Shown here: one piece after another, positions 1 through 64,000 of the stretch
How positions within the stretch are numbered: the stretch's first letter is position 1
Layout of the letters: each line of letters opens with the position of its first letter
DNA from: Xanthobacter autotrophicus Py2
Lineage (GTDB): Bacteria; Pseudomonadota; Alphaproteobacteria; Rhizobiales; Xanthobacteraceae
Direction: 5' to 3'
Length of the DNA: 64,000 nucleotides
NCBI GenBank assembly: GCA_000017645.1
Contig: CP000781.1
Location: 3,335,501 to 3,399,500 of the forward strand
Notes under the pieces: generated by a model
Database searches by the model: none
Seen by the model: the letters and a program-made list of their open reading frames with translations, nothing else
Told to the model about the DNA's origin: nothing
Made by a program: the position numbers and the translations under genes

Positions 1-683
1 CATTGTCCAAGCTCCTTCGACCAGTTGATTGCGTTGACGTAGATTCCGAGCGGGTTCTTCTTCAGCGTGTCGGCGTCGCGCGGGGTCTGCACGGCGACGG
101 TGAGGATGGCGGACCAGCGTTCGGTCGAGGCGAGAGAGCCGTCCTGATAGCGGCGCTCGATCCAGGCGATGCGGAAGCTCGATGGCGAGGCGCGGATGAC
201 CGACGACACCTCGATCGCGACCTGTTGTTTGCCGACCTTGGCGAAGGGATCGTTCGACCGGGCGTAGTCGTTGAGCGCCAGCGCACCGCCCTGCGTAGTG
301 AAGTCGTAGGCGCGCAGCCAGTTCTGGCGCACGATGATCGCATCGGCCGGGATCGAGCGGACCTGCTCGATGAACCGCGCGAGATAGAAGGCGATCTGTG
401 GGTCGTTCGGTTGATAGTCGGCCGTCGCCGGCGCCACGGCCTGCGCCTGGCCGAGCCGGTCGACCTGCACCACCCAGGGTACGATCGAGCCATTGGCGGA
501 TTGCCAGACCAGCGCGGCGGCAAGGCCCATCGACAGCGCCAGCGAGCCGAAGGCCATGAAGCGCCAGTTGCGGGCCTGCACACGGGCGGAGCCGATACGC
601 TCGTCCCAGACCTGGGCGGCGCGCTGATAGGGCGTCTCAGGCTCGGGTGATTTGCCGTAATGGGTGGCCGGTCGTTTGAACAT
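1..683 (-). CDS. trbF: TrbF, VirB8-like inner-membrane component of the conjugative type IV secretion system (3' end at window edge)
   Basis: Reading the minus strand from the ATG at 683 gives about 227 residues beginning MFKRPATHYGKSPEPETPYQ and ending ...NWSKELGQ at base 3. An N-terminal cytoplasmic stretch is followed by one membrane segment near residues 43-63 (FMAFGSLALSMGLAAALVW) and a periplasmic VirB8-like domain, as expected for TrbF, which joins the inner-membrane part of the mating channel. The last two bases of the window read TG on this strand, so the stop codon is probably a TGA just outside. An ATG at bases 3-1 overlaps it and is the likely start of trbG. The start lies 2 bp after the trbL stop, indicating one operon. 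Confidence 0.9.
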   Translation of the reverse strand, partial: MFKRPATHYGKSPEPETPYQRAAQVWDERIGSARVQARNWRFMAFGSLALSMGLAAALVWQSANGSIVPWVVQVDRLGQAQAVAPATADYQPNDPQIAFYLARFIEQVRSIPADAIIVRQNWLRAYDFTTQGGALALNDYARSNDPFAKVGKQQVAIEVSSVIRASPSSFRIAWIERRYQDGSLASTERWSAILTVAVQTPRDADTLKKNPLGIYVNAINWSKELGQ

Positions 684-685
684 GG

Positions 686-2041
686 TCAGTCGCTTTCGGA
701 AAGGTTGACGGAAGAGCCGCCGCCGTGGCTATCGCCGCCGCGAACGGCGTGAGCGGCGGCCTGGACGCCGTGTGTCATCTGCTGCGAGCGCTTCATGCGC
801 TTGGCCCAGGCCGGCGGCCCGTCTGCGGAGGAAGATGAGGTCGAGGACGCACCTTCGGCCTCGCCGCCGACGGTCCCGGCGGTCGATGACCCGCCGGTTG
901 CGCTGAAGGCGGTGCGCGCGCCGGATCGGTAGCTCTGCTTCAGGCTGTCAGCGGCGCGGCCAGCCGCGCGTTTGAGCGGGGAGGCGGCGGCTTGCGCGCC
1001 GGCGCTGGCGACATTGCCGAGGCCGGAGGCGACGGCGGCGGCGCCGGATTCCCCGGCTGCGCCAAGGCTGTAGGCGGTCGATGCGCCGCCAGCCAATGCG
1101 GCTCCACCACGAGCAGCGGCGGCCGCGCCACCGGCCAGGGCTGTGCCGCCGGAAGCGACGGCGCCCACTGCGGCAGCGCCGGCCGCGACCGCGCCGCCTG
1201 CGGCCAGGCCGGTGCCGATCGCCGCGCCAGCGCCGAGCTGCGGCCCGCCGGAGACGAGGCCATTGGCGATACCGGGACCGAAGATACCGAGGCCAAGCAG
1301 CGACAGGGCGGCGAGCACGATCGCCATCGCATCGTCGATCGACGGCGTGGCGCCGCCGAAGCCCGCGGTGAACTCGGAGAACAGGGTCGAACCGATGCCG
1401 ATAATAACGGCGAGCACCAGCACCTTGATGCCCGACGAAATTACATTGCCGAGCACCCGTTCGGCCATGAAGGCGGATTTACCGAACAGGCCAAAGGGGA
1501 TCAGCACGAAGCCGGCGAGCGTTGTCAGCTTGAACTCGATCAGGGTGATGAAGAGCTGGATGGCGAGAACGAAGAAGGCGAGCAGCACCAGCACCCAGGC
1601 GAACAACATGCAGACGATCTGGATGAAGTTCTCGAAGAACGACCAGTAGCCCATCAGGCTGGAGATGGAGTCGAGCAGCGGTCGTCCGGCGTCGAGGCCG
1701 GTCTGCGCCACCTTTCCGGGGCGCAGCAGGTCGGTGACGGTGAAGCTCGTGCCGGACGCCTTCAGGCCCAGGCCGGCGAAGCTCTCGAAGACGATGCGGG
1801 CGAGGTTGTTCCAGTTGCCGATGATGTAGGCGAAGACACCGACGAACAGCGTCTTCTTCACCAGCCGGGCGATGATGTTCTCATCCGCGCCCCAGCTCCA
1901 GAATAGGGCGGCGAGCGTCACGTCGATGACGATCAGCGTTGTGGCGATGAAGCCGACTTCCGGTTGCAGGAGGCCGAAGCCGCCGTCGATGTAGCGGGTG
2001 AAGACCTCGAGGAAATGGTCGATGACGCCGGTGCCGCCCAC
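686..2041 (-). CDS. trbL: TrbL, VirB6-like polytopic membrane protein of the mating channel
   Basis: 451 residues. The N-terminal two thirds contain several hydrophobic segments (for example WVLVLLAFFVLAIQLFITL and SGIKVLVLAVIIGIGSTLF) typical of the TrbL/VirB6 inner-membrane family. A Gly/Ala-rich stretch from about residue 260 and a Ser/Thr-rich, basic C-terminal tail also fit TrbL. The gene starts 2 bp after trbK and ends 2 bp before trbF, so it is translated within the trb operon. VirB6-family proteins line the DNA path through the inner membrane; that role is family knowledge. The low-complexity tail makes the C-terminus poorly conserved. Confidence 0.93.
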   Translation of the reverse strand: MGGTGVIDHFLEVFTRYIDGGFGLLQPEVGFIATTLIVIDVTLAALFWSWGADENIIARLVKKTLFVGVFAYIIGNWNNLARIVFESFAGLGLKASGTSFTVTDLLRPGKVAQTGLDAGRPLLDSISSLMGYWSFFENFIQIVCMLFAWVLVLLAFFVLAIQLFITLIEFKLTTLAGFVLIPFGLFGKSAFMAERVLGNVISSGIKVLVLAVIIGIGSTLFSEFTAGFGGATPSIDDAMAIVLAALSLLGLGIFGPGIANGLVSGGPQLGAGAAIGTGLAAGGAVAAGAAAVGAVASGGTALAGGAAAAARGGAALAGGASTAYSLGAAGESGAAAVASGLGNVASAGAQAAASPLKRAAGRAADSLKQSYRSGARTAFSATGGSSTAGTVGGEAEGASSTSSSSADGPPAWAKRMKRSQQMTHGVQAAAHAVRGGDSHGGGSSVNLSESD

Positions 2042-2043
2042 GA

Positions 2044-2415
2044 TCAGCGTGCCTCCGGTTGAGCCGGTTCCACCTGAATGGTGGGCGCGGCGCTGCCAGG
2101 AGCCGTATCGGCGGGCGTGTTCGGGAACAGTGTGGCCCGACCGGACGGCGCTGTCGCCGGCGCGGGTTTCCCAAGGAAGCGCTGACGGCTCTCAGCCCAG
2201 GCGCGCAGACAGGACGGATCGCGCGGCCCGGCTTCGCCCATGCCGCTGCACCGCGCCAGTTCCGCATCGAGCGGATCTCGCTCCGTGATGGAACGCATCT
2301 GCGTCGTCGGGCTGTTCTGCCGGTCGTCCTTGCGGGTCATTTCGATCGCGGTCGCCGTCACCGCGATCGCGACGAAAACGACAGCGCCGAGGCGCGCGAG
2401 GGTCTTGCCGTCCAT
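2044..2415 (-). CDS. TrbK-alt-like putative entry-exclusion lipoprotein/membrane protein
   Basis: 123 residues starting MDGKTLARLGAVVFVAIAVTA, with one N-terminal membrane segment and a short soluble tail. Between trbJ and trbL this position is normally occupied by trbK, and the pattern (membrane anchor, ARCSGMGEAGPRDPSCLRAW with two cysteines, Pro/Ala-rich tail) fits the family annotated TrbK-alt. TrbK proteins block redundant transfer into cells already carrying the element; assignment of that role here rests on position and family resemblance. Confidence 0.75.
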   Translation of the reverse strand: MDGKTLARLGAVVFVAIAVTATAIEMTRKDDRQNSPTTQMRSITERDPLDAELARCSGMGEAGPRDPSCLRAWAESRQRFLGKPAPATAPSGRATLFPNTPADTAPGSAAPTIQVEPAQPEAR

Positions 2416-2425
2416 CGCCTTGCCC

Positions 2426-3184
2426 TCAATTGCCGTGGAACATCTGCGCGTTGCCGGGCTGATAGCCGGTGCCCGGCGTCAGGAAGCGGCGGCGCTGCTC
2501 GCGGCCTTGTTCGGCGGCTGCGGCCTGTTCCGCAGATTGCAGCGCCTGCGCCCGACCGTTGGCGGTGACGACGGCGGTGAGATCGGCGAGCTGCTGCGCC
2601 TGAAGGGCGAGAAGCTGATTGCCGGCCTGGGTGGCTTGAAGCGCGCCGGCTGCCGACTGGCTGGCGCCGACCAGTGCAGACATCTGCGTGCGGTTGGTGT
2701 CGATGTTACCGACGACGGTGGCCTGCACGCGCATGGCGTCCTGCAAGCCGCCGACTGTATTCTGCCAGCGAGCCTTGGCGTCGGCGATCAGTTGCGTATT
2801 CGACGCCGACATCGACACATTGGCGTATTTGGTCTGGAACGCCTGATCGATCTGCTGGACGTCGTAGGCGATGTTCTGCGCCTGCTGGAGCAGTTGTTGG
2901 GTGCGCTGCACCGATTGCTGAAGCTGTTGCAGCGACGAATAAGGCAGGCTGGCGAGATTACGGGCCTGATTGATGAGCATCTGCGCTTCGTTCTGAAGCG
3001 AGGTGATCTGATTGGTGATCTGCTGAAGGCTGCGCGCGGCCGTCAGCACGTTCTGCACATAGTTCGTCGGGTCATAGACGATCCATTGCGCCTGCGCCGG
3101 CGCAGCCCACATCGGGGCGAGAACGACAGGGGTGACGAGCAGCGCGGCGGCGAGCCGCGCCGCGCGGGAGCGCGGCAAGGTCAT
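2426..3184 (-). CDS. trbJ: TrbJ, VirB5-like pilus-associated protein
   Basis: 252 residues. I choose the ATG at 3184 rather than the longer open frame because it has a GGAGA ribosome site 9 bp upstream, overlaps the trbE stop (ATGA), and opens with a clear signal peptide (MTLPRSRAARLAAALLVTP...APAQAQ). The mature part begins with IVYDPTNYVQN and is rich in Gln with long helical stretches (LQQLQQSVQRTQQLLQQA), as in TrbJ/VirB5 proteins, which form the pilus tip and mediate contact. It lies in the trb operon between trbE and trbK. Confidence 0.93.
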   Translation of the reverse strand: MTLPRSRAARLAAALLVTPVVLAPMWAAPAQAQWIVYDPTNYVQNVLTAARSLQQITNQITSLQNEAQMLINQARNLASLPYSSLQQLQQSVQRTQQLLQQAQNIAYDVQQIDQAFQTKYANVSMSASNTQLIADAKARWQNTVGGLQDAMRVQATVVGNIDTNRTQMSALVGASQSAAGALQATQAGNQLLALQAQQLADLTAVVTANGRAQALQSAEQAAAAEQGREQRRRFLTPGTGYQPGNAQMFHGN

Positions 3185-5619
3185 GGCAGTTTCTCCGTTG
3201 TGGTGAGTGTTGGGATGAGGTCGGCCGCCCAGCCGAGATCGCGGTGGCGGAGCCAAGCGGTGAGGAAGCCCGCCTGACCATGTTCGGCGAACAGCCGTGC
3301 GATCGCGGTCTGGTCGGTTTTGGAAGACGCGGCGCAGAGCGCTAGGGCGACGTCCGACAGCCCCAACTCGAACAGGCGGTTGCCGCGCCGGGACTGGCAG
3401 TAATAGTCGCGCTTGGGCATGGCCCGCGCGATGATCTCGATCTGCCGGTCGTTAAGACCGAAGCGGCGATAGATCGCGGTGATCTGCGGCTCGATGGCTC
3501 GCTCGTTCGGCAACAGGAGCCGGGTCTGGCAGCTCTCGATGATCGCAGGCGCGATCGCCGAGCCGTCGATGTCGGACAGCGACTGCGTAGCGAAGATGAC
3601 GCTGGCGTTCTTCTTGCGGAGGGTCTTCAGCCACTCGCGGAGCTGGCTGGCGAAGCCTTCGTCGTCGAGCGCCAGCCAGCCCTCGTCGATGATGAGAAGG
3701 GTCGGCGATCCGTCGAGGCGGTCTTCGATGCGGTGGAACAGATAGGAGAGCACGGCGGGCGCGGCGCCGGTGCCGATCAGCCCTTCGGTCTCGAACGCCT
3801 GCACGGTTGCGGTGCCGAGATGCTCACGCTCGGCGTCGAGCAGCCGTCCGTAGGGACCGCCGATGCAATAGGCGCGCAGCGCCTGCTTCAGATCGTTGGA
3901 CTGGAGCAGGACGCAAAGGCCGGTGATGGTGCGTTCCTCGACCGGCGCCGAGGCCAGCGAAGTCAGCGCCGTCCAGATGTGTTCCTTCACCTCCGGCGTG
4001 ATGGCGACGCCTTCGCGTGTCAGGATGGCCACGATCCAGTCGGCCGCCCACGCGCGCTCGGGAACATCGTTGATGCCGGCCAGTGGCTGGAGGCTGACCG
4101 AGGCTTCCGCTCCATCGGACAGATCGCCACCGAGGTCGTGCCAGTCGCCGCCCATGGCGAGTGCCGCGGCCCGGATCGAGCCGCCGAAATCGAAGGCGAA
4201 GACCTGTGCTTGGCGGTAGCGCCGGAACTGCAAGGCCATCAGCGCCAACAACACGGACTTGCCGGCGCCGGTCGGGCCGACGATCAGCGTATGTCCGACA
4301 TCGCCGACGTGAAGCGAAAACCGGAATGGGGTGGAGCCTTCGGTCTTGCCGAAGAGCAGTGGCGGTGCTGCAAAATGCTCGTCCCGTTCCGGCCCCGCCC
4401 ACACCGCCGAGAGCGGAATCATGTGAGCGAGATTGAGGGTGGAAACCGGCGGCTGCCGGACATTGGCATAGACATGCCCTGGCAGGCTGCCGAGCCAGGC
4501 GTCCACCGCGTTGATGGTCTCGGCCATCACCGTGAAGTCGCGGCCCTGAATGACCTTCTCGACCAGGCGCAGCTTCTCGTCAGCGGTGCGCGGATCGGCG
4601 TCCCACACCGTCACCGTCGCGGTGACATAGGCGATACCGGCATAGTCGGCGCCGAGTTCCTGTAGCGCGAGATCGGCGTCCGCGGCCTTGTTCGACGCAT
4701 CGGTGTCCACGAGAACGGACGCCTCGTTGGTCATCACCTCCTTGAGGATCGCCGCGACGGATTTGCGCTTGGCGAACCATTGCCGCCGGATCTTGGTCAG
4801 CAGCTTTGTCGCGTCGGTTTTGTCGAGCAGGATCGCGCGGGTGCTCCACCGATAGGGAAAGGCGAGCCGATTCAGCTCGTCGAGCAGGCCGGGCGTGGTC
4901 GCAGTGGGGAAACCGGTGACGGTGAGCACGCGCAAGTGCGATTGTCCGAGGCGAGGCTCCAGCCCGCCGGTCAGCGGCTGGTCGGCCAGCAGCGCGTCGA
5001 GATAAATCGGGGTTTCGGGCACCCGGACGCGGTGCCGGTGCGTGGAAACGCAGCCATGCAGATAGGTCAGCGTCTCGCCGTCATCGAGCCAGCGGCATTC
5101 CGGCATGAAGGCTTCGACCAGGCGCAGCAGCCGGTCGGTGCGGTCGGTGAAACCGCCCATCGCTTCGTGCGGATCGAGCCCCTTCTGGTCACGGCCCTCA
5201 TAGAGCCAGCTTTCGGCGCGAGCCGCGTCTTCGGCCGGCGGCAGGTAGGTGAAGGTCAGGAAGTAGCTGGACTCGAAATGCGCCCCGGCCTCCTCGAAGT
5301 CAGCCTTGCGCTCGGCGTCGACCAGGGCGGAAGCGGCATCGGGAAAACTGCTGTCGGGATAGCGGTTCGAGGGATGGCGCTGCGCCTCGACAAAGATCGC
5401 CCAACCCGAGCCGAGGCGGCGGAAAGCGTTGTTGAGGCGACCGGCGACGGCGACCAGTTCAGCCGGCACCGCGGAATCGAGATCCGGCCCCCGGAACCTC
5501 GCCGTGCGTTGAAAGCTGCCATCCTTGTTGAGCACGACGCCGGTGCCGACGAGCGCCGCCCAGGGCAGGAAATCGGCGAGCCGGGTGTTCTTGTTGCGAT
5601 ATTCGGCGAGGTTCATCAT
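3181..5619 (-). CDS. trbE: TrbE, VirB4-family ATPase of the conjugative type IV secretion system
   Basis: 812 residues from the ATG at 5619 (AAGGAG ribosome site; a second ATG follows directly). Walker A GPTGAGKSVLL lies near residue 440 and Walker B LLIIDEGWLALDDEG near 640, followed by FATQSLSDIDGSA, all hallmarks of VirB4 ATPases that energise pilus assembly and substrate transfer at the inner membrane. The N-terminal half matches the CagE/TrbE/VirB4 domain (FLPWAALVGTGVVLNKDGSFQRT). It overlaps trbJ by 4 bp and follows trbD by 13 bp. Longer open frame upstream of 5619 is out-of-frame trbD sequence and was not used. Confidence 0.96.
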   Translation of the reverse strand: MMNLAEYRNKNTRLADFLPWAALVGTGVVLNKDGSFQRTARFRGPDLDSAVPAELVAVAGRLNNAFRRLGSGWAIFVEAQRHPSNRYPDSSFPDAASALVDAERKADFEEAGAHFESSYFLTFTYLPPAEDAARAESWLYEGRDQKGLDPHEAMGGFTDRTDRLLRLVEAFMPECRWLDDGETLTYLHGCVSTHRHRVRVPETPIYLDALLADQPLTGGLEPRLGQSHLRVLTVTGFPTATTPGLLDELNRLAFPYRWSTRAILLDKTDATKLLTKIRRQWFAKRKSVAAILKEVMTNEASVLVDTDASNKAADADLALQELGADYAGIAYVTATVTVWDADPRTADEKLRLVEKVIQGRDFTVMAETINAVDAWLGSLPGHVYANVRQPPVSTLNLAHMIPLSAVWAGPERDEHFAAPPLLFGKTEGSTPFRFSLHVGDVGHTLIVGPTGAGKSVLLALMALQFRRYRQAQVFAFDFGGSIRAAALAMGGDWHDLGGDLSDGAEASVSLQPLAGINDVPERAWAADWIVAILTREGVAITPEVKEHIWTALTSLASAPVEERTITGLCVLLQSNDLKQALRAYCIGGPYGRLLDAEREHLGTATVQAFETEGLIGTGAAPAVLSYLFHRIEDRLDGSPTLLIIDEGWLALDDEGFASQLREWLKTLRKKNASVIFATQSLSDIDGSAIAPAIIESCQTRLLLPNERAIEPQITAIYRRFGLNDRQIEIIARAMPKRDYYCQSRRGNRLFELGLSDVALALCAASSKTDQTAIARLFAEHGQAGFLTAWLRHRDLGWAADLIPTLTTTEKLP

Positions 5620-5632
5620 CGTAGCGCGCTCC

Positions 5633-5905
5633 TTAAACCGAGAGGTGCGCGGGGATGCGCAAGTGTCGGCGGCCGACATCGACGAACAGCGGATCGCGTT
5701 TGGCCGCCCACACCGCCGCGAAATGGCCGATGGCCCAGACGATGAGGCCGACCAGCCAGAGGCGCAGGCCCAAGCCGAGCGCACCGGCCAGCGTGCCGTT
5801 CATGATGGCGATGGCGCGCGGAGCGCCGCCGAGCAGGATCGGCTCGGACAGTGCTCTGTGAACCGCCACGGTGAAGCCCGGCACGTCGTCGGCCACCCCC
5901 GCCAT
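5633..5905 (-). CDS. trbD: TrbD, VirB3-like membrane protein
   Basis: 90 residues beginning [21 protein letters not shown], with two closely spaced hydrophobic segments (GALGLGLRLWLVGLIVWAIGHF region), the standard VirB3/TrbD layout. Its ATG at 5905 shares one base with the trbC stop (TGATG), pointing to translational coupling. VirB3 proteins partner the VirB4 ATPase, here the adjacent TrbE. Start choice rests on the coupling and on family length. Confidence 0.92.
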   Translation of the reverse strand: MAGVADDVPGFTVAVHRALSEPILLGGAPRAIAIMNGTLAGALGLGLRLWLVGLIVWAIGHFAAVWAAKRDPLFVDVGRRHLRIPAHLSV

Positions 5906-6237
5906 CAGACGAGCGCCCCGCCGCCGAACGAGAAGAACGACAGAAAGAAGCTCGACGCCGCAAAGGCGATCGACAGGCCGAAGACGATCTGGATCAGGCG
6001 ACGGAACCCCCCGGAGGTGTCGCCGAAGGCCAACGTCAGTCCGGTCGTGATAATGATGATGACGGCGACGATCTTGGCCACCGGCCCTTCGATCGACTGA
6101 AGGATGGATTGCAGCGGTGCTTCCCACGGCATGGATGAACCGGAGGCATGGGCGGGCGCCGCCATCACGACGGAGAGCGTGGCGACGGACAGCGCCGAGA
6201 CGAGGCGATGGCGCGTTTGATGCAGGCGTTGGATCAC
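5905..6237 (-). CDS. trbC: TrbC, VirB2-like pilin precursor
   Basis: 110 residues with a long signal sequence (to about APAHASGSS) followed by two hydrophobic helices ([18 protein letters not shown] and [21 protein letters not shown]), the pattern of TrbC/VirB2 conjugative pilins. The TrbC pilin of RP4 is matured by signal-peptidase-like cleavage and TraF-mediated cyclisation. A TraF-like peptidase gene is present in this element at 15128-15673. It overlaps trbB by 4 bp and trbD by 1 bp. Confidence 0.93.
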
Positions 6238-7262
6238 AGGGTTTCTCCTTCAAGGCTGGTGGGGTTGAGAGAGGCCGCGCGGTCGTCGCTCCCGGAGGCT
6301 GGTGCGTCGGCGGGCGTGACGCGGTAATCGCCGTCCGGGCCGAGGCCCTCGACGCGGACGAGTTCGGAGAGGCGGCGTGCCGAGCCGCGGCCGGAGAGCA
6401 CGGCTACGAGGTCGATCGTTTCAGCGATCAGCGCGCGCGGGACGGTGACGACGGCTTCCTGGATGAGCTGTTCCATCCGCCGCAGCGCGCCGATGGCGCT
6501 GCCGGCGTGAATCGTGCCGACGCCGCCGGGATGGCCGGTGCCCCAGGCTTTGAGGAGGTCGAGCGCCTCGGCGCCACGCACCTCGCCGATCGGGATGCGG
6601 TCGGGGCGCAGGCGCAGCGAGGACCGGACGAGATCGGAGAGCGAGGCGACGCCATCCTTGGTCCGCATGGCGACGAGGTTGGGCGCGGCGCATTGCAGCT
6701 CGCGCGTGTCTTCGATGATGACGACGCGATCGGAGGTCTTCGCTACCTCGGCCAACAACGCATTGGTCAGCGTCGTCTTCCCGGTCGAGGTGCCGCCGGC
6801 GACAAGAATGTTGGCGCGGGTAGCGACGCCGGCCCGCAGCGCCTCGGCCTGCGTGACGGACATGATCCCCGCGCGGACATAATCGTCGAGCGTGAACACG
6901 GCGACGGCGGGCTTGCGGATGGCGAAGGCCGGGGCCGCGACCACCGGGGGCAACAACCCCTCGAACCGCTCCCCCGTCTCGGGCAACTCGGCCGAGACAC
7001 GCGGGCTGCCGGTGTGGACTTCGGCGCCGACATGGTGCGCGACCAGGCGCACGATGCGCTCGCCGTTGGCGGGAGACAGCCGCTCGCCCGTGTCGGCCAG
7101 CCCTTCGGCGAGCCGGTCGATCCAGATACGCCCGTCGGGGTTCAGCATCACCTCGACGACGGAGGCGTCTTCCATGAAGCGGGCGATGGCGGGACCGAGC
7201 GCCGTGCGCAGCATCCGTGCGCCACGCGCCAGCCCTTCTGAATTGTGCTGAGAAATCGCCAT
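6234..7262 (-). CDS. trbB: TrbB, VirB11-family secretion ATPase
   Basis: 342 residues. Walker [10 protein letters not shown] lies near residues 155-163, followed by [12 protein letters not shown], then [17 protein letters not shown] and [12 protein letters not shown], the Asp and His box signatures of VirB11/TrbB hexameric ATPases. TrbB powers assembly of the mating channel at the cytoplasmic face. It is the first trb gene; 169 bp separate it from the CopG-like gene upstream, leaving room for a promoter. A small hairpin TCCCCG-GA-CGGGGA lies at about 7298-7311 in this gap. Confidence 0.96.
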
Positions 7263-7431
7263 CTGATCCCCGATCCAACCGGGATAAGCTCAGACGCTCC
7301 CCGGACGGGGATGATTAAAAGAGCCAGAAATCAGGCCAGTTCAACAAGAGTTGGTCGTAGTAGTAGCGTGGCGCGCAAATACAGGAGAAAGGCGGAGTTG
7401 AGTCTTTATGCCGGCCTCGTCTGGCAGCCAT

Positions 7432-7869
7432 TCACCCCTGATCGGCGGCCTTGTCGCGGCGTGAGTCGATGTCGCGCGACAGATCTTTGAGGAACCGATC
7501 GCCGGTCGCCAGCTTCCGGCCGAGTGTTTGCAGGAAACCCTCGAACCGTTCCATGCCCTTGGCGCGCGCCGATGGATGTGCGGCGTCAGGCAATGGCGGG
7601 GTGAGAGTCATCCAGAAGCGGATGAACAGCGAGAGCGTCTCGCCGAGAATGGCGAGATCTTCGTCCATGCCGTCGATCTGGCGCCCGATCCTGTCCATGC
7701 GACGAGCAAAGACGGCCTCCAGCCGTTCGGAGGCGTCGGCTGAGAGGAAAGACGCGACGGCAGCTTCGATTACAGCGGACTTCGAGACGCGGCGCCGGAG
7801 CGCCAGCGCCTCGACCTTCCTCAACAATTCCGGCTCGAAATAGACGTTCATGCGGGTTTTGGTCTGCAT
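7432..7869 (-). CDS. CopG/ribbon-helix-helix family regulator between traG and trbB
   Basis: 145 residues. The N-terminal 45 residues (MNVYFEPELLRKVEALALRRR, VSKSAVIEAAVASFL) match a ribbon-helix-helix DNA-binding fold; the rest is predicted helical and would support oligomerisation. A CopG-like gene at this place is common in trb-type ICEs. It lies 11 bp after traG and upstream of trbB, so it could regulate the transfer genes; this is inference from position. Confidence 0.8.
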   Translation of the reverse strand: MQTKTRMNVYFEPELLRKVEALALRRRVSKSAVIEAAVASFLSADASERLEAVFARRMDRIGRQIDGMDEDLAILGETLSLFIRFWMTLTPPLPDAAHPSARAKGMERFEGFLQTLGRKLATGDRFLKDLSRDIDSRRDKAADQG

Positions 7870-7880
7870 GGTTGGCCCTG

Positions 7881-9872
7881 CTACAACTCGATGCCATCGG
7901 CCGGGTCCATTGTCGCCTGCCGGGCGATAGATGTGACCTGACGACGAAGGCTGCGGGCCTTGGCGGCGTCCGTGTCCGGCTCGTCGTCGAGCAGGGCGAA
8001 CTCTCCAATTGCCGGACGCTCGGGGGGTGCGATCTCTTCATGCTCCGGCAATTCCGGCTCGCGGCGGATACCTGCATTGGCCGGATCGGTGATCGGGCCG
8101 GTTTCGGTATTGGCCGTTACGCCGGCCGATGCGGTCGGGATCGCCAGTGCGGACCAATCATCGGTGGGCGGCTTGGCCGAGCCTTTTGTGGCTGCGGATT
8201 TCGGCGGCGGCATGATCCGCTCACGGAACCGCGCATCCTCGTAGTAGCGGGCCTTCTTCGCGCGCACCGGCGGGACGCCCGCGACCAGCAGCAATTCATC
8301 GGCGGGTGGAAGCTGCATGACCTCGCCGGGAGTAAGCAACGGCCTGGCCGTCTCCTGCCGCGACACCATGAGATGCCCCAGCCAGGGCGAAAGCCGGTGG
8401 CCGGCATAGTTGGTGGAATCGCGCATCTCGGTCGCGGTGCCCAATGCGTCCGACACGCGCTTGGCTGTGCGCTCGTCGTTGGTGGCGAAGGCGACGCGGA
8501 CATGGCAGTTGTCGAGCACGCTGTTGTTGGCGCCATACGCCTTTTCGATCTGGTTGAGGCTCTGCGCGATCAAAAAGCTCTTGATCCCGTAGCCCGCCAT
8601 GAAAGCCAGCGCGGACTCGAAGAAATCCAACCTTCCCAGCGCCGGAAACTCGTCGAGCATCAACAGCAGCCGGTGGCGATTGGCCGAGGTCGTCAGGTCT
8701 TCGGTCAAGCGCCGCCCGACCTGATTGAGCAGCAGGCGGATCAGCGGTTTGGTGCGGTTGATGTCCGACGGCGGCACCACGAGGTAGAGGCTGACGGGCC
8801 TGTCGCCCGAGACGAGATCGGCGATGCGCCAGTCGCAGCGCGCCGTCACTTTCGCCACCACGGGATCACGATAGAGGCCGAGGAACGACATGGCGGTCGA
8901 CAGCACGCCCGATCGTTCGTTGTCGCTCTTGTTCAGCAGCTCGCGCGCCGACGACGCGATGACGGGATGCACGCCGGCCTCGCCGAGATGCGGGGTATTC
9001 ATCATGGCGCGCAACGTCGCCTCGACGGGTCGCTTCGGATCGGACAGGAAATTGGCGACGCCCGCCAGCGTCTTGTCGGCTTCCGCGTAGAGAACATGCA
9101 GGATCGCGCCGACCAGAAGCGAATGGCTGGTCTTTTCCCAATGGTTCCTTTTGTCCAAAGCACCTTCGGGATCGACGAGGATATCGGCGATGTTCTGCAC
9201 GTCGCGGACTTCTTTGTCGCCGCGCCGCACCTCGAGCAGCGGATTATAGGCCGACGAGGTGGGATTGGTCGGATCGAACAGCAGCACGCGGCCGTGCCGA
9301 GAGCGGAAGCCGGCGGTCAGCCCCCAATTCTCCCCCTTGATGTCATGGATGATCGTGCTGCCGGGCCAGGTCAGCAGGGTCGGTACGACGAGACCGACGC
9401 CCTTGCCCGATCTGGTCGGCGCGAAGCACAGCACATGCTCCGGGCCATCGTGGCGGAGATAGTCGCGGTCATAGCGACCAAGCACCACGCCGTCCGCGCC
9501 GAGCAATCCGGCTGCCTTGATCTCGTTCAGCTCGGCCCAGCGCGCCGAGCCATAGGTGACGACGTTCTTCGCGTCCCGCGCTCGGATCACAGACAGGGTG
9601 ATGGCGACGACGATCGAGACCAAGCCGCCCGATACCGCGATCATGGCGCCTTCGAGGAAAATCGACGGCGCATAGGCGTCGAACGAGAACCACCACCAGA
9701 AGAAGATCGGCGGGTAATAGACCGGCCAACCCGCTACCACGAACCACGGCTGTCCGAGCTGCGCCTGAAACCCGAGACGCCATGCCGTCCATTCCGTTGC
9801 GCACCATATCGCGGTGAGCACGATGGCGAGGACGATTGCGACTTGTCCCCAAAGGACACGGCTTCCAGACAT
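7881..9872 (-). CDS. traG: TraG, VirD4-family type IV coupling protein
   Basis: 663 residues from the ATG at 9872 (GGAG 9 bp upstream); the longer open frame to 10043 lacks a supporting site. Two or more N-terminal membrane segments (VLWGQVAIVLAIVLTAIW; SIFLEGAMIAVSGGLVSIVVAI) precede the ATPase domain with Walker A PTRSGKGVGLVVP near residue 150 and Walker B LLMLDEFPALGR near 402, followed by LIAQSLNQIEKAYG. TraG joins the relaxosome to the secretion channel and pumps the DNA strand. It lies between the relaxase and the CopG/trb genes, the usual layout. Confidence 0.95.
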   Translation of the reverse strand: MSGSRVLWGQVAIVLAIVLTAIWCATEWTAWRLGFQAQLGQPWFVVAGWPVYYPPIFFWWWFSFDAYAPSIFLEGAMIAVSGGLVSIVVAITLSVIRARDAKNVVTYGSARWAELNEIKAAGLLGADGVVLGRYDRDYLRHDGPEHVLCFAPTRSGKGVGLVVPTLLTWPGSTIIHDIKGENWGLTAGFRSRHGRVLLFDPTNPTSSAYNPLLEVRRGDKEVRDVQNIADILVDPEGALDKRNHWEKTSHSLLVGAILHVLYAEADKTLAGVANFLSDPKRPVEATLRAMMNTPHLGEAGVHPVIASSARELLNKSDNERSGVLSTAMSFLGLYRDPVVAKVTARCDWRIADLVSGDRPVSLYLVVPPSDINRTKPLIRLLLNQVGRRLTEDLTTSANRHRLLLMLDEFPALGRLDFFESALAFMAGYGIKSFLIAQSLNQIEKAYGANNSVLDNCHVRVAFATNDERTAKRVSDALGTATEMRDSTNYAGHRLSPWLGHLMVSRQETARPLLTPGEVMQLPPADELLLVAGVPPVRAKKARYYEDARFRERIMPPPKSAATKGSAKPPTDDWSALAIPTASAGVTANTETGPITDPANAGIRREPELPEHEEIAPPERPAIGEFALLDDEPDTDAAKARSLRRQVTSIARQATMDPADGIEL

Positions 9873-10075
9873 AGAGGCTCCGACCGGCAAAAGAGTGGAG
9901 CCGATCAAAGAATATCCGTTATGGCGAGAAGCAACAGAAAATCCGAAGCGTCGAGATTTCGGATGCTGTGGCTGACAAATCGGACGGTCGACGTCCAGGC
10001 GCCACGCCTCGACTACTGTTCTGCTGCCCCGAAGGTTGGCCATCCCAGGCCGTCATCGGTTCAGATCGGTCTGCA

Positions 10076-12121
10076 TCAAAGCCCCAATCCTCTCTGCCGC
10101 CCCAGTTGCCACGACACCGATCCCCCTCGCACGATGCCCATGACCTCGCGGCCGAGCTGACGGTCGATGACCGGCCGCCACGGAACAAGGGTGAACTCGT
10201 GTGACTTCTCGACGATGGCGAACTTGCCGCTGGCGAGCTGCGTGGTTCCAGTGAAGGCGCCGGTTAAGGTCTCGCCATCGGCGGCCTTTCGGAAGGGGAG
10301 CGACTTCTTTGCCGCCAGTTCTTCGCCCGCGCGGGCAACCTCGCGCTCCTGAAGCGTGGCGATCAGGTTGCGCCGATAGGCGACGCGGCCGTCCGGCTGA
10401 CGGGCGGCGTCGCCATGCTCGATATGATGTTCGCGGCGGCGCTCCATGGCCGCGCGCATCTGTTCACCGAAGCCGGCCGGCGACAGGTCCGATCCGTCCG
10501 CGCTGAGGAGGCGCCGGTCCAGCCAGGTCGCCCCATCCGATCCGATCTGGCGTTCCAGATCGAAGGTCGAGAGGATGCGGATATTGGCTCGGCTACTCCG
10601 CCCTGCATCGTGGGTGGCGGCGCGTGCCTCGAAATCATCGGGGATGCGCCATTGGTCAGCGTCGATACGCTCCACGATCCCGGCCCGGCGCAACGCCTCC
10701 AGCCGCCGGACATGGGCGTCCACGAATCCCTGATAGTCGCCGTTCGGCACTTGGCCGTCGAACCGCGCCTGCTCCAGATGACGGCTCGGCCGATAGACGC
10801 CATCCGCGGCCATGCCGGCGATGGCGCGGTCGGATGGACGGCCGGCGCTGTCCGGTGGCCCGATCTCGATGATGCTGCCGATGCGGATGTCCTCGACCCG
10901 CGCGGCGTCGATACCGGAGACATGGTGCGTTCGCCCGTCGATGCCATCGACCACAAGCGTCAGGTGTTCGCCCAGCTCGTCGGACAGATGCTTGTCGATG
11001 ACGCGGCCGATGATCGGCGTCTCGGGCGCGCTATCGTGAATCTGGAAACTCATCGGGTCGCGTTCCACGCCCTCGGCCAGATGCGCTTGCTGCATGATGC
11101 GGATGATGTCGCCGCGCTCTCCCATTTGGCGCAGCGTTGGTTCCAGCCGGTCGCTCAATTCCCAGATGCCGGACGCATGTTCCGTGGCAAGGCCCATGTC
11201 GTTCAGCTTGCCGAGACGACGTAGGCGCAGCGTCCGGTCGGACTGGCCGCGCAAGTCGCCCGGTTCATGGCGCAGGTCTATGAAGCGATCTTCCGCCTCG
11301 CCGATCATCGCCCGGTCGATGCGGGTGAGGCGGTCCTGGTCGATCTCGGCCAAGAGCTTGCGGCGGTGCTCGATCTCGGTGACGGGTCCGAGTTCCAACG
11401 TCGCTAGTTCGCTGGCCCGCTCGCGGATGCCATTGGCGAGATAATCGCCATTGATGACGAGATCCTCGTCGAGGGCGTCGCGGCCGTTGACGATGACATG
11501 CACATGCGGATGGCCGGTGTTGTGGTGATTGACGGCGACCCAATCCAGCTTCGTGCCGAGGTCGGTTTGGACCTGGGCCATCAGTTCGCGGGTGTAGCCG
11601 GTCAGGTCGGCAAGATCGGCGGCGTCTTCCGGTGACACGATGAACCGGAACTGGTGGCGGTCGTCCTGACCGCGATCGAGGAAGGCGTCGCCATCGGCAC
11701 GGTCTTCCGTCGCCGAGTAGATCTGGCCGCGTTCGCCATCGCGAGCCGTCCCGTCGCGCTGGATGTAGCGCAGATGGGCGCCGGCCTTGCCACTGCGACC
11801 GGCGGCGCGAACCGACCGGGACTTGACGATCACGCGGCGGCTGCCGGCCTTACGATGGGTCCACCCGTTCGACAGGTTGCGGGCGCGAACGAAGGATGCG
11901 CCGCGCCCCCGCTGCACGCCTCGGCCAGAGGCGACGACACTCTGACCATTCATCGAGCGGCCGGAGCCACTGCTCTGGGTCGAGCGGTTGCGGCCGGTCC
12001 CGGCCTGTTGCTGGCGGGCGATCTTGCGAAGCTGGCTGAGGAAACTCTTGGCCTGTCCGGCCTTCGCTCCGTTGGAGCGGATGCGGCCGGGCTTCGGCCG
12101 AAAATGATCGTCGTCGCTCAT
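10076..12121 (-). CDS. Relaxase/mobilization nuclease with DUF3363 domain (VirD2-like)
   Basis: 681 residues from the ATG at 12121 (MSDDDHFRPKPGRIRSNG). A basic N-terminus is followed by the relaxase domain. The metal-binding three-histidine motif is in NHHNTGHPHVHVIVNG near residue 200, and the downstream region (from about residue 300) matches the DUF3363 domain seen in ICE relaxases. It would nick oriT and remain covalently bound to the transferred strand. traG follows after about 200 bp. I cannot assign the catalytic tyrosine with certainty. The upstream intergenic region is disturbed by an IS110-family element. Confidence 0.92.
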   Translation of the reverse strand: MSDDDHFRPKPGRIRSNGAKAGQAKSFLSQLRKIARQQQAGTGRNRSTQSSGSGRSMNGQSVVASGRGVQRGRGASFVRARNLSNGWTHRKAGSRRVIVKSRSVRAAGRSGKAGAHLRYIQRDGTARDGERGQIYSATEDRADGDAFLDRGQDDRHQFRFIVSPEDAADLADLTGYTRELMAQVQTDLGTKLDWVAVNHHNTGHPHVHVIVNGRDALDEDLVINGDYLANGIRERASELATLELGPVTEIEHRRKLLAEIDQDRLTRIDRAMIGEAEDRFIDLRHEPGDLRGQSDRTLRLRRLGKLNDMGLATEHASGIWELSDRLEPTLRQMGERGDIIRIMQQAHLAEGVERDPMSFQIHDSAPETPIIGRVIDKHLSDELGEHLTLVVDGIDGRTHHVSGIDAARVEDIRIGSIIEIGPPDSAGRPSDRAIAGMAADGVYRPSRHLEQARFDGQVPNGDYQGFVDAHVRRLEALRRAGIVERIDADQWRIPDDFEARAATHDAGRSSRANIRILSTFDLERQIGSDGATWLDRRLLSADGSDLSPAGFGEQMRAAMERRREHHIEHGDAARQPDGRVAYRRNLIATLQEREVARAGEELAAKKSLPFRKAADGETLTGAFTGTTQLASGKFAIVEKSHEFTLVPWRPVIDRQLGREVMGIVRGGSVSWQLGRQRGLGL

Positions 12122-12705
12122 GGCTCCTGATCCGCCAGAAACCGGCGATTTCGGGCGAGGGTGCCGTGAGAAACGCTGAAAATGTTGGGTTTCCGGCATC
12201 TCGCAGCGCTACGGCGGCTCAGAGACGGTGCCGCCCAAAACAGTGTGCAGACAAGGGCTTGCCCCCCGGATCGGACCCATGGGGTGCCGTCCGCTTTAAT
12301 CTTGCCCTCCTAATCGGTCGTATTTCCACTGCTCTTGCGGACATCGTCGTTCATCCTTCCCGATGCGAGAATATACTATGCTGTTCGCCACGGCACGCCT
12401 CCGCTCGCGGGCTTCGAGTTCCGATGCGCCTTGCACTCCTCCGCGCTCTGCGACGGGGTGTTCCGGCTGCACGTCGGCAGCGCTCGAACCGTCGCGGCGC
12501 ACTTTTCCATCGGATTGACGGAGCATCGTCACAGGCAATCGAGCGCGGTCCGGCCGTCTTCCGATCGGCACAGCCGCAGGCAAGATAACGTGCGTTCCGT
12601 CGGTCCTGGTCTGCATCGGTCCTCATCCGCCGAGGGCGGATCTCCATGTTCAGAATGGCGTCCGTCAGTTGCGGGCGCGCTGCATGTCTCGTGTCAGCAA
12701 GTTGC
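12122..12705. other. Intergenic region upstream of the relaxase; possible oriT, IS110 right flank
   Basis: 584 bp without a convincing gene; the short open frames here have arginine-rich or biased composition and no family resemblance. The sequence GGTGCCG occurs three times in direct orientation (12160-12166, 12227-12233, 12283-12289). A GC-rich dyad (AAGGGCTTGCCC) lies at about 12253-12264. Regions just upstream of relaxase genes often contain oriT, so this is the best place to look, but I see no recognised nick consensus. The right part should contain the downstream end of the IS110 element, whose exact border I cannot place. Confidence 0.35.
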
Positions 12706-13794
12706 TCATCGGTGGGCTCCCAGGAGCTTGCGATCCTTGGTGTGCGCCCGCTGCGCGGCGTCGGCAGTGCTCGCTGCCGGATCGCCGAGATAGAAGGTGC
12801 CGTCGCTCCACATGGCGTGCATGATGACGGCCAGTTTGCGGGCCACGGCGACGCACGCCTTGCGATGGCAGGAGCGCTTGGCGATCTCCTGGCCCCAGGC
12901 CTTCACCTTGTCCTTGCCCTTGAAGCGGGTCAGCAGTCCCGATGCCGCCTCGTAGAGCGCGCGGCGCACATCAGAGTCCCCAGCCTTTGAGATACGCCCC
13001 TGCACGTCGATCGATGTGCCCGACTGCCATCGCCTGGACGTCAGCCCGAAATAGGCGGCAACGTCGCGCGAGCGGCGGAAGCGGGACGGGTCGTCGATCG
13101 CCGTCATGAAGCTGAGCGCCGTCACCGGCCCGACGCCTGGGATCGCCATGAAGCGCCGGCACAGCTCGCTTTGCGCCACCAGCTTCACGACGAGATCGTG
13201 CAGCCGGCAATACTCCTTCCACAGCGCGGCGCGCGCCGACAGCATGGCGTCCATGAGCTCGCAGGACAGCGGATCGTCGGCCACCGCCTCCCGCACCGCC
13301 TGGTCGAACTTGCCGCGCGAGGTGCCACCGAGCTTGATCCCGAAGCTCTTCAGCGAGTGGCGGATGGCGTTCTCGAGATCGAGGAACTTGCGCTTCAGGT
13401 TGCGTCGATGCGTCAGCAGCAGGCGCATCCGGTAGCAGCTTTCCGTCTTCACGTGCGCCTGGCGGAACCAGCCTGTGCGCATGATGTGGGCGATCCCGAG
13501 GGCGTCCGCTGCGTCGGTCTTGTTGCGCTGGGCCGACATCGCGGCCCGCACATGCTGCGTCTCCAGGCAGATCGCCGGCAGGCCGAGCTTCTTGAGCTCG
13601 GGATGGAGCCAGGGCGACAGCGAGCCGGCCTCGTGGCCGACACGCTTCAATCGCCCAACGAAGGGCTTCAGCACCGCCAGCAACGCCTCCGGCTCGGTCG
13701 CCACCTTCACCGTCAGATGTACTTCACCGCGATCATCGACGACGCACACCGCCGTCTCCTCGATGGCCACGTCCAGCCCGCAAAAGAAGTCCAT
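12706..13794 (-). mobile_element. IS110-family transposase (DEDD recombinase)
   Basis: 362 residues from the ATG at 13794 (GGAGGCGGGTG ribosome site). The N-terminal DEDD domain shows FFCGLDVAIEE, GHEAGSL and NKTDAADALGIAH. The C-terminal Transposase_20 domain shows IPGVGPVTALSFMTAIDDP and RISKAGDSDVRRALYEAASG with the conserved serine. IS110 elements do not carry classical terminal inverted repeats, so the element edges cannot be read by symmetry. It sits between the relaxase and the transfer transglycosylase, which are normally neighbours, in the same orientation as both. The open frame appears intact. Confidence 0.92.
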
Positions 13795-13797
13795 CAC

Positions 13798-14004
13798 CCG
13801 CCTCCTGCGTTGCGTAACGCGGGAGATTTTACCGGGCGGCGAAGCTGTTGGTGGCGCGCTCTTCGGCGGGGAACCGTCCTGCCGATTACGGGCGGCACTC
13901 CCGCCTTCCTCCCTGTTCCGCCCCCATTGCCCACGGATGAGACTGTCGCCAGCCCCATCCGCTGCACACTGAAACTTCCTGCCGGGCGGACCGGATCATG
14001 GGCC
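13798..14004 (-). ncRNA. Candidate IS110 left-end region encoding a bridge RNA
   Basis: This 207-bp gap directly upstream of the IS110 transposase matches the position and size of the non-coding left end that, in IS110-group elements such as IS621, encodes the bridge RNA that recognises donor and target DNA. A small stem (GCGTT, loop, AACGC) lies close to the transposase start, at about 13807-13820. No consensus structure was computed; this is a location call based on family knowledge only. Confidence 0.3.
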
Positions 14005-14721
14005 TCATGGCTGTCGTCCCGTATCCGCCCGCGCCACGAACAGACCGCCCGACTGCGGCACGATGGCGGAAACATCGCGCATGTCCGGGATCGTGTCCGC
14101 GTCATTGGAGGAGCGCCCGACCGGCACAAGAGCGGTTGACGTGCGACGCTCCGATTGCGCGATGAACAGTGGTGCTTGAGTCCAAGCGAGCGGATCGGCA
14201 GCGGCGACCAAAATCGGCGTCGGTGCATCGCCACCGCCAAGAGAGGGCGCGACATTGGCGACATAGGCGCGCGTTTCGGCCGGTAGGAGACGGCCCTTCA
14301 GCGAGTCCTCGTAACGTCCGGGACCGGCGTTGTAGGCTGCGATCCAGCCGGGCGAGCCGTAGCGGTCGTATAGCTCGCGGATATAGGCCGCGCCCGCGAT
14401 GATATTGTCGTGGGGGTCGTAGGGATCGGCGCCGAGGCGGTAGCGATCCCGCAAACCCGCCCAGGTCTTCGGCATGATCTGCATCAATCCCATCGCGCCC
14501 TTGGGGGAGATGGCGCGGGGATCGCCGTTGCTCTCCGCCTTCATCACCGCACGAATCCATGCTGCGGGAAGCTCGAAGCGTTGCGCCGCCTCGGCGACGA
14601 GTTCGCCGAGAAAGTCACGGACGGGTGCAGGGGCGGAGTTCGACGGTTGTGCGAAGACTGGAACGGTCAGCGCGCAACCGAACGACAGACCGATAAGGAG
14701 AAGAAGGGAGGTACGCCGCAT
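14005..14721 (-). CDS. Transfer-associated lytic transglycosylase (VirB1/TrbN-like)
   Basis: 238 residues with a signal peptide (MRRTSLLLLIGLSFGCALTV...FAQ) and an SLT domain: AVMKAESNGDPRAISPKGAMG with the catalytic Glu, GLMQIMPKTW, DPYDPHDNIIAGAAYIREL and AAYNAGPGRYED. Such enzymes open peptidoglycan locally so that the conjugation channel can cross the cell wall. It starts 4 bp after the DUF736 gene, so both are likely cotranscribed. The C-terminal 80 residues are not recognisable. Confidence 0.93.
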   Translation of the reverse strand: MRRTSLLLLIGLSFGCALTVPVFAQPSNSAPAPVRDFLGELVAEAAQRFELPAAWIRAVMKAESNGDPRAISPKGAMGLMQIMPKTWAGLRDRYRLGADPYDPHDNIIAGAAYIRELYDRYGSPGWIAAYNAGPGRYEDSLKGRLLPAETRAYVANVAPSLGGGDAPTPILVAAADPLAWTQAPLFIAQSERRTSTALVPVGRSSNDADTIPDMRDVSAIVPQSGGLFVARADTGRQP

Positions 14722-14725
14722 CGTC

Positions 14726-15061
14726 TCAGTCCCTTCCGTCGCGCTTCTGCGGACGGTTCCAATGCAGCGACCAGGCGCTGCCGGTATCGTCGTCCCGGAA
14801 CAGGTTGGCGCGGATCGGCCGCGGCAGCGTGGGATCGTCGATCAGCAGGGCGATGTATTCGCCTGCGCGCTCGCCAGTGCGTTTCCAGCCCGCGCCGATC
14901 TCCGGGCCGTCATCGCCGCCGTGATGGATGCGATAGTCCGGGGCGTTCTCAGCCTCGGACGGCTCGGTAGGAACGACGGTGACTTCGCTGAAAAGCGTCA
15001 GGGTATGGATGCGCCCGACAAAACCGGATGTCTCACGGGTGAATGTGCCGATCTGTGACAT
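14726..15061 (-). CDS. DUF736 family protein
   Basis: 111 residues starting MSQIGTFTRETSGFVGRIHT. The pattern of IGTF near the start, ENAPDYRIHHG, EIGAGWKRTGERAGEYIALLIDDP and IRANLFRDD is diagnostic of DUF736, a small family nearly always found on alphaproteobacterial plasmids and ICEs. Function is unknown. A second, divergent member lies at 20338-20661. Confidence 0.92.
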   Translation of the reverse strand: MSQIGTFTRETSGFVGRIHTLTLFSEVTVVPTEPSEAENAPDYRIHHGGDDGPEIGAGWKRTGERAGEYIALLIDDPTLPRPIRANLFRDDDTGSAWSLHWNRPQKRDGRD

Positions 15062-15127
15062 GATGGTCTCCATGGCGGCGGTGTGGTTGAACCGTCGGCG
15101 GGCGCCGCTCCCGACGACGGGAAGCGG

Positions 15128-15673
15128 TCAGCGTGCCGTCGCGCGCCAGACGAAGCGGCCGTCGCCGGCCTCGTCGGTGTAGAGCGGCGTCGCCTTGCCG
15201 ATGACCGCGCGCGTCGGAAGCGGGCCGAAGTAGCGACCGTCCAGACTGTCGTGCGCGTCGGGATTCATGAGGAAGATGTCGCCATCCGCGATGCGGCGGC
15301 AGCCTTGCCAGACGGGCAATGGGCGGCCGAGTCGGTCGCGGTCGAGCGCCTCGCCGAGCGGCACGGCATCGACGGTGATGGTGTTGCCGGTGCGGCAGAC
15401 CCGTTGACCGGGAAGCCCCATGACGCGCTTCATCAGCGGCACGTCGCGGCCGATATAGCCGCGAGCGACCATGAAGTCGGACAGTGGCTTGTCTGGCATG
15501 GCCGCGACGAGATCGCCGACTTCCAAATGGCGCGTCGGGCCAAGGTCGTAGAGACCGACCGGCACGCTGGCCGAGGCATTCCAGACGAGGCGCGGCGCGA
15601 TCGGGATGAAAGCGGCGACGGCGACGCCCATCGTCACGAAATACGTCACCATGACATAGCCGAAGCGAGTCAC
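15128..15673 (-). CDS. traF: TraF-like S26 family conjugative transfer peptidase
   Basis: 181 residues starting with GTG at 15673, which overlaps the stop of the DUF2840 gene (GTGA). One N-terminal membrane anchor (YVMVTYFVTMGVAVAAFI) is followed by the signal-peptidase-I-like catalytic serine region NASASVPVGLY and the lysine region LMKRVMGLPG. Later boxes IFLMNPDAHDSLDGRYFG match TraF of RP4, which processes and cyclises the TrbC pilin. The probable substrate, TrbC, is encoded at 5905-6237. Confidence 0.92.
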   Translation of the reverse strand: MTRFGYVMVTYFVTMGVAVAAFIPIAPRLVWNASASVPVGLYDLGPTRHLEVGDLVAAMPDKPLSDFMVARGYIGRDVPLMKRVMGLPGQRVCRTGNTITVDAVPLGEALDRDRLGRPLPVWQGCRRIADGDIFLMNPDAHDSLDGRYFGPLPTRAVIGKATPLYTDEAGDGRFVWRATAR

Positions 15674-16191
15674 AGTTCGATCTCCCGGCGCTTGAGCCAC
15701 GCCTGATGGCGCTCCGTCGAATAGGCGCGGGGCTGGTGCCCGGCGCCGATCCGGTTGCCGACATGCCGCCAATGATCGGGGGCTACGTCCCAGGCGTCGA
15801 TGCCGAGGGCTTCCACGGCGTCGATGTGACGAAGCACCCGTTCGACCTTGGGCCAGCCCTCGATTTTCAACAGGATCTCGCCGCCGGGACGCACGAAGGG
15901 CAGCGTCTGGTAAGCTTCGCCCGGCGCAACCGCGCGCACGATGTCGATGCGCGAGATGATCGTGCCGAAGTCGTTGGAGGCCCAGCGCACGAAGGCGAAG
16001 ATGCTGCCTGGCCGATAGGAGAAGACACGGCGGCGGCGGTCGAGCACCTGCTCATGGGCTTCGCGACCGAACCTGATCCAGTTCTCGATCCGCTTCTCGA
16101 CGTGGGTCAGTTCGACATGGGTGAGGCTGTCGGCGAGATGCGCGCGCGGCATGGGGCCGCTTTGCACGCGGGGAACCGCGGCGTCGGTCAT
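15670..16191 (-). CDS. DUF2840 family protein
   Basis: 173 residues. THVELTHVEKRIENWIRFG and RRVFSYRPGSIFAFVRWASNDFGT followed by YQTLPFVRPGGEILL match DUF2840, a family found beside traF in ICEs of this type. It overlaps traF by 4 bp and the ribbon-helix-helix gene by 4 bp, so it is part of a tightly coupled maintenance/transfer operon. Function unknown. Confidence 0.88.
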   Translation of the reverse strand: MTDAAVPRVQSGPMPRAHLADSLTHVELTHVEKRIENWIRFGREAHEQVLDRRRRVFSYRPGSIFAFVRWASNDFGTIISRIDIVRAVAPGEAYQTLPFVRPGGEILLKIEGWPKVERVLRHIDAVEALGIDAWDVAPDHWRHVGNRIGAGHQPRAYSTERHQAWLKRREIEL

Positions 16192-16442
16192 GATGGGTCT
16201 CCTTCGATGGTCGGGGGAAATTCGCGCGCGAGCAGGTCGCGCAGCATGTCGGCGACGGTGACGCCGCGCCCGAACGCGACGATCTTGATGCGGCCGCGTA
16301 GTGCGGGCGTTACGTCGATGGTCAGCCGGGCGGTGAAGCTGCCGGAATCGCCATCGCGCGACGGCGTATCGGTCGCCCTGACCCAGCGGTCGAGATCGGC
16401 AGGCCGGGACGCGAAGCCGTTGCGGGTTGGGCGCTGGCTCAT
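16188..16442 (-). CDS. Ribbon-helix-helix protein, probable ParA partner
   Basis: 84 residues. The C-terminal half (FTARLTIDVTPALRGRIKIVAFGRGVTVADMLRDLLAREF) fits a ribbon-helix-helix fold as in ParG/CopG-type centromere binders. It overlaps parA by 4 bp and DUF2840 by 4 bp. The proposed role as DNA-binding partner of ParA in segregation of the excised circle is inferred from this coupling. Confidence 0.75.
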   Translation of the reverse strand: MSQRPTRNGFASRPADLDRWVRATDTPSRDGDSGSFTARLTIDVTPALRGRIKIVAFGRGVTVADMLRDLLAREFPPTIEGDPS

Positions 16443-17092
16443 CGCACCGACCTCCCGATGCTCAAGCGCGAGATCGCGTCCGCCAGCGCCGCGATCTCGC
16501 GCGCGGCGGGCGTGTCATCGTCCAGCTCGGAGACTAGGCGACCGGACTGCGCGGCGACCGCGAAAGCGACGCGCTGGCCGATGGTGGCGGCAAGGACCGG
16601 CGGGTCGTGGTCGGCCAGCGTCTCGGCCGTCTCACGGGCAAGCACAGTGCGCGCACCGCAGCGGTTCAGCACAAAGCGCGCGGCCAGCTCAGGCCGGTAG
16701 ATGCGCGCCTCGGAGACGAGCGCCAGCATCTCGGCAGAGGCCCAGCCGTCGAACGGCGACGGCTGCACCGGGATCAGGACTAGGTCGGCGGCGAGCAGCG
16801 CCGAGCGCATCAGTCCGGCGACGCGCGGCGGCCCGTCAATAACGATATGATCGGCGTCGCGGGCCAGTTCGGGCGCTTCCCGATGCAAGGTGTCACGGGC
16901 CAGACCGACAACGCCGAATAGGCGCGCGAGCCCCTCGCGGCTTCGCTGCTGCGACCAGTCGAGCGCCGAGCCTTGCGGGTCCGCGTCGATCAGGGTGACG
17001 CGCTGGCCACGGCTGGCCCATTCGCCCGCGAGATTCAGGGCCAGCGTCGTCTTGCCGACGCCGCCCTTCTGATTGAGGAGAGCGACGATCAT
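16439..17092 (-). CDS. parA: ParA-family partition ATPase
   Basis: 217 residues with deviant Walker A KGGVGKTTLALNLA at residues 9-22, VTLIDADPQGSALDWSQQR, and HIVIDGPPRVAGLMRSALLAADLVLIPVQPS, typical of short type Ib ParA/ParF proteins. It would help keep the excised circular form or position the ICE. It overlaps the repA-like gene and the ribbon-helix-helix gene by 4 bp each. Confidence 0.94.
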   Translation of the reverse strand: MIVALLNQKGGVGKTTLALNLAGEWASRGQRVTLIDADPQGSALDWSQQRSREGLARLFGVVGLARDTLHREAPELARDADHIVIDGPPRVAGLMRSALLAADLVLIPVQPSPFDGWASAEMLALVSEARIYRPELAARFVLNRCGARTVLARETAETLADHDPPVLAATIGQRVAFAVAAQSGRLVSELDDDTPAAREIAALADAISRLSIGRSVR

Positions 17093-18222
17093 CGGCCGCC
17101 TCCCGGACGGAAGGGGAGCTGAGGAAGCGGATGCGTGTCGGCTGCCTTGGGGGTGTTGGTGCGCCGTTTGCCGGTGACGCTGAGCGCCTTCGTGGCTTGC
17201 CGAACGAGGTTTTCCACCTCGCGGGCGCGCTCTTCAAAGTTAGATTCTCTGTTAGACTCTAAGTTAAGGGCGCGATTTTCGCTTTTCTTGCCGTGGGTTA
17301 AGGCCGGTTTGGGTTCCCGTTGGCACGAGGGGGCGGTTCCTGATGGCACGGGCCTTCGGGTTCCCGATGGCACGAAGCCGCCCACAGGTTTTCCACAGGC
17401 CGGCGCCGGCTCGAAAGCGAGCAGCGTGCGGCCTCCCGCCTCGATCTCCAGGAACAGCCTGTAACCGGGGAGCGGCTGGCGGCGGATGATGTCGCGCAGC
17501 TCGAAGGCGAAGCGCTTGAACGGCGACAGGGCGCCGGACTTCTGATGAAGGTGGCGGAAGTCGAAGCGCCAGCCATTGCGCTGGCGACCGCCATGCTTGC
17601 GGACGATCCGGTAGAGCCAGCGGTCGAGCCCGCCCGTGAGATCAAAATAGGCTCGGTCGATCGTCAGCACGAGCGCGTCGTCGAGCACCGCTCGGTAGAA
17701 CCAGTCGGGCACGATCAGCTCGATCCCGTCCGGCTTGCCGCTCCGGTCGGTACGTTCCTTCCATTCATTGATCCACGAAAAGCGGTGCCGCCGGCCTTCG
17801 GCAGGTTGGCGGATGGAGGTGCAGATCGTCGTCGATTGCAGCCGGTCGAGCGCCGCCTTGAGGCGCTGATAATCGCGCAGCGACGTGCCGCGGCCGATGA
17901 ACTTCAGGATTTCATAGGGGGTGGCGACCATCAGGCGCGAGGTGCGAAGCCCCGTGTCGCGCGCCTCGACGATCTGGCTCGCCGCCCAGATCAGGATGTC
18001 GGCGTCCCAGATGGTCGCCATGCCGTGATCGGCCACGGCCTCGACGCGGATCGACACGCCGCCGGCGTTGAAATCTATCGGCGCGGTGCGGTGGGATTTG
18101 GAAAGGGAGAAGAAGGGATAGGCCATGAGATCCTGCGCGTCTCGGGCAGCGAACTCGCCAGGGAGCGCCCGAAACAGGTCGAGCTGTCCGCGCTCCGATG
18201 GGTGTTGTTGCCGCGCCGCCAT
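17089..18222 (-). CDS. RepA-like replication initiator protein
   Basis: 377 residues from the ATG at 18222, 20 bp after the AlpA-like gene. QLDLFRALPGEFAARDAQDLMAYPFFSLSK and the downstream MATIWDADILIWAASQIVEARD, YEILKFIGRGTSLRDYQRLKAALDRLQSTT and LYRIVRKHGG match the RPA replication-initiator family. The last 100 residues contain a repeated VPSGT segment and a polar tail. The start is uncertain because no strong ribosome site is visible; the ATG at 18264 is an alternative but overlaps the upstream gene. Presence of an initiator suggests the excised ICE can replicate. Confidence 0.88.
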   Translation of the reverse strand: MAARQQHPSERGQLDLFRALPGEFAARDAQDLMAYPFFSLSKSHRTAPIDFNAGGVSIRVEAVADHGMATIWDADILIWAASQIVEARDTGLRTSRLMVATPYEILKFIGRGTSLRDYQRLKAALDRLQSTTICTSIRQPAEGRRHRFSWINEWKERTDRSGKPDGIELIVPDWFYRAVLDDALVLTIDRAYFDLTGGLDRWLYRIVRKHGGRQRNGWRFDFRHLHQKSGALSPFKRFAFELRDIIRRQPLPGYRLFLEIEAGGRTLLAFEPAPACGKPVGGFVPSGTRRPVPSGTAPSCQREPKPALTHGKKSENRALNLESNRESNFEERAREVENLVRQATKALSVTGKRRTNTPKAADTHPLPQLPFRPGGGR

Positions 18223-18241
18223 TGGTGGGTTTCGCCAGCGA

Positions 18242-18523
18242 TCAGCGTGGGTATCGACCGGCATGGGCGGGCGGCGCCGGCGTACGACGCTTGGCGGGAA
18301 GGATCGAACCGCGCGGATCGGATGTCGAGGTGACGGCGCCGCGCGCCGCCCAGGCTTCGAGATCGTCGACGGCATAGACGACGCGGCCGCCGAGCTTGCG
18401 ATAGGCGGGGCCGGTGCCATAGGTCCGGTGCTTTTCGAGGGTGCGGGCGGACAGGCTGAGGAACTCGGCGGCTTCCTTGGTGCGCAGGAAGCGTGGCGGG
18501 AGAACGGTGAGGTCGGGTCGCAT
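18242..18523 (-). CDS. AlpA/excisionase-like helix-turn-helix protein
   Basis: 93 residues. FLRTKEAAEFLSLSARTLEKHRTYGTGPAYRKLGGRVVYAVDDLEAWAA is a MerR-like HTH_17 domain as in AlpA regulators and excisionases. It lies directly upstream of repA-parA. In ICEs such proteins act as regulators or recombination directionality factors; which applies here is unknown. The basic Pro-rich C-terminal tail is unremarkable. Confidence 0.88.
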   Translation of the reverse strand: MRPDLTVLPPRFLRTKEAAEFLSLSARTLEKHRTYGTGPAYRKLGGRVVYAVDDLEAWAARGAVTSTSDPRGSILPAKRRTPAPPAHAGRYPR

Positions 18524-18662
18524 GGATGGGGCCTCCGTGAGCTTCGTGAAGGCCGCTGGAGATCAGCGGCGGACGAAGGCCACGATGGCGAAGCAGGACC
18601 GGCGGGATGCAGGGCGAAGTCAGGGGGTATGAAATCGCCCACCGCTTACGGTGCCGGCGCGG

Positions 18663-19196
18663 TCAGTTCTGGCGGTGATGTCGGAGCAAGGCGCGATAGC
18701 CGCCGGCGATCATGGCGCGCGCATCCCGCAACAGGGATTTGATGGTGTGACGGGCGGAAGCGTCCTGCCATTCTTGGCGATCGAGTCGGGCGATGTGGAA
18801 CACGACCTGCGCGATCTCCCTCTGCGTCGCGCCATCGCGGTGGCCATCGAAGCACTGCAACATCCTGCGCAATCGCAGGCGTTGTTGCCGCGTCAGCCGT
18901 GTATCCGGTGGAACCGTCCGGCCATGAAGGGCGGCCAGCAGGCGGCGAAGGGATTCGAGCCGGTCGAGCCCGTCCCGATCGAGCGGAATGATGGCGGCAA
19001 GCGGCTGGCCGAGCATCGCGTCCGGTTCGATGACGAGCTGGACGCGCTGGCCGTTGCCGAGATCGTAGAGAAGGACGTCTTCGCTATCGTCTGCAATGCG
19101 ACCGGCGGTCTCGAACGTCGGCGGCAGTACGGCGTCCGCAGTCAGACCTGCGGGCGCTAACCCCAGAAAGAGGGTGCTCGTGTCGTCTTCGGGCAA
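18663..19196 (-). CDS. DUF2285-containing protein
   Basis: 177 residues. The C-terminal part (RLTRQQRLRLRRMLQCFDGHRDGATQREIAQVVF, then SARHTIKSLLRDARAMIAGGYRALLRH) matches DUF2285, a DNA-binding-like domain confined largely to ICEs and plasmids of Proteobacteria. It lies 16 bp after the DUF6499 gene. It probably regulates element genes, but no direct evidence is visible. Confidence 0.88.
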   Translation of the reverse strand: MPEDDTSTLFLGLAPAGLTADAVLPPTFETAGRIADDSEDVLLYDLGNGQRVQLVIEPDAMLGQPLAAIIPLDRDGLDRLESLRRLLAALHGRTVPPDTRLTRQQRLRLRRMLQCFDGHRDGATQREIAQVVFHIARLDRQEWQDASARHTIKSLLRDARAMIAGGYRALLRHHRQN

Positions 19197-19212
19197 CCAA
19201 GCGATGTGGGCT

Positions 19213-19437
19213 TCAGATGGAGGCTCCAGCGGGTCGACGGGGAAATCGCAACCCCCACCGCCGCCGGATCTTGTCGGTCAGCGTCCGGACGTCGGTCTTT
19301 CCCGCGCGCAGCTCCTGGTAGTCTTCGTCATAGGCGTCATTGCGCCGGAGCCACTCCCAGGCGAGATCGGACGCGCTCATCTCGGCGAGATGTTCATAGG
19401 CGGCAGAAGAGCGCCAGCCTGCTGCGCTGGGTGTCAT
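19213..19437 (-). CDS. DUF6499-like small transcriptional-regulator-domain protein
   Basis: 74 residues from the ATG at 19437, which has an excellent GGGAGG site. The sequence WRSSAAYEHLAEMSASDLAWEWLRRNDAYDEDYQEL matches the short 'transcriptional regulator' domain (DUF6499) usually found next to DUF2285 genes in ICEs. The open frame extends upstream to 19548 but without a plausible start signal. Confidence 0.85.
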   Translation of the reverse strand: MTPSAAGWRSSAAYEHLAEMSASDLAWEWLRRNDAYDEDYQELRAGKTDVRTLTDKIRRRWGLRFPRRPAGASI

Positions 19438-19548
19438 TGCGATCCTCCCTTCGCTTATGTGCTTGTGGAGGAGGAAGGATTCCTGACGGAACCGTCCGGC
19501 GGAAGCTGGACTATAGGCAAAGAGCGATGCCGCGCCGGCATCGGGCAA

Positions 19549-19815
19549 TCAATGCGGGGGGCGGGTCAACTCGCGATAGCCCTGTTCCGTCATCCAGCGC
19601 GCCCGCGCCAGATGCGTGTCGTGAACATGGCGGCAACGCTGTGGGTCGTGGGAGGGATCGAGGCCGAAGATGACCTGGACCGCCTCCTGCCAAGCCGCGC
19701 CGTCGCGGGCCGAGTCGAGCAAACGCAGATAAAGAGCCATGTGCTCACGGTCATAAGATGTGAGCGACTGGCTGATTGGTGGCTCGTCGAGGAACGACGA
19801 CGTTTTCTGGCCCAT
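19549..19815 (-). CDS. DUF2285-like DNA-binding-domain protein
   Basis: 88 residues from the ATG at 19815 (MGQKTSSFLDEPPISQSLTSYD). The segment HMALYLRLLDSARDGAAWQEAVQVIFGLDP and RARWMTEQGYRELTRP resembles the C-terminal region of DUF2285-type proteins. It lies between the XRE-like gene and the DUF6499 gene in the same direction. Function unknown. Confidence 0.75.
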   Translation of the reverse strand: MGQKTSSFLDEPPISQSLTSYDREHMALYLRLLDSARDGAAWQEAVQVIFGLDPSHDPQRCRHVHDTHLARARWMTEQGYRELTRPPH

Positions 19816-19897
19816 AGAGCGACTATAATCGCTTAATGGCGTTTCGTTAACAGGATCTTGGGAAATTCTAGCGCAGCGCTTGAGGCGGGGCAGCCGA

Positions 19898-20152
19898 CTA
19901 GCGCTTTGGCGAGAGATCCTTCCTGTCGTGAAGCAACAACACGCCTTCGCCCTTATCGGTCGATAGCAGGACGATCCCTGCGGCTTCCAGCGCCCTGCGC
20001 ACGAGATCGCGCGTCGACTCATAGACCTCGAGGCCGCTTTCGGATTCGAGGCGCTTGAGCGCAGTCAGCGATGTCCGAGCCTGGTCAGCGAGCGTCTCCT
20101 GTGTCCATCCCAGCAACGCGCGTGCGGCCCGTGATTGTCGGGCGGTGATCAT
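19898..20152 (-). CDS. XRE-family helix-turn-helix regulator
   Basis: 84 residues from the ATG at 20152 (MITARQSRAARALLGWTQETLADQARTSLTALKRLE), a standard Cro/C1-type HTH followed by a short C-terminal part EAAGIVLLSTDKGEGVLLLHD. Small XRE regulators of this type are conserved at this place in trb-type ICEs and may repress maintenance or transfer genes. The 24-bp longer open frame was not used. Confidence 0.88.
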   Translation of the reverse strand: MITARQSRAARALLGWTQETLADQARTSLTALKRLESESGLEVYESTRDLVRRALEAAGIVLLSTDKGEGVLLLHDRKDLSPKR

Positions 20153-20300
20153 AAATGACCACCTCCCACCGGCCAATAACTACCTGCCAGAACTACGACT
20201 ATTTTAGTCGCTCTTGGCGGCGCGAGGGGGGCTCGAAAACTTGTCGTCCGCTCTTTTAGGTCTTCGACGGCGCCACTGATTCGCGCGTAGGCAAGACAAA

Positions 20301-20325
20301 GGCCCCGGCCTGTCCGGCCGGGGCC
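20301..20325 (-). terminator. Rho-independent terminator after DUF736 gene
   Basis: Perfect 10-bp inverted repeat GGCCCCGGCC / GGCCGGGGCC with a 5-nt loop, followed on the minus strand by TTTGTCTT. It lies 12 bp past the stop of the DUF736 gene at 20338. Confidence 0.88.
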
Positions 20326-20337
20326 TTGCTCGGTGGG

Positions 20338-20661
20338 TCAGTCCGCCCGGCGGCTCGGGCGGGACCAGATCAGCGAGTAGCCATCGCCGTCCTCGTCGTC
20401 GAAGAGGTTGGCGTAGATGGGGGCGTTGAAGCTCGGATCGTCGAGCTTGAGGCCCAGATAGTCGCGGCCCTCGTTGGAGCGCTTGGACCAGGCGGCGCCG
20501 ATCTCGACGCGGCCGACCAGAACCCGGTGGCTGGGGGCGTTTTCGCCGGTGGCGCGCTGGTCAGGGACGATGCGCACGCCCTTGGCCTGGACGCTGAGGG
20601 TGACGATTTCGCCGCTGAACTCGTTCGAGGCGGTCTTCTTGAAGGTGCCGATGGTCGCCAT
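20338..20661 (-). CDS. DUF736 family protein (second copy)
   Basis: 107 residues from the ATG at 20661 with GGAG upstream (MATIGTFKKTASNEFSGEIVT). ENAPSHRVLVGRVEIGAAWSKRSNEGRDYLGLKLDDPSFNAPIYANLFDDEDG is the family signature. It is monocistronic-looking, with a strong terminator just after it. It differs clearly from the copy at 14726-15061, so it is not a recent duplication. Confidence 0.93.
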   Translation of the reverse strand: MATIGTFKKTASNEFSGEIVTLSVQAKGVRIVPDQRATGENAPSHRVLVGRVEIGAAWSKRSNEGRDYLGLKLDDPSFNAPIYANLFDDEDGDGYSLIWSRPSRRAD

Positions 20662-21231
20662 TTTCAAATCTCCGTTTGTCGTTTTCGAGCCCGCACCATT
20701 GCGGCCTCGATGGCGATCGACGGGCCGGAGGCGATCGACAGCGCACCCCGAAGGGGCCTGACAGCTAAGGAGGACTTTGTTGTCCCGCGAGGAATGACGG
20801 CGCAGCCGGCAGGGGAAGAAAGTTTGACGCGGCTGTTGCGCCACAGGCGATCGAGGCGCAGCCGGCCTTCGGCCAGATCAAGCCATTGGAGAGGCCGTTT
20901 GGAGCGGTCTGGAGGCGGGCAGAAGCGGAGATGATGGTGGCCCTGTCGAGACCGGCGCCAAGACCTGCGCGATATTCACCGGCGTATCTCTCCCCCTTGT
21001 CGGCGGGCCTTGCGTTTCTCGTGTTCGCCCGACCTGCCACGGACGAAAACCTCCGCCGGTCAGTATCGATGGGCTGCGCCGGGATCGGCGCTCGGTCCAG
21101 GCGTGTCCCGAGGGGATGATTGAGCCGTGGTTCTCTGCGTGATCCGGGCACTGTCGTCCGCGTCGCCCTCTCAAGACGATGGTGTGGACAGAACGGAAGC
21201 GCTTTTCTGTCCCGCTATCCCGGCGGGGTGA
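20662..21231. other. Intergenic region without supported gene
   Basis: 570 bp between the DUF736 gene and a membrane protein gene. I see no open frame with plausible composition or family match on either strand. It must contain the DUF736 promoter; no clear -35/-10 pair could be called by eye. Confidence 0.5.
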
Positions 21232-21672
21232 TCAGGCCCGAGCCTGGCTCTGGCCGGACGGGCCGGTGGCCGCCATGCCCGTGACGCGCGCGAACGCGGT
21301 GACGCCGACCGCGACCGCGCCGAAGACCGAGAATACCAACTGCCAGGTCTCAGATGGCATGGTGTGTTTCACGATGCCGTGCGTGGCGTGGTAGCCGGCG
21401 ATAGCGGCCGGAGCGACGAAGGCGAGCGCGATCAACAGCCGCGCCCAGAGCGGGCGGACCAGCCCAAGCAGGAGCTGGCCGGCGCCGAGCGTTAGCCCGG
21501 CCGCGAGCGTGCCGATCAGGATCGCGCCTAGCCAGCCCGCGCCGGTCTGGTAGGCCCAGCCGCCGGCGGTGGCGCCCGCGAAGAGGGGCAGCGCAAAGAC
21601 GGCGAGCGTGAACAGCAGCCAGCAGAAGAAGCCGATGGCTGCGATGGATAGGATTGTGCCCAGAAAGATCAT
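21232..21672 (-). CDS. Small polytopic membrane protein
   Basis: 146 residues from the ATG at 21672 (MIFLGTILSIAAIGFFCWLL). Four hydrophobic segments cover most of the sequence; the third and fourth are LLIALAFVAPAAIAGYHATHG and LVFSVFGAVAVGVTAFARVTGM. A gene of this kind is common in ICEs at this location. No enzymatic motif is visible; function unknown. Confidence 0.8.
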   Translation of the reverse strand: MIFLGTILSIAAIGFFCWLLFTLAVFALPLFAGATAGGWAYQTGAGWLGAILIGTLAAGLTLGAGQLLLGLVRPLWARLLIALAFVAPAAIAGYHATHGIVKHTMPSETWQLVFSVFGAVAVGVTAFARVTGMAATGPSGQSQARA

Positions 21673-21814
21673 GGTGGTGTCTCCGAAAGAACGGTTCTGA
21701 CGGTCGCGCCTTCCACCACCACCACGGCGCATCGAGAACTATAGCAGAACATCGACGCCGGCGGGAGCGGAAACCGATGAGGTTCCAGTCCCGCAGGCGA
21801 TGATCTTCGACCCA

Positions 21815-21982
21815 TCATGGGCCGAAGGGGTCGATCTCGCGGACGATCTGCGAAAGGTCGCCGTCATATTCGCTGGCGGGCGTGACCGAGAGCGTCCCGT
21901 CGCCAGCGCGGAAGATGACGATGACGGCCATCAGGGTGGTGGCGAGGCTGAAGGCGAAGGCGTGTGCGTCGTTGAAGGACAT
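21815..21982 (-). CDS. 55-residue small protein with possible membrane segment
   Basis: ATG at 21982 to TGA at 21815-21817: MSFNDAHAFAFSLATTLMAV is followed by IVIFRAGDGTLSVTPASEYDG and an acidic end DLSQIVREIDPFGP. Residues about 8-24 are hydrophobic. The frame is uninterrupted and not GC-shadow-like in composition. I regard it as a real small ORF by composition and because it fills an otherwise empty interval, but it has no recognised domain. Confidence 0.6.
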   Translation of the reverse strand: MSFNDAHAFAFSLATTLMAVIVIFRAGDGTLSVTPASEYDGDLSQIVREIDPFGP

Positions 21983-22264
21983 CGAACCGGCTCCTGTTTC
22001 GAGCGGAGGTCCATCCCCCGCTGACAGGCGCCCGATGTGTTCGGCCGAGGGCCGCGATCACCGCGCAGGTGAAGCCGAAGCGGCGGCACGCGCAGCGTAG
22101 TCCGACCCTTTATGGGTTGATGGCGTCAGGCCCTTGGCGGGACCAAGGATCAGCGCATTTGAAGCGGGGTGGAGACTCGCTACGGGAGCGGTCGTTGTCC
22201 GATGGCGTCCATGCCGGATTGCCTCGCGGCCGTGTTGGCGTGTCGATGGAAATGCGGACGGCGC

Positions 22265-23191
22265 TCACGCGCCGCCCGTGCTGAACCGATAGACCGGGAT
22301 GCCGAGCTTTCTGGCCTTGTCGGCGAGATTGTCCTGGATGCCGGTGCCAGGGAAGACGAAGACACCGATCGGCATGATCGCCAGCATGGCGTCGTTGCGC
22401 TTGAACGGGGCGGCTTTGGCGTGCTTCGTCCAGTCGGGCTTGAAGGCGACCTGCGGCACCTTGCGGGTTTCCGCCCAGCGCGAGGCGATCTTTTCGGCGC
22501 CTTTCGGGGAGCCTCCGTGCATCAGCACCATGTCCGGGTGTTTGGCATGAACCTGATCGAGCTTGGCCCAGATCAGCCTGTAATCGGCGGTGTCGCCGCC
22601 TGAGAAGGCGATCTTCGGGCCTGCGGGCACGAGCACCTCGGTTTCTGCGCGGCGTTTGGCGGCGATGAAATCGCGGCTGTCGATCATCGCGGCGGTAAGG
22701 TGGCGATGGTTGACGCGCGATCCGTTACGCTGGGACCAGGGGGAGCCGGTGGCGCGGAGATAGTGATCGGCGGCGCTGTCGCGGAAGACTTCCAGGCTGT
22801 CGCGCCGTTCGATCAGTGATTGCCCCAGGTCGATCAGGCGTTCGAGCTGGACGGATTTGACCTCGGAGCCGTCCTGTTCACGCTGGAGGCGCTTCTGTTC
22901 CTGCTCGTTGTCGTCGAGCTTGCGGTCGGCCCGTTCGACGGCGCGGTGGAACATATTGACGGTCGACCAGAGGAGATCGTCGAGGTCGGGATCGAGGCTG
23001 GTTTCGGCCACCGTGGCGATCAGGGCGTCGAAGATGTCGGCCACGGCGCCTTCGATGATGCGGTCTTCCGGGACAGGCCGGGGATCGGCTTCGTCTTCCG
23101 AAGGTCGGTAGCCGTAGAGCTGAAGCTCCTGCACGATATGGTCGGTTGGTGATGATGCGTGTTCGGGTTCGTAGTCGTCATGCCCGTTCAT
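22265..23191 (-). CDS. DUF2493 domain protein (nucleotide-binding/SLOG-like)
   Basis: 308 residues from the ATG at 23191 (MNGHDDYEPEHASSPTDHIVQELQ). The N-terminal two thirds are acidic and helical. The C-terminal domain KIAFSGGDTADYRLIWAKLDQVHAKHPDMVLMHGGSPKGAEKIASRWAE with VFVFPGTGIQDNLADKARKLGIPVY matches DUF2493, a Rossmann-like SLOG-related domain thought to bind nucleotides. Common on alphaproteobacterial ICEs and plasmids; role unknown. Confidence 0.88.
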   Translation of the reverse strand: MNGHDDYEPEHASSPTDHIVQELQLYGYRPSEDEADPRPVPEDRIIEGAVADIFDALIATVAETSLDPDLDDLLWSTVNMFHRAVERADRKLDDNEQEQKRLQREQDGSEVKSVQLERLIDLGQSLIERRDSLEVFRDSAADHYLRATGSPWSQRNGSRVNHRHLTAAMIDSRDFIAAKRRAETEVLVPAGPKIAFSGGDTADYRLIWAKLDQVHAKHPDMVLMHGGSPKGAEKIASRWAETRKVPQVAFKPDWTKHAKAAPFKRNDAMLAIMPIGVFVFPGTGIQDNLADKARKLGIPVYRFSTGGA

Positions 23192-23338
23192 GGGATGCTC
23201 CGTCGGTTGGACCGTGACCGTCGCGGCCTTCATGGCGACGAAGCCGTCGGGCGGGACGGACCTGCACCCGAAGCGAAGCGCAGGGCCGAAGCGCAGCGGA
23301 GGATGGCGGAGGCCGGCGATTTTGCCTCGCGATGGAAA

Positions 23339-23370
23339 GCGGTCCCCCCTTTCTCTTTTTGGGGGACCGC
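23339..23370 (-). terminator. Strong hairpin downstream of the Toprim gene; rest of the 23192-23517 gap is featureless
   Basis: Ten-base arms GCGGTCCCCC / GGGGGACCGC flank a 12-nt pyrimidine/purine loop, followed on the minus strand by TTT. It likely ends the helicase-Toprim transcript. The remainder of the 326-bp gap contains the GAAGCG-rich stretch at about 23270-23300 also seen in the ParB leader; I see no gene in it. Confidence 0.65.
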
Positions 23371-23517
23371 GCCGGAAAATCGTCGGTCGCAGCCATTGCC
23401 GATCCGGCCTGGCTGACGGCCGATCGCCCTCTCGAAGGCCGAGGCGCGGTCCTCTCCGATGGAAGGACGCATCCTGCGGGCATGATGACGGTGGCCCCGC
23501 CATCCCCATGCCGGCGA

Positions 23518-24573
23518 CTATGCGGCTTGGAGCCAGAAGCGGGCGATGTCCTGCGGTGCGAGCTGCACCCTGAGATTGGCCCGGAACGCATCGAGGCCGA
23601 GGCGCCGGAGATCCTCGTTGAAATCCTCGAGCACCGGCGAGAGCACGATCACCTCGATCCCGGCCGCGTTCGCCCGTTCGACAAGGCTGTCGCGTGCGCC
23701 GTCACCTGCCGGGTCGTTGTCGCGGACGATATAGAGCCGGCGCAGATCGTCGGGGAACAGGATGGCGGCCAGATGGGCAGCGGACAGGGCGGCCGCCATC
23801 GCCATGTGCGGAAGCGCCTGACGTGCGGACAGGATGGTTTCGATGCCTTCGCCCGCCGCCATCACCGCGCCGGCGTTCCCGAAGCGGACGGCGTGTCCGA
23901 GCAGGTCGCCCATCGCTTTGCGCGGCGTGTCGATCGGCGCCTTGCCAACCCGGATAGGATCTGGGCCGTCAGGGGCAAGCCAGGTGCGATGTGCGCCGGT
24001 GATCGTGCCCCGAAGATCGGTGACGGCGGCGATCATCGCTGGCCAGGTTTCGGTCGGGCCATGATCGTCCGGTCGATAATAGCAGCGCGGATGGAAGCGG
24101 AGGCTTCCGGTTCCGTGCAAAGCCGTAATGCCGCGATTGCGGAGATACGCTTCTACCAGCGTGCCGCCGATCGGCTTCGACATAGCGAACAGCCGCCTTG
24201 CCGCCTCGGCCGAGCCTGACGGGGCCGGCGTGCTCGGTCGCTTCGGGCTCGCCGGCGCGGGTTTCGGACGCGGCAGGCTGAGAAAGCTGCGGGCTTCCTC
24301 GACGACATCGGCGAAGTCGGTGAGGCCGCAGCTCTCCCGGATCACGTCGAGCAGATCGCCATGCTCGCCGGTGGCGGCGTCGGTCCATTTGCCCGCCGGC
24401 CCTTTCGCCGTCTCCTTGAGCCGGACGAACATCGAGCGGCCGGGCGTGTTGCGCGCATCGCCGACCTGCCAGTAATTGCCCTGACGATGGCCGGCGTCGA
24501 GATAGTGGCGGCACACCGCCTCGGCCTCCCGGCCGAGACGCTGCGCCAGATCGGAAGCGTCGAGACGTGTCAT
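23518..24573 (-). CDS. Toprim domain protein (DUF7146-like, primase-related)
   Basis: 351 residues. The N-terminal region (AVCRHYLDAGHRQGNYWQVGDARNTPG... KWTDAATGEHGDLLDVIRESCG) resembles the CHC2/zinc-less primase-like segment of plasmid Toprim proteins. The C-terminal Toprim core shows AVMAAGEGIETILSARQALP and RRLYIVRDNDPAGDGARDSL with the conserved Glu and Asp-x-Asp. It overlaps the large helicase gene by 1 bp, so both are likely cotranslated; a role in handling incoming single-stranded DNA is inferred. Confidence 0.88.
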   Translation of the reverse strand: MTRLDASDLAQRLGREAEAVCRHYLDAGHRQGNYWQVGDARNTPGRSMFVRLKETAKGPAGKWTDAATGEHGDLLDVIRESCGLTDFADVVEEARSFLSLPRPKPAPASPKRPSTPAPSGSAEAARRLFAMSKPIGGTLVEAYLRNRGITALHGTGSLRFHPRCYYRPDDHGPTETWPAMIAAVTDLRGTITGAHRTWLAPDGPDPIRVGKAPIDTPRKAMGDLLGHAVRFGNAGAVMAAGEGIETILSARQALPHMAMAAALSAAHLAAILFPDDLRRLYIVRDNDPAGDGARDSLVERANAAGIEVIVLSPVLEDFNEDLRRLGLDAFRANLRVQLAPQDIARFWLQAA

Positions 24574-27500
24574 CACGCCGCCTCGCGTTCGCCGATGCGC
24601 TGGACCGGATAGCGGCCCAGCACTCGCTCCAGCACCGCAAGACCGGCGCTATCGGTCGGCACGAACATCCTGAGCTTCCAGGAGATGATCTCGTGGAACA
24701 GTCCGTAGGCGGTGAGCCGCTCGCGCATCGTGTCGGTGAAACCCGACAGTTCGATGCGGTTGGCGCCCATCACACGGACGCGGTGAAGTTGAAGCCCCTC
24801 GGCGAGGTCGAGGATGGTGCGACCATCCATCAGCGCCATGAAGGCGTCGGCGGGCGCGAGAGTGGCTGCGCCGGTCGTGGTCGCATTGGCCGCCCAGGCG
24901 GGTGAGACCTTGCGGCCGACGATCCGCTCGCCCTCGTCGGTCTGGAGCCGATAGACGCGGGTGGACTCGTTCGGTAGCCGCTTCCAGATCGGCAGCAACA
25001 GGCCGGCGACGACATGGATCGTGCTGTCGGAGAACGCCGGCACGTCCGCGACCTCGGCGTTCCAGGTTGAGGCGAAGTCGATCCGTTCCGCCTCGGCCCA
25101 ATGGGTCTCGCCCATCATCTTCACCGGAACGGTGTGGGATTCCATCGGCCGGATCAGCCGGACACGGCGTTCGATCTCGCCATCGTCGAGCATGACCGAG
25201 GTGGCGGGGATCTGCACCGCGGCGCGGCCCGACCGTTCGTTGACCAGCAGCCTGGCGCCGGATTCGCCGAGATGGGCGAGCGCGTCGTCCAGCGTGACCG
25301 GGCGGTTTCGGGTCCGCTGCGCGATGGTGAGGAGCCGGGTCTCGGCGCCCGTGCCCGGATGCGTATAGATGGTCTGGCGGCCGGTGACGGTGAAGCCTTC
25401 CGCCGTCAGCGTCTCCAGCCCGACATCGTAGATGCCAGCGGCTATGGCCCCCTCGATCTTGGCGGTGAGAAGCTGCTCAAAGGCGGTGAACAGGATGCCC
25501 TGAAGCTCGATGGTCAGGGCCAGCAGCCGATTGAGGAAGGTGGTGATCGGGGGCAGTTCGTCCTTGATGCCGTTCGCGTCCATCAGCTTCAGGCCGGTGG
25601 CGGACTCGAAGCGTTCGAGCGAGCAGCCTCCGACCTTGCCGCGCACCAGCAGGAGATAGAGCTGGCGGAGCGCATCGCGGGCGTAGGGGCTTTCCAGATT
25701 GTCCTCGGGGCGGAACAGGCCCTGGCCGCCGGTCTGGCGCTGGCCGCGGGTGATGGCGCCCAGCGTGTCGAGCCGCCGGGCGATGGTGGAAAGGAAGCGC
25801 TTCTCCGCCTTGACGTCCGTGGCGATGGGCCGGAACAGCGGCGGCTGCGCCTGGTTGGTCCGGTGCGTGCGACCGAGGCCCTGGATGGCGGCGTCCGCTT
25901 TCCAGCCGGGTTCGAGCAGATAGTGGACGCGCAGCCGGGTGTTCCGCGCCGAAAGCTCGGCGTGATAGCTGCGGCCGGTGCCGCCGGCGTCCGAGAAGAT
26001 CAGAATGCGTTTGCTGTCGTCCATGAACGCCTGGGTTTCGGCGAGATTGGCGGCTGCGGCGCGGTTCTCGACGACGAGGCGATCGCCGCCGGAAGGCATG
26101 CTCTTGCGGACGATGCGCCGCGAGCGGCCCGTCACCTCGGCCACCAGCTCCGTGCCGAAATGCTGGACGATCTGGTCGAGCGCGCCGGGCACGGGCGGCA
26201 GGGAGGCGAGTTGCGCGATCAGCTCGTCGCGGCGCGCGACGGCTTCGCGGCTTTCGACGGGCTGGCCGTCGCGATAGACCGGCCGCGACGAGAGGTTGCC
26301 CTCGCTGTCGGTGAAGGGCTCGTAGAGCTGCACCGGGAAGGAATGGGCGAGGTAGTCGAGAACATATTCCCTCGGCGTGATGTCGACGCGAACGTCGTTC
26401 CATTCCTCGGTCGGCAGGTCGACCAGGCGGCGTTCCATCAGCGCCTCGCCAGTCGAGACGATCTGGATGACAGCGGCATGGCCTGCTTCCAGGTCGCCGC
26501 TGATCGACCGGATCAGAGTCGGCGTCTTCATGCTGGTGAGCAGATGGCCGAAGAAGCGCTGCTTGGCGCTCTCGAAGGCCGAGCGGGCGGCGGACTTGGC
26601 CTGCCGGTTCAGCGTGCCGGACGTGCCGGTGATGTTGGCGGCCTCCATCGCCGCATCCAGATTGTTATGGATGACGGCAAAGGCCCCGGCATAGGCGTCG
26701 TAGATGCGGGTCTGCTCAGGGCTGAGGGCGTGTTCGACCAACTCGTATTCCACGCCGTCGAAGGAGAGCGAGCGGGCGGTGTAGAGGCCGAGGGCGCGCA
26801 GGTCGCGGGCCAGCACCTCCATCGCCGCGACGCCGCCAGCCTCGATCGCCTCGATGAACTCGGCCCTCGTCGAGAACGGAAAATCCTCGCCGCCCCACAA
26901 GCCGAGCCGCTGGGCGTAGGCGAGGTTGTGGACCGTGGTGGCGCCGGTCGCGGAGACATAGACGACGCGGGCGTTCGGCAGCGCGTGCTGGAGGCGCAGG
27001 CCGGCGCGGCCCTGCTGCGAGGCGGCGACGTCGCCGCGTTCTCCCTTGCCGCCACCGGCGTTCTGCATCGCGTGCGCCTCGTCGAAAATGAGGACTCCAT
27101 CGAAGTCGGAGCCCAACCATTCGACGATCTGCCGGACGCGCGAAACCTTCTCGCCGCGGTCGTCGGAGCGTAGCGTGGCATAGGTCGTAAACAGGACGCC
27201 TTCCGGCAGCGTGATCGGCCGCCCCTGCGGGAAGCGCGACAGCGGCGTGACCAGCAGGCGTTCCATGCCGAGCGCCGACCAGTCGCGCTGCGCGTCCTCG
27301 ATCAGCTTGTCGGACTTGCTGATCCACACCGCCTTGCGGCGGCCCTGGAGCCAGTTGTCGAGAATGATCGCGGCGGACTGACGGCCCTTGCCGACGCCGG
27401 TGCCGTCGCCGATCATGAAGCCGCGCCGGAAGCGGGCGGCGTTCTCCGCATCCTCGCGCGCGGCGGTGACGATGTCGAAGGTGGCGTCCACCGTCCACGA

Positions 27501-28916
27501 TCCGGCGAGATGGTCCGCGTGCGCTTCGCCCGCATAGATCACGGTCTCGAGTTGGGCGTCCGACAGCAGCTCATGGATGTTGGGCGGCAGGCTTGGCCGA
27601 TAGCTCGGCTTGGGCGGAGCGACCGAAGCCATTGCGGCCGACTGCACCAGCCGGGTCGGATGGGCCTGGGCGCCGGCGATACGGATCGCCTGCAATCCGT
27701 ATTCCTCGTAGATGCCCTCGGACAGGCGACCGCCTTCGCCGGCGAGCCAGTCCTGGGTCTCGTAGGCGAGCGGCAGGCCCTCCGGTTCGGCCATCGGCGC
27801 AGTCGCCGGGACGGCTTTGGCGGCGCGGTTGATATAGCCACGCACGTTGCGAGGGGTGGCAGGCGCGATGGCCGGGACCACGACGGAGGGATCGACGGCG
27901 AGCCGTTCCGGCGCTTGCTCGTCGATCCAGCCCAGCAGCGTGGCGACGTCCGACGCGACGCCGGGCGCTGCCGGAAACACGGCGGGATCGTCGGCGGGCC
28001 GCTTGTCGATGACAGTCAGGCGCGTCTCGATGGTGGTGCCGTGTTTGGCATAGACGGAGCCGTCGATGACGGCGGAGAAGACGACGCGCCCGCGCGCCTG
28101 CAACCGGACGAAGGCGTCCCGCCAGGCCGGATTGTCGGGTGCGAAGCTGGCGCCGGTGATCGCCACGAGCCGGCCGCCGGGGGCCAGACGCGCTAGGGCC
28201 GAGGCGACATGGCGGTAAGCGGCGTCCGCCATGCGGCTCTCGACATTGGCCATGACCGAGAAGGGCGGATTCATCAGCACGACGCTGGGCATCACGGCGG
28301 GATCGAGATGATCGTCGATCTGCGCCGCGTCGAAACGGGTGACGGAAATGGCCGGGAAGAGCAGTGACAGCAGATTGGCGCGGGTGTCGGCCAGCTCGTT
28401 GAGAACGAGCGCGCCGCCCGCGATCTCGGCGAGGATGGCGAGCAGGCCGGTGCCCGCCGACGGCTCGAGCACCCGGTCGGCCGGAGTGATGGCCGCGGCG
28501 TGGGCGGCGACCAGGCCGAGCGGGATCGGCGTCGAGAACTGCTGGAAGGTCTGGCTCTCCGCCGAACGCCGCGTATGCGTCGGCAGCAGGTTTGCGATTT
28601 TCGACAGCGCGGAAAGGCGGGCCGTCGGAGACCCGGCTTTGCGGAAAAGCGCACGTCCGTATTTACGGAGGAACAGGACGGTCGCCGCCTCGCAGGCGTC
28701 ATAGGCCGTCTTCCAGTCCCAGGCGCCGGTGGTGTCCGGCGCGCCGAAGGCGGTCTCCATCGCCGCACGCAGGGCGGCGGCGTCGACGCGCTCGCCGCGT
28801 TCGAGATGAGGCAGGAGCTGGCCGGCGGCCGCGAGGAGGGCGGCTGCGGGTTCGGGATTGGAGCCGAGCGGAAGCGGCGCGGCGGTCGCCGCCGCGGATG
28901 CGGAAATCATGGTCAT
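24573..28916 (-). CDS. Giant methyltransferase-helicase fusion, Strawberry-notch family
   Basis: 1447 residues, the largest gene here. Residues about 130-260 form an N6-adenine-type methyltransferase-like fold: VLEPSAGTGLLAILAEIAGG and the catalytic-type NPPF (VVLMNPPFSVMANVE). From about residue 480 a helicase region follows with Walker A GDGTGVGKGRQSAAI near 502, DEAHAMQNAGGG near 610, and the C-terminal helicase domain (IFSDAGGTGRSYHAEL; IQGLGRTHRTNQAQPP), characteristic of the Strawberry-notch P-loop family seen on plasmids, phages and ICEs. Proposed roles are DNA modification or antirestriction during entry; this is inference. Its leader shares a repeat with ParB and ArdC genes. Confidence 0.92.
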   Translation of the reverse strand: MTMISASAAATAAPLPLGSNPEPAAALLAAAGQLLPHLERGERVDAAALRAAMETAFGAPDTTGAWDWKTAYDACEAATVLFLRKYGRALFRKAGSPTARLSALSKIANLLPTHTRRSAESQTFQQFSTPIPLGLVAAHAAAITPADRVLEPSAGTGLLAILAEIAGGALVLNELADTRANLLSLLFPAISVTRFDAAQIDDHLDPAVMPSVVLMNPPFSVMANVESRMADAAYRHVASALARLAPGGRLVAITGASFAPDNPAWRDAFVRLQARGRVVFSAVIDGSVYAKHGTTIETRLTVIDKRPADDPAVFPAAPGVASDVATLLGWIDEQAPERLAVDPSVVVPAIAPATPRNVRGYINRAAKAVPATAPMAEPEGLPLAYETQDWLAGEGGRLSEGIYEEYGLQAIRIAGAQAHPTRLVQSAAMASVAPPKPSYRPSLPPNIHELLSDAQLETVIYAGEAHADHLAGSWTVDATFDIVTAAREDAENAARFRRGFMIGDGTGVGKGRQSAAIILDNWLQGRRKAVWISKSDKLIEDAQRDWSALGMERLLVTPLSRFPQGRPITLPEGVLFTTYATLRSDDRGEKVSRVRQIVEWLGSDFDGVLIFDEAHAMQNAGGGKGERGDVAASQQGRAGLRLQHALPNARVVYVSATGATTVHNLAYAQRLGLWGGEDFPFSTRAEFIEAIEAGGVAAMEVLARDLRALGLYTARSLSFDGVEYELVEHALSPEQTRIYDAYAGAFAVIHNNLDAAMEAANITGTSGTLNRQAKSAARSAFESAKQRFFGHLLTSMKTPTLIRSISGDLEAGHAAVIQIVSTGEALMERRLVDLPTEEWNDVRVDITPREYVLDYLAHSFPVQLYEPFTDSEGNLSSRPVYRDGQPVESREAVARRDELIAQLASLPPVPGALDQIVQHFGTELVAEVTGRSRRIVRKSMPSGGDRLVVENRAAAANLAETQAFMDDSKRILIFSDAGGTGRSYHAELSARNTRLRVHYLLEPGWKADAAIQGLGRTHRTNQAQPPLFRPIATDVKAEKRFLSTIARRLDTLGAITRGQRQTGGQGLFRPEDNLESPYARDALRQLYLLLVRGKVGGCSLERFESATGLKLMDANGIKDELPPITTFLNRLLALTIELQGILFTAFEQLLTAKIEGAIAAGIYDVGLETLTAEGFTVTGRQTIYTHPGTGAETRLLTIAQRTRNRPVTLDDALAHLGESGARLLVNERSGRAAVQIPATSVMLDDGEIERRVRLIRPMESHTVPVKMMGETHWAEAERIDFASTWNAEVADVPAFSDSTIHVVAGLLLPIWKRLPNESTRVYRLQTDEGERIVGRKVSPAWAANATTTGAATLAPADAFMALMDGRTILDLAEGLQLHRVRVMGANRIELSGFTDTMRERLTAYGLFHEIISWKLRMFVPTDSAGLAVLERVLGRYPVQRIGEREAA

Positions 28917-28955
28917 GGTGGGAACCTCAAGGAGAGCGGAAAAGGGCGAGCCCGT

Positions 28956-29014
28956 GCGGCGCTCTCTCTCGACCGCACCAGCTCAAACCCGTCCCGGCGG
29001 CTCTCTCACTCTCA
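28956..29014 (-). promoter_or_regulatory. GA-rich repeated leader element upstream of helicase gene
   Basis: On the plus strand CTCTCTCTCGACC (28962-28974), ACCCGTC and CTCTCACTCTCA (29003-29014) recur in the same order and spacing in the ParB leader, and in part upstream of the ardC genes. The sense strand is therefore GAGAG-rich. A shared control element is inferred. Confidence 0.6.
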
Positions 29015-29028
29015 AGGCGCCCGCACGG

Positions 29029-29062
29029 GAAAAGCGCCCGACCGTGAGGTGGGGCGCTTTTC
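29029..29062 (-). terminator. Hairpin terminator after 98-residue gene
   Basis: Perfect 11-bp arms GAAAAGCGCCC / GGGCGCTTTTC with a 12-nt loop, 8 bp past the stop at 29070. The stem ends in the AAAA/TTTT typical of bidirectional rho-independent terminators. It isolates this transcript from the helicase leader. Confidence 0.85.
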
Positions 29063-29069
29063 AAGGGGA

Positions 29070-29366
29070 TCAGTTCCAGAGCCCGTCCGCGATCTCGGAG
29101 GCGACGAGCGTGCGGGCCTTGCGGATCAGGTCATCGCCGCAGGTATCGACATGGCCGAAGAACCGCGCACGAGCGCCGTTCGCGGTCCAGTCGGCATAGG
29201 CGCAATATTCCCGAGCATCGGATCGAAACGCCCGCATGTCGTCGGCCCAGTGAGGCTTGGGCTCGACGACGACGGTGAGGCCGCCTCTGGTCTCCGGCCA
29301 GGGCAGAGACCGTTCATGCGGCGGATGCTGGCGATCCGCCGCGAAGATGGCGTCGATGTCGGTCAT
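29070..29366 (-). CDS. Hypothetical protein, 98 residues
   Basis: ATG at 29366 overlaps the preceding stop by 4 bp. The protein starts MTDIDAIFAADRQHPPHERS and contains WADDMRAFRSDAREYCAYADWTANG and FFGHVDTCGDDLIRKARTLVASEIADG. I do not recognise a domain. It is the last gene of a four-gene unit (30327 to 29070) of small acidic ICE proteins of unknown function. Confidence 0.75.
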   Translation of the reverse strand: MTDIDAIFAADRQHPPHERSLPWPETRGGLTVVVEPKPHWADDMRAFRSDAREYCAYADWTANGARARFFGHVDTCGDDLIRKARTLVASEIADGLWN

Positions 29367-29626
29367 GACGCCTCTCCCGTCTCGGGCCGCACGAAGCCTT
29401 CGGGATCGTCGGGATCGGGCGGCAGATAGGCGTCGTAGGGATTGCCGTCGGCGAGATGGCCAAAGGGCGTGAAGACATAGTCGCCGTTGTCCCGCCCCAC
29501 GGCGCAGATGACGTAGCGGGGGCTGCCCGTCACCGCGTCGAGGCACTCCATGAGGGCGAGATTGCCGTCGCCCGCCGCGCGCAGCAGGGTCTGGAAATTG
29601 CTCCGGGCATGGGAGGGAATGCTCAC
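29363..29626 (-). CDS. DUF6117-like small protein
   Basis: 87 residues from a GTG at 29626 that overlaps the upstream stop (GTGA). Sequence SIPSHARSNFQTLLRAAGDGNLALMECLDAVTG and PRYVICAVGRDNGDYVFTPFGHLADGNPYDAYLPPDPDDPEGF match the small DUF6117 family of ICE and plasmid proteins. Function unknown. Translational coupling to both neighbours indicates joint expression. Confidence 0.82.
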   Translation of the reverse strand: MSIPSHARSNFQTLLRAAGDGNLALMECLDAVTGSPRYVICAVGRDNGDYVFTPFGHLADGNPYDAYLPPDPDDPEGFVRPETGEAS

Positions 29627-30039
29627 AGCGGACCTCCCTCGTCGGAGAGGGTCTGGGCAAGCCAGCCATCGGTGTAGATCCAGTCCACGGTCTCGCCGGT
29701 GGCGAAGTCGAGGACATGGGCGCCGCCGCCGAACCCGTCGAGACGCGGCCGCGAGCAGGTGTTGGCGTATTGGAAGCCCCATCTGCCTGTGAGGCCGAAA
29801 TCGGCGGCGCAACGCTTCACGAACTGGATGAGGCGCTCGGGATCGCCGGTCACGTCGTCGCGCATCCAGAGTTCGGTGCCGCCGTATTGCGGCTCGATCG
29901 ACAGAAGGAAGCCCTCGGAGGGTGGTTCCTCCGACGCGCCTTCCGCGGACAGCGTGTTGTAGAGATCGAGCGCGCGGGCGGCGTTCTCGGGCGTGCCGAC
30001 GTCGAGCAGGCACGAGAAATGGGTGAAATAGTTGGCCAT
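29623..30039 (-). CDS. Hypothetical ICE protein, 138 residues
   Basis: Starts MANYFTHFSCLLDVGTPENAARALDLYNTL with further LLSIEPQYGGTELWMRDDVTGDPERLIQFVKRCAADFGLTGRWGFQYANTCSRP in which aromatic and acidic residues are frequent. I recognise no catalytic motif. It is the first gene after a terminator at 30061-30082 and is coupled to the DUF6117-like gene. Confidence 0.8.
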   Translation of the reverse strand: MANYFTHFSCLLDVGTPENAARALDLYNTLSAEGASEEPPSEGFLLSIEPQYGGTELWMRDDVTGDPERLIQFVKRCAADFGLTGRWGFQYANTCSRPRLDGFGGGAHVLDFATGETVDWIYTDGWLAQTLSDEGGPL

Positions 30040-30060
30040 GACAGGCTCCTGAAACGAGAA

Positions 30061-30082
30061 AGCCCGGCGCGATGGCCGGGCT
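30061..30082 (-). terminator. Rho-independent terminator after the 73-residue gene
   Basis: AGCCCGGC / GCCGGGCT stem with a 6-nt loop, followed on the minus strand by TTCTCGTTT. It lies between the stop at 30106 and the next start at 30039. Confidence 0.8.
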
Positions 30083-30105
30083 CGGTTGAGGGATGATCGA
30101 AGGGG

Positions 30106-30327
30106 TCAGTAGCCGAACCGCCAGGATGGCCAGGGCTGGCCATCGTCGGCGGCGGCGACGGCTTCCGGCAGATAGCCGCCATCGCCTTCGACCAGGGTTG
30201 GATCGCGCACCGGCGTTTCGTCGATGACGGTGACGCAAACGACGAGACCGTCTTCGACCTCGACGTGGACGGGCACGAGATACTGAAAGACGACGCGGCG
30301 CGTGGCCGACGGGTCGGGTTCAATCAT
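30106..30327 (-). CDS. Hypothetical protein, 73 residues
   Basis: MIEPDPSATRRVVFQYLVPVHVEVEDGLVVCVTVIDETPVRDP shows alternating hydrophobic strands, then GDGGYLPEAVAAADDGQPWPSWRFGY. AAGGAG lies 9 bp upstream of the ATG. No domain recognised. It has its own downstream terminator and follows the ParB-like gene by 60 bp. Confidence 0.75.
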   Translation of the reverse strand: MIEPDPSATRRVVFQYLVPVHVEVEDGLVVCVTVIDETPVRDPTLVEGDGGYLPEAVAAADDGQPWPSWRFGY

Positions 30328-30387
30328 GGAAGGTCTCCTTGCGAAGATGCGGGGAAGCGACCTCTCGCCGCTCCCCCGCCGTGAGGG

Positions 30388-32526
30388 TCATTCGGCAGCG
30401 ATCGTCAGGGCGTCCTCGTCCTCGATCTCTTCGGCATCCTCGTCGCCGTCCTCGCTGAGGAAGGCCGGCAAGGCGGCCTCTTCGTCGGCGTCGGCCTCCG
30501 CGCCCGGTTCGATGACCTCCCCGTCATGGGGATCGATCAGGCGCAGCGGCTCGGGCAGCCAGGCGGTGTCGGCCAGCAGGCGCTCGGCCTCCTTGGCCAT
30601 GTCGCCCTTCTTCAGATGGTCGATGAGTTGGGCGGCCCGTTCGCCGGCGCCCTCCCGGACGGCTTCGAGGATGCGGGGCTTGGTGACGCGGCCGAGATAG
30701 TTGCCGACCGTCGGCCGCCAGCCCGCCGCCACCATGTCGAGGCCAGTGGCGCGCGCCAGCCGGTCGGCCTGGGCGAGGCGGACATCCAGCCCATGCTGGC
30801 TGACGCCCGATCCGTAGGGGTTCGGCCGCTCGAACAGCGCGTTCACGCCGAAGCTGACGCAATGGGCGAGCAGATCGAGGCGCGTGCCCGGATCGAGATC
30901 GGTGAGCCAGTCCCACAGCGCCTGGTCGTCGGCGGGAACGTGATCGCCCCAGCGCCCGTGCCGCTCGGCGATCTCGTGCGCCGTGCCGCTGTCCTTCAGC
31001 TCCTCCGGTTGGGCGGAGAAGAAGACGTGGCGGACGCTGGCCTCGAGGCAGCCCGTCGGCGCGGGTCGCCGGAAGGTATCGCTGACCAGCTTGTGCAGCA
31101 GCATGGTCATGGCGACGTCGGGATGCTCGGCGAGCGCGTTACGCAGCGCCAGCGTGCGATGCGCGGTCAGCTCGATGACGAGGCGCTCGGGCAGCGGCTT
31201 GATGCCGTCCTCCTCGTCGTCTTCCGGCTCCGCGGCCTGGCCGCCGACGGTGACGACGGCGCGTTGAACGGCGGGCGTGGCCGAATGGCCGGTGTCGCCG
31301 TCCGTCTCCGTCGTGTCGTCTCCTTCGGGGGCGACCGGGCGCTCGTCCTCGGGGCGGACATAGCCACGGTCGACCGACAGCGAGCCGTCGGCGTCGAGGC
31401 TGACGAAGACGCCGGCGGTGGGGATGTCGGCCGGATCGTAGATCGCCGGGCGCTGCTCGAAGGCGTCGAGCGCCTGCTCGATCTCTCCGAGACGCGCGTC
31501 GATCTCGTCTGGCAGCTCGTCGGCTTCGGCATATTCGGCCTCGAGCCGGTCATACTCGTCACGCAGCGCCTCGCGAGTGGCGCGCTCCTCGTCGGTCAGG
31601 TCGACCGCCGTTCCGGCAAGCTCCCGAAGCCCGTGCTCGTGGCCGTAGGGAAAGCTCAGGGCGGCCTCGACCCACTTCCAGCCTTCGCCCGCGATCTCGT
31701 CGGCGGCGGTCTTGAGCTTCTCGGCCACCAGGCGGTCGAGCAGGGCCGGGTCTTGCAGCCAGCCGCCGTCGTCGGACTGGAAGAGGTCGCGCAACACGAT
31801 GCCGCCGGCCGCTTCATAGGCTTCGACGCCCACGAAGACGGCCCGCCTGTCGGAAGCCCGCACCGTGGTCTCGGTCAGCATCCGGCGGATGTGATAGGGC
31901 TCTTTCTGCCAGCCATCCTTGATCGCGTCCCAGACCTGCTCCTGGCGTGCATGGTCGGAACTGACGGTGAAGGCCATGAGCTGCTCGAGCGTCATGCCGT
32001 CGTCGGCGTAGATCTCGAGCAATACCGGCGAGACGGAAGCGAGGCGCAGGCGCTGCTTCACGATATTGACGCCGACGAAGAAGGCGGCGGCGATGGCTTC
32101 CTCGGTCATGCCCTTCTCGCGCATGGCCTGGAAGGCGCGGAACTGATCGAGCGGATGCAGCGGCGCGCGTTCGATGTTCTCGACCAGCGAGACCTCATCG
32201 ACCAGGATGCCGCTGTTGGCGTCGCCGACGACGCAGGGCACCGGCGCGGTCTTGGCCAGACGCTTCTGCTTCACCAGCAATTCGAGCGCGCGATAGCGGC
32301 GGCCGCCGGCGGGCACCTCGAAGATCCCGGTTTCGGCGCCATCGGCGTCGAGGACGGGACGGACATGCAGGCTCTGGATCAGGCCGCGCCGGGCGATGGA
32401 CTGGGCCAGCTCCTCGATCGAGACGCCGGCCTTGACGCGCCGGACGTTGGACTGGCTCAGCACCAGCTTGTTGAAGGGGATGTCGTGCGCCGACGACAGG
32501 GTGATCTTCTGAATGGCAGTCGCCAT
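30388..32526 (-). CDS. Large ParB/RepB/Spo0J-family protein
   Basis: 712 residues. N-terminal ParB domain: IPFNKLVLSQSNVRRVKAGVSIEELAQSIARRGLIQSLHVRPV, then FEVPAGGRRYRALELL and SLVENIERAPLHPLDQFRAF (the ENIQR-like box). An HTH follows (MTEEAIAAAFFVGVNIVKQRLRLASVSP). The long C-terminal half is acidic with a central low-complexity segment. ParB-like proteins of this size are typical of conjugative elements, where some act as nucleases or antidefence factors. It does not neighbour parA and has a repeated leader element, suggesting a role outside classical partition. That is inference. Confidence 0.9.
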   Translation of the reverse strand: MATAIQKITLSSAHDIPFNKLVLSQSNVRRVKAGVSIEELAQSIARRGLIQSLHVRPVLDADGAETGIFEVPAGGRRYRALELLVKQKRLAKTAPVPCVVGDANSGILVDEVSLVENIERAPLHPLDQFRAFQAMREKGMTEEAIAAAFFVGVNIVKQRLRLASVSPVLLEIYADDGMTLEQLMAFTVSSDHARQEQVWDAIKDGWQKEPYHIRRMLTETTVRASDRRAVFVGVEAYEAAGGIVLRDLFQSDDGGWLQDPALLDRLVAEKLKTAADEIAGEGWKWVEAALSFPYGHEHGLRELAGTAVDLTDEERATREALRDEYDRLEAEYAEADELPDEIDARLGEIEQALDAFEQRPAIYDPADIPTAGVFVSLDADGSLSVDRGYVRPEDERPVAPEGDDTTETDGDTGHSATPAVQRAVVTVGGQAAEPEDDEEDGIKPLPERLVIELTAHRTLALRNALAEHPDVAMTMLLHKLVSDTFRRPAPTGCLEASVRHVFFSAQPEELKDSGTAHEIAERHGRWGDHVPADDQALWDWLTDLDPGTRLDLLAHCVSFGVNALFERPNPYGSGVSQHGLDVRLAQADRLARATGLDMVAAGWRPTVGNYLGRVTKPRILEAVREGAGERAAQLIDHLKKGDMAKEAERLLADTAWLPEPLRLIDPHDGEVIEPGAEADADEEAALPAFLSEDGDEDAEEIEDEDALTIAAE

Positions 32527-32534
32527 GATCGTTA

Positions 32535-32611
32535 CTCCGCGACGGGCGGCCGAGAGCCTCTCTCTCGACCTCCGACCCGTCACGAAGCGAAGCGCAGCCC
32601 TCTCACTCTCA
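32535..32611 (-). promoter_or_regulatory. GA-rich repeated leader element upstream of ParB-like gene
   Basis: Contains CTCCGCGACGGGCG (32535-32548, identical to 41421-41434 before ardC1), CTCTCTCTCGACC (32558-32570, identical to the helicase leader) and CTCTCACTCTCA (32600-32611, identical in the helicase leader). A GAGAG/CTCTC dyad could form a hairpin. The remaining bases to 32686 hold a weak CCGGAA/TTCCGG dyad that may terminate the next upstream-strand gene. Confidence 0.65.
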
Positions 32612-32686
32612 GGAGGGCCGCGCCGGGCGGGCGGAAAAGCGTGAAGCCGGAAGCCCGCCTCTCCGCCTTTCCGGTTTTCAGGATCA

Positions 32687-33634
32687 TCACACGCCGCACA
32701 GGCCCTCGCACTCGTTGGGCCAGAGATCGAGCTGGCCGCGATCGCCATCGGTCGACAGGTCGACCTGGTCGAGCGGCACCGCGGAACGGTGGAGATAGAC
32801 GTCACCACGAATCCCCCGGAATCCGGTGCGAATGGCGGCGTCGACCGATACGGCGTCGGCCCAAGCCTCGGGATCGCGGTCTCGCATCCGCCGCCAGTGA
32901 TCGTCAGAATGGAACGGGCAACCGATGCAGGCGCTCTTGGGTGGCAGGGGGTAATCGTGCCGATCCAGCCAGCGCAGGCAATCCAGACGGGTCATGCCTT
33001 GCTCGATGAGCGGCCAGCGGTTGATCTGCCACGGCTCGAACGAAGGCTTCATGCGTAGCACCTCGTCGAGCGAGATCCCGATCCACTGTTCGGCGATGGG
33101 AGCCTTTGGCGAGCGCCGGCCGGCGATGCCGAGCAGCTCGCGGACCTTCCGGCGGATTGGCGCGATCTTGTAGTCGCCGGTGCATTGGCGGCGGATCATG
33201 CCGACTCCGACCCGTTCGGTCGGCACGATGCGGGAGCCGATGGCGACGAGATCACCGTTCTCGTCCTCATCATAGACGGGCAGCTCCGCGCCTGCCGGCG
33301 TCACGGTGCGGGTGAAGGCCGGGATCGAGGCCCATCGCTCGCCGCGCGCGCCGGCGAGAAGGTCGGCGCGCAGGTCTCCGGCCGAGACGATATGGACCGG
33401 GAAGGGCAGGACGTTGGGCGATCGCAGCCAGGCGAGATGCTCATAGACGGCCCTCGGCTCCCAGCCGGTATCGGCGAAGATCGCGCAATCCGGTATGGGG
33501 CCGATCTCGCCATGCGCGGCCATCAGGGCGAGCGTGGTGGACTGGACGCCGGCGCCCAGGCTGAGAACACGCAGGCGGATGGACGCCTGCTGTTCGGGGG
33601 ATGGCGCCAGTGCGGGGAAGACGGGGGCGTTCAT
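32687..33634 (-). CDS. PP-loop phosphoadenosine phosphosulfate reductase-like protein
   Basis: 315 residues from the ATG at 33634, which shares a base with the ardC tail stop. The N-terminal PP-loop LRVLSLGAGVQSTTLALM and the segment DCAIFADTGWEPRAVYEHL match the adenylation fold of PAPS-reductase-like ATP pyrophosphatases. RRQCTGDYKIAPIRRKVRELLG and CIGCPFHSDDHW give conserved cysteines. Phage and ICE proteins of this type lack a known substrate; a link to DNA or tRNA base modification is possible but not shown. It is not part of a visible dnd cluster. Confidence 0.85.
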   Translation of the reverse strand: MNAPVFPALAPSPEQQASIRLRVLSLGAGVQSTTLALMAAHGEIGPIPDCAIFADTGWEPRAVYEHLAWLRSPNVLPFPVHIVSAGDLRADLLAGARGERWASIPAFTRTVTPAGAELPVYDEDENGDLVAIGSRIVPTERVGVGMIRRQCTGDYKIAPIRRKVRELLGIAGRRSPKAPIAEQWIGISLDEVLRMKPSFEPWQINRWPLIEQGMTRLDCLRWLDRHDYPLPPKSACIGCPFHSDDHWRRMRDRDPEAWADAVSVDAAIRTGFRGIRGDVYLHRSAVPLDQVDLSTDGDRGQLDLWPNECEGLCGV

Positions 33635-33852
33635 CACGCCGCCTCCCGTTCGTCGTCGGCCATGCCGACGTCGGCGTCCGGCAGGAAGCCAAGCAGCCAG
33701 TCGGCCGCCCTGCTGGCCTGGGACGCGGCGCGCACGATGGCGCGATTGTCCTCGCGCAGCACTTCGAGCCAGGAGCCGATGTAGTCGGCATGTCGGACGG
33801 TGGGCGTGATGCCGAGCGAAGCGCAGCAGAAAGCGGCGTTGATCTCCGCCAC
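33634..33852 (-). pseudogene. ardC1, 3' fragment (C-terminal part of the interrupted antirestriction gene)
   Basis: The minus strand reads VAEINAAFCCASLGITPTVRHADYIGSWLEVLREDNRAIVRAASQASRAADWLLGFLPDAD, the C-terminus of an ArdC protein. Its missing N-terminal part is at 40676-41413 and ends ...YAFEELVA; joining the two gives an uninterrupted ArdC (FEELVA-EINAAF). Sequence beyond 33852 belongs to the inserted element, which provides a new 19-20 codon N-terminus starting at the ATG at 33912. That ATG overlaps the ardC2 stop, so the fragment may still be translated. Confidence 0.92.
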
Positions 33853-33866
33853 ATATCCTGACAGTC
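33853..33866 (+). repeat. Left terminal inverted repeat of the recombinase element
   Basis: ATATCCTGACAGTC; pairs with 40662-40675 in inverted orientation with 12 of 14 identical bases. Confidence 0.8.
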
Positions 33867-33908
33867 CAGCCCCAATCTGAAATTTTTCCGCAGTCAAGAC
33901 GGACCTAG

Positions 33909-34811
33909 TCATGCTGCCATCTCCTCTGCCTGGGGCTGCTGGGCGTGCATCCAGTCGGCTGCCTGCTGCGCCTTGCTGGCGGCCGTGAAGATGGCCTTGG
34001 GATCGTCCTTCAGGACCTTGAGCCACGAGGCAACATAGGCGGCGTGGTCGGGGCGCGGATGGTGTGCGATTCCCAGATCAGCCAGCACGAGCCCGCTGAG
34101 AATTTCCACGCAGCATTCTTCGGCGGCATAGGCCGCCGATCCGAAGCGGCCGGAAAGATCGCGGTCGAGCCTGTGCTTTGCGCCACTGGCATGGCCGTTC
34201 TCGTGCAGCCACACACCGTAGAATGATGCGGCGTCGCGGAAGGAGGTAAACGGCGGCATGAACACGGTGTCGGCCGATGGACGGTAATAGGCTTCCGACC
34301 CGCCGAACTCAGTCTTGACGCCCAGGTTTGCGATGAATGCTTCCGCATGAGCGAGACGTTCGCCCTCTGGTAGCACAGGAGTCGCCGGGCGCTCGTACCC
34401 GTCCACCTGCGCTATGTTGAAGACAGAAAATGCGCGGGCGAACATCCGGCGATGGTCGTCATCATCGTCATCTTTGTCGGCCTGCCGGGAAGCTTGAATC
34501 TCCCGCCACAACACCACTGTGGTGGAGCGCTCTCCCTCCCGCACCTGCGCACCGGCATCCTGCCATTGCTTGTAGGTGCCCCAGAGGCCATCGCCATATC
34601 CGGCGGCGAAGCCCGCGGCCCAGAGCGCCAGCGTGTTTATGCCGCGATAGCGCTTGCCAGAGGAGATGTTGGTCGGGCGCGCGATGCTGGACCCGTTGTG
34701 GAACCAGGGCGCACGCCATTCGCCAGCACCTTGTTCGATGGCGGCGATGATCTCTGCGGTGACGCGGGAATAGACGTCGGCGCGCTGGACGGATGACGAG
34801 GTATTCCTCAT
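33909..34811 (-). CDS. ArdC-like antirestriction protein (ardC2, element-borne)
   Basis: 300 residues from the ATG at 34811. N-terminal ssDNA-binding region VTAEIIAAIEQGAGEWRAPWF, NISSGKRYRGINTLALWAAG and GERSTTVVLWREI; then ARAFSVFNIAQVDGY; then the metallopeptidase-like motif WLHENGHASGAKHRLDRDLSGRFGSAAYAAEECCVEILSG with an HExxH zinc site. ArdC proteins protect incoming single-stranded DNA and inhibit restriction. It is the last gene of the nested element and is clearly divergent from ardC1 (different insert DKDDDDDDHRR at about residue 125). Its stop overlaps the start of the ardC1 tail frame. Confidence 0.92.
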   Translation of the reverse strand: MRNTSSSVQRADVYSRVTAEIIAAIEQGAGEWRAPWFHNGSSIARPTNISSGKRYRGINTLALWAAGFAAGYGDGLWGTYKQWQDAGAQVREGERSTTVVLWREIQASRQADKDDDDDDHRRMFARAFSVFNIAQVDGYERPATPVLPEGERLAHAEAFIANLGVKTEFGGSEAYYRPSADTVFMPPFTSFRDAASFYGVWLHENGHASGAKHRLDRDLSGRFGSAAYAAEECCVEILSGLVLADLGIAHHPRPDHAAYVASWLKVLKDDPKAIFTAASKAQQAADWMHAQQPQAEEMAA

Positions 34812-35129
34812 TGTGGAATCTCCGCAGCCGGCGGCGCGAGCCTCTCTCGCCCCTTCAACCGACCGCCCGACTCCGGCCGTCCTCTTCCTCTCCTGCCGCC
34901 CGTTCGGGCGGCTGTTCCTGATTTTTTGTCTTGTCATGATTGTTGCTCCTTCTCCGCCGGGGCCTGTCCCGGCGTCGGAGCAGCGGATTGCGATGTCTCA
35001 GGCGCGGCCGCGCACTCGCAGAGCCGAAGCGCGAGCGGAGGACGGCGTCAGCCGTTGCGCGGATGCGTCGGGCATCGCGCGCTCCGAGCACGCCGGGCGG
35101 GCCACCGGCGAAGGAGCACCCAGATCCCC
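34812..35129. other. Leader of ardC2 with partial GA-rich element and hairpin
   Basis: 318 bp between recombinase 3 and ardC2 with no supported gene. Near the ardC2 start the plus strand reads CTCCGC... GAGCCTCTCTCG...TTCAACC, a weaker version of the leader shared by ardC1, ParB and helicase genes. A perfect GCCGCCCG-TT-CGGGCGGC hairpin lies at 34895-34912. A GAAGCGCGAGCGGAGG stretch near 35026-35041 resembles the GAAGCG-rich stretch near 23270-23300. Confidence 0.5.
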
Positions 35130-37304
35130 TCAGGAGCCGGGCGCGGACTGGTCCCTGTCTATGCTGTCGAGGACCGTCTTCGCTCGATCAAGATTCTGCT
35201 GAAGGATGCTTCGTTGAAGCGTGGACAGCCGCTTCTCCTTCAACAGGTCTGCGGCCTCCTGCGCGGACCGCGCCCATGCTGGCCGGTGCATGGAGGTGAT
35301 GCAGGCATTTGGGCAGAGGGTCGGCTGGCAGAGTGCGGTCAGCGGACCTTTGGCTCCGGTGGCCTGCTTCAGGCAGACGGCCGTGCCGGGATCGAAGAAG
35401 CAATCGGCCAGCACGCCGACATGCAAGGTCCGTGCGAGGCTCGCGAGCATGGTTCGCAGTCGGGCACGATCAGCGATCATGGCCGGAAGCGGTCCGAGAT
35501 GGTCCGATACGCTGTCGAGCGTCTTCGCGATACGTGCCGCCGCAGGCCCGGACAGCTTGGCCCCGGCCTGCCGCTCGTCGAAATAGATCAACAGGTCATC
35601 GAGCTGGCCGAGACTACGCTGGCTCTCGACTTCGGCCCGAAAGCCGGATCGGCTGGAGCCGGCATAACCTTCGAACGCCGCGACGGAGGCATGCTTGTAC
35701 TGGATCATGCCGGCGATGGTGCCGAACGGACGGTTGGCGATGTGCCATGCAATCGTGCGCCTGAACTGGCGTGTCGTGATCCGCCAAGGCTGATCACCAG
35801 GCCCATTAGGGACCGCCGGCGTGTCCGGGGTGCCGAACAGGTCGTTGAGGTGGTCGCGGAAGTGATTGAGTTGACGGACGATCTCGGCGGAGAGGTGGTC
35901 CTTGCAAACCGTTTTGGCAGCGAGTACCGGCCAGAGTGTTGGCAGCCCACGGGCGGATGCGGCTCGGAACGACAGGCGTTCCAGAACCTCGACAGCTCTG
36001 GCGACAGGTTCGATGGTGACCCACTCGGCAGGCTCACCCCGGGCGGACTTGCCTTTATAAGCGACGGATCGCACGCGGTGGCGCATGATCATGCCGTCTT
36101 CGCTGCGCGCCAGGGAAAGACACCCACGCTGCATCGCCTGGACTTCGCAGTCCCGCATGCCGGTCAGATAGGCGCAGACGATATAGGCCGCCGATTGCAG
36201 CATGCGCTCTTCCGCCGCGAGAGTCTTGGCGTCGAAACGAGGCCGCCAGGGCTTACCGGTCTCGGGCAGAATGGCGATCAGCGTATCCATACCGCCGGTC
36301 TCGACACCGAGTTCAAGCACGGCAGCTCTGATCTCGCGTGGAGCACCACCCGCGAGTTGAATGTGCATCTTCGGATCGACTTGCGTGTCGATGCCGATAT
36401 GCAGATGAATCAGGTGGGCGTTGACAGGTGGCGACAACTCCCCCGTCGCCGGGTGCCGGAGAAAGGTGCCATTATGGGCGGTGCCCCAGATCGGAACCCC
36501 GCGACCTTCACTGCGAAGCCGGGCGAAATAATCCTCAAGCCGGTTGCGCTGCTCGCGCCGTCGGCCATGACGGTCGAGGGTGCTGTCCCGCTCGATAAGC
36601 ATGGCGCGATGCGCTTCGAGACAATCCATCTCCTCGCGGGCCGTGAAGATATCGGCAGCAAACTCGGTGATGTACCGGATCGACCAGGACAGCAGCGGGG
36701 ATATGATTGGTTCAGGAATACGCGGCGTCCGGTTCTCACGAACGTGACGATAGCCCGCGACGCGCGCAGGTGCGCGTCCGGCCCAAGGTTGGAATGCCAG
36801 GCCGCCAGAGGGAAGATAATCCCGCAAGACATGGAGGTCGAAAGGGATCTCCAGCAAGTGAGCGACGATGATCGGGCGACGGGTACGATCATCCCTGAGA
36901 TGGCGGGCATATCGGTCCAGAAGGGACTGGTCGACCCGGTGTAGATCGACAACGCCAAGTTCATCGCGCACGAAATCGAAGAAGCGCCGCGCGCGGTTGA
37001 ACATCTGCCGGACGCTTCCTGGAGGAAGTATCTTGCGGTGACCGGGCAGATCGACGTTGAGCCGGGCATAGAGAAGTTCGCGCAGTGCCTCGCGGACACC
37101 CACGTCCTCGACCGACGTGAAATGCACGGTGACGTGACAGCGGCGGGCGTTCTCACGAAACACGGCCGGTCCAAGATCCCAGCTTGGATCGCCGTAGCGA
37201 GAGAGGGAATCCCGATCAAACCCAGGCTTCAACGGAGCGGTTGCAAGAACCGGGCGCTGATCGAGTTGCCGGAAGTTGGAATCTGCTGGCGACAATCCCT
37301 TCAT
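35130..37304 (-). CDS. Tyrosine recombinase 3 of the trio (large, with Cys-rich and coiled-coil C-terminus)
   Basis: 724 residues; the start overlaps the stop of recombinase 2 by 4 bp (ATGA). The catalytic region shows CAYLTGMRDCEVQAMQRG (Arg I), SVAYKGKSARGE (Lys), RITTRQFRRTIAWHIANR (Arg II, with Arg instead of the usual His), and IQYKHASVAAFEGYAGSSRSG (His and Tyr). The C-terminal 130 residues add CFFDPGTAVCLK...CQPTLCPNACITS, a likely zinc-binding cluster, and a helical tail LKEKRLSTLQRSILQQNLDRAKTVLDSI. The size and tail fit the third member of recombinase trios rather than a single phage integrase. Confidence 0.9.
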   Translation of the reverse strand: MKGLSPADSNFRQLDQRPVLATAPLKPGFDRDSLSRYGDPSWDLGPAVFRENARRCHVTVHFTSVEDVGVREALRELLYARLNVDLPGHRKILPPGSVRQMFNRARRFFDFVRDELGVVDLHRVDQSLLDRYARHLRDDRTRRPIIVAHLLEIPFDLHVLRDYLPSGGLAFQPWAGRAPARVAGYRHVRENRTPRIPEPIISPLLSWSIRYITEFAADIFTAREEMDCLEAHRAMLIERDSTLDRHGRRREQRNRLEDYFARLRSEGRGVPIWGTAHNGTFLRHPATGELSPPVNAHLIHLHIGIDTQVDPKMHIQLAGGAPREIRAAVLELGVETGGMDTLIAILPETGKPWRPRFDAKTLAAEERMLQSAAYIVCAYLTGMRDCEVQAMQRGCLSLARSEDGMIMRHRVRSVAYKGKSARGEPAEWVTIEPVARAVEVLERLSFRAASARGLPTLWPVLAAKTVCKDHLSAEIVRQLNHFRDHLNDLFGTPDTPAVPNGPGDQPWRITTRQFRRTIAWHIANRPFGTIAGMIQYKHASVAAFEGYAGSSRSGFRAEVESQRSLGQLDDLLIYFDERQAGAKLSGPAAARIAKTLDSVSDHLGPLPAMIADRARLRTMLASLARTLHVGVLADCFFDPGTAVCLKQATGAKGPLTALCQPTLCPNACITSMHRPAWARSAQEAADLLKEKRLSTLQRSILQQNLDRAKTVLDSIDRDQSAPGS

Positions 37305-39088
37305 TGCCGGGCCTCCGGCGGCAGATAAAGCGCATGCACTTCCGCCTCACGGCGGGCTGCGGCAACCATGCTCTCGGGAAATGCCGGCAGAACCTGCCCG
37401 GCAATGCGAGCATGGGCGCGGCCAAACTTCATCGCCCAGTCTGAGGCGGAAAGACTGGCCCGTTGCTCCTCGATAAACTGCTGGAACGCGATGATCGCTG
37501 GCAGCTTGCGCGCGGTGATGACCGCATTGCGGCACTCCAGACAGCCCCAGAACGGTTGCGGGCAAGGTGCCCCCGGCGCCCCGAAGGGACTACGATCAAA
37601 ACCAGAGCATGCCGCCAGCCAAACGTCCTGCTCGCCACGCAGGATACTGTCGCGTTCCTCATGCTCTTCAGGCGCTGCATCGCATTGCCGCCAGGACTCT
37701 TCATCAGCAGGTGCCAGAATAATCGGGGCGGCCGCTGTCACGACCTCCGAAAATGCGTCGGCAATGGTGGCTTCGTGCAGCGGCCGCAGCGAAGGGATAT
37801 CCGCGTAGTGGCGAGCGGCGATCTCTGGCGTATGGCCGATAGCGAAACGGGCCATGTGGCCCTCGGTCTTCAGATACCAGAGCGCCTTGTGGGTCTTGCG
37901 CAAACGGGAAAGAACGAGGCGGAGCGGCTCACCATCGTCATCAACGAGATCATGCCCCTTTATCCATCTGGCTACGAGTTCCTGCTGATGCTCCAGACCT
38001 GCGCGAAGCTGCTTCCGCCCGGTGTAGTAATAGAGCCAAAGGTTCTCGCTCGGCACGAACTGCCGTGTGAATGCCGTTGCCTCGATCAGCTTACGGATCA
38101 GACCGCCCGGTGTTCCGATCCCGCCGTCACGGACGCGAATGCGTTTGTGCTCAGCGCCGCGGGCACGGCGCTTCACATAGGCGATCTCGATCGTGCCGGG
38201 TCCGGGGTTCTGAAGGCAGTCGATCGTCAACGCTTTGCAGCACTCGATCTCAAGGCCGGTCTCCAGTGACATGAAGGTCAGTAGAGGCGGAATATCCATT
38301 GCTCGCAGATGGAAACATGCGTGCAGATCCTCAGCCAGGTTCGAGACTGGAAGACCGCGCCGCAGCCTCATGAAATAGAGGCTCTTGAACGCGCGGTCCC
38401 CACTGCTGAGCCTGCCGGAGGCGACGATCCGGGCATTAGCCTCATCGGTCACTCTGCGAAGGTTGGGATAGTTGTCGTCTTCATCGAGCGGCTTCCCGAT
38501 CCGCCGGAATATCCTGGCGATATCGCCACGGGCAGCGTCCCGAAGCTGCCGCGCGACAAATGGGCTATAGGCGTCACGCGGTCGGGATCGTCCGGCCGAT
38601 TGTGCGCTGGTGTAGCTCAACCGATGACGAACCCCTTCATCCAGAAGGCCAGGCTGGTCGGCGTCGATCGAGCGCAGAGCGAGGATGGCTTTGGCGAGAA
38701 CAGTGTGCCGGTGGATCGGGGTCAACCCGCCGGCTTCGAGGAAATGCTCATACCCATCGATATCGGCTACGCGCAGATCGGTGATCGTCTTGGCCGCGGA
38801 GTGCTCGCGCAGATATGAAAAAAACCGGAGATAAGCCTGCAGATGCTGCTTGATGGTGGTGCGTGCGCCGAGCGATCCGCCAAGCTCGGACTGCCGCCGG
38901 AGGGCACCTGCGAAAGCAACGGCGATGGCTCGCGGACGCTCGCCGACAAGATCAACCTCGACGGTTCCGCCATAGCGCGCCTCGATGTTGAAGCGCAGAC
39001 CGAGCACCGGATCACCGGCGTGCGGGGGAACTGCGCCATCGGCGGGCGCAAAGCGCACCGAGGTTCCCTTGCGCGGACGCCTCCTCAT
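37301..39088 (-). CDS. Tyrosine recombinase 2 of the trio (degenerate active site)
   Basis: 595 residues, overlapping recombinases 1 and 3 by 4 bp each. The fold is recognisable from LLTFMSLETGLEIECCKALTIDCLQ, the Lys-containing YVKRRARG, LVLSRLRKTHKALWYLK and FAIGHTPEIAARHYADI with the Tyr. However, the first catalytic Arg appears replaced by Glu (TGLEIE instead of TGLRxxE) and the HxxR His by Ser, so it may be structural or depend on its partners. The C-terminal end carries CPQPFWGCLECRNAVITARK, similar in style to the Cys cluster of recombinase 3. Confidence 0.88.
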   Translation of the reverse strand: MRRRPRKGTSVRFAPADGAVPPHAGDPVLGLRFNIEARYGGTVEVDLVGERPRAIAVAFAGALRRQSELGGSLGARTTIKQHLQAYLRFFSYLREHSAAKTITDLRVADIDGYEHFLEAGGLTPIHRHTVLAKAILALRSIDADQPGLLDEGVRHRLSYTSAQSAGRSRPRDAYSPFVARQLRDAARGDIARIFRRIGKPLDEDDNYPNLRRVTDEANARIVASGRLSSGDRAFKSLYFMRLRRGLPVSNLAEDLHACFHLRAMDIPPLLTFMSLETGLEIECCKALTIDCLQNPGPGTIEIAYVKRRARGAEHKRIRVRDGGIGTPGGLIRKLIEATAFTRQFVPSENLWLYYYTGRKQLRAGLEHQQELVARWIKGHDLVDDDGEPLRLVLSRLRKTHKALWYLKTEGHMARFAIGHTPEIAARHYADIPSLRPLHEATIADAFSEVVTAAAPIILAPADEESWRQCDAAPEEHEERDSILRGEQDVWLAACSGFDRSPFGAPGAPCPQPFWGCLECRNAVITARKLPAIIAFQQFIEEQRASLSASDWAMKFGRAHARIAGQVLPAFPESMVAAARREAEVHALYLPPEARQ

Positions 39089-40479
39089 AGCGTGGCCTCA
39101 GAAGGGAGCAGCCCAAGGAGTTCCTCGACAGCCGCATCGACGGTATCGGCGCGCGTCGCTATGTGGTCGAGGTAAATATAGGTCGTTGTCAGGCTGGCAT
39201 GGCCGAGAAGCCGTTGCACCTGCTGGAGAGGATCACCGAGCATCTGCCGGTATCCTTCCATCGAGCCGGCAGGAAGCGCAGCGTCACGGATACGGTGCTG
39301 AATGAGCATCGCCAGCATGTGAACGGCAAAGGTGTGGCGGAGCTGGTGCGGGCTGATGTTGATATCTAACCCGAAGGACCGGCACCGGCTGGAGGCGCGG
39401 GCGAAAATGACTTCCCACGAGTTCGGCTGCACCGGCATGCCGACCTCCGAAAGCCACAATGCCGCCGGTTCGCTCGGCGTGCCGTCGCTGTCGCAGACAA
39501 TAATCCGGCAACGTTCCTCGGGGTCGAGCAGATCGAGAGCGATATCCCCACCGTCCAGCAGTCGCAGCCGGGCCGCGTGCCGCTCGCGATGAACGAAGAT
39601 CGGACGGTCGATCGACTGCCATCCTGACCGCTGCTGAAACTTCGTGATGGCATGAGCACGCTCGACATCGACATAGGCGCGCACCTGTTCGAGCAGTCGA
39701 GCGGGAACGAGGATCTGGCGACCGCGATCGCCCTTGGTCTGGGCATCCGGCAGGTCCAGCCAGACCTGACGGCCCGGACGCTGATCGGCGAAAACGAGAT
39801 CGGAGGTGAAGAGGGATGATGCTTCTTCCAGCCGAAGCCCTGTGGTCACGAGGAGATCGGCGAACAACGCATTGCGGATACCGTTGCGATCGCGGGCGCC
39901 GGGGCGTGTGCGGCCGTCAGGCAAAAGCGCCTTGAGGCCGACATCCCGAAAGCGCCGATAGTCCTCGAGCGTGACGAAACTGACGTCCGCTCGACGCGCG
40001 GCAGGTTCATAGGCATCGTTCCGCGCTGCCACCTGCGACCGGCGCCCAGCGTACCCCTGCCTCCAGACCGAGCGATGCGTGAAGGGTGCTTCTGCAATCA
40101 GTCCTTCCTGCACACCCCAGCGATATAGCCGATCGAGACAGGCAACGGCGCGATTCCAGGACGCAGCGGAAATGCGTTGTCCCGCGTCGGCGCGGCGGCG
40201 GACGCGATGATAGGCAAGGACGTCATGCCGGTCGGCTTGCCATATCGTCTTGGCGCAGGCTTCCGAAAGAAAACGAGCCCAGACCAAAACATCGTAGCCA
40301 TAGGCACGAAGGGAATGGCGTGAGCGAACGCCGTTGAGAGGAAGATCGCGAAAAAAGCGATCCAGAGCAGGATCGTATAGCGCCCCGTCCTGGAGGATCA
40401 TCGGGACATGGGCATCAACGCCATCCGCTGATCTGCGCTCCTGAATCGTAATGCTTAGAGCTGCGATTACAATGTCCAC
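39085..40479 (-). CDS. Tyrosine recombinase 1 of the trio (complete active site)
   Basis: 464 residues from the GTG at 40479; ATG 40401 is an alternative and neither has a strong ribosome site. All catalytic positions are visible: VTTGLRLEEASSLF (Arg I), DAQTKGDRGRQ (Lys), NISPHQLRHTFAVHML (HxxR), LLGHASLTTTYIYLDH (His and Tyr). An N-terminal SAM-like core-binding domain covers about residues 45-150. As first gene of the trio operon it is probably the main catalytic subunit. Confidence 0.92.
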   Translation of the reverse strand: MDIVIAALSITIQERRSADGVDAHVPMILQDGALYDPALDRFFRDLPLNGVRSRHSLRAYGYDVLVWARFLSEACAKTIWQADRHDVLAYHRVRRRADAGQRISAASWNRAVACLDRLYRWGVQEGLIAEAPFTHRSVWRQGYAGRRSQVAARNDAYEPAARRADVSFVTLEDYRRFRDVGLKALLPDGRTRPGARDRNGIRNALFADLLVTTGLRLEEASSLFTSDLVFADQRPGRQVWLDLPDAQTKGDRGRQILVPARLLEQVRAYVDVERAHAITKFQQRSGWQSIDRPIFVHRERHAARLRLLDGGDIALDLLDPEERCRIIVCDSDGTPSEPAALWLSEVGMPVQPNSWEVIFARASSRCRSFGLDINISPHQLRHTFAVHMLAMLIQHRIRDAALPAGSMEGYRQMLGDPLQQVQRLLGHASLTTTYIYLDHIATRADTVDAAVEELLGLLPSEATL

Positions 40480-40548
40480 AAGTTGTTCAACCTTCCCCCC
40501 GACCCCCTTCCGGGGAGCCCAGCATCAACGAAGGAGTTCAACTTGCCC

Positions 40549-40611
40549 GGCGCTATCCAGGCCGGCCTCCGCCAGCTATGTGGGAGCGCTGCGGCCGGCC
40601 TGGATAACGCC
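40549..40611. repeat. 19-bp inverted repeat upstream of recombinase trio
   Basis: GGCGCTATCCAGGCCGGCC (40549-40567) and, inverted, GGCGTTATCCAGGCCGGCC (40593-40611) match at 18 of 19 bases with a 25-bp spacer. It lies 70 bp upstream of recombinase 1 and about 65 bp inside the right end of the element. It could be a recombinase binding site, an operator or a strong transcript hairpin. Confidence 0.85.
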
Positions 40612-40661
40612 TCCGTCAGTCCTGTTGCATCGACATCAGCAGCACACTGGCAATCGGTGCA

Positions 40662-40675
40662 GACTGTCAAGATAA
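40662..40675 (-). repeat. Right terminal inverted repeat of the recombinase element
   Basis: Read inward on the minus strand: TTATCTTGACAGTC; inverted partner of 33853-33866. Confidence 0.8.
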
Positions 40676-41413
40676 GGCGACCAGCTCCTCGAAGGCGTAT
40701 TTCTTCGAGCCGAAGCCGCCGGTGAGGTCACGGCCGAGCCGGGAGGCATGGCCGGTCGCGTGCCCCAACTCGTGCAGGGCCGTGCGGTGCCAGTTGATCG
40801 GCTCGAAATATGCCTGGGGCGGCGGCACCTGCACAAAGTCGTGCGCCGGCACATAGAAGGCGCGGTCGCCGCCGATGCGGAAGTCGATGCCGGTCGCCCG
40901 GATTAGGGTCTCGACCCGTGGCTCGATGAGGCCGGGCGGAGGCGGTGGGGCCACAATGGCGACATCCTCCGGCAGTCCGTCGCATTGCGCCGCGTTGAAC
41001 ACCGTGAAGCGCTTGAGGAACGGGATCGCGGCGGCTTCCTCGCCGGTCTCGCGGGCGCGGCGCTTCTCGTCCTCCGGCGTGAAACGGTCGGCATAGACGA
41101 CGGTGGTGCCGTGTTCGCCGCGGCGGACATTGCCGCCAAGCGACAGGGCCTGGCGGAAGGTGAGCCAGCTCTGGCCGGGAAAGCCGTGCTGGATCACCGC
41201 GCCCCAGAGGATCAGCACGTTGATCCCCGAATAGTGCCGCCCGGTCGCGGCGTTTCTCGGCATGGCGAGGGGCGCCTTGACCGAGGCCGATCCCCAGGGC
41301 TGGACCCAGGGGAAGCGGCCCGCCTCCAGCTCGGCGATGATCTTGCTGGTGATGTCGTCGTAAAGGTTCGTCCGGCCGGAGCCGGCACGCCCGTTGCGGT
41401 CGTTCCTGAACAT
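40676..41413 (-). pseudogene. ardC1, 5' fragment (N-terminal part of interrupted antirestriction gene)
   Basis: The frame from ATG 41413 (MFRNDRNGRAGSGRTNLYDD) runs through ITSKIIAELEAGRFPWVQPWG, GINVLILWGAVIQHGFPGQSWLTFRQA, RFTVFNAAQCDGLP and the zinc motif TALHELGHATGHASRLGRDL, then GGFGSKKYAFEELVA at 40676. Element sequence adds Leu-Ser and a stop at 40667. The protein therefore keeps the ssDNA-binding part and HExxH but loses the C-terminal helical part now at 33634-33852. Whether the 248-residue product is functional is unknown. Confidence 0.92.
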
Positions 41414-41420
41414 CGCGGTT

Positions 41421-41495
41421 CTCCGCGACGGGCGCCGGAGACCTCTTCTCCAGCCCTCAACCCGTCACGGAAACCCCGTCCGCACTCTCACTCTC
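41421..41495 (-). promoter_or_regulatory. GA-rich repeated leader element upstream of ardC1
   Basis: CTCCGCGACGGGCG (41421-41434) is identical to the ParB leader, followed by CGGAGACCTCTTCTCC, CAACCCGTCACGG and CTCTCACTCTC (41485-41495). The order and distance from the start codon match the ParB leader closely. Confidence 0.65.
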
Positions 41496-41570
41496 CAGGG
41501 GGCGTTGCGGGGCAGGCTGTGCAAAAACTCATTCGTCTAATCCGCCGCCGCCAGCACCGCGACGCGCGTC

Positions 41571-42992
41571 TCACCCCGCTGGCGTCAGTCGCTCGGCACC
41601 GAAGGCATTTACTGCATGGAGGATGTTGAAGGCGACAATCGAGAGAGCCGCTTCGGCCTTTACCGCTCTGAGACCTCGCGTGAGGAACCTTCCGCCGCCG
41701 GACATCCGTTTAATCGTGCCGAAGGGGTGCTCTACAGTACATCGGCGGGTCACCATCAAGCTCGGATCCGCGTAGATTCTGGCCTCCATACGATCCAGCG
41801 CCGCCTGATCGAACAACCGATGGATGGTCCGTTGGGCGCCGGACGTGCATCGGCTCTTCAGCCGACAGTCTTTGCATGCGGGCGTTCTATATCGGATCGC
41901 ACGGTTGCGGGTATGTTTGCCGGATGGTCTCAACGTCTTGCCGGCGGGGCACCGGATTGTGTCGGTCTCCTCATCATACACGAACTGCGCTGGCCGGAAA
42001 AAGTCGGTGCTCATGGCGCCGCGTTTGATCGGCGCCGCGACCTCAATATGGTCGCGCTCGCATTGCGCGACCGCCTGGGCGTTGGAGTAACCGCCGTCGG
42101 CCAGGACTTTGAGCTCGTCAACCTCAAGCACCTCCATCGTCGCCATCGACATTGGATGCAGGAGCTGGCTGTCGTTTGCCTCGTTGGTCACGTCGTGATG
42201 TATGATCAGGCCGCTATCTACATCGACCACGCTTTGCATGTTGTAGCAGGGTGTCTTGGGAGAACGTCCATAGCCCATCGGCCGCGCGTCGGACTCGCCA
42301 AAGACCAAAGCCGTCTCGTCGCGATCCTTCAGGATGTCCTGCCGGCGCACGAGCCTGTCTTTGCGGCGCCCGAGGGTCTCCATCGCAGTGGTGAACGCCT
42401 CCCGATGTTTGGGCTGATCGTCGAACCCCTGGGCCACTGCCTCATCTATGATGTCGAGCCGTTCAAGGTAGTAGGCGATCTCCTTTTCGGTGTGCGCAAC
42501 GTCACGGGCCAGCCGGTCGGCGCCAGCGATGTTCTTTGGGCTCGCGACCGCGCGCATCTTCGTCCCGTCCAGCGCGACCAATCGACCGCTGATCAAGCCG
42601 GTTTCGCGGCAGAACTGGATGAATGCAGCGCTGGCGCCGACAATGGCTTCCGGATTGTCATGACGAAAGGAGGCGATCGTTCGGTAATCCGGGGCGAGCC
42701 GGCGCATTAGCCAAAGCGCTTCGAGGTCGCGGACACACGCTCGTTCCAATTGGCGTGAGGACCGTACCTGGTTGAGGTAGCCCCAGATGTACAGCCGGAG
42801 CATATCGCCTGGATGGTATCCAGGGCGGCCGGTGACCGCAGCGATAGCGCGACCGAAGCCAAGCTCAGCCAAGTTCAAGCTGGTAACAAAAGCATCGACG
42901 ACTCGGACCAATGCGTCCGGGGAAACATAGTCATCAACACAAGGAGGAAGCAGGTTGACCTGATCTCGCGCGAGTCCCTCAATAAAACTCAT
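41571..42992 (-). mobile_element. IS1182-family transposase
   Basis: 473 residues from the ATG at 42992 (MSFIEGLARDQVNLLPPCVDDY). PGYHPGDMLRLYIWGYLNQVRSSRQLER, LAPDYRTIASFRHDN, LVALDGTKMRAVASP, ELKVLADGGYSNAQAV and VEHPFGTIKRMSGGGRF are the DDE-domain landmarks of IS1182/IS1182-like transposases. The frame is intact. I could not identify matching terminal inverted repeats, so the element ends are not given. It separates the ICE backbone (ardC1) from the NO-detoxification cargo. Confidence 0.92.
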
Positions 42993-43158
42993 GCACACCC
43001 CGGCGCGGAAGATGGGAAGATAATTGGATTCTACACTGACAGGTTCATTAGTAAAAGCTTGTTCTTGGCTTTGAACATCTGCGCTAGGCGGCGTAATAAC
43101 TCATTACAGATGTTGCGGGCTTCCGAGAAGGATGAGGTCAGAATCGCCGGGTTCTCCG

Positions 43159-43608
43159 TTACGTCGAAGCAGTGGCCGCTTGCGCGTCGAGCTGCCACCC
43201 GTAGCTTTTGGAATCCGGTACGAGATCGGCGATGGTGAACTGATCGAGGTGTCGCGCGAAAGCTTCCAGCGCGCCTGCCAAGGCATGGCGCAAGCCGCAT
43301 GCGGGCGTCACGACGCAGCTGTTGGTCGCCGCGTCGAAGCATTCGACGAATGTCCCGGTGTCTTCCATGATGCGCATGATCGAACCGACGTTCAGGGCAT
43401 TGGCGGGCCGCGCCAGCTTGAGGCCCCCGCTCCGGCCCCGCACACCCTCGACAAATCCCTCCGCGGCCAGTCGCTGCGCCACTTTCATCAGATGGTTCTT
43501 CGAGATGCCATAAGCGTGTGCGATCTCGGCGATCGAATGATGGCCGTCCTTCACGGCCAGGAACATCAATGTGCGAAGGGCATAGTCGGTCTGGACGGAC
43601 AATCTCAT
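43159..43608 (-). CDS. nsrR: NsrR-like Rrf2-family nitric-oxide-sensing repressor
   Basis: 149 residues: MRLSVQTDYALRTLMFLAVKDGHHSIAEIAHAYGISKNHLMKVAQ is the Rrf2 winged helix, and ECFDAATNSCVVTPACGLR carries the three cysteines that bind the Fe-S cluster in NsrR. NsrR represses NO-detoxification genes until NO destroys the cluster. It is transcribed away from the haemoglobin-NO reductase genes, with an 80-bp shared control region holding NsrR-like half-sites. Confidence 0.9.
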   Translation of the reverse strand: MRLSVQTDYALRTLMFLAVKDGHHSIAEIAHAYGISKNHLMKVAQRLAAEGFVEGVRGRSGGLKLARPANALNVGSIMRIMEDTGTFVECFDAATNSCVVTPACGLRHALAGALEAFARHLDQFTIADLVPDSKSYGWQLDAQAATAST

Positions 43609-43610
43609 AA

Positions 43611-43671
43611 AAGATGCATATCATATATTGGTTTTATCCGCCAAGGCGCGTAAACCATGCACACATCTTAA
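43611..43671. promoter_or_regulatory. Candidate NsrR operator between nsrR and the haemoglobin gene
   Basis: AAGATGCATA (43611-43620), matching the NsrR half-site AAGATGCATT, is followed by TCATATATTGG as a degenerate second half. A further inverted half-site ACACATCTT lies at 43661-43669. The position in a divergent promoter region of an NsrR-type gene supports the call. Confidence 0.6.
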
Positions 43672-43688
43672 TCGAGTCGAGGCAGGCA

Positions 43689-44141
43689 ATGACGTCGAAC
43701 CATGCCGAGCAAGCGCGGGCACGCAAGATGGCGGATGCGCTCGCCTGCGGGATCGATGATGCGTTTATTTCGCAGCTTGTGGAGAGTTTCTACGACACCG
43801 TCCGCCAGGACGACACGCTCGGCCCGATCTTTGCGGAGCGCATCGGCGACTGGCCGCATCATCTGACGCGGATGAAGGATTTCTGGGCCTCGATCATGCT
43901 CGAATCCGGTCGGTTCAGCGGCAATCCGATGCGCAAGCATATCGCGATCGGCGAGCTTGATGAGGCGCATTTCGCGCGCTGGCAGTCGCTCTGGGACCAG
44001 ACGCTTGCTCGGATCGCGCCGAACGCTGCGGTCGCGGATCGGTTTCGCGAAGCGGCACTGCGCATTGGCGAGAGCTTGCTGACCGGCATCAAGATCGACC
44101 GCGGCGGCCTGGCCGCCATTTCCGCGAGGGCCGCGTCGTGA
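43689..44141 (+). CDS. Truncated haemoglobin (group III-like)
   Basis: 150 residues from the ATG at 43689. ISQLVESFYDTVRQDDTLGPIFAERIGDWPHHLTRMKDFWASIMLESGRFSGNPMRKHIAIGELDEAHFARWQSLWDQTL fits a short 2-on-2 globin, with the proximal His probably in RKHIAI. These globins bind NO and O2 and often accompany NO reductase and NsrR. The open frame starts further upstream, but the operator-containing leader argues for this ATG. It overlaps the next gene by 4 bp. Confidence 0.88.
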   Translation: MTSNHAEQARARKMADALACGIDDAFISQLVESFYDTVRQDDTLGPIFAERIGDWPHHLTRMKDFWASIMLESGRFSGNPMRKHIAIGELDEAHFARWQSLWDQTLARIAPNAAVADRFREAALRIGESLLTGIKIDRGGLAAISARAAS

Positions 44142-44431
44142 CACCGGTCCCCTACGGCGCATCGCCGATCTTCGATGAGCAAAGCCTACCCGACGCGCTG
44201 CGCAACGATCATCGCACCAAAGCAGGCACCTGGGGCCTCCTGCGGATGCTGGAGGGCGAAGTGCGGCTCGTTTTCGTCGATCCGCCGAGCGAGCAGCTCG
44301 TGACGCCCGACAGGCCCGCGATCATCCCGCCGCAAGCAACCCATCATGTCGTTCCGCTCGGCCCCATGACGATGCAGGTCGAGTTCTACCGGGAACGCCC
44401 AGAGCTTGTCGAAGACGCGGACCGTGGATGA
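44138..44431 (+). CDS. DUF1971 cupin-like protein
   Basis: 97 residues: YGASPIFDEQSLPDALRNDHRTKAGTWGLLRMLEGEVRLVF followed by RPAIIPPQATHHVVPLGPMTMQVEFYRER is the DUF1971 (TehB-N-like) pattern, a small beta-barrel often encoded next to, or fused to, haemoglobins and NO-response proteins. It is translationally coupled to the globin gene (4-bp overlap) and overlaps the next gene by 26 bp. Confidence 0.85.
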   Translation: MTPVPYGASPIFDEQSLPDALRNDHRTKAGTWGLLRMLEGEVRLVFVDPPSEQLVTPDRPAIIPPQATHHVVPLGPMTMQVEFYRERPELVEDADRG

Positions 44432-44888
44432 CTTCGCCCTTGCTCGCACGGTGCATGTCGTCGCGGTCCTGTTCTGGATAGGCGGCGTCGGTTTCGTCAC
44501 CTGGGTGCTGATGCCGACGCTTAAGGCAACGGAACTGCCGCAGGATCGCTTGCGCCGTTTTCAGCAGATGGAGGCGCGCTTTGCCTGGCAGGCACGCCTG
44601 TGGGTTCTGCTTGCCGGCGCAAGTGGCCTGTGGCTGGTGGCGCGCGCCGATCTGTGGAGCCGCTTCCTCGACGGCCGGTTCTGGTGGATGCACCTGATGG
44701 TCGCACTCTGGACCGTGTTTGCGCTGATGTTGCTCGTCATCGAGCCGCTGCATCTCCATCGCCGCCTCGCCAATACACAGTCACCAGAGGCGGATTTCGC
44801 TCGAATGATCCGGCTGCATCAGTTATTACTTGCCGTCAGCATCATAACAATTTTGGGCGCGGTAGGCGGTAGTCACGGACTATTCTGA
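44406..44888 (+). CDS. Four-helix membrane protein of the NO module (CopD/DUF2269-like)
   Basis: 160 residues with four hydrophobic helices: ARTVHVVAVLFWIGGVGFVTWVL, ARLWVLLAGASGLWLVA, WWMHLMVALWTVFALMLLVIEP, LHQLLLAVSIITILGAVGG. Conserved histidines in helices 1, 3 and 4 would allow haem binding, as in CopD/cytochrome-b-like small proteins. Genes of this kind frequently precede quinol NO reductases; a role in electron supply or assembly is inferred. Confidence 0.75.
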   Translation: MSKTRTVDDFALARTVHVVAVLFWIGGVGFVTWVLMPTLKATELPQDRLRRFQQMEARFAWQARLWVLLAGASGLWLVARADLWSRFLDGRFWWMHLMVALWTVFALMLLVIEPLHLHRRLANTQSPEADFARMIRLHQLLLAVSIITILGAVGGSHGLF

Positions 44889-44906
44889 ACGGAGGGGGTT
44901 TGGGGC

Positions 44907-47210
44907 ATGAAGAGCTATCAAACGACATTCAGCATCAAAAGGCTGTGGATCATCCTGTCGGTCGGCATGGTGGTCATGTTCGGAATCCTACTGTTGCTGG
45001 GCCAGCAGATCTACCAGCAGGCGCCGCCCATTCCCGAAGCGGTGAAATCCCAAAGCGGCGAGACATTGTTCACGCGCGCGGACATCGAGACCGGCCAGAA
45101 TATCTGGCAGTCGATCGGCGGCATGGAACAGGGCTCGATCTGGGGCCATGGCAGCTATCTGGCGCCCGACTGGAGCGCCGACTGGCTGCACCGCGAGGCG
45201 GAGGCATTGCTCGCCCTGTCGGCCTCGCAACCTCTCCCAGGCGTGTCCGCGACGCAGGCGGAGGCTATGCGAAGGGCCGGGCTGCAGGAGGAGATGCGTA
45301 GGAACACCTACGACCCTGCATCCGGCGTCATCACGGTCAGCGACACCCGCGCGCGCGCGATCCGGCAGGTACAGCAGCATTTCGTAAGCCTGTACGATGG
45401 CGGCGATCCTGCCTCGCTAAAGCTCCGCCGCGACTATGCCTTCCCGGTCTATGGCGAGCTGTCGGCCGCGGAAGCCCGGCAGCTTACCGCCTTCTATTTC
45501 TGGACGGCCTGGGGGGCGACCACCGATCGTCCGGGCCAGAACATCACTTATACCAGCAACTGGCCGCACGAACCCCTGGTGGGCAATAGCCCAACCACCG
45601 GTACATTGTTGTGGAGCCTTGCGTCGGTCATCCTGCTGCTTGCGGCGGCAGGCGCACTCATCGCCTATTACGCCAAGCAGTTCGACGTCTGGCGCGGCGA
45701 CATCCTGCCCGAGGGCGGCATGGCGACCTCTGATCTTCTGGGACAGGCCGTCATCACACCGTCGATGCGGGCTACCGCGAAATATTTCTGGGTCGTCTGC
45801 GCGTTGTTCGTGGGGCAGGTGCTGCTGGGCATTGTCACCGCTCATTATGCGGTCGAGGGACAAGGGCTCTATGGCCTGCCTTTTGCAGAATATCTTCCCT
45901 ACACGATCACCCGCACATGGCACACGCAACTCGCGGTGCTGTGGATCGCCACGGCATGGCTGGCGACCGGGCTCTATGTCGCGCCGATGCTCGGGGGACG
46001 CGACCCCAAGTTCCAGCGGCTCGGCGTCAACTTTCTGTTCGTCAGCCTTCTGGTCATCGTCATCGGCTCCTTTGCCGGGCAATGGGCGGCCGTCCACCGC
46101 TTCTTCACCAGTCTGACGGCGAATTTCTGGTTCGGTCATCAGGGCTATGAATATGTCGATCTCGGCCGCTTCTGGCAGATCTACCTCCTGATTGGCCTGT
46201 TCCTCTGGGTGGCGCTGGTGGTGCGCGCGCTCTGGCCCGTGCTGCGACGGGAAGGCGGAAAGTCCCTCATCTATCTCGTGCTGGTGTCAGCGCTCGCCAT
46301 CGGGCTGCTCTACGGCGCGGGGCTGATGTGGGGCCAGCATACGAACATCGCCATCATGGAATATTGGCGCTGGTGGGTGGTGCATTTGTGGGTCGAGGGT
46401 ATTTTCGAAGTCTTCGCCACGGCCATCATCTCGCTGCTGTTCGTCCAGATGGGCATCCTGCGAACCTCCACCGCCACCGTGATGGTGTTGTTCGCGACGA
46501 TCATCTTCCTGTTCGGCGGGGTGCTCGGGACCTTCCATCACCTGTATTTCAGCGGCACGCCAACGTCGGTGATTGCGGTCGGCGCGATGATCTCGGCGCT
46601 CGAAGTGGTGCCGCTGCTGGTTGTCGGCTTCGAAGCCTATACGCGGCACAAGGTCGAGCATGAGGCCGAGTGGGAACGGATCTATCACTGGCCGTTTATG
46701 TTCTTCGCCGCCGTCCTGTTCTGGAATCTGGTCGGCGCCGGGCTGTTCGGCTTCCTCATCAATCCGCCGATCGCGCTCTATTACATGCAGGGGCTGAACA
46801 CGACGGCGAACCATGGCCACGCCGCGCTGTTCGGCGTCTATGGCATGCTCGGCCTGGGGCTGACGCTCTATTGCATGCGTGGACTGACCGACGTCACGCG
46901 GTGGAACCAAAAATGGATCAGGATCTCCTTCTGGTCGCTCAATATCGGCCTTGGCATGATGACTTTCCTGTCGCTGCTCCCGCAGGGCATCCTGCAGACC
47001 TACGCCAGCATCGAGCACGGCTATGCCTATGCGCGCTCAGCGGAGTTCATCCATAGCCCGATCATGCAGGCGCTGGTTTGGGCAAGGGTGCCCGGCGATG
47101 TCGTGTTCGCTCTCGGCGTTTTCGCGTTCGCATGGTTCATGGTTCAGGCGTTCATGCACGGCAGGAAGCCGACTCCAGAAACGGCGGCCATTCCAAAGCC
47201 GGCGCTTTAG
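44907..47210 (+). CDS. norB: Quinol-dependent nitric oxide reductase (qNOR)
   Basis: 767 residues, the length of single-subunit quinol NO reductases. The N-terminal extension (SGETLFTRADIETGQNIWQSIGGMEQGSIWGHGSYLAPDWSADWL) replaces NorC and lacks a CxxCH haem c site. The catalytic haem-copper-oxidase fold follows with about 14 membrane helices and His landmarks in MEYWRWWVVHLWVEGIFEVFATAI, GVLGTFHHLYFSG and NTTANHGHAALFGVYGM. It reduces NO to N2O at the cytoplasmic membrane. It is the last gene of the NsrR-controlled cargo module, 18 bp after the small membrane protein gene. A symbol norZ is also used for qNOR. Confidence 0.95.
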   Translation: MKSYQTTFSIKRLWIILSVGMVVMFGILLLLGQQIYQQAPPIPEAVKSQSGETLFTRADIETGQNIWQSIGGMEQGSIWGHGSYLAPDWSADWLHREAEALLALSASQPLPGVSATQAEAMRRAGLQEEMRRNTYDPASGVITVSDTRARAIRQVQQHFVSLYDGGDPASLKLRRDYAFPVYGELSAAEARQLTAFYFWTAWGATTDRPGQNITYTSNWPHEPLVGNSPTTGTLLWSLASVILLLAAAGALIAYYAKQFDVWRGDILPEGGMATSDLLGQAVITPSMRATAKYFWVVCALFVGQVLLGIVTAHYAVEGQGLYGLPFAEYLPYTITRTWHTQLAVLWIATAWLATGLYVAPMLGGRDPKFQRLGVNFLFVSLLVIVIGSFAGQWAAVHRFFTSLTANFWFGHQGYEYVDLGRFWQIYLLIGLFLWVALVVRALWPVLRREGGKSLIYLVLVSALAIGLLYGAGLMWGQHTNIAIMEYWRWWVVHLWVEGIFEVFATAIISLLFVQMGILRTSTATVMVLFATIIFLFGGVLGTFHHLYFSGTPTSVIAVGAMISALEVVPLLVVGFEAYTRHKVEHEAEWERIYHWPFMFFAAVLFWNLVGAGLFGFLINPPIALYYMQGLNTTANHGHAALFGVYGMLGLGLTLYCMRGLTDVTRWNQKWIRISFWSLNIGLGMMTFLSLLPQGILQTYASIEHGYAYARSAEFIHSPIMQALVWARVPGDVVFALGVFAFAWFMVQAFMHGRKPTPETAAIPKPAL

Positions 47211-47448
47211 ATCCGCCACTCCGCTTCCCGGCTGTACCCCGGTTTTCAACGGACGGCCGGCTAATTTCGGGCGTTGGTCGCTCCCGGCCAACGCCATTTG
47301 TCCGTGAAACGGCTTCAGGATCGCCGGACAGGCTTGCCTGATCCGTGGGTTTTAGCACAGCCTGGGGGTTCTCCCCGCAGAAGGGGTCGGCCGAGACCCT
47401 GGCTCGGCCGCAGGGGAAGGCTTTCCCCTATCCGGGTTCCCTTGAAAA

Positions 47449-47478
47449 CTGTCAGAAACTCGCGTATATTTCCGACAG
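47449..47478 (+). promoter_or_regulatory. Inverted repeat upstream of the abiE-like operon
   Basis: CTGTCAGAAA and TTTCCGACAG (9 of 10 complementary positions) flank a 10-bp centre and end 7 bp before the AbiEi start. AbiEi-type antitoxins autoregulate by binding inverted repeats at this place, so this is a likely operator. The rest of the 47211-47485 gap contains only a small GGGGAA/TTCCCC hairpin at about 47413-47428. Confidence 0.65.
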
Positions 47479-47485
47479 GAGAAAG

Positions 47486-48082
47486 ATGATGACACGGCTG
47501 ACCGAACAGATTCTGGCACATGCGACGGGACTGCCCGAAGGCGTCCCCGTGTCCGCCAAGGGCCTGCTCCACCTCGGAAACCGGGCGGCCGTGGATCAGG
47601 CATTGTCGCGCCTGTCGGAGCGCGGGCAGCTCATCCGCGCCGGTCGTGGCGTCTATCTGCGTCCCATCGCCAGCCGGTTCGGCACGCGCGCACCTTCGGT
47701 CGAGCAGGCTGTCGAGGCCCTTGCGACCCAAAAGGGGGAGATCATCGTCTCGAACGGCGCTGCCGCGGCGAACGCCCTTGGCTTGACGACGCAGGTGCCT
47801 GTCCGCTCGGTCTATCTGACCTCCGGGCGCAGCCGAAAGATGCACCTTGGCAAGCAGGTCGTGGAATTGCGGCACGCGCCTCGCTGGCAACTGGCCCTGG
47901 CCAACCGCCCGGCGGGGGAGGCCGTGCGGGCGCTGGCCTGGCTCGGCCCCGAAAGGGCGGAGGCCGCGCTCACGACATTGAAGCGGAAGATGCCGCCCGG
48001 CGTGTTCGGCGAACTGGTCGCCGCCGCGCCGCAGCTTCCGACGTGGCTCGCGCAGAGCGTGGGAAGGGTGGCGTATGGCTGA
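47486..48082 (+). CDS. AbiEi-like antitoxin/regulator (DUF6088)
   Basis: 198 residues from the ATG at 47486 (AGGAGA site). N-terminal winged helix (EGVPVSAKGLLHLGNRAAVDQALSRLSERGQLIRAGRGVYLRP) followed by a C-terminal region SVEQAVEALATQKGEIIVSNGAAAANALGLTTQVPVRSVYLTSGRSRKM typical of AbiEi/DUF6088 type IV antitoxins. It acts as repressor of its operon and antagonist of the nucleotidyltransferase toxin. It overlaps abiEii by 8 bp. Confidence 0.9.
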   Translation: MMTRLTEQILAHATGLPEGVPVSAKGLLHLGNRAAVDQALSRLSERGQLIRAGRGVYLRPIASRFGTRAPSVEQAVEALATQKGEIIVSNGAAAANALGLTTQVPVRSVYLTSGRSRKMHLGKQVVELRHAPRWQLALANRPAGEAVRALAWLGPERAEAALTTLKRKMPPGVFGELVAAAPQLPTWLAQSVGRVAYG

Positions 48083-49091
48083 CGTCTTCCTCCAGCTTTC
48101 GGCCGAGGATCGGCGCGATGCGTTGGGCGTCGCCGCCGACCGCTCGGGCCGTCCGACCCATCTTCTCGAGAAGGATGTGTGGGTGGTGTGGGCGCTGGCG
48201 ACCCTCTACGCCGCGCCGCTCGGTGAACATCTGGTGTTCAAGGGCGGCACGTCGCTGTCGAAAGCCTATCAGGTCATCCGCCGGTTTTCGGAGGATGTGG
48301 ATCTGACCTACGACATTCGGGCGATCGCGCCCGATCTGGTCGGGGACAATGGTGAGGGCCTGCCGAAAACCCGGAGCGAGGAAAAGCGCTGGTCCAGCGA
48401 GGTCCGCCGGCGGTTGCCGGTCTGGGTCGCGGAGGCCGTGCAGCCCGTGATCGCGAACGCGCTGGCCGCCGAAGGTCTGGCTGCGGTCATTCGCGTCGAG
48501 GATGAGAGGCTCTTTATCGACTATGAGGCGACCGCAGCCGGGTCCGGCTATGTCGCGCCCAGCGTCATGCTGGAGTTCGGCGCCCGCTCGACGGGTGAAC
48601 CGGCGAGCGGGCGCGACGTCGTCTGCGATGCGGCCGGCCTGATCGACGGGCTGATATTCCCGACGGCGCGGCCGCGCGTCATGCACGCGGAGCGGACGTT
48701 CTGGGAGAAGGCGACCGCCATCCATGTCTTCTGCCTCCAGGAACGGCTACGCGGCGACCGCTTCGCAAGACACTGGCACGATGTTGTCCGGCTGGATGAA
48801 ACCGGCTTCGCGAACGCCGCTTTCGCCGATCGCGAACTGGCCAACGCTGTCGCCCGGCATAAGGCGATGTTCTTCGCGGAGAAGGCCGCCGACCGCACGC
48901 CGATCGACTATGCAGCGGCCGTCAACGGCGGCTTGCAGCTCGTGCCGGTCGGCGATGGCGCAAAGGCGTTGGAGGACGACTATGCCCGCATGGTCGAGGA
49001 TGGGCTGCTCTTCGATGACGCCGAGCCGTTCGAAGCGCTCATGGCGCGATGTACAGATATAGCTGCGCGGGCTAACCGAATGGGGGCCTAA
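48075..49091 (+). CDS. AbiEii-like nucleotidyltransferase toxin
   Basis: 338 residues. HLVFKGGTSLSKAYQVIRRFSEDVDLTYD carries the GGTSLSK loop and the Asp-x-Asp metal site of the AbiEii (DUF1814) nucleotidyltransferase family; later RTFWEKATAIHVF and RHWHDVVRL are also conserved. AbiE systems cause growth arrest or abortive infection. The pair overlaps by 8 bp, and the OLD-type gene starts 12 bp downstream. Confidence 0.92.
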   Translation: MADVFLQLSAEDRRDALGVAADRSGRPTHLLEKDVWVVWALATLYAAPLGEHLVFKGGTSLSKAYQVIRRFSEDVDLTYDIRAIAPDLVGDNGEGLPKTRSEEKRWSSEVRRRLPVWVAEAVQPVIANALAAEGLAAVIRVEDERLFIDYEATAAGSGYVAPSVMLEFGARSTGEPASGRDVVCDAAGLIDGLIFPTARPRVMHAERTFWEKATAIHVFCLQERLRGDRFARHWHDVVRLDETGFANAAFADRELANAVARHKAMFFAEKAADRTPIDYAAAVNGGLQLVPVGDGAKALEDDYARMVEDGLLFDDAEPFEALMARCTDIAARANRMGA

Positions 49092-49103
49092 AGGGGGGCG
49101 GCG

Positions 49104-50900
49104 TTGAAGATATTCTCGGTAGGGATCGAAAATTTTCGCGGCATCCAGTCGGCCAAACTGGTGCTGCCTGATCACGCCGTACTGATCGGCGACAACAATA
49201 CCGGCAAATCGTCGGTATTCGAAGCGATCGATCTCGCCTTGGGGCCGGACCGGCTGAGCCGGCGACCCCCCGTGGATGAGCATGATTTCTATCAGGGGCG
49301 CTATCTTCCTAGCCCAAACCCCGATGCTCCCGAGGGCGCGGAGCCCGGCCCCGCGCCGAAAATCACGGTCGAGGTGACGATCACCAATCTGTCGCCGGAG
49401 CAGGAGGCACGATTTGGAGCCAACGTCGAGTGGCTGAATACTACTACCGGAGACTTCTATCAGGAGGCCAACCCGGCTGGGGTCGATGCTGCCGAGATCA
49501 AGGCGGCGCTGCGCGTCACATTCGTCGGCCAATACGATCCCGATGAGGATGACTTCGTCGGCAACAGCTATTTCACGCGCAGCCTTTCAGAGGATGAGAC
49601 ACCTGCATCGTTCTCGAAGAAGGACAAGCAGCACTGCGGATTTCTTTTCCTGCGGTCGTTGAGGACAGGATCTCGGGCGCTCAGCTTGGAACACGGCAGC
49701 CTGCTGGACATCATCCTCCGGCTGAAGGAAATCCGGCCGCAGATGTGGGAAGGGACGATCGGAACGCTCGCAGCCTTCGATGTCGCGAGCGACCCGTCCA
49801 TTGGCATCTCAGGCGTGCTCGAGAGCATCGACAAGTCGCTGAAGAAATACGTCCCGCGCGAATGGGGAGTGAAGCCGCACCTAAAGGTGTCGAACCTGAC
49901 GCGCGAGCATTTGCGCAAGGTCATCACCGCGTTCATCGCCACGGGTGCGGGCGATCATGCCGCTCCCTTCTTTCGGCAGGGAACAGGGACGATCAACATG
50001 TTGGTGCTCGCGATGCTGTCACAGATCGCCGAGGACAAGCAGAACGTCATTTTTGCGATGGAGGAAGCCGAAACGGCGATTCCGCCATACGCGCAGAAGC
50101 GGATTGTCCATGAGCTTCGCAAGCTGTCGGCGCAGTCGATCTTCACGTCGCACTCGCCGTATGTGCTCGAAGAATTCAGCCTCGACGAAACCGTCATCCT
50201 CTCGCGATCGGACAATGGCCAACTGAGCCAATCCAAAATCGAGTTGCCTGAGAGCATCAAGCACAAGCGTTATCGGCAGGATTTCCGAACCCGATTTTGC
50301 GAGGGGCTTCTTTCGCGCCGAGTTCTCATCGCCGAAGGCGCTACGGAGGCGACCTCCTTCCCGGTCGTCGCGCGGCGACTGGCCGAGCTCAACCCGGCTG
50401 CTTATGCGTCTTTGGAAGCCTTGGGCGTCTGCGTGATCGACGCCGGAAGCGAGACCCAGATCGCCGACCTTGGAGCGCTGTACAAAAGTCTTGGGAAACG
50501 GACCTTTGCGTTATGCGACAAGCAGACGGATGCCGCCAAGGTGGCCATAGAAGCCCAGGTGGAACGCCTGTTCATGCACGACGAGAAGGGTATTGAGGAT
50601 CTGATCCTCAAGAACACCACCCAAGCGGCCCTGGAGCGGTTTGCCGATCAGCTCGATTGGCCACAGCATCTGCTCGCGAAATACCCCGACCCAAAAGCTC
50701 AGGCTGCTGCCGCGCTCGGGGCCTATTTCAGCTGGTCGAAAGGCAATTGGGGAATCGCTGAGTTCTTGGCACAGTGTTCCGAAGCTGAGATCCCGCAGTG
50801 GCTACGGGATGCCTGCGTCACCCTGAAGGCACTGTGTGATCCGCCTCTACAGCCAGCCGAGCCCGAACCCGAAGACGATTTTGCTGACCTGTTAGGATAG
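49104..50900 (+). CDS. OLD-family ATP-dependent nuclease (GajA-like)
   Basis: 598 residues from a TTG start at 49104 (AGGGGG site). The ABC-type ATPase half shows IENFRGIQSAKLVLPDHAVLIGDNNTGKSSVFEAI, GTGTINMLVLAMLSQI (signature), VIFAMEEAETAIPPYAQ (Walker B) and IFTSHSPYVLEEF. The C-terminal Toprim half has VLIAEGATEATSFPVV, GVCVIDAGSETQ and FALCDKQTDAA. This order matches class 2 OLD nucleases such as GajA of Gabija. A UvrD-like helicase gene follows after 9 bp, the defining Gabija pairing. Divergence from characterised GajA cannot be judged here. Confidence 0.9.
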   Translation: MKIFSVGIENFRGIQSAKLVLPDHAVLIGDNNTGKSSVFEAIDLALGPDRLSRRPPVDEHDFYQGRYLPSPNPDAPEGAEPGPAPKITVEVTITNLSPEQEARFGANVEWLNTTTGDFYQEANPAGVDAAEIKAALRVTFVGQYDPDEDDFVGNSYFTRSLSEDETPASFSKKDKQHCGFLFLRSLRTGSRALSLEHGSLLDIILRLKEIRPQMWEGTIGTLAAFDVASDPSIGISGVLESIDKSLKKYVPREWGVKPHLKVSNLTREHLRKVITAFIATGAGDHAAPFFRQGTGTINMLVLAMLSQIAEDKQNVIFAMEEAETAIPPYAQKRIVHELRKLSAQSIFTSHSPYVLEEFSLDETVILSRSDNGQLSQSKIELPESIKHKRYRQDFRTRFCEGLLSRRVLIAEGATEATSFPVVARRLAELNPAAYASLEALGVCVIDAGSETQIADLGALYKSLGKRTFALCDKQTDAAKVAIEAQVERLFMHDEKGIEDLILKNTTQAALERFADQLDWPQHLLAKYPDPKAQAAAALGAYFSWSKGNWGIAEFLAQCSEAEIPQWLRDACVTLKALCDPPLQPAEPEPEDDFADLLG

Positions 50901-50909
50901 GCGATTACT

Positions 50910-52736
50910 GTGGTCGACCTAACAGAAGCGCAGAAGGAAATTCTACAAGCTGTCGGGCATCAACTCGTCACCGGCGGTCCCGGTTCGGGGAAGACTACCG
51001 TCTCTATCCTCAAAGCGGCCAAGATCGCGCGGGAGGAATTGAAGCCAGGACAGCGCATCCTTTTCCTCAGCTTCGCGCGTGCAACCGTTTCGCGCGTGCT
51101 GGAGGCAATCGACGAAGAAAGCGCAATCACGCGAGAGGAGAGGCAACGGATCGAGGTCGATACCTACCATTCGTTCTTCTGGCGCATCCTTAAAACGCAC
51201 GGCTACCTTGTCGGCTTTCCACGACGGATGACGATCCTCACGCCTCCGAATGAGGCGATTGCATTGTCGGCGGTTCGAAGCGGCTACAAGGCGGCCAAAA
51301 ATCTGTCGGACGAGGAAAAGGCTGAGAAGCGCGCGAAGGAGGAAGCGGAGCGTGTCCGGCTGGCGACCGAAGAAGGGAAGGTCTGCTTCGACCTCTTCGC
51401 AGACCGCGTGGCGACCCTGCTTCATGGCTCAGATAAGGTTCGAGCGCTCGTCTCTACGATGTATCCGTACATTACCCTGGACGAGTTTCAGGACACCAGC
51501 GCCGATCAATGGCGAGTGGTCCAAGCCCTCGGCGCCAACAGCACGTTGATCGCTCTTGCCGACCCGGAGCAGCGCATATTCGATTTCATCGGCGCCGATC
51601 CGGAAAGGCTGAACCACTTCAAGGCCGATTTCGCGCCGACGGTCCACGACCTTGCCGGTGACAACCATCGGAGCAAGGGGACGGAGATTGCCCTATTCGG
51701 CAACGACATCCTGACCGGCAATTTTCGGCAGAAGGAATACCAGGGTATCGGCTACGCGCCGTTCGCGTCGAACCCCAACCAAGCTTATGCTTCACTGGTT
51801 GGCCAGGTGTTGCAAGCCCGGAAGCGCTTGGTTGAGTCTGGCCGGCGTGACTGGTCGTTGGCCATTCTCGTGCCGACCAAGAAAATGACGCGGATGGTGT
51901 CTGACATCCTGCGCGAGCCATTCGGTAATGTTCCGTCGATTTCTCACTCAGCAGCAGTTGATATGGAAGGCCCGATCCTCGCCGCAGAGATCATTGCTTT
52001 CCTGCTCCAAAAGTGCGGGCATGACGGAAGTTTCGACGAATTTGTCGAGTTGATGTGCAGCTATTTTCACGGTCGAGGAGGCACGGCGCCGACCAAGGGC
52101 GACATGGACGAGGCTGCGCGGTTCCGGAAGGCGCTGTCCAAGTGGAACGAATGTCTAGCGAAAGGACGAACAACGCCTGGTAACAGCGTCTTGCAAGGAA
52201 CCTTTGCCGTGCACCAGGCAACTGCCGCACTGACATTCACAGGTGATCCGGATGCAGATTGGGTCTCGGTGCGCGACGTTCTGGATACTGGGGCCTGTGA
52301 GCGACTGAAGGATGTCGCAAAGGACGTCCGTAACGTGCGTCTGCTTGAGCGCGGTACGCAGCTCCGTCAGGGGTTGGCGCAGGACTGGCGTGACGTCGGC
52401 CGCTATAGCAACGCCCTTGCGATCACCCGCCAGTCGTTTGTTCAGGAGCATTTCGCAACAGCCCACAAGCCTGAATCCGGCGTCGTGGTGATGAACATGC
52501 ACAAGGCGAAGGGAAAGCAGTTCGACGAGGTTGTGATCTTTGAAGGATGGCCAAAACGGTTCAAGGGCGAAATCGTGGCCAATCCTGACCGGATCGTCTT
52601 CGGCAATGTCCACGACGGGGTGATGACTCAGGCGCGTCAGAATTTTCGGGTCAGCATCACGCGCGCAAAGGCACGCACGACGATCATGACACCAAGGGAT
52701 GATGTCTGTGTTTTGCTCAGACCCGTACCGGCATGA
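50910..52736 (+). CDS. UvrD/Rep-like superfamily 1 helicase (GajB-like)
   Basis: 608 residues from the GTG at 50910. Motif I TGGPGSGKTTVSIL, Ia ILFLSFARATVSRVLE, II YITLDEFQDTSADQW, III TLIALADPEQRIFDF, and C-terminal VVVMNMHKAKGKQFDEVVIFEG and NFRVSITRAKARTTIM give a complete SF1A helicase. It is longer than the roughly 500 residues usual for GajB, with an acidic/basic insert near residues 135-150 (SDEEKAEKRAKEEAERVR). Close coupling with the OLD nuclease supports a Gabija-like defence role. Confidence 0.9.
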   Translation: MVDLTEAQKEILQAVGHQLVTGGPGSGKTTVSILKAAKIAREELKPGQRILFLSFARATVSRVLEAIDEESAITREERQRIEVDTYHSFFWRILKTHGYLVGFPRRMTILTPPNEAIALSAVRSGYKAAKNLSDEEKAEKRAKEEAERVRLATEEGKVCFDLFADRVATLLHGSDKVRALVSTMYPYITLDEFQDTSADQWRVVQALGANSTLIALADPEQRIFDFIGADPERLNHFKADFAPTVHDLAGDNHRSKGTEIALFGNDILTGNFRQKEYQGIGYAPFASNPNQAYASLVGQVLQARKRLVESGRRDWSLAILVPTKKMTRMVSDILREPFGNVPSISHSAAVDMEGPILAAEIIAFLLQKCGHDGSFDEFVELMCSYFHGRGGTAPTKGDMDEAARFRKALSKWNECLAKGRTTPGNSVLQGTFAVHQATAALTFTGDPDADWVSVRDVLDTGACERLKDVAKDVRNVRLLERGTQLRQGLAQDWRDVGRYSNALAITRQSFVQEHFATAHKPESGVVVMNMHKAKGKQFDEVVIFEGWPKRFKGEIVANPDRIVFGNVHDGVMTQARQNFRVSITRAKARTTIMTPRDDVCVLLRPVPA

Positions 52737-52758
52737 CTCAAGCCTCTGGGTATGAAGG

Positions 52759-53655
52759 ATGACGACATCTTCTGATCATCTGGAGTCCATGGCGCAGACG
52801 CTAGAGGCTACCGGGGATTATCGCGTCATCCGGCGTCTTAAGCCGCGTCCATCCAATATGCCGTCTCCCGCAACGCCCGTCCGACTCGGCATGGTGGTGG
52901 ATGTCGAGACCACGGGGCTAGATCCCCAGCGTGACGAGATCATAGAACTCGCCATGACGCCATTCAGCTACGGCTTGGATGGCACCATTTTCAGCGTGGG
53001 CGACAGCTTCCAAGGGCTGCGTCAGCCGAGCGAGCCTATCCTCCCGGAAATCACCGCGATCACGGGCATCACCAACGAGATGGTGGCCGGCCAGATCATT
53101 GATCCCGCCGTGGTGGCCACATTCGCGGCGCCGGCTTCACTCTTCATCGCGCACAACGCGGCGTTCGACCGCCGCTTCTTTGAACGATTCAGTGACGTGT
53201 TCTCGACGAAGCCGTGGGCATGCTCGCTCAGCCAGATCGACTGGGCGGCGGAAGGATTTCAGGGCGCGAAGCTCGCCTATCTCGCTCAGGCGGCCGGCTT
53301 CTTCTATGACCGCCACCGCGCGATGCACGACTGTCTTGCGACGATCGAGCTGTTGGCGATGCAGCTGCCCCGATCTGGTGTTACGGGCCTTAGCCGCCTT
53401 CTGGATGGTGCTCGTACTGTCTCCTGGCGCATCTGGGCGGAGAACTCGCCCTTCGACCTCAAGGATGTTCTCAAGGCGCGGGGATACCGCTGGAACGGCG
53501 ATCCCGGCCCGCATCCCCGCGCTTGGTATATCGACGTTCCCGAAGCCCAACGCGAGGCCGAGGTGCGGTTCTTGAGCACGGAGATCTATCGGTATGAGGT
53601 CGATCCCCCCGTCCGGCGGATCGATGCCTATGATCGGTTTTCAGATCGCATCTAA
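52759..53655 (+). CDS. DnaQ-like 3'-5' exonuclease
   Basis: 298 residues. ExoI motif MVVDVETTGLDPQRDEIIELAM, ExoII SLFIAHNAAFDRRFFERF and ExoIII DRHRAMHDCLATIELL complete a DEDDh exonuclease. The C-terminal domain DVLKARGYRWNGDPGPHPRAWYIDV is found in a subset of stand-alone DnaQ-like nucleases. It follows the helicase by 22 bp in the same direction, so it may be a third component of the defence operon. The ATG at 52789 (TGGAG upstream) is an alternative start. Confidence 0.9.
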   Translation: MTTSSDHLESMAQTLEATGDYRVIRRLKPRPSNMPSPATPVRLGMVVDVETTGLDPQRDEIIELAMTPFSYGLDGTIFSVGDSFQGLRQPSEPILPEITAITGITNEMVAGQIIDPAVVATFAAPASLFIAHNAAFDRRFFERFSDVFSTKPWACSLSQIDWAAEGFQGAKLAYLAQAAGFFYDRHRAMHDCLATIELLAMQLPRSGVTGLSRLLDGARTVSWRIWAENSPFDLKDVLKARGYRWNGDPGPHPRAWYIDVPEAQREAEVRFLSTEIYRYEVDPPVRRIDAYDRFSDRI

Positions 53656-53673
53656 GCGCCACCAAGGGTCGGG

Positions 53674-54087
53674 CTAACTCTTGCGCTGGTCGTATCCGTT
53701 GCCGCCCTCGACGTTTCCGGCCGCCTTCAATAAATCCCCGATGGAGCGTCCGCCGATCCGGCAGGTGCCGACTACACGGTCGTAGGACTTATGGTTGGCG
53801 ACGCACTCCGCGTTCCGACCCATGGCAAGTCTTTCCAGCGCGGCCTTGGCAGCAGGGCCGGTGGGGGAGTGGAGTTCGGGCGCGTAGAAATCTTCCAGCC
53901 GGATCTCCACCCAGTTGGCTGGCCCTTGGCCCACGGCCACGCACAGCGAGTCGCCGTCGCCGACATAGACCACGGGACCGGAGAAGTGTGCGCCCCGGTG
54001 GAGATAGGACGGCATCGGGCCGCGGTCGGGAATGGCCTTGCAGGGATCGGCCTTGGCCGCGGTCGCCGTGGTCAGCGTCGCCAGCAA
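53674..54087 (-). CDS. Thermonuclease-like (SNase-fold) secreted protein, start uncertain
   Basis: About 137 residues. A hydrophobic N-terminus ending ATAAKADPC looks like a signal peptide. VVYVGDGDSLCVAV, VEIRLEDFYAPELHS and KSYDRVVGTCRIGGRSIGDLL are the SNase-like boxes with the Asp, Arg and Glu positions. No ATG exists in frame; translation may start at TTG 54087 or slightly upstream (in-frame stop about 35 bp before it). It converges with the exonuclease gene and lies next to the integrase. Confidence 0.75.
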   Translation of the reverse strand: MLATLTTATAAKADPCKAIPDRGPMPSYLHRGAHFSGPVVYVGDGDSLCVAVGQGPANWVEIRLEDFYAPELHSPTGPAAKAALERLAMGRNAECVANHKSYDRVVGTCRIGGRSIGDLLKAAGNVEGGNGYDQRKS

Positions 54088-54139
54088 CGCCAGGCCGATT
54101 ATAGTCGTTTCTCACTTCCTCTTTATAGGCGCCGGAGGC

Positions 54140-55381
54140 TCATGCCGCCGCTTTCATGCGCTTCTTGGCGAGCATGGCTCGGACGAACTTGTCCCACTTC
54201 GCCATGCCGGCACGCTTCTCAACCATGTAGTTCCAGCGGTCGTAGTGCTTCGAGCTGACATCCTGCAAGGCGTGGTTCTGGAGACGGTCGCGGATCTCCT
54301 TCGGGACTCCCGCCTTGCCAGCCAAGGTTTTGAAGGTGCGACGGAGGTCGCGGTTGGTCGCATGGGGGATCACGCCGCGATCCCGCTGGCGCCAGATAAA
54401 GCTGTAGAGTGTGCCGTGGCTGACGGGCTTTGACGGGTCTTTGGCGGAGGGGAAGAACCAGCCGTGTTCGTTCGGGATAATCGACTCGATCAGTTCCGCG
54501 GCCAACAAGGGCACCGGAACAGCGTGCGGCTGAAGGTTTTTGGTCTTGGTCCAGTCGATGATCCGTTCCTTGGCATCCCATTGATCGACATGGAGACGGG
54601 CGATTTCCTCGACCCTCTGGCCAGTCAGCATGATGATCTGGACGGCGCGGGCATAGGAAGGATGAACCGGCGTGTCGGGGCATTCGAGCCAGCGATAGAG
54701 TCGAACGAACTCTTCCTCGCTCAACCAGCGCGTTCCGATCGTCTTGGGTTCCGTCGGTATGCCCGCAGCGGGGTTGTAGGTCAGCCGGAAGCGGCGCGCA
54801 GCGGTGGAGCGATAATCGTGCTCGGATTTCAGGCCCCAGCTAAAGGCAGATCGAATGTAGCTGCGCACATGATCGGCCATTGAACGCTTGCCGCGTTCAT
54901 AGATGGGCCGGATGATCGCCGTGATCTCATCCGGTTCGATGTCGCGGGCCGGGCGGTTGCGTCCGAGCGTATCGGCGATCTTGTTGAGGCCCTTTTCCGC
55001 CTCCTTCCAGGACGACTTCCCGCCCTCCTTGAGGTAGGCGACATACGCCTCGAAGAGGTCGGCGACGGTTCCCGGTCGCGTGTCGCCGGCAACCTTGATG
55101 CTACGGCCTTTCTGGATCAGCTCCGCGAAGTCGCGGTTGAATATCTCGCGGGCCTTGCTGAGGGGCATCGAGGGATACGAGCCGAGCTTCTTCTTGAGGC
55201 GCTTCTCATCGCGCCATTGCTGCGCCATCCAGTCTGCGGTCACACGGGTAGGCATAGGCTTCATCACGAGGACCAGCCGGCCGGTTCCGTGACCCTCGCC
55301 ATCGACAAGGCTGAGCTGCTTGCCGGTCGTTTCCACCTGCTTCAGGGCTCGGCGAATTTCTCCATCTGTAAGGCTTGGCAC
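54140..55381 (-). CDS. int: ICE tyrosine integrase (P4-type)
   Basis: 413 residues from GTG 55381 with GGAGAA upstream. N-terminal arm-binding DUF4102-like region (RLVLVMKPMPTRVTADWMAQQWRDEKRLKKKLGSYPSMPLSKAREI), core-binding domain around residues 105-200, and catalytic domain with IIMLTGQRVEEIARLH (Arg I), TKTKNLQPHAVPVPL (Lys), NRDLRRTFKTLAGKAG (Arg II; Arg replaces the usual His), LQNHALQDVSSKHYDRWNY (His and Tyr). It points away from radC, with the recombination site about 190 bp upstream of its start, and should excise and integrate the ICE. Confidence 0.93.
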   Translation of the reverse strand: MPSLTDGEIRRALKQVETTGKQLSLVDGEGHGTGRLVLVMKPMPTRVTADWMAQQWRDEKRLKKKLGSYPSMPLSKAREIFNRDFAELIQKGRSIKVAGDTRPGTVADLFEAYVAYLKEGGKSSWKEAEKGLNKIADTLGRNRPARDIEPDEITAIIRPIYERGKRSMADHVRSYIRSAFSWGLKSEHDYRSTAARRFRLTYNPAAGIPTEPKTIGTRWLSEEEFVRLYRWLECPDTPVHPSYARAVQIIMLTGQRVEEIARLHVDQWDAKERIIDWTKTKNLQPHAVPVPLLAAELIESIIPNEHGWFFPSAKDPSKPVSHGTLYSFIWRQRDRGVIPHATNRDLRRTFKTLAGKAGVPKEIRDRLQNHALQDVSSKHYDRWNYMVEKRAGMAKWDKFVRAMLAKKRMKAAA

Positions 55382-55480
55382 TGGGGTTCTCCGTCGGCTT
55401 CCAACTGGGGTCGCTCGACGGGTTCGTGGGGTCGGCGACTGGGGTCAAAAAGGGCCTTGATCCCCTTAAAACCGACCCCA
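55382..55480. repeat. TGGGGTC repeats, candidate integrase arm-type sites
   Basis: TGGGGTT (55382-55388) and three direct TGGGGTC copies (55406-55412, 55427-55433, 55440-55446) plus one inverted copy GACCCCA (55474-55480) lie between the integrase start and the radC junction. Clustered short repeats near attP are typical arm-binding sites. Confidence 0.55.
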
Positions 55481-55533
55481 ATATGCCACAATGACCGACT
55501 CTACGACAAGCCTAAAAGCTCTTGTGTTTCAAG

Positions 55534-55558
55534 GTGATGTGGCGTGATTGAACGTGAT
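55534..55558 (+). repeat. GTGAT phased at 10-bp intervals next to the att junction
   Basis: GTGAT begins at 55534, 55544 and 55554, exactly one helical turn apart, 12 bp or more from the chromosome junction. Possible accessory-protein or integrase binding array. Confidence 0.5.
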
Positions 55559-55566
55559 CGAAAAGG

Positions 55567-55590
55567 CCAAGTGGGATGGTTGTGCAAGAG
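55567..55590. other. ICE attachment junction within radC
   Basis: radC codons for His-Asn-His-Pro occupy 55573-55584; immediately after, the sequence no longer encodes the conserved SGD...S..D part of RadC. The recombination core should therefore lie within this short stretch. The matching copy at the other ICE end is outside the window, so the exact core length is unknown. Confidence 0.75.
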
Positions 55591-56149
55591 GATGACGGCG
55601 GAGGCGGAGACCTCCAGCGCCCGCTTCACCACCTCGCGCGGATAGACCGGGGCGTGGTCCACGGTGCCGGTCTGCAGCACTTCGTCGGCGATGAGCTGGT
55701 TGCGCTTGTCGAGGAACAGCACGCGCACCTGCTCGCGGTCCGCATAGGCCATGGCGGTGCGGCAATAGTCGATGACCGCGCTCCAGGATGACAGCACCGG
55801 CCGGCGCTTCACCTGCCCCTTGGCCAGTCGCTGGGCCGCCGCCTCCACCACCTTCAGCTCGGTGATGATGGCGTCCTTCACGCCCGCCACTTCGGCCAGA
55901 AGCCCGGGGGGCGCTGCCACCACCTCGGCGAAGGAGCCGAAGCGGTCCACCAGCGCCTTGGCCAAGGGCTTCACGTCCCGCCGCGGCACGGCGCGGAACA
56001 GCACCAGCTCCAGCAGCTCATAGTCCGCGAGGGCCTGCGCTCCGGCCTCACGGAAGCGCGCGCGGAGACGGTCGCGGTGCCCATGGAAATGGGGCGCTTC
56101 GTTCAGGCCGTCTTCCGGCGCCTCGGCCATAAGCGTGTCCGGCTCTTCC

Positions 56150-56977
56150 TCAGGCGGAGATGTAGGGCGGCTGGTGATAGCCCTTGGGGCTCAGAGTGAA
56201 GATCTCGACGCCGGTCTCGGTCACGCCCACCGCGTGCTCGAACTGAGCCGAGAGGGAACGGTCGCGGGTGACGGCGGTCCAGCCGTCGGACAGCACCTTC
56301 ACGTGGGGGCGGCCCAGGTTGATCATGGGCTCCACCGTGAAGATCATGCCCGGCACCAATTTCGGCCCTTCGCCGCGGCGGCCCACATGCACGATGTTGG
56401 GCTCGTCGTGGAACACCTGGCCCACGCCATGGCCGCAGAAGTCGCGCACCACGCTCATGTGCTGGGGTTCCACGAAGTCCTGGATGGCGGCGCCGATGTC
56501 GCCCACATGACCGCCGGGGCGGATGGCGGCGATGCCGAGCATCATGGCGTCGTAGGTCACTTCCAGCAGCCGCTCGGCCCGGCGGGGGATGGCGCCCACG
56601 GGATACATGCGGCTCGAATCGCCGTACCAGCCATCGAGCACCAGCGTCACGTCCACGTTGACGATGTCGCCCTCGCGCAGCGGGCGGGCGTTGGGCATGC
56701 CGTGGCACACCACATGGTTCACCGAGGTGCACACGCTGAAGCGGTAGCCGCGATACATCAGGGTCGCCGGATAGGCGCCGTGATCCATGGCGAACTCATA
56801 GATCAGCCGGTCGATGGCGTCGGTGGTGACGCCCGGCGCAACCATGTCCGCCACGGCGTCGAGCGCCTGCGCGGTGAGCTGCCCGGCCTTGCGCATGCCC
56901 GCGAAGCCTTCCGGCCCATAGAGCTTGATATGGCCGGTCTTGCGCAGCGGCGCGTTGGCCGCCTCAACATAATTCAT
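56150..56977 (-). CDS. map: Type I methionine aminopeptidase
   Basis: 275 residues. The five metal ligands are visible: [19 protein letters not shown] (two Asp), [15 protein letters not shown] (His), [11 protein letters not shown] (Glu) and [12 protein letters not shown] (Glu), with [16 protein letters not shown] before them. It removes the initiator Met from nascent proteins in the cytoplasm. radC starts 19 bp downstream, so the two are probably cotranscribed. Divergent from mutL across a 200-bp promoter region. Confidence 0.97.
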
Positions 56978-57177
56978 GGGTCACGCCTTCAAGGCTGCGC
57001 CTTTCGCGCCGCCGCTCACGAAATTTCTCTTCCTACAGATTTAGGCCAAGCGGCCGGCAAAGCAAGCTTCGCTCTGTTTCTGGCGGAGAAAGCGCTTTCG
57101 GCAGCATGGTGCCGCCGGCTTCGCGCGGCCGCCGCAGGGCCTTAAGATCGCCGATCCCGAATCGTAGCCAAGCCGCC

Positions 57178-59037
57178 ATGCTCATCCGCCGCCTGCCTCC
57201 CGTGCTCATCGACCGCATCGCCGCCGGCGAAGTGGTGGAGCGGCCGGCTGCCGTGGTGAAGGAGCTGGTGGAGAACGCGCTGGATGCCGGCGCCCGCGCC
57301 ATCGAGGTGGTGATCCAGGGCGGCGGCCGGCGCCTGGTGCGGGTCAGCGACGACGGCAGCGGCATGGGGCCGGACGATCTCGCCTTGTGCGTGGAACGCC
57401 ACGCCACCTCCAAGCTCGCCGGGGAAGACCTGCTGTCCATCTCCACCCTCGGCTTCCGGGGGGAGGCGCTGCCCTCCATCGGATCGGTGGCCCATCTTGC
57501 CATCGCCAGCCGGCCGAGGGATGCCGCCCACGCCTTCGAGGTGCGGGTGGATGGCGGGGTCGTTACGCCGCCGCGCCCGGCCGCTCTGGGCGGCGGGACG
57601 CGGGTGGAAGTGCGGGACCTGTTCTATGCGACGCCCGCCCGCCTGAAGTTCCTGAAATCCGACCGGGCCGAGGGCGCGGCGGCGGCGGACGTGGTGCGCC
57701 GGCTGGCGCTGGCGCGGCCGGATGTGGCCTTCACCCTGGTCACCGACGAGCGCGCAGCGGTGACATTCCCGGCCCGCGCGGACGATGCGGACGGGCGCGC
57801 CGCGCGCCTCGCCGACGTGCTGGGGGCGGAGGCGGGGCGCAACGTGGTGGCTGTCAACGGCATCCGCGACGACGTGGTGCTGGAGGGCCTCGCCGGCCTC
57901 CCCACCTTCTCCAAGGCCAATTCGCTCAGCCAATACCTGTTCGTGAACGGCCGCCCGGTGCGCGACAAGCTGCTGATGGGCGCCGTGCGCGCGGCCTATG
58001 CGGACCTGTTGCCGTCGGATCGCTATCCGGTGCTGGCGCTGTTCATCAGCCTCGATCCGCGCGATGTGGACGTGAACGTGCACCCGGCGAAGACCGAGGT
58101 GCGGTTTCGCGACGGCGGCAATGTGCGGGCCCTCATCGTGCGCACCCTGTCCGACGCGCTGGGCGCACGCATCCCCTCCACCGCCGGCACCATGGCCGAC
58201 CGGCTGGTGGCGCTGGCCCGCACGCCGGAGCTGGGGCCGCGGGCCGCATTCGCGCCTGCCGCTCCGTTCGCGACCCCCGGCGGCGGGGCCTTCGCCGGCT
58301 TCCGGCCGGCGCCGGCCCTTGATTATGACTGGCGCCAGTCGCCCGCCCGGCCGATGCCATCCGGGCTGGGCGAGGAGGAGCAGGCGCGCCTCGACATCGC
58401 CGAGCCTTCGGCCGACGCGCGCGCCGATGCAGCGCCCGTCTCCGCCGTCGACCTCGACCGGCCGCTGGGCGCGGCGCGAGCGCAGCTGCACGAGACCTAT
58501 ATCGTCGCCCAGACCCGGGAAGGGCTAGTCCTGGTGGATCAGCACGCCGCCCACGAGCGGCTGGTCTATGAGAAGCTGAAGGCGGCGCTGGCCCGCGACG
58601 GCGTCGGCCGGCAGGGCCTGCTGATCCCGGCGGTGGTGGATCTCGACCCCGCCGATGCCGACCGCCTCACCGAGCGCGCCGGCGATCTCGCGGCGCTGGG
58701 GCTGGTGCTGGAGAGCTTCGGTCCCGGCGCGGTGCTGGTGCGGGAAGTGCCGGCCCTGCTGAAGGATGCCGATGTGACCCGCCTCGTCACCGACCTCGCC
58801 GAGCATGCGGCCGAATGGGACGACGCCTTGCCGCTGGAGCGGCGCCTGCTCCATGTGGCCGCCACCATGGCCTGCCACGGCTCGGTGCGGGCGGGACGGC
58901 GCCTGAAGGTGGAGGAGATGAACGCCCTGCTGCGCGAGATGGAGGAGACCCCCAACGCCGGCGAGTGCAACCACGGCCGGCCGACCTTCGTCACCCTGTC
59001 GCTGAAGGACGTGGAGAAGCTGTTCGCCCGGCGCTGA
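57178..59037 (+). CDS. mutL: DNA mismatch repair protein MutL
   Basis: 619 residues from ATG 57178 (MLIRRLPPVLIDRIAAGEVVERPAAVVKELVENALDAGA). GHKL ATPase motifs: ELVENALDAGARAIEV, VSDDGSGMGPDDL, STLGFRGEALPSIGSVAH; then LFYATPARLKFLKS. The C-terminal dimerisation domain has LVDQHAAHERLVYEKLK, the DQHAxxExxxxE endonuclease motif, and ECNHGRPT, so this MutL probably nicks DNA. The linker between about residues 335 and 430 is Ala/Pro-rich. A longer upstream frame lacks a plausible site. Confidence 0.97.
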   Translation: MLIRRLPPVLIDRIAAGEVVERPAAVVKELVENALDAGARAIEVVIQGGGRRLVRVSDDGSGMGPDDLALCVERHATSKLAGEDLLSISTLGFRGEALPSIGSVAHLAIASRPRDAAHAFEVRVDGGVVTPPRPAALGGGTRVEVRDLFYATPARLKFLKSDRAEGAAAADVVRRLALARPDVAFTLVTDERAAVTFPARADDADGRAARLADVLGAEAGRNVVAVNGIRDDVVLEGLAGLPTFSKANSLSQYLFVNGRPVRDKLLMGAVRAAYADLLPSDRYPVLALFISLDPRDVDVNVHPAKTEVRFRDGGNVRALIVRTLSDALGARIPSTAGTMADRLVALARTPELGPRAAFAPAAPFATPGGGAFAGFRPAPALDYDWRQSPARPMPSGLGEEEQARLDIAEPSADARADAAPVSAVDLDRPLGAARAQLHETYIVAQTREGLVLVDQHAAHERLVYEKLKAALARDGVGRQGLLIPAVVDLDPADADRLTERAGDLAALGLVLESFGPGAVLVREVPALLKDADVTRLVTDLAEHAAEWDDALPLERRLLHVAATMACHGSVRAGRRLKVEEMNALLREMEETPNAGECNHGRPTFVTLSLKDVEKLFARR

Positions 59038-59055
59038 GGGGGCCATCAAACGACA

Positions 59056-59078
59056 ATGCCCGGCGCGGAGCCGGGCAT
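59056..59078. terminator. Bidirectional terminator between mutL and the inositol-phosphatase gene
   Basis: ATGCCCGGC / GCCGGGCAT, 9-bp perfect arms with 5-nt loop, placed between two convergent genes. Confidence 0.75.
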
Positions 59079-59108
59079 GACGTGGCAGAACCTCGGGGAG
59101 GGTGCGGC

Positions 59109-59897
59109 TCAGGCGCTCTTCAGCAGGCGCATGAGATCGGAGCGGATGATCTCGTTGCCGGCGATGACGGAGCCCTTGTCGAGCATCTTGTCGCCGTCCG
59201 ACAGGTCGGTGACGATGCCGCCCGCCTCGCGCACCATCACGATGCCCGCCGCCATGTCCCACGCCGAGAGATCGCGCTCCCAGAAAGCGTCGAAGCGGCC
59301 CGAGGCCACCCAGGCAAGATCGATGGCGGCGGAGCCGGTGCGGCGCAGGCCGGAGACCTGTCCCTGCACCTTTTCCAGCTCGCGGTTGAACTTGGCGTGG
59401 TCGCCCCGGCCCATGTGCGGCAGGCCGCAGCACACTACGCTGTCGGCGAGCTTCTTGCGGCCGGCGACCCGCAGGCGCCGGTCGTTGAGATAGGCGCCCT
59501 GGCCGGCTTCGGCCACGTAAAGCTCGTCCATCACCGGATTGAAGATGACGCCCGCCACCGGCACCCCGTTGCGCACCAGCGCCAGCGAGATGGAGAAGAT
59601 GGGGATGCCGTGCAGGAAGTTGGTGGTGCCGTCGAGCGGGTCCACCACCCACACGTTGGAGGTGTCGGCGCCTTCCACCGCGCCGCTCTCCTCCATGAGG
59701 AAGCTGTAGGTGGGCCGCACCCGCAGCAACTCGGCGTGGAGGGTCTCCTCCGACTTGCGGTCAGCGGCGGAGACGAAGTCGCCCGGCCCCTTCATGGATA
59801 CCTGAAGCTGCTCCACCTCGCCGAAGTCGCGGGCGAGCGCCCGGCCGGCCTTGCGGACGGCCTGGACCATGACGGTGATGAGCGGCGTGCGGATCAT
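59109..59897 (-). CDS. suhB: Inositol monophosphatase family protein (SuhB-like)
   Basis: 262 residues. FLMEESGAVEG, VWVVDPLDGTTNFLHGIPIFSISLAL (motif DPLDGTTNF) and LSAWDMAAGIVMVREAGGIVTD (motif WDxAAG) identify the Mg-dependent, lithium-sensitive phosphatase family. In bacteria SuhB also takes part in ribosomal RNA transcription complexes; whether this member does is unknown. The 59898-60136 gap holds its probable promoter; I see no gene there. Confidence 0.9.
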   Translation of the reverse strand: MIRTPLITVMVQAVRKAGRALARDFGEVEQLQVSMKGPGDFVSAADRKSEETLHAELLRVRPTYSFLMEESGAVEGADTSNVWVVDPLDGTTNFLHGIPIFSISLALVRNGVPVAGVIFNPVMDELYVAEAGQGAYLNDRRLRVAGRKKLADSVVCCGLPHMGRGDHAKFNRELEKVQGQVSGLRRTGSAAIDLAWVASGRFDAFWERDLSAWDMAAGIVMVREAGGIVTDLSDGDKMLDKGSVIAGNEIIRSDLMRLLKSA

Positions 59898-60136
59898 GAG
59901 GAGACCTGAAATTCGGGCCGCGGCCGGCGCGCGTGTCGCCGGGGCCTGCGGCCGGGGAAAGGGTTGGGTGAGCGTGTGCCCGCCTGCGGCGTGGCCGTCA
60001 AGCGGCGGGGCGGCGGGGCTGCCTTGCGTGCGTCATGGCTCAGGCGGCTTTGGCCATCCCGCCGGCGGGCGTTCGTCCCCAATGCCCTCCACTCTCCGAG
60101 GCGGGAGAGGCTGCGGAAGGGCGCAGGCCGCCGGCC

Positions 60137-61489
60137 TCAGGAGCGCAGGGGCGACCAGGCGGGGTCAGAGGCATAGCTCGGGGTGGGCACGCGCTGCTCG
60201 TTGTAGCCGGTCACGTCCACCGAATAGAGCGACGGCCCGGAGGCGCCGCCGGGATCGCGGAAGAACATGATGACGCGGCCGTTGGGCGCGAACGTCGGCC
60301 CCTCGTTGTGGTAGCCCTCGGTGAGCACGCGCTCGCCCGAGCCGTCGGTGCGCATCACGCCGATGGCGAAGCGGCCTTCGGCCTGGCGGGTGTAGGCGAT
60401 CCAGTCGCCCTTGGGCGACCACACCGGGGTCGAGTAGCGCGCATTGCCGAACGAGATGCGCCGCGCGCCGGAGCCGTCGGCATTCATCACATAGATCTGC
60501 GAGGTGCCGCCGCGATCGCTCTCGAAGCAGATCTGCCGGCCGTCCGGCGAATAGCAGGGGGCGGTGTCGATGGCGGCGGTGTCGGTGAGGCGGGTGGTGG
60601 CGCGCGAGCGCAGGTCCATGACGAAGATGTTGGAATTGCCGCCCTGCTGCAGGCTCATGATCACCCGCTGCCCGTCCGGGGCGAAGCGTGGCGAGAAGCT
60701 CATGCCCGGGAAGTTGCCGACGATCTCGCGCTGGCCGGTCTCGATGTTCAGAAGGAACACCTTGGGGTCACCCGCCCCATAGGACATGTAGGTGATTTCC
60801 TGGCTGGTGGGCGAGAAGCGCGGGGTGAGCACGAGGCCGTCGCCGCGCGACAGATAGCTCACGTTGGCGCCGTCCTGGTCCATGATGGCGAGGCGCTTGA
60901 CCCGCCGCTCCTTCGGGCCGCTCTCGTCCACGAACACGATGCGGGTGTCGAAATAGCCCTTTTCGCCGGTCATCTTCTCATAGATGGCGTCGGCGATGAT
61001 GTGGGCGATGCGGCGCCAGTTGTCGGGCTGGGCGACGAACTGCTGGGCGGCGAGCTGCTGGCCGGCGAACACGTCCCACAGGCGGAACACCACCTGGAAG
61101 CGCCCGTCCGCCTGCCGGGTGACCCGGCCGGTGAGCAGCGCCTGGGCATTGATGACGCGCCAGTCCTGGAAGCGCGGCGTATCGGGATTGGTGATCTGCT
61201 CCACGAACGCCTTGGGATCGATGGGCGCGAACAGGCCCGAGCGCCGCAGGTCGGCGGTGATGACGCCGGAAATGTTGCGGCCAATCTCGACCTCGCCGAG
61301 CAGGTCGGTGATGGCGATTGGGATGGGCTTGAAGGCACCGGGGGTGAGGTCGATGCGCGGCTGCGCGGCACCCGCCGGGCCAGTGCCCAGCCCCGCACCG
61401 AGGCCGGCGAGGCTCGCGGCGGCAAGTCCGGTCTTGATGAATGCCCGGCGTCCCATCCCGAGCATGGCCGGCCGTCCGAACCCGTTCAT
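60137..61489 (-). CDS. tolB: Tol-Pal system periplasmic protein TolB
   Basis: 450 residues with a twin-arginine-like/Sec signal ([23 protein letters not shown]) and the N-terminal TolB domain ([31 protein letters not shown]...[12 protein letters not shown]), then a WD40-like beta-propeller with repeated blades such as [39 protein letters not shown] and [12 protein letters not shown]. TolB links Pal to TolA in maintaining the outer membrane during division. The 'GRRAFIK' stretch suggests Tat export, unusual and worth testing. Follows tolA by 80 bp. Confidence 0.96.
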
Positions 61490-61569
61490 TTATATCCCTC
61501 GTTTTCCATGCGCTGCGCCGCGCGCCATCATCTGGATCAGAAGCCGGAGGGCTTCGCCCGGACGCGGCA

Positions 61570-62523
61570 TCAGCGGCTGAACAGCTTGTCGTTTAGCGTG
61601 ATCGGAAGCGTCTTCCAGTTGGCATAGGTTTCCGGGCGGAACATCTTGTACGGCTGGCAGGCCATGATCGCCCGGATGCCGTTCATGGCGTAGGCCTGGA
61701 ACGCCGGCTGGCCGGAGCCCGACTGACCCGGCTCGATCTGCGGCGTGCCCGCGACCGTGCCGTCCTTGTTGAGGTAGATGTTCACGTCCACCCGGATGTT
61801 GCGGTCGAGATTGCCGCCGTCCGTGGACCAGCACTCCATCACCCGGCGCCGGAAGGCGTCGATCTCGCTGGCGGTCAGCTGCTGGCCCTCACCACGCGGC
61901 GAGCCCAGCGAGGAGGTGGTGGACACCTGCTCGGCGCTCGCCACCTGGCGCGACGGCGCGCGCTTGTCCAGGAGCTGCTTGATCTGGTCGGTGTTGAACT
62001 CGCTCGGCGCAGCGTTCGCTTCCACGGGCTTGGGCTGCTCCTTGGGCGGCGCCGGCTTGCGCGGGGGCAAAGGCGCGGCGGCGGCCTCGGTCTTCGCCTC
62101 GTCCTTCGGCTGCTCCTGCTTCTTCTGCTCGGGCTTGGGCGCCAGTTCCGCCTGTTCCTTGGGCGGGGAGGGCTCCACCTTGGCGGGCGCGGCGTCCTTC
62201 GGCAGCGGCTCCACCTTGGGGGGAGGCGGCGGCGGGGGAGGGGGCGGGGCGGTGGCTTCCACCGGCGCCTTCTCGCTCGCCTTCAGCTTGGCATCCTCGA
62301 CCGGGGTGGGATCGCCCACCTTCTCGGCAACCTGCTTGGGCTTGTCGAGCTTCTGCCCGTTGCGGGCGCCCTTGGTGAGCTTGGTGTATTCGGAGATGGA
62401 GACCACATCCACCGGCAGCGATTCCGGCATGGGCTCAAACGGCTTCGCCCCGGTGAAGGACACCAGGGTCAGAACCAGGACGCCCGCATGCAGGAGCGTC
62501 GATGCCGCAAGCCCCGCGCGCAT
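61570..62523 (-). CDS. tolA: TolA-like energy-transducing membrane protein
   Basis: 317 residues from the ATG at 62523 (MRAGLAASTLLHAGVLVLTLVSF), one N-terminal membrane anchor, a long Lys/Glu/Pro/Ala-rich middle with a run of ten prolines near residues 92-101, and a C-terminal TonB-like domain (ASEIDAFRRRVMECWSTDGGNLDRNIRVDVNIYLNKDG). TolA spans the periplasm, coupling TolQR motor force to Pal/TolB. It follows tolR by 7 bp. Confidence 0.93.
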   Translation of the reverse strand: MRAGLAASTLLHAGVLVLTLVSFTGAKPFEPMPESLPVDVVSISEYTKLTKGARNGQKLDKPKQVAEKVGDPTPVEDAKLKASEKAPVEATAPPPPPPPPPPKVEPLPKDAAPAKVEPSPPKEQAELAPKPEQKKQEQPKDEAKTEAAAAPLPPRKPAPPKEQPKPVEANAAPSEFNTDQIKQLLDKRAPSRQVASAEQVSTTSSLGSPRGEGQQLTASEIDAFRRRVMECWSTDGGNLDRNIRVDVNIYLNKDGTVAGTPQIEPGQSGSGQPAFQAYAMNGIRAIMACQPYKMFRPETYANWKTLPITLNDKLFSR

Positions 62524-62530
62524 CGGCCCG

Positions 62531-62989
62531 TCAGCCTCCCTGTTCCACTTCGGTGACGAGAGCCACCTTCTTGAAGCCCGCGCCCGACAGGCGCCCCATG
62601 ACCCGCATGATCGCCCCGTAGTTCGCCTTCTTGTCGCCGCGCACGAAGATGCGCTCGTCAAAGCCGCCGCGCGCCTGGGTCACCGCTTGCAACTTCGAGA
62701 CCAGATCCTCGTACTTGATCTCGCTGTCGCCGAGGAAGATCTGGCCGTTTTCCTTCACCGAGAGGGTGATGGGTTCCTTGTTGTCCTGGTTCACCGCATT
62801 GGCCTGCGTCTGCGGCAGGTCGATGGGCACGCCCACGGTGAGCAGCGGCGCCGCCACCATGAAGATGATGAGCAGCACCAGCATGACGTCCACCATGGGC
62901 GTCACGTTGATCTCGGCCATCACGGGCGGCGCGCGACGGCGCGAACGCCGGCTCTGCCATCCTGCCGCTCCGCCTCCCGCCATGCCCAT
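62531..62989 (-). CDS. tolR: TolR, ExbD-family motor component
   Basis: 152 residues: AEINVTPMVDVMLVLLIIFMVAAPLL is the single membrane helix with the critical Asp, followed by VPIDLPQTQANAV and a periplasmic domain GQIFLGDSEIKYEDLVSKLQAV. With TolQ it uses the proton gradient to power TolA. It lies 3 bp after tolQ. Confidence 0.95.
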   Translation of the reverse strand: MGMAGGGAAGWQSRRSRRRAPPVMAEINVTPMVDVMLVLLIIFMVAAPLLTVGVPIDLPQTQANAVNQDNKEPITLSVKENGQIFLGDSEIKYEDLVSKLQAVTQARGGFDERIFVRGDKKANYGAIMRVMGRLSGAGFKKVALVTEVEQGG

Positions 62990-62992
62990 GGA

Positions 62993-63817
62993 TCAGCCCC
63001 GCTCGTCGATCTGGCGCGAGAGGATCGCGGAGAACTCGTCCGCGAATCCCTCCAGCCGCTGGGCCTGACGCCCGGTCTGGGAAATGAACTTGTTGTAGAA
63101 AATCGTCGCGGGGATGGCCGCAATGAGGCCCATCGCAGTCGCGAACAGGGCTTCTGCGATGCCCGGCGCCACAACCGCCAGCGAGGTGTTCTTGGAGGCG
63201 GCGATGGACTGGAACGAGGTCATGATGCCCCACACCGTGCCGAACAGGCCGATAAAGGGGCCCGCCGAGCCCACGGTGGCGAGCACCAGCAGGCGCGATT
63301 CCAGCCGCTCCACCTCGCGGGCGATGGTCACGTTCATCACCTTGTCGAGGCGCTGGTTAAGGCCGGCGAACGAGCGGGCGCTGCCCTCATAGGTGCGCTT
63401 CCACTCCCGCATGGCGGCGACGAAGATGGCGGCCATGCCCTGGTTCGAGCGCCCGGCCAGGGTGCGGTACAGGTCTTCCAGGCTCTGGCCGGACCAGAAC
63501 ACCTGCTCGAAGCGGTCCATCTCGCGCTTGTTGCGGGAGAACAGCATCCACTTGTCGATGATGATGGCCCACACCCAGATGGATGAGGTGATGAGGCCGA
63601 TCATCACCAGCTTCACGACGAAATGGGCCTGCAGGAACAGGCCGAGGAAGGAGATGTCGGCCGAGGGCGCCGCCAGCGGGGCCTGGGAGAGGTCCTGCGC
63701 GAAGCTTGCCGTGGGCAGCCACAGGGCTGCAGTGAAGACCGCAGCGAGGCCCGCCGCAGCCAGCGGCGCGGAAAGGAGGCGGGACACGATGCCGGGACGG
63801 CGTGTCAAATCAGTCAT
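62993..63817 (-). CDS. tolQ: TolQ, proton channel component of the Tol-Pal system
   Basis: 274 residues from the ATG at 63817 (MTDLTRRPGIVSRLLSAP). The N-terminus carries an additional hydrophobic stretch (AAGLAAVFTAALWLPTASF) before the usual ExbB/TolQ core: FVVKLVMIGLITSSIWVWAIIIDKW, LVLATVGSAGPFIGLFGTVWGIMTSF and VVAPGIAEALFATAMGLIAAIPATIFYN. The longer open frame to 63946 has no good start. Bases 63818-64000 upstream contain no gene I can support; ybgC, often next in this operon, would be outside. Confidence 0.95.
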   Translation of the reverse strand: MTDLTRRPGIVSRLLSAPLAAAGLAAVFTAALWLPTASFAQDLSQAPLAAPSADISFLGLFLQAHFVVKLVMIGLITSSIWVWAIIIDKWMLFSRNKREMDRFEQVFWSGQSLEDLYRTLAGRSNQGMAAIFVAAMREWKRTYEGSARSFAGLNQRLDKVMNVTIAREVERLESRLLVLATVGSAGPFIGLFGTVWGIMTSFQSIAASKNTSLAVVAPGIAEALFATAMGLIAAIPATIFYNKFISQTGRQAQRLEGFADEFSAILSRQIDERG

Positions 63818-64000
63818 TCTCGGCTCCGCTGCCCCTCCCGTGCGGAAGAGGTGCTTCTGCGCTCGGGTGCCAGGCATACGCCTGGCCCAAAGCCTCCGGC
63901 TCCCAGGGACGGCGCACTGCCGCCGGGAAACGTCTCGGCCGGACACCCGTTCGAAGTTCGCAGGCTCTTTGAGCGAGCGAGTCTGTCCAAACTTTGACGG

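Follow-up and report, generated by a model that had tools for sequence, protein, structure and literature searches.

An ardC gene of Xanthobacter autotrophicus Py2 is cut by an element that carries an ardC of its own, and we consider it probable that this insert is a site-specific tyrosine-recombinase transposon, of the mechanistic type of Tn554 and the SEs, and that its own ardC is a recoded substitute for the target gene. The DNA studied, referred to here as the window, is a stretch of 64,000 nt (CP000781.1, positions 3,335,501-3,399,500). The core of the element spans 6823 bp on its minus strand (33853..40675), and the case is larger than first noticed, in that this site in ardC is hit recurrently and is absent from the cargo gene.

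The 5′ part of the host ardC (40676..41413, minus strand), which ends in YAFEELVA, encodes ArdcN and the start of the metallopeptidase domain, with a Pfam match to MPTase-PolyVal 2-82 at 40667-41413. The 3′ part (33634..33846, minus strand), which runs from EINAAFCC to the stop codon, holds MPTase-PolyVal 81-126 and matches the ArdC of locus L085 at 95.8%, and the insert thus splits this domain between an upstream and a downstream piece. The L085 gene, located on the Niveispirillum plasmid CP025613, is uninterrupted and has 97.7% identical DNA over 825 bp. Furthermore, the site is crossed without an insert in 27 of the 31 loci read, the other four being the window itself and three loci in which the alignment ended too early; examples of empty sites are L085, L095, and L080. 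The proposal of the first-pass annotation that a native ardC had been cut by an ardC-bearing recombinase trio is therefore borne out, both by the split Pfam domain and by the existence of empty, near-identical genes. A host-type ArdC matches PDB entry 6i89 at 6e-60, and we take 6i89 and 6sna to be ArdC of R388. The same annotation stated that the insertion destroys the gene, which may be too strong, because the truncated host protein retains the whole ArdcN domain (Pfam) and the metal-ligand mutant E229A of R388 ArdC is reported to conjugate into P. putida like the wild type (PMC7213743), in passages that give no description of ArdC as an insertion target. The replacement of function by the cargo and a near-neutral effect on ICE transfer, both proposed in that annotation, are hypotheses.

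The borders predicted for the element proved exact to the base, as they are shared by two further copies in the same genome, at around 594 kb of G000:C1 and around 203 kb of G000:C2, which show 0 differences from the window element. The 21 bp of the left end, TTATCTTGACAGTCTGCACCG (40655..40675, minus strand), are found in 26 of 40 A-type left ends, and those of the right end, ATATCCTGACAGTCCAGCCCC (33853..33873, plus strand), which is inverted with respect to the left one, in 15 of 41 A-type right ends, 40 of which have its first 14 bp in common. As had been noticed, the termini form 14-bp imperfect inverted repeats, TTATCTTGACAGTC on the left and ATATCCTGACAGTC on the right (reverse complement), with 12 of 14 positions equal. 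Near relatives keep the same ends: among those fetched, ATATCCTGACAGTC was found in 40 of 41 right ends, the sole exception being L025, which has TTATCCTGACAGTC. This extends to two insertions in other genes, as L023 retains the ends exactly and L025 retains them with TTATCCTGACAGTC.

The three identical copies, all in one genome, interrupt separate ardC genes at the same codons, and a fourth, diverged relative sits in a fourth ardC. A search with PF18818 gave 12 matches in this genome at E <= 1e-8, in which the four native ardC genes appear as pieces only and the four whole domains all belong to cargo genes. The left border could be read in 44 fetched relatives, and in 38 of these the element sits in ardC, just after the codons of the metal ligand E229; the ardC insertions share one base position, and the bases around it are invariant. 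The remaining six lie outside ardC. For instance, L023 is inserted in ligD, where the core GAGGAACT is the same as in the ardC insertions, and in pTiLBA1190 (L025) the element occupies another gene, and an ardC of the target type lies intact 3 kb from it; the flanks of L041 and L018 gave no match when tested for a host gene. Homologous recombination alone was rejected as the means of spread because the flanks beyond the 6823 bp differ between copies; it may have swapped flanks later among L032, L043, and L054.

The 6 bp on either side of the core behave as has been told for Tn554 and the SEs, the left ones being native and the right ones imported. In the window, the left word GTCGCC (40676..40681, minus strand) consists of the Val-Ala codons and is the native target spacer, the same 6 bp being found at the empty sites L085 and L095, and the right word GTGGCG (33847..33852, minus strand) is an imported footprint whose sequence recurs as the left word in the L006 copy. 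We compared three insertions with empty-site relatives at least 97% alike over 60 bp on both sides; the native 6 bp equalled the left word in two of them, with the third one base off, and the right word in none. Ten strains hold more than one copy, and among their 23 copies, 14 have a right word identical to the left word of another copy; permutation gave a mean of 3.6, and 14 was reached in none of 20,000 permutations. The ligD insertion follows the same rule, as its right word, ATCGCC, is the left word of L026, the other copy in that strain. PDB polymerase domains align with this ligD product through EEL, and two of the three alignments shown extend into the left word by a single residue (S versus D), which only weakly favours this word as native. 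Mutual matches, found in three strains (L029/L030, L024/L043, and L045/L046), do not fit one-way copying alone, and for one of these strains the homology of the flanks points to copies having recombined with each other afterwards.

Three ORFs on the minus strand, with 4-bp overlaps each (39085-40479, 37301-39088, and 35130-37304), make up what had been described as three overlapping tyrosine recombinases. The overlaps stand, and the identity is sure for the first protein only. YR1 (39085..40479, 464 aa) matches Pfam Phage_integrase at 2.9e-14 and has the residues R216, H378, R381, H427, and Y436, all of which are invariant in 14 sequences except H427, which is nearly so. YR2 (37301..39088, 595 aa) would have the recombinase fold, with Arg-I replaced by Glu280 and with R397, H419, and Y428 kept, and YR3 (35130..37304, 724 aa) would be a large recombinase-like protein with R384, R515, H538, and Y547; we assign both to the recombinase type from these catalytic-motif residues and from weak fold matches. 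Neither has a Pfam match above the cut-off, profile searches of Pfam, NCBIfam, and PDB yielded nothing useful, and hhalign found no profile match to YR1. Foldseek gave no significant match for the low-confidence models of either protein: no recombinase was among the best 50 matches listed for YR2, and Cre appeared for YR3 at E values of 3 and 7.5. In a second fold comparison of these low-confidence models, the matches of YR2 stand out, though weak, and YR3 showed weak matches to XerA and Cre amid unrelated rows. L034 (6531 bp) contains the trio and ardC, but only 51 nt separate YR3 from the start of ardC and around 56 bp follow the latter, and thus there is no room for a fourth gene. In the window, only a 78-aa Arg-rich ORF (34855-35091) lies between YR3 and ardC, and the distant L038 has a 124-aa ORF after YR3.

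The cargo ardC (33909..34811, minus strand; 300 aa) encodes ArdcN and a complete MPTase-PolyVal domain (Pfam), in agreement with the earlier description of an intact, divergent gene; its likely start is 34811, as annotated in a relative, and not 34937. It has EECCVE where the target has EELVAE. In a tree, all 25 unique cargo ArdC sequences fall into a single clade (98/91), separate from the host genes. The target motif EE[LI][VI]A occurs in none of 38 cargo ArdCs, versus 23 of 26 sampled intact ArdC domains, and it is kept in eight of the nine intact ArdCs that group with the cargo clade. In the cargo lineage, both glutamates are retained but the crossover site is encoded by other codons, which take eight forms and in no case that of the target; with such codons, the element may therefore replace the gene that it breaks and avoid hitting itself. 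One cargo form, EELTAE (L028-L030), is close to the target motif, and the recoding may be drift within one old clade, because EELTAE, EELRAE, and EELCAE are also found in three of the 26 sampled intact ArdCs. No full cargo ardC is seen in 12 of 50 rows, among them L033, which has a truncated one, and some rows whose right end was not reached; the cargo is therefore not essential.

Several known systems resemble this element, the comparison with SEs and GInts being based on published descriptions. SEs share with it a putative order of ordinary recombinase, protein lacking catalytic residues, and large recombinase, as well as imperfect terminal inverted repeats, few selected targets, the lack of transfer genes, and the transfer of the donor's left 6 bp to the right flank of the new copy, for which our counterpart is the 14 of 23 matches against the permuted 3.6. 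However, SEs have four core genes, intA-tfp-intB-srap, for which the spacing in L034 leaves no room. SE circles are reported to carry only the left-flank 6 bp and to leave no empty site behind. SEs have been reported from Gammaproteobacteria, and the SE paper reports neither Tfp or Srap homologues nor a ginC-ginD block in Alphaproteobacteria, and does not contain the word antirestriction in its main text (PMC10214605). Tn554 is similar in its target specificity and its 6-bp left-to-right footprint, according to the same paper (PMC10214605), but its family, from Staphylococcus and Enterococcus, has two recombinases and TnpC, whereas the present element has three long ORFs of recombinase type and leaves no space for a gene like that of TnpC. 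GInts, as described in their report (PMC5385486), have three recombinase-type genes at one end with cargo behind, a 6-nt staggered overlap, and one target gene (ssb) common even to distant members. They differ in having ginABCD with an essential ginD, again a fourth gene that L034 could not accommodate, and in lacking the first Arg in the third protein, while here it is missing from YR2 and kept in YR3. Because the GInt authors also report putative gin operons in Alphaproteobacteria (PMC5385486), some trios of the ardC-targeting family may already be within the GInt tables.

RIT elements have three tyrosine recombinases between inverted repeats, a layout like that of the present trio, but membership was rejected because their recombinases of 315-410 aa and repeats of 34 bp do not fit the 464, 595, and 724 aa and roughly 14 bp found here; RIT elements are not known to carry cargo. 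A Gamma-mobile-trio was also rejected, as YR1 scores 20.2 against GmtY (NF040693), for which the cut-off is 340. The earlier claim that insertion into ardC by an ardC-bearing trio is an undescribed strategy agrees with our searches of open-licence PMC papers, which returned no description of it.

In the mechanism that we propose, the trio would recognise the DNA for the glutamate helix of ArdC (E228-E229-L-V-A, including the third metal ligand) and recombine across the 6 bp encoding Val-Ala. A circular copy-out intermediate would take the donor's left 6 bp to the right side of the new copy, and the target's own 6 bp would remain on its left. We infer that the element belongs to alphaproteobacterial mobile DNA and that it copies itself. 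Since ardC belongs to plasmids and ICEs, an element that lacks its own transfer genes would keep reaching mobile DNA, landing on it repeatedly and moving along with it, and such hitch-hiking could be the selective reason for the choice of target. The dedicated cargo lineage, present in most fetched copies, probably provides ArdC in place of an interrupted native gene, and is itself probably a poor target, which would amount to rescue and immunity. More tentatively, and with somewhat less than an even chance, the element may home to the active-site codons of ardC and carry a captive, recoded ArdC that replaces the function and escapes cutting, because copy-out cannot restore the cut gene. If so, conjugative elements would be parasitised through a gene that they use, with an end state like that of the window genome, in which all native ardC genes are occupied and only the cargo is whole.

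There is nearly an even chance that the cargo ardC is instead an ordinary passenger, picked up once and belonging by chance to a subfamily without the motif, in which case the element and its target would be the same and the gene would serve the element, through protection on entry into a new cell, and not replace the one that is cut. As the cargo genes form one clade, losing the motif once, in their ancestor, would be enough to account for all 38; mer, ars, and other ORFs are also carried as cargo, and the rows without a full cargo ardC point the same way. The eight forms of the crossover codons within the clade, none of them that of the target, argue against it, as do the grouped intact ArdCs that keep the motif and the genome of the window, in which the native ardC genes found are all interrupted and the whole ones are all cargo.

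Conservative cut-and-paste, as in ICEs or phages, with copies multiplying only through plasmid movement and border differences arising from heteroduplex repair in either direction, seems unlikely to us. It would accommodate the mutual matches in three strains, and GInt circles carried 6 nt of either flank (PMC5385486), but three identical copies in one genome and native words on the left in two of three insertions (the third nearly so), and never on the right, speak for copying. Chance insertion into a gene that is simply common on plasmids, with no target recognition, is very improbable: the neighbours of split ardC genes do also include genes of group II introns and a small set of three recombinases, but we rejected such a hotspot given the identical base position of the ardC insertions, their invariant surroundings, and the GAGGAACT core shared with ligD.

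A site-specific transposon of the type we favour would constitute a family whose address is a gene typical of plasmids and ICEs, and its replacement gene, mostly carried and without the address, offers a testable case of natural target recoding and perhaps rescue. The footprint, told for Gammaproteobacteria and Firmicutes (PMC10214605), is now found in Alphaproteobacteria, and the 6-bp words are a readable record of copy parentage. The family also accounts for the clusters of integrase, hypothetical, integrase, and zincin-like genes on sphingomonad, rhizobial, and roseobacter plasmids, including pNL1. At E <= 1e-60, a class-wide search with YR1 found no relatives beyond its own genome among 385 genomes, and an order-wide search found them in three other genomes among 397. 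In plasmid records, there were 117 YR1 relatives at 1e-30 and 177 at 1e-15, and 41 of the 117 records are predicted to be non-mobilizable, which counts against our favoured reading. In its favour, conjugation genes are present in the window and also adjoin L005.

The first-pass annotation placed an interrupted ardC in the window, and its coordinates are correct: the 5′ part of the host gene runs on the minus strand from 41413 to 40676, ending ..YAFEELVA, and the 3′ part, on the same strand, from 33846 to a stop at 33634, with the MPTase-PolyVal domain (Pfam) split over the two pieces (profile 2-82 and 81-126). Between them lies the 6823-bp element core (33853-40675), whose ends are TTATCTTGACAGTC and, inverted, ATATCCTGACAGTC. 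As also described there, the core contains three overlapping ORFs, the recombinase-type YR1, YR2 and YR3, plus an intact ardC, the cargo copy. The ORF overlaps are 4 bp each, and the cargo copy probably starts at 34811, as annotated in a relative. Between the left end and YR1, there is a 24-nt inverted repeat (40549-40611; 88% complementary, 15-nt loop), a hairpin that could serve in regulation or recombination, and a similar one is visible by eye in the related loci L010 and L014. Directly upstream of the interrupted gene, an IS1182-family transposase gene (41571-42998) may affect how the truncated host protein is expressed.

The Py2 genome consists of a 5.3-Mb and a 0.32-Mb contig and contains three matches to YR1 at 100% and one at 48%. 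The mobile element proposed in the first-pass annotation is also present elsewhere: the genome holds three 6823-bp cores, with 0 bases different, in three different ardC genes. Their left flanks read GAGGAGCTG-GTCGCC for the window copy, GAGGAACTG-GTCGCC for L005, and GAAGAGCTG-GTGGCG for L006, which lies on the small contig. A fourth, diverged element (L007 with L039) sits at the same codons of yet another ardC, the fourth, and beyond its right end comes the ardC 3′ part at 88%. This element (G000:C1, about 887-900 kb) measures about 12.7 kb, its own ardC included, and carries an ORF resembling, by eye, a fused MerBA; the 6 bp on its right, CGCGCC, are the same as those on the left of L041, a relative that is itself in another gene. 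A profile search (E <= 1e-8) found 12 PF18818 matches in the genome, with the four native ardC genes present as pieces only (profile 1 or 2 to 82 or 83; 81-126) and the four whole domains all belonging to cargo copies. L005 has an integrase gene upstream and a T4SS coupling-protein gene downstream, and the window also encodes TrbL, TraG, a relaxase and a replication initiator. Genes for an AbiEii-type nucleotidyltransferase (48075-49091), a UvrD-like helicase (50910-52736) and a phage-type integrase (54140-55381) also lie in the window, and the stretch 48075-55381 is perhaps a defence cassette near the ICE end.

Relatives were drawn from 15 loci on genome contigs, 28 plasmid regions hand-picked from the 117 to 177 plasmid records with a match, and three species genomes, giving 50 rows in total, including the four elements of Py2. 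ArdC similarity reaches the left border in 37 of the 44 readable rows (weakly in L016, E 9e-5), and the addition of L015 by its right flank and motif brings the ardC insertions to 38 of 44. Since L011, L022 and L027 are one single insertion, at most 36 of these are distinct. The count excludes six rows whose left flank could not be read (L010, L012, L014, L017, L020 and L021), three of which have ardC on the right side; L010 and L014 are complete contigs (6821 and 6850 bp), almost exactly one element each, as expected if an assembler collapses several identical copies. The six remaining borders are not in ardC (L018, L023 in ligD, L025 in a hypothetical gene of a pTi, L038, L041 and L042). In L025 (pTiLBA1190), the hypothetical gene reads IEELRAEMN, and 3 kb upstream of the element there is an intact ardC of the target type. 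Other breaks in element-bearing ardC genes adjoin group II intron reverse transcriptase genes (L031, L032, L035, L036 and L043) or a small three-recombinase set of 313-331 aa (L045); thus, ardC draws several kinds of mobile DNA.

The gene that the first-pass annotation had reconstructed by joining the two pieces has an uninterrupted relative on the Niveispirillum plasmid CP025613, with 97.7% identity to the ardC of the window over 825 bp. Empty sites, uninterrupted across the insertion point, were found in 27 of 31 loci compared, the other four being the window itself and three alignments that end before the site. The 37 left borders of A-type rows (near relatives with the same ends; the non-ardC L023 and L025 are among them) yield the consensus GARGARYTN-RTNGCN, in which six positions never vary: G at 1, A at 2, G at 4, A at 5, T at 8 and C at 14. 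Counted on the alignment, the site comes after ArdC E228, E229, L230, I231 and A232. PMC7213743 gives the ArdC metal ligands as H201, H205 and E229, with H205 oriented by E228; the recombinases therefore read codons of the catalytic motif, where the target is under strong constraint.

A cargo ardC is present in 38 of the 50 rows, and the other 12 show no full ardC; in L014, an ORF resembling a DnaB-type ATPase by eye replaces it (about 5600-6800). The 25 unique cargo sequences fall into a single clade (98/91; recovered in 98% of bootstrap trees), and the host ArdC rows of sufficient length (23) are scattered in the tree, with 11 label changes needed. At the recombinase site, none of the 38 cargo proteins has EE[LI][VI]A, the motifs being EECCVE, EECSVE, EECLVE, EECTVE, EEATAE, EELTAE, EEICAE or EEACAE, so both glutamates are retained. 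EE[LI][VI]A occurs in 23 of 26 intact ArdC domains in a class-wide sample (30 loci minus two Py2 cargo copies and two partial matches) and is kept by eight of the nine intact ArdCs placed with the cargo clade in the tree. Among the 120 closest relatives of the window's cargo, 114 have EECCVEI and 4 have variants of it, with the pattern unmatched in 2. Cargo and recombinases can separate, given that the L034 cargo is 90% identical to that of the window and its YR1 68%; mer or ars genes have been added in some elements.

In 30 of 34 A-type rows, the 6-bp words to the left and right of the core are different. Three insertions could be compared with empty-site relatives that share at least 97% of the 60 bp on each side: the left word matches the native 6 bp in L009 and the window and is one base off in the fourth element, and the right word matches them in none of the three. 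The right word of the ligD insertion, ATCGCC, is the left word of the same strain's other copy, and its own left word is, somewhat tentatively, likely to be native. Among ten multi-copy strains (24 fetched copies, one of which lacks a right end), 14 of 23 copies have a right word that matches another copy's left word, where 3.6 would be expected and 0 of 20,000 permutations reach this number; without Roseovarius, in which all words are equal, the count is 12 of 21. This left-to-right rule is that of SEs and Tn554, as stated in PMC10214605. From the words, the copy order in Py2 would be an ATCGCC source, L006, the window copy and then L005, the last step being weak because GTCGCC is the commonest word. 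Three mutual word pairs (L029/L030, L024/L043 and L045/L046) are not consistent with simple one-way copying, and flank comparison suggests that copies in strain CFD-2 later recombined with each other.

SEs, Tn554 and GInts are the mechanistic kin of the element, and putative gin operons have been noted for Alphaproteobacteria in the GInt paper (PMC5385486); in open-licence PMC text, we found no description of an ardC-targeting transposon or a recoded ardC cargo. Most likely, YR1-YR3 would make a circle bearing the donor's left 6 bp, which would integrate at the ardC site while the donor copy stays in place, as proposed for SEs. As such movement leaves the donor site unrepaired, each insertion would cost an ardC; the carried ardC could pay for that loss and would itself be immune as a target. 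Targeting ardC would also keep a non-conjugative element on mobile DNA. Of the 117 plasmid records with a YR1 relative, 60 are predicted to be conjugative, 16 mobilizable and 41 non-mobilizable.
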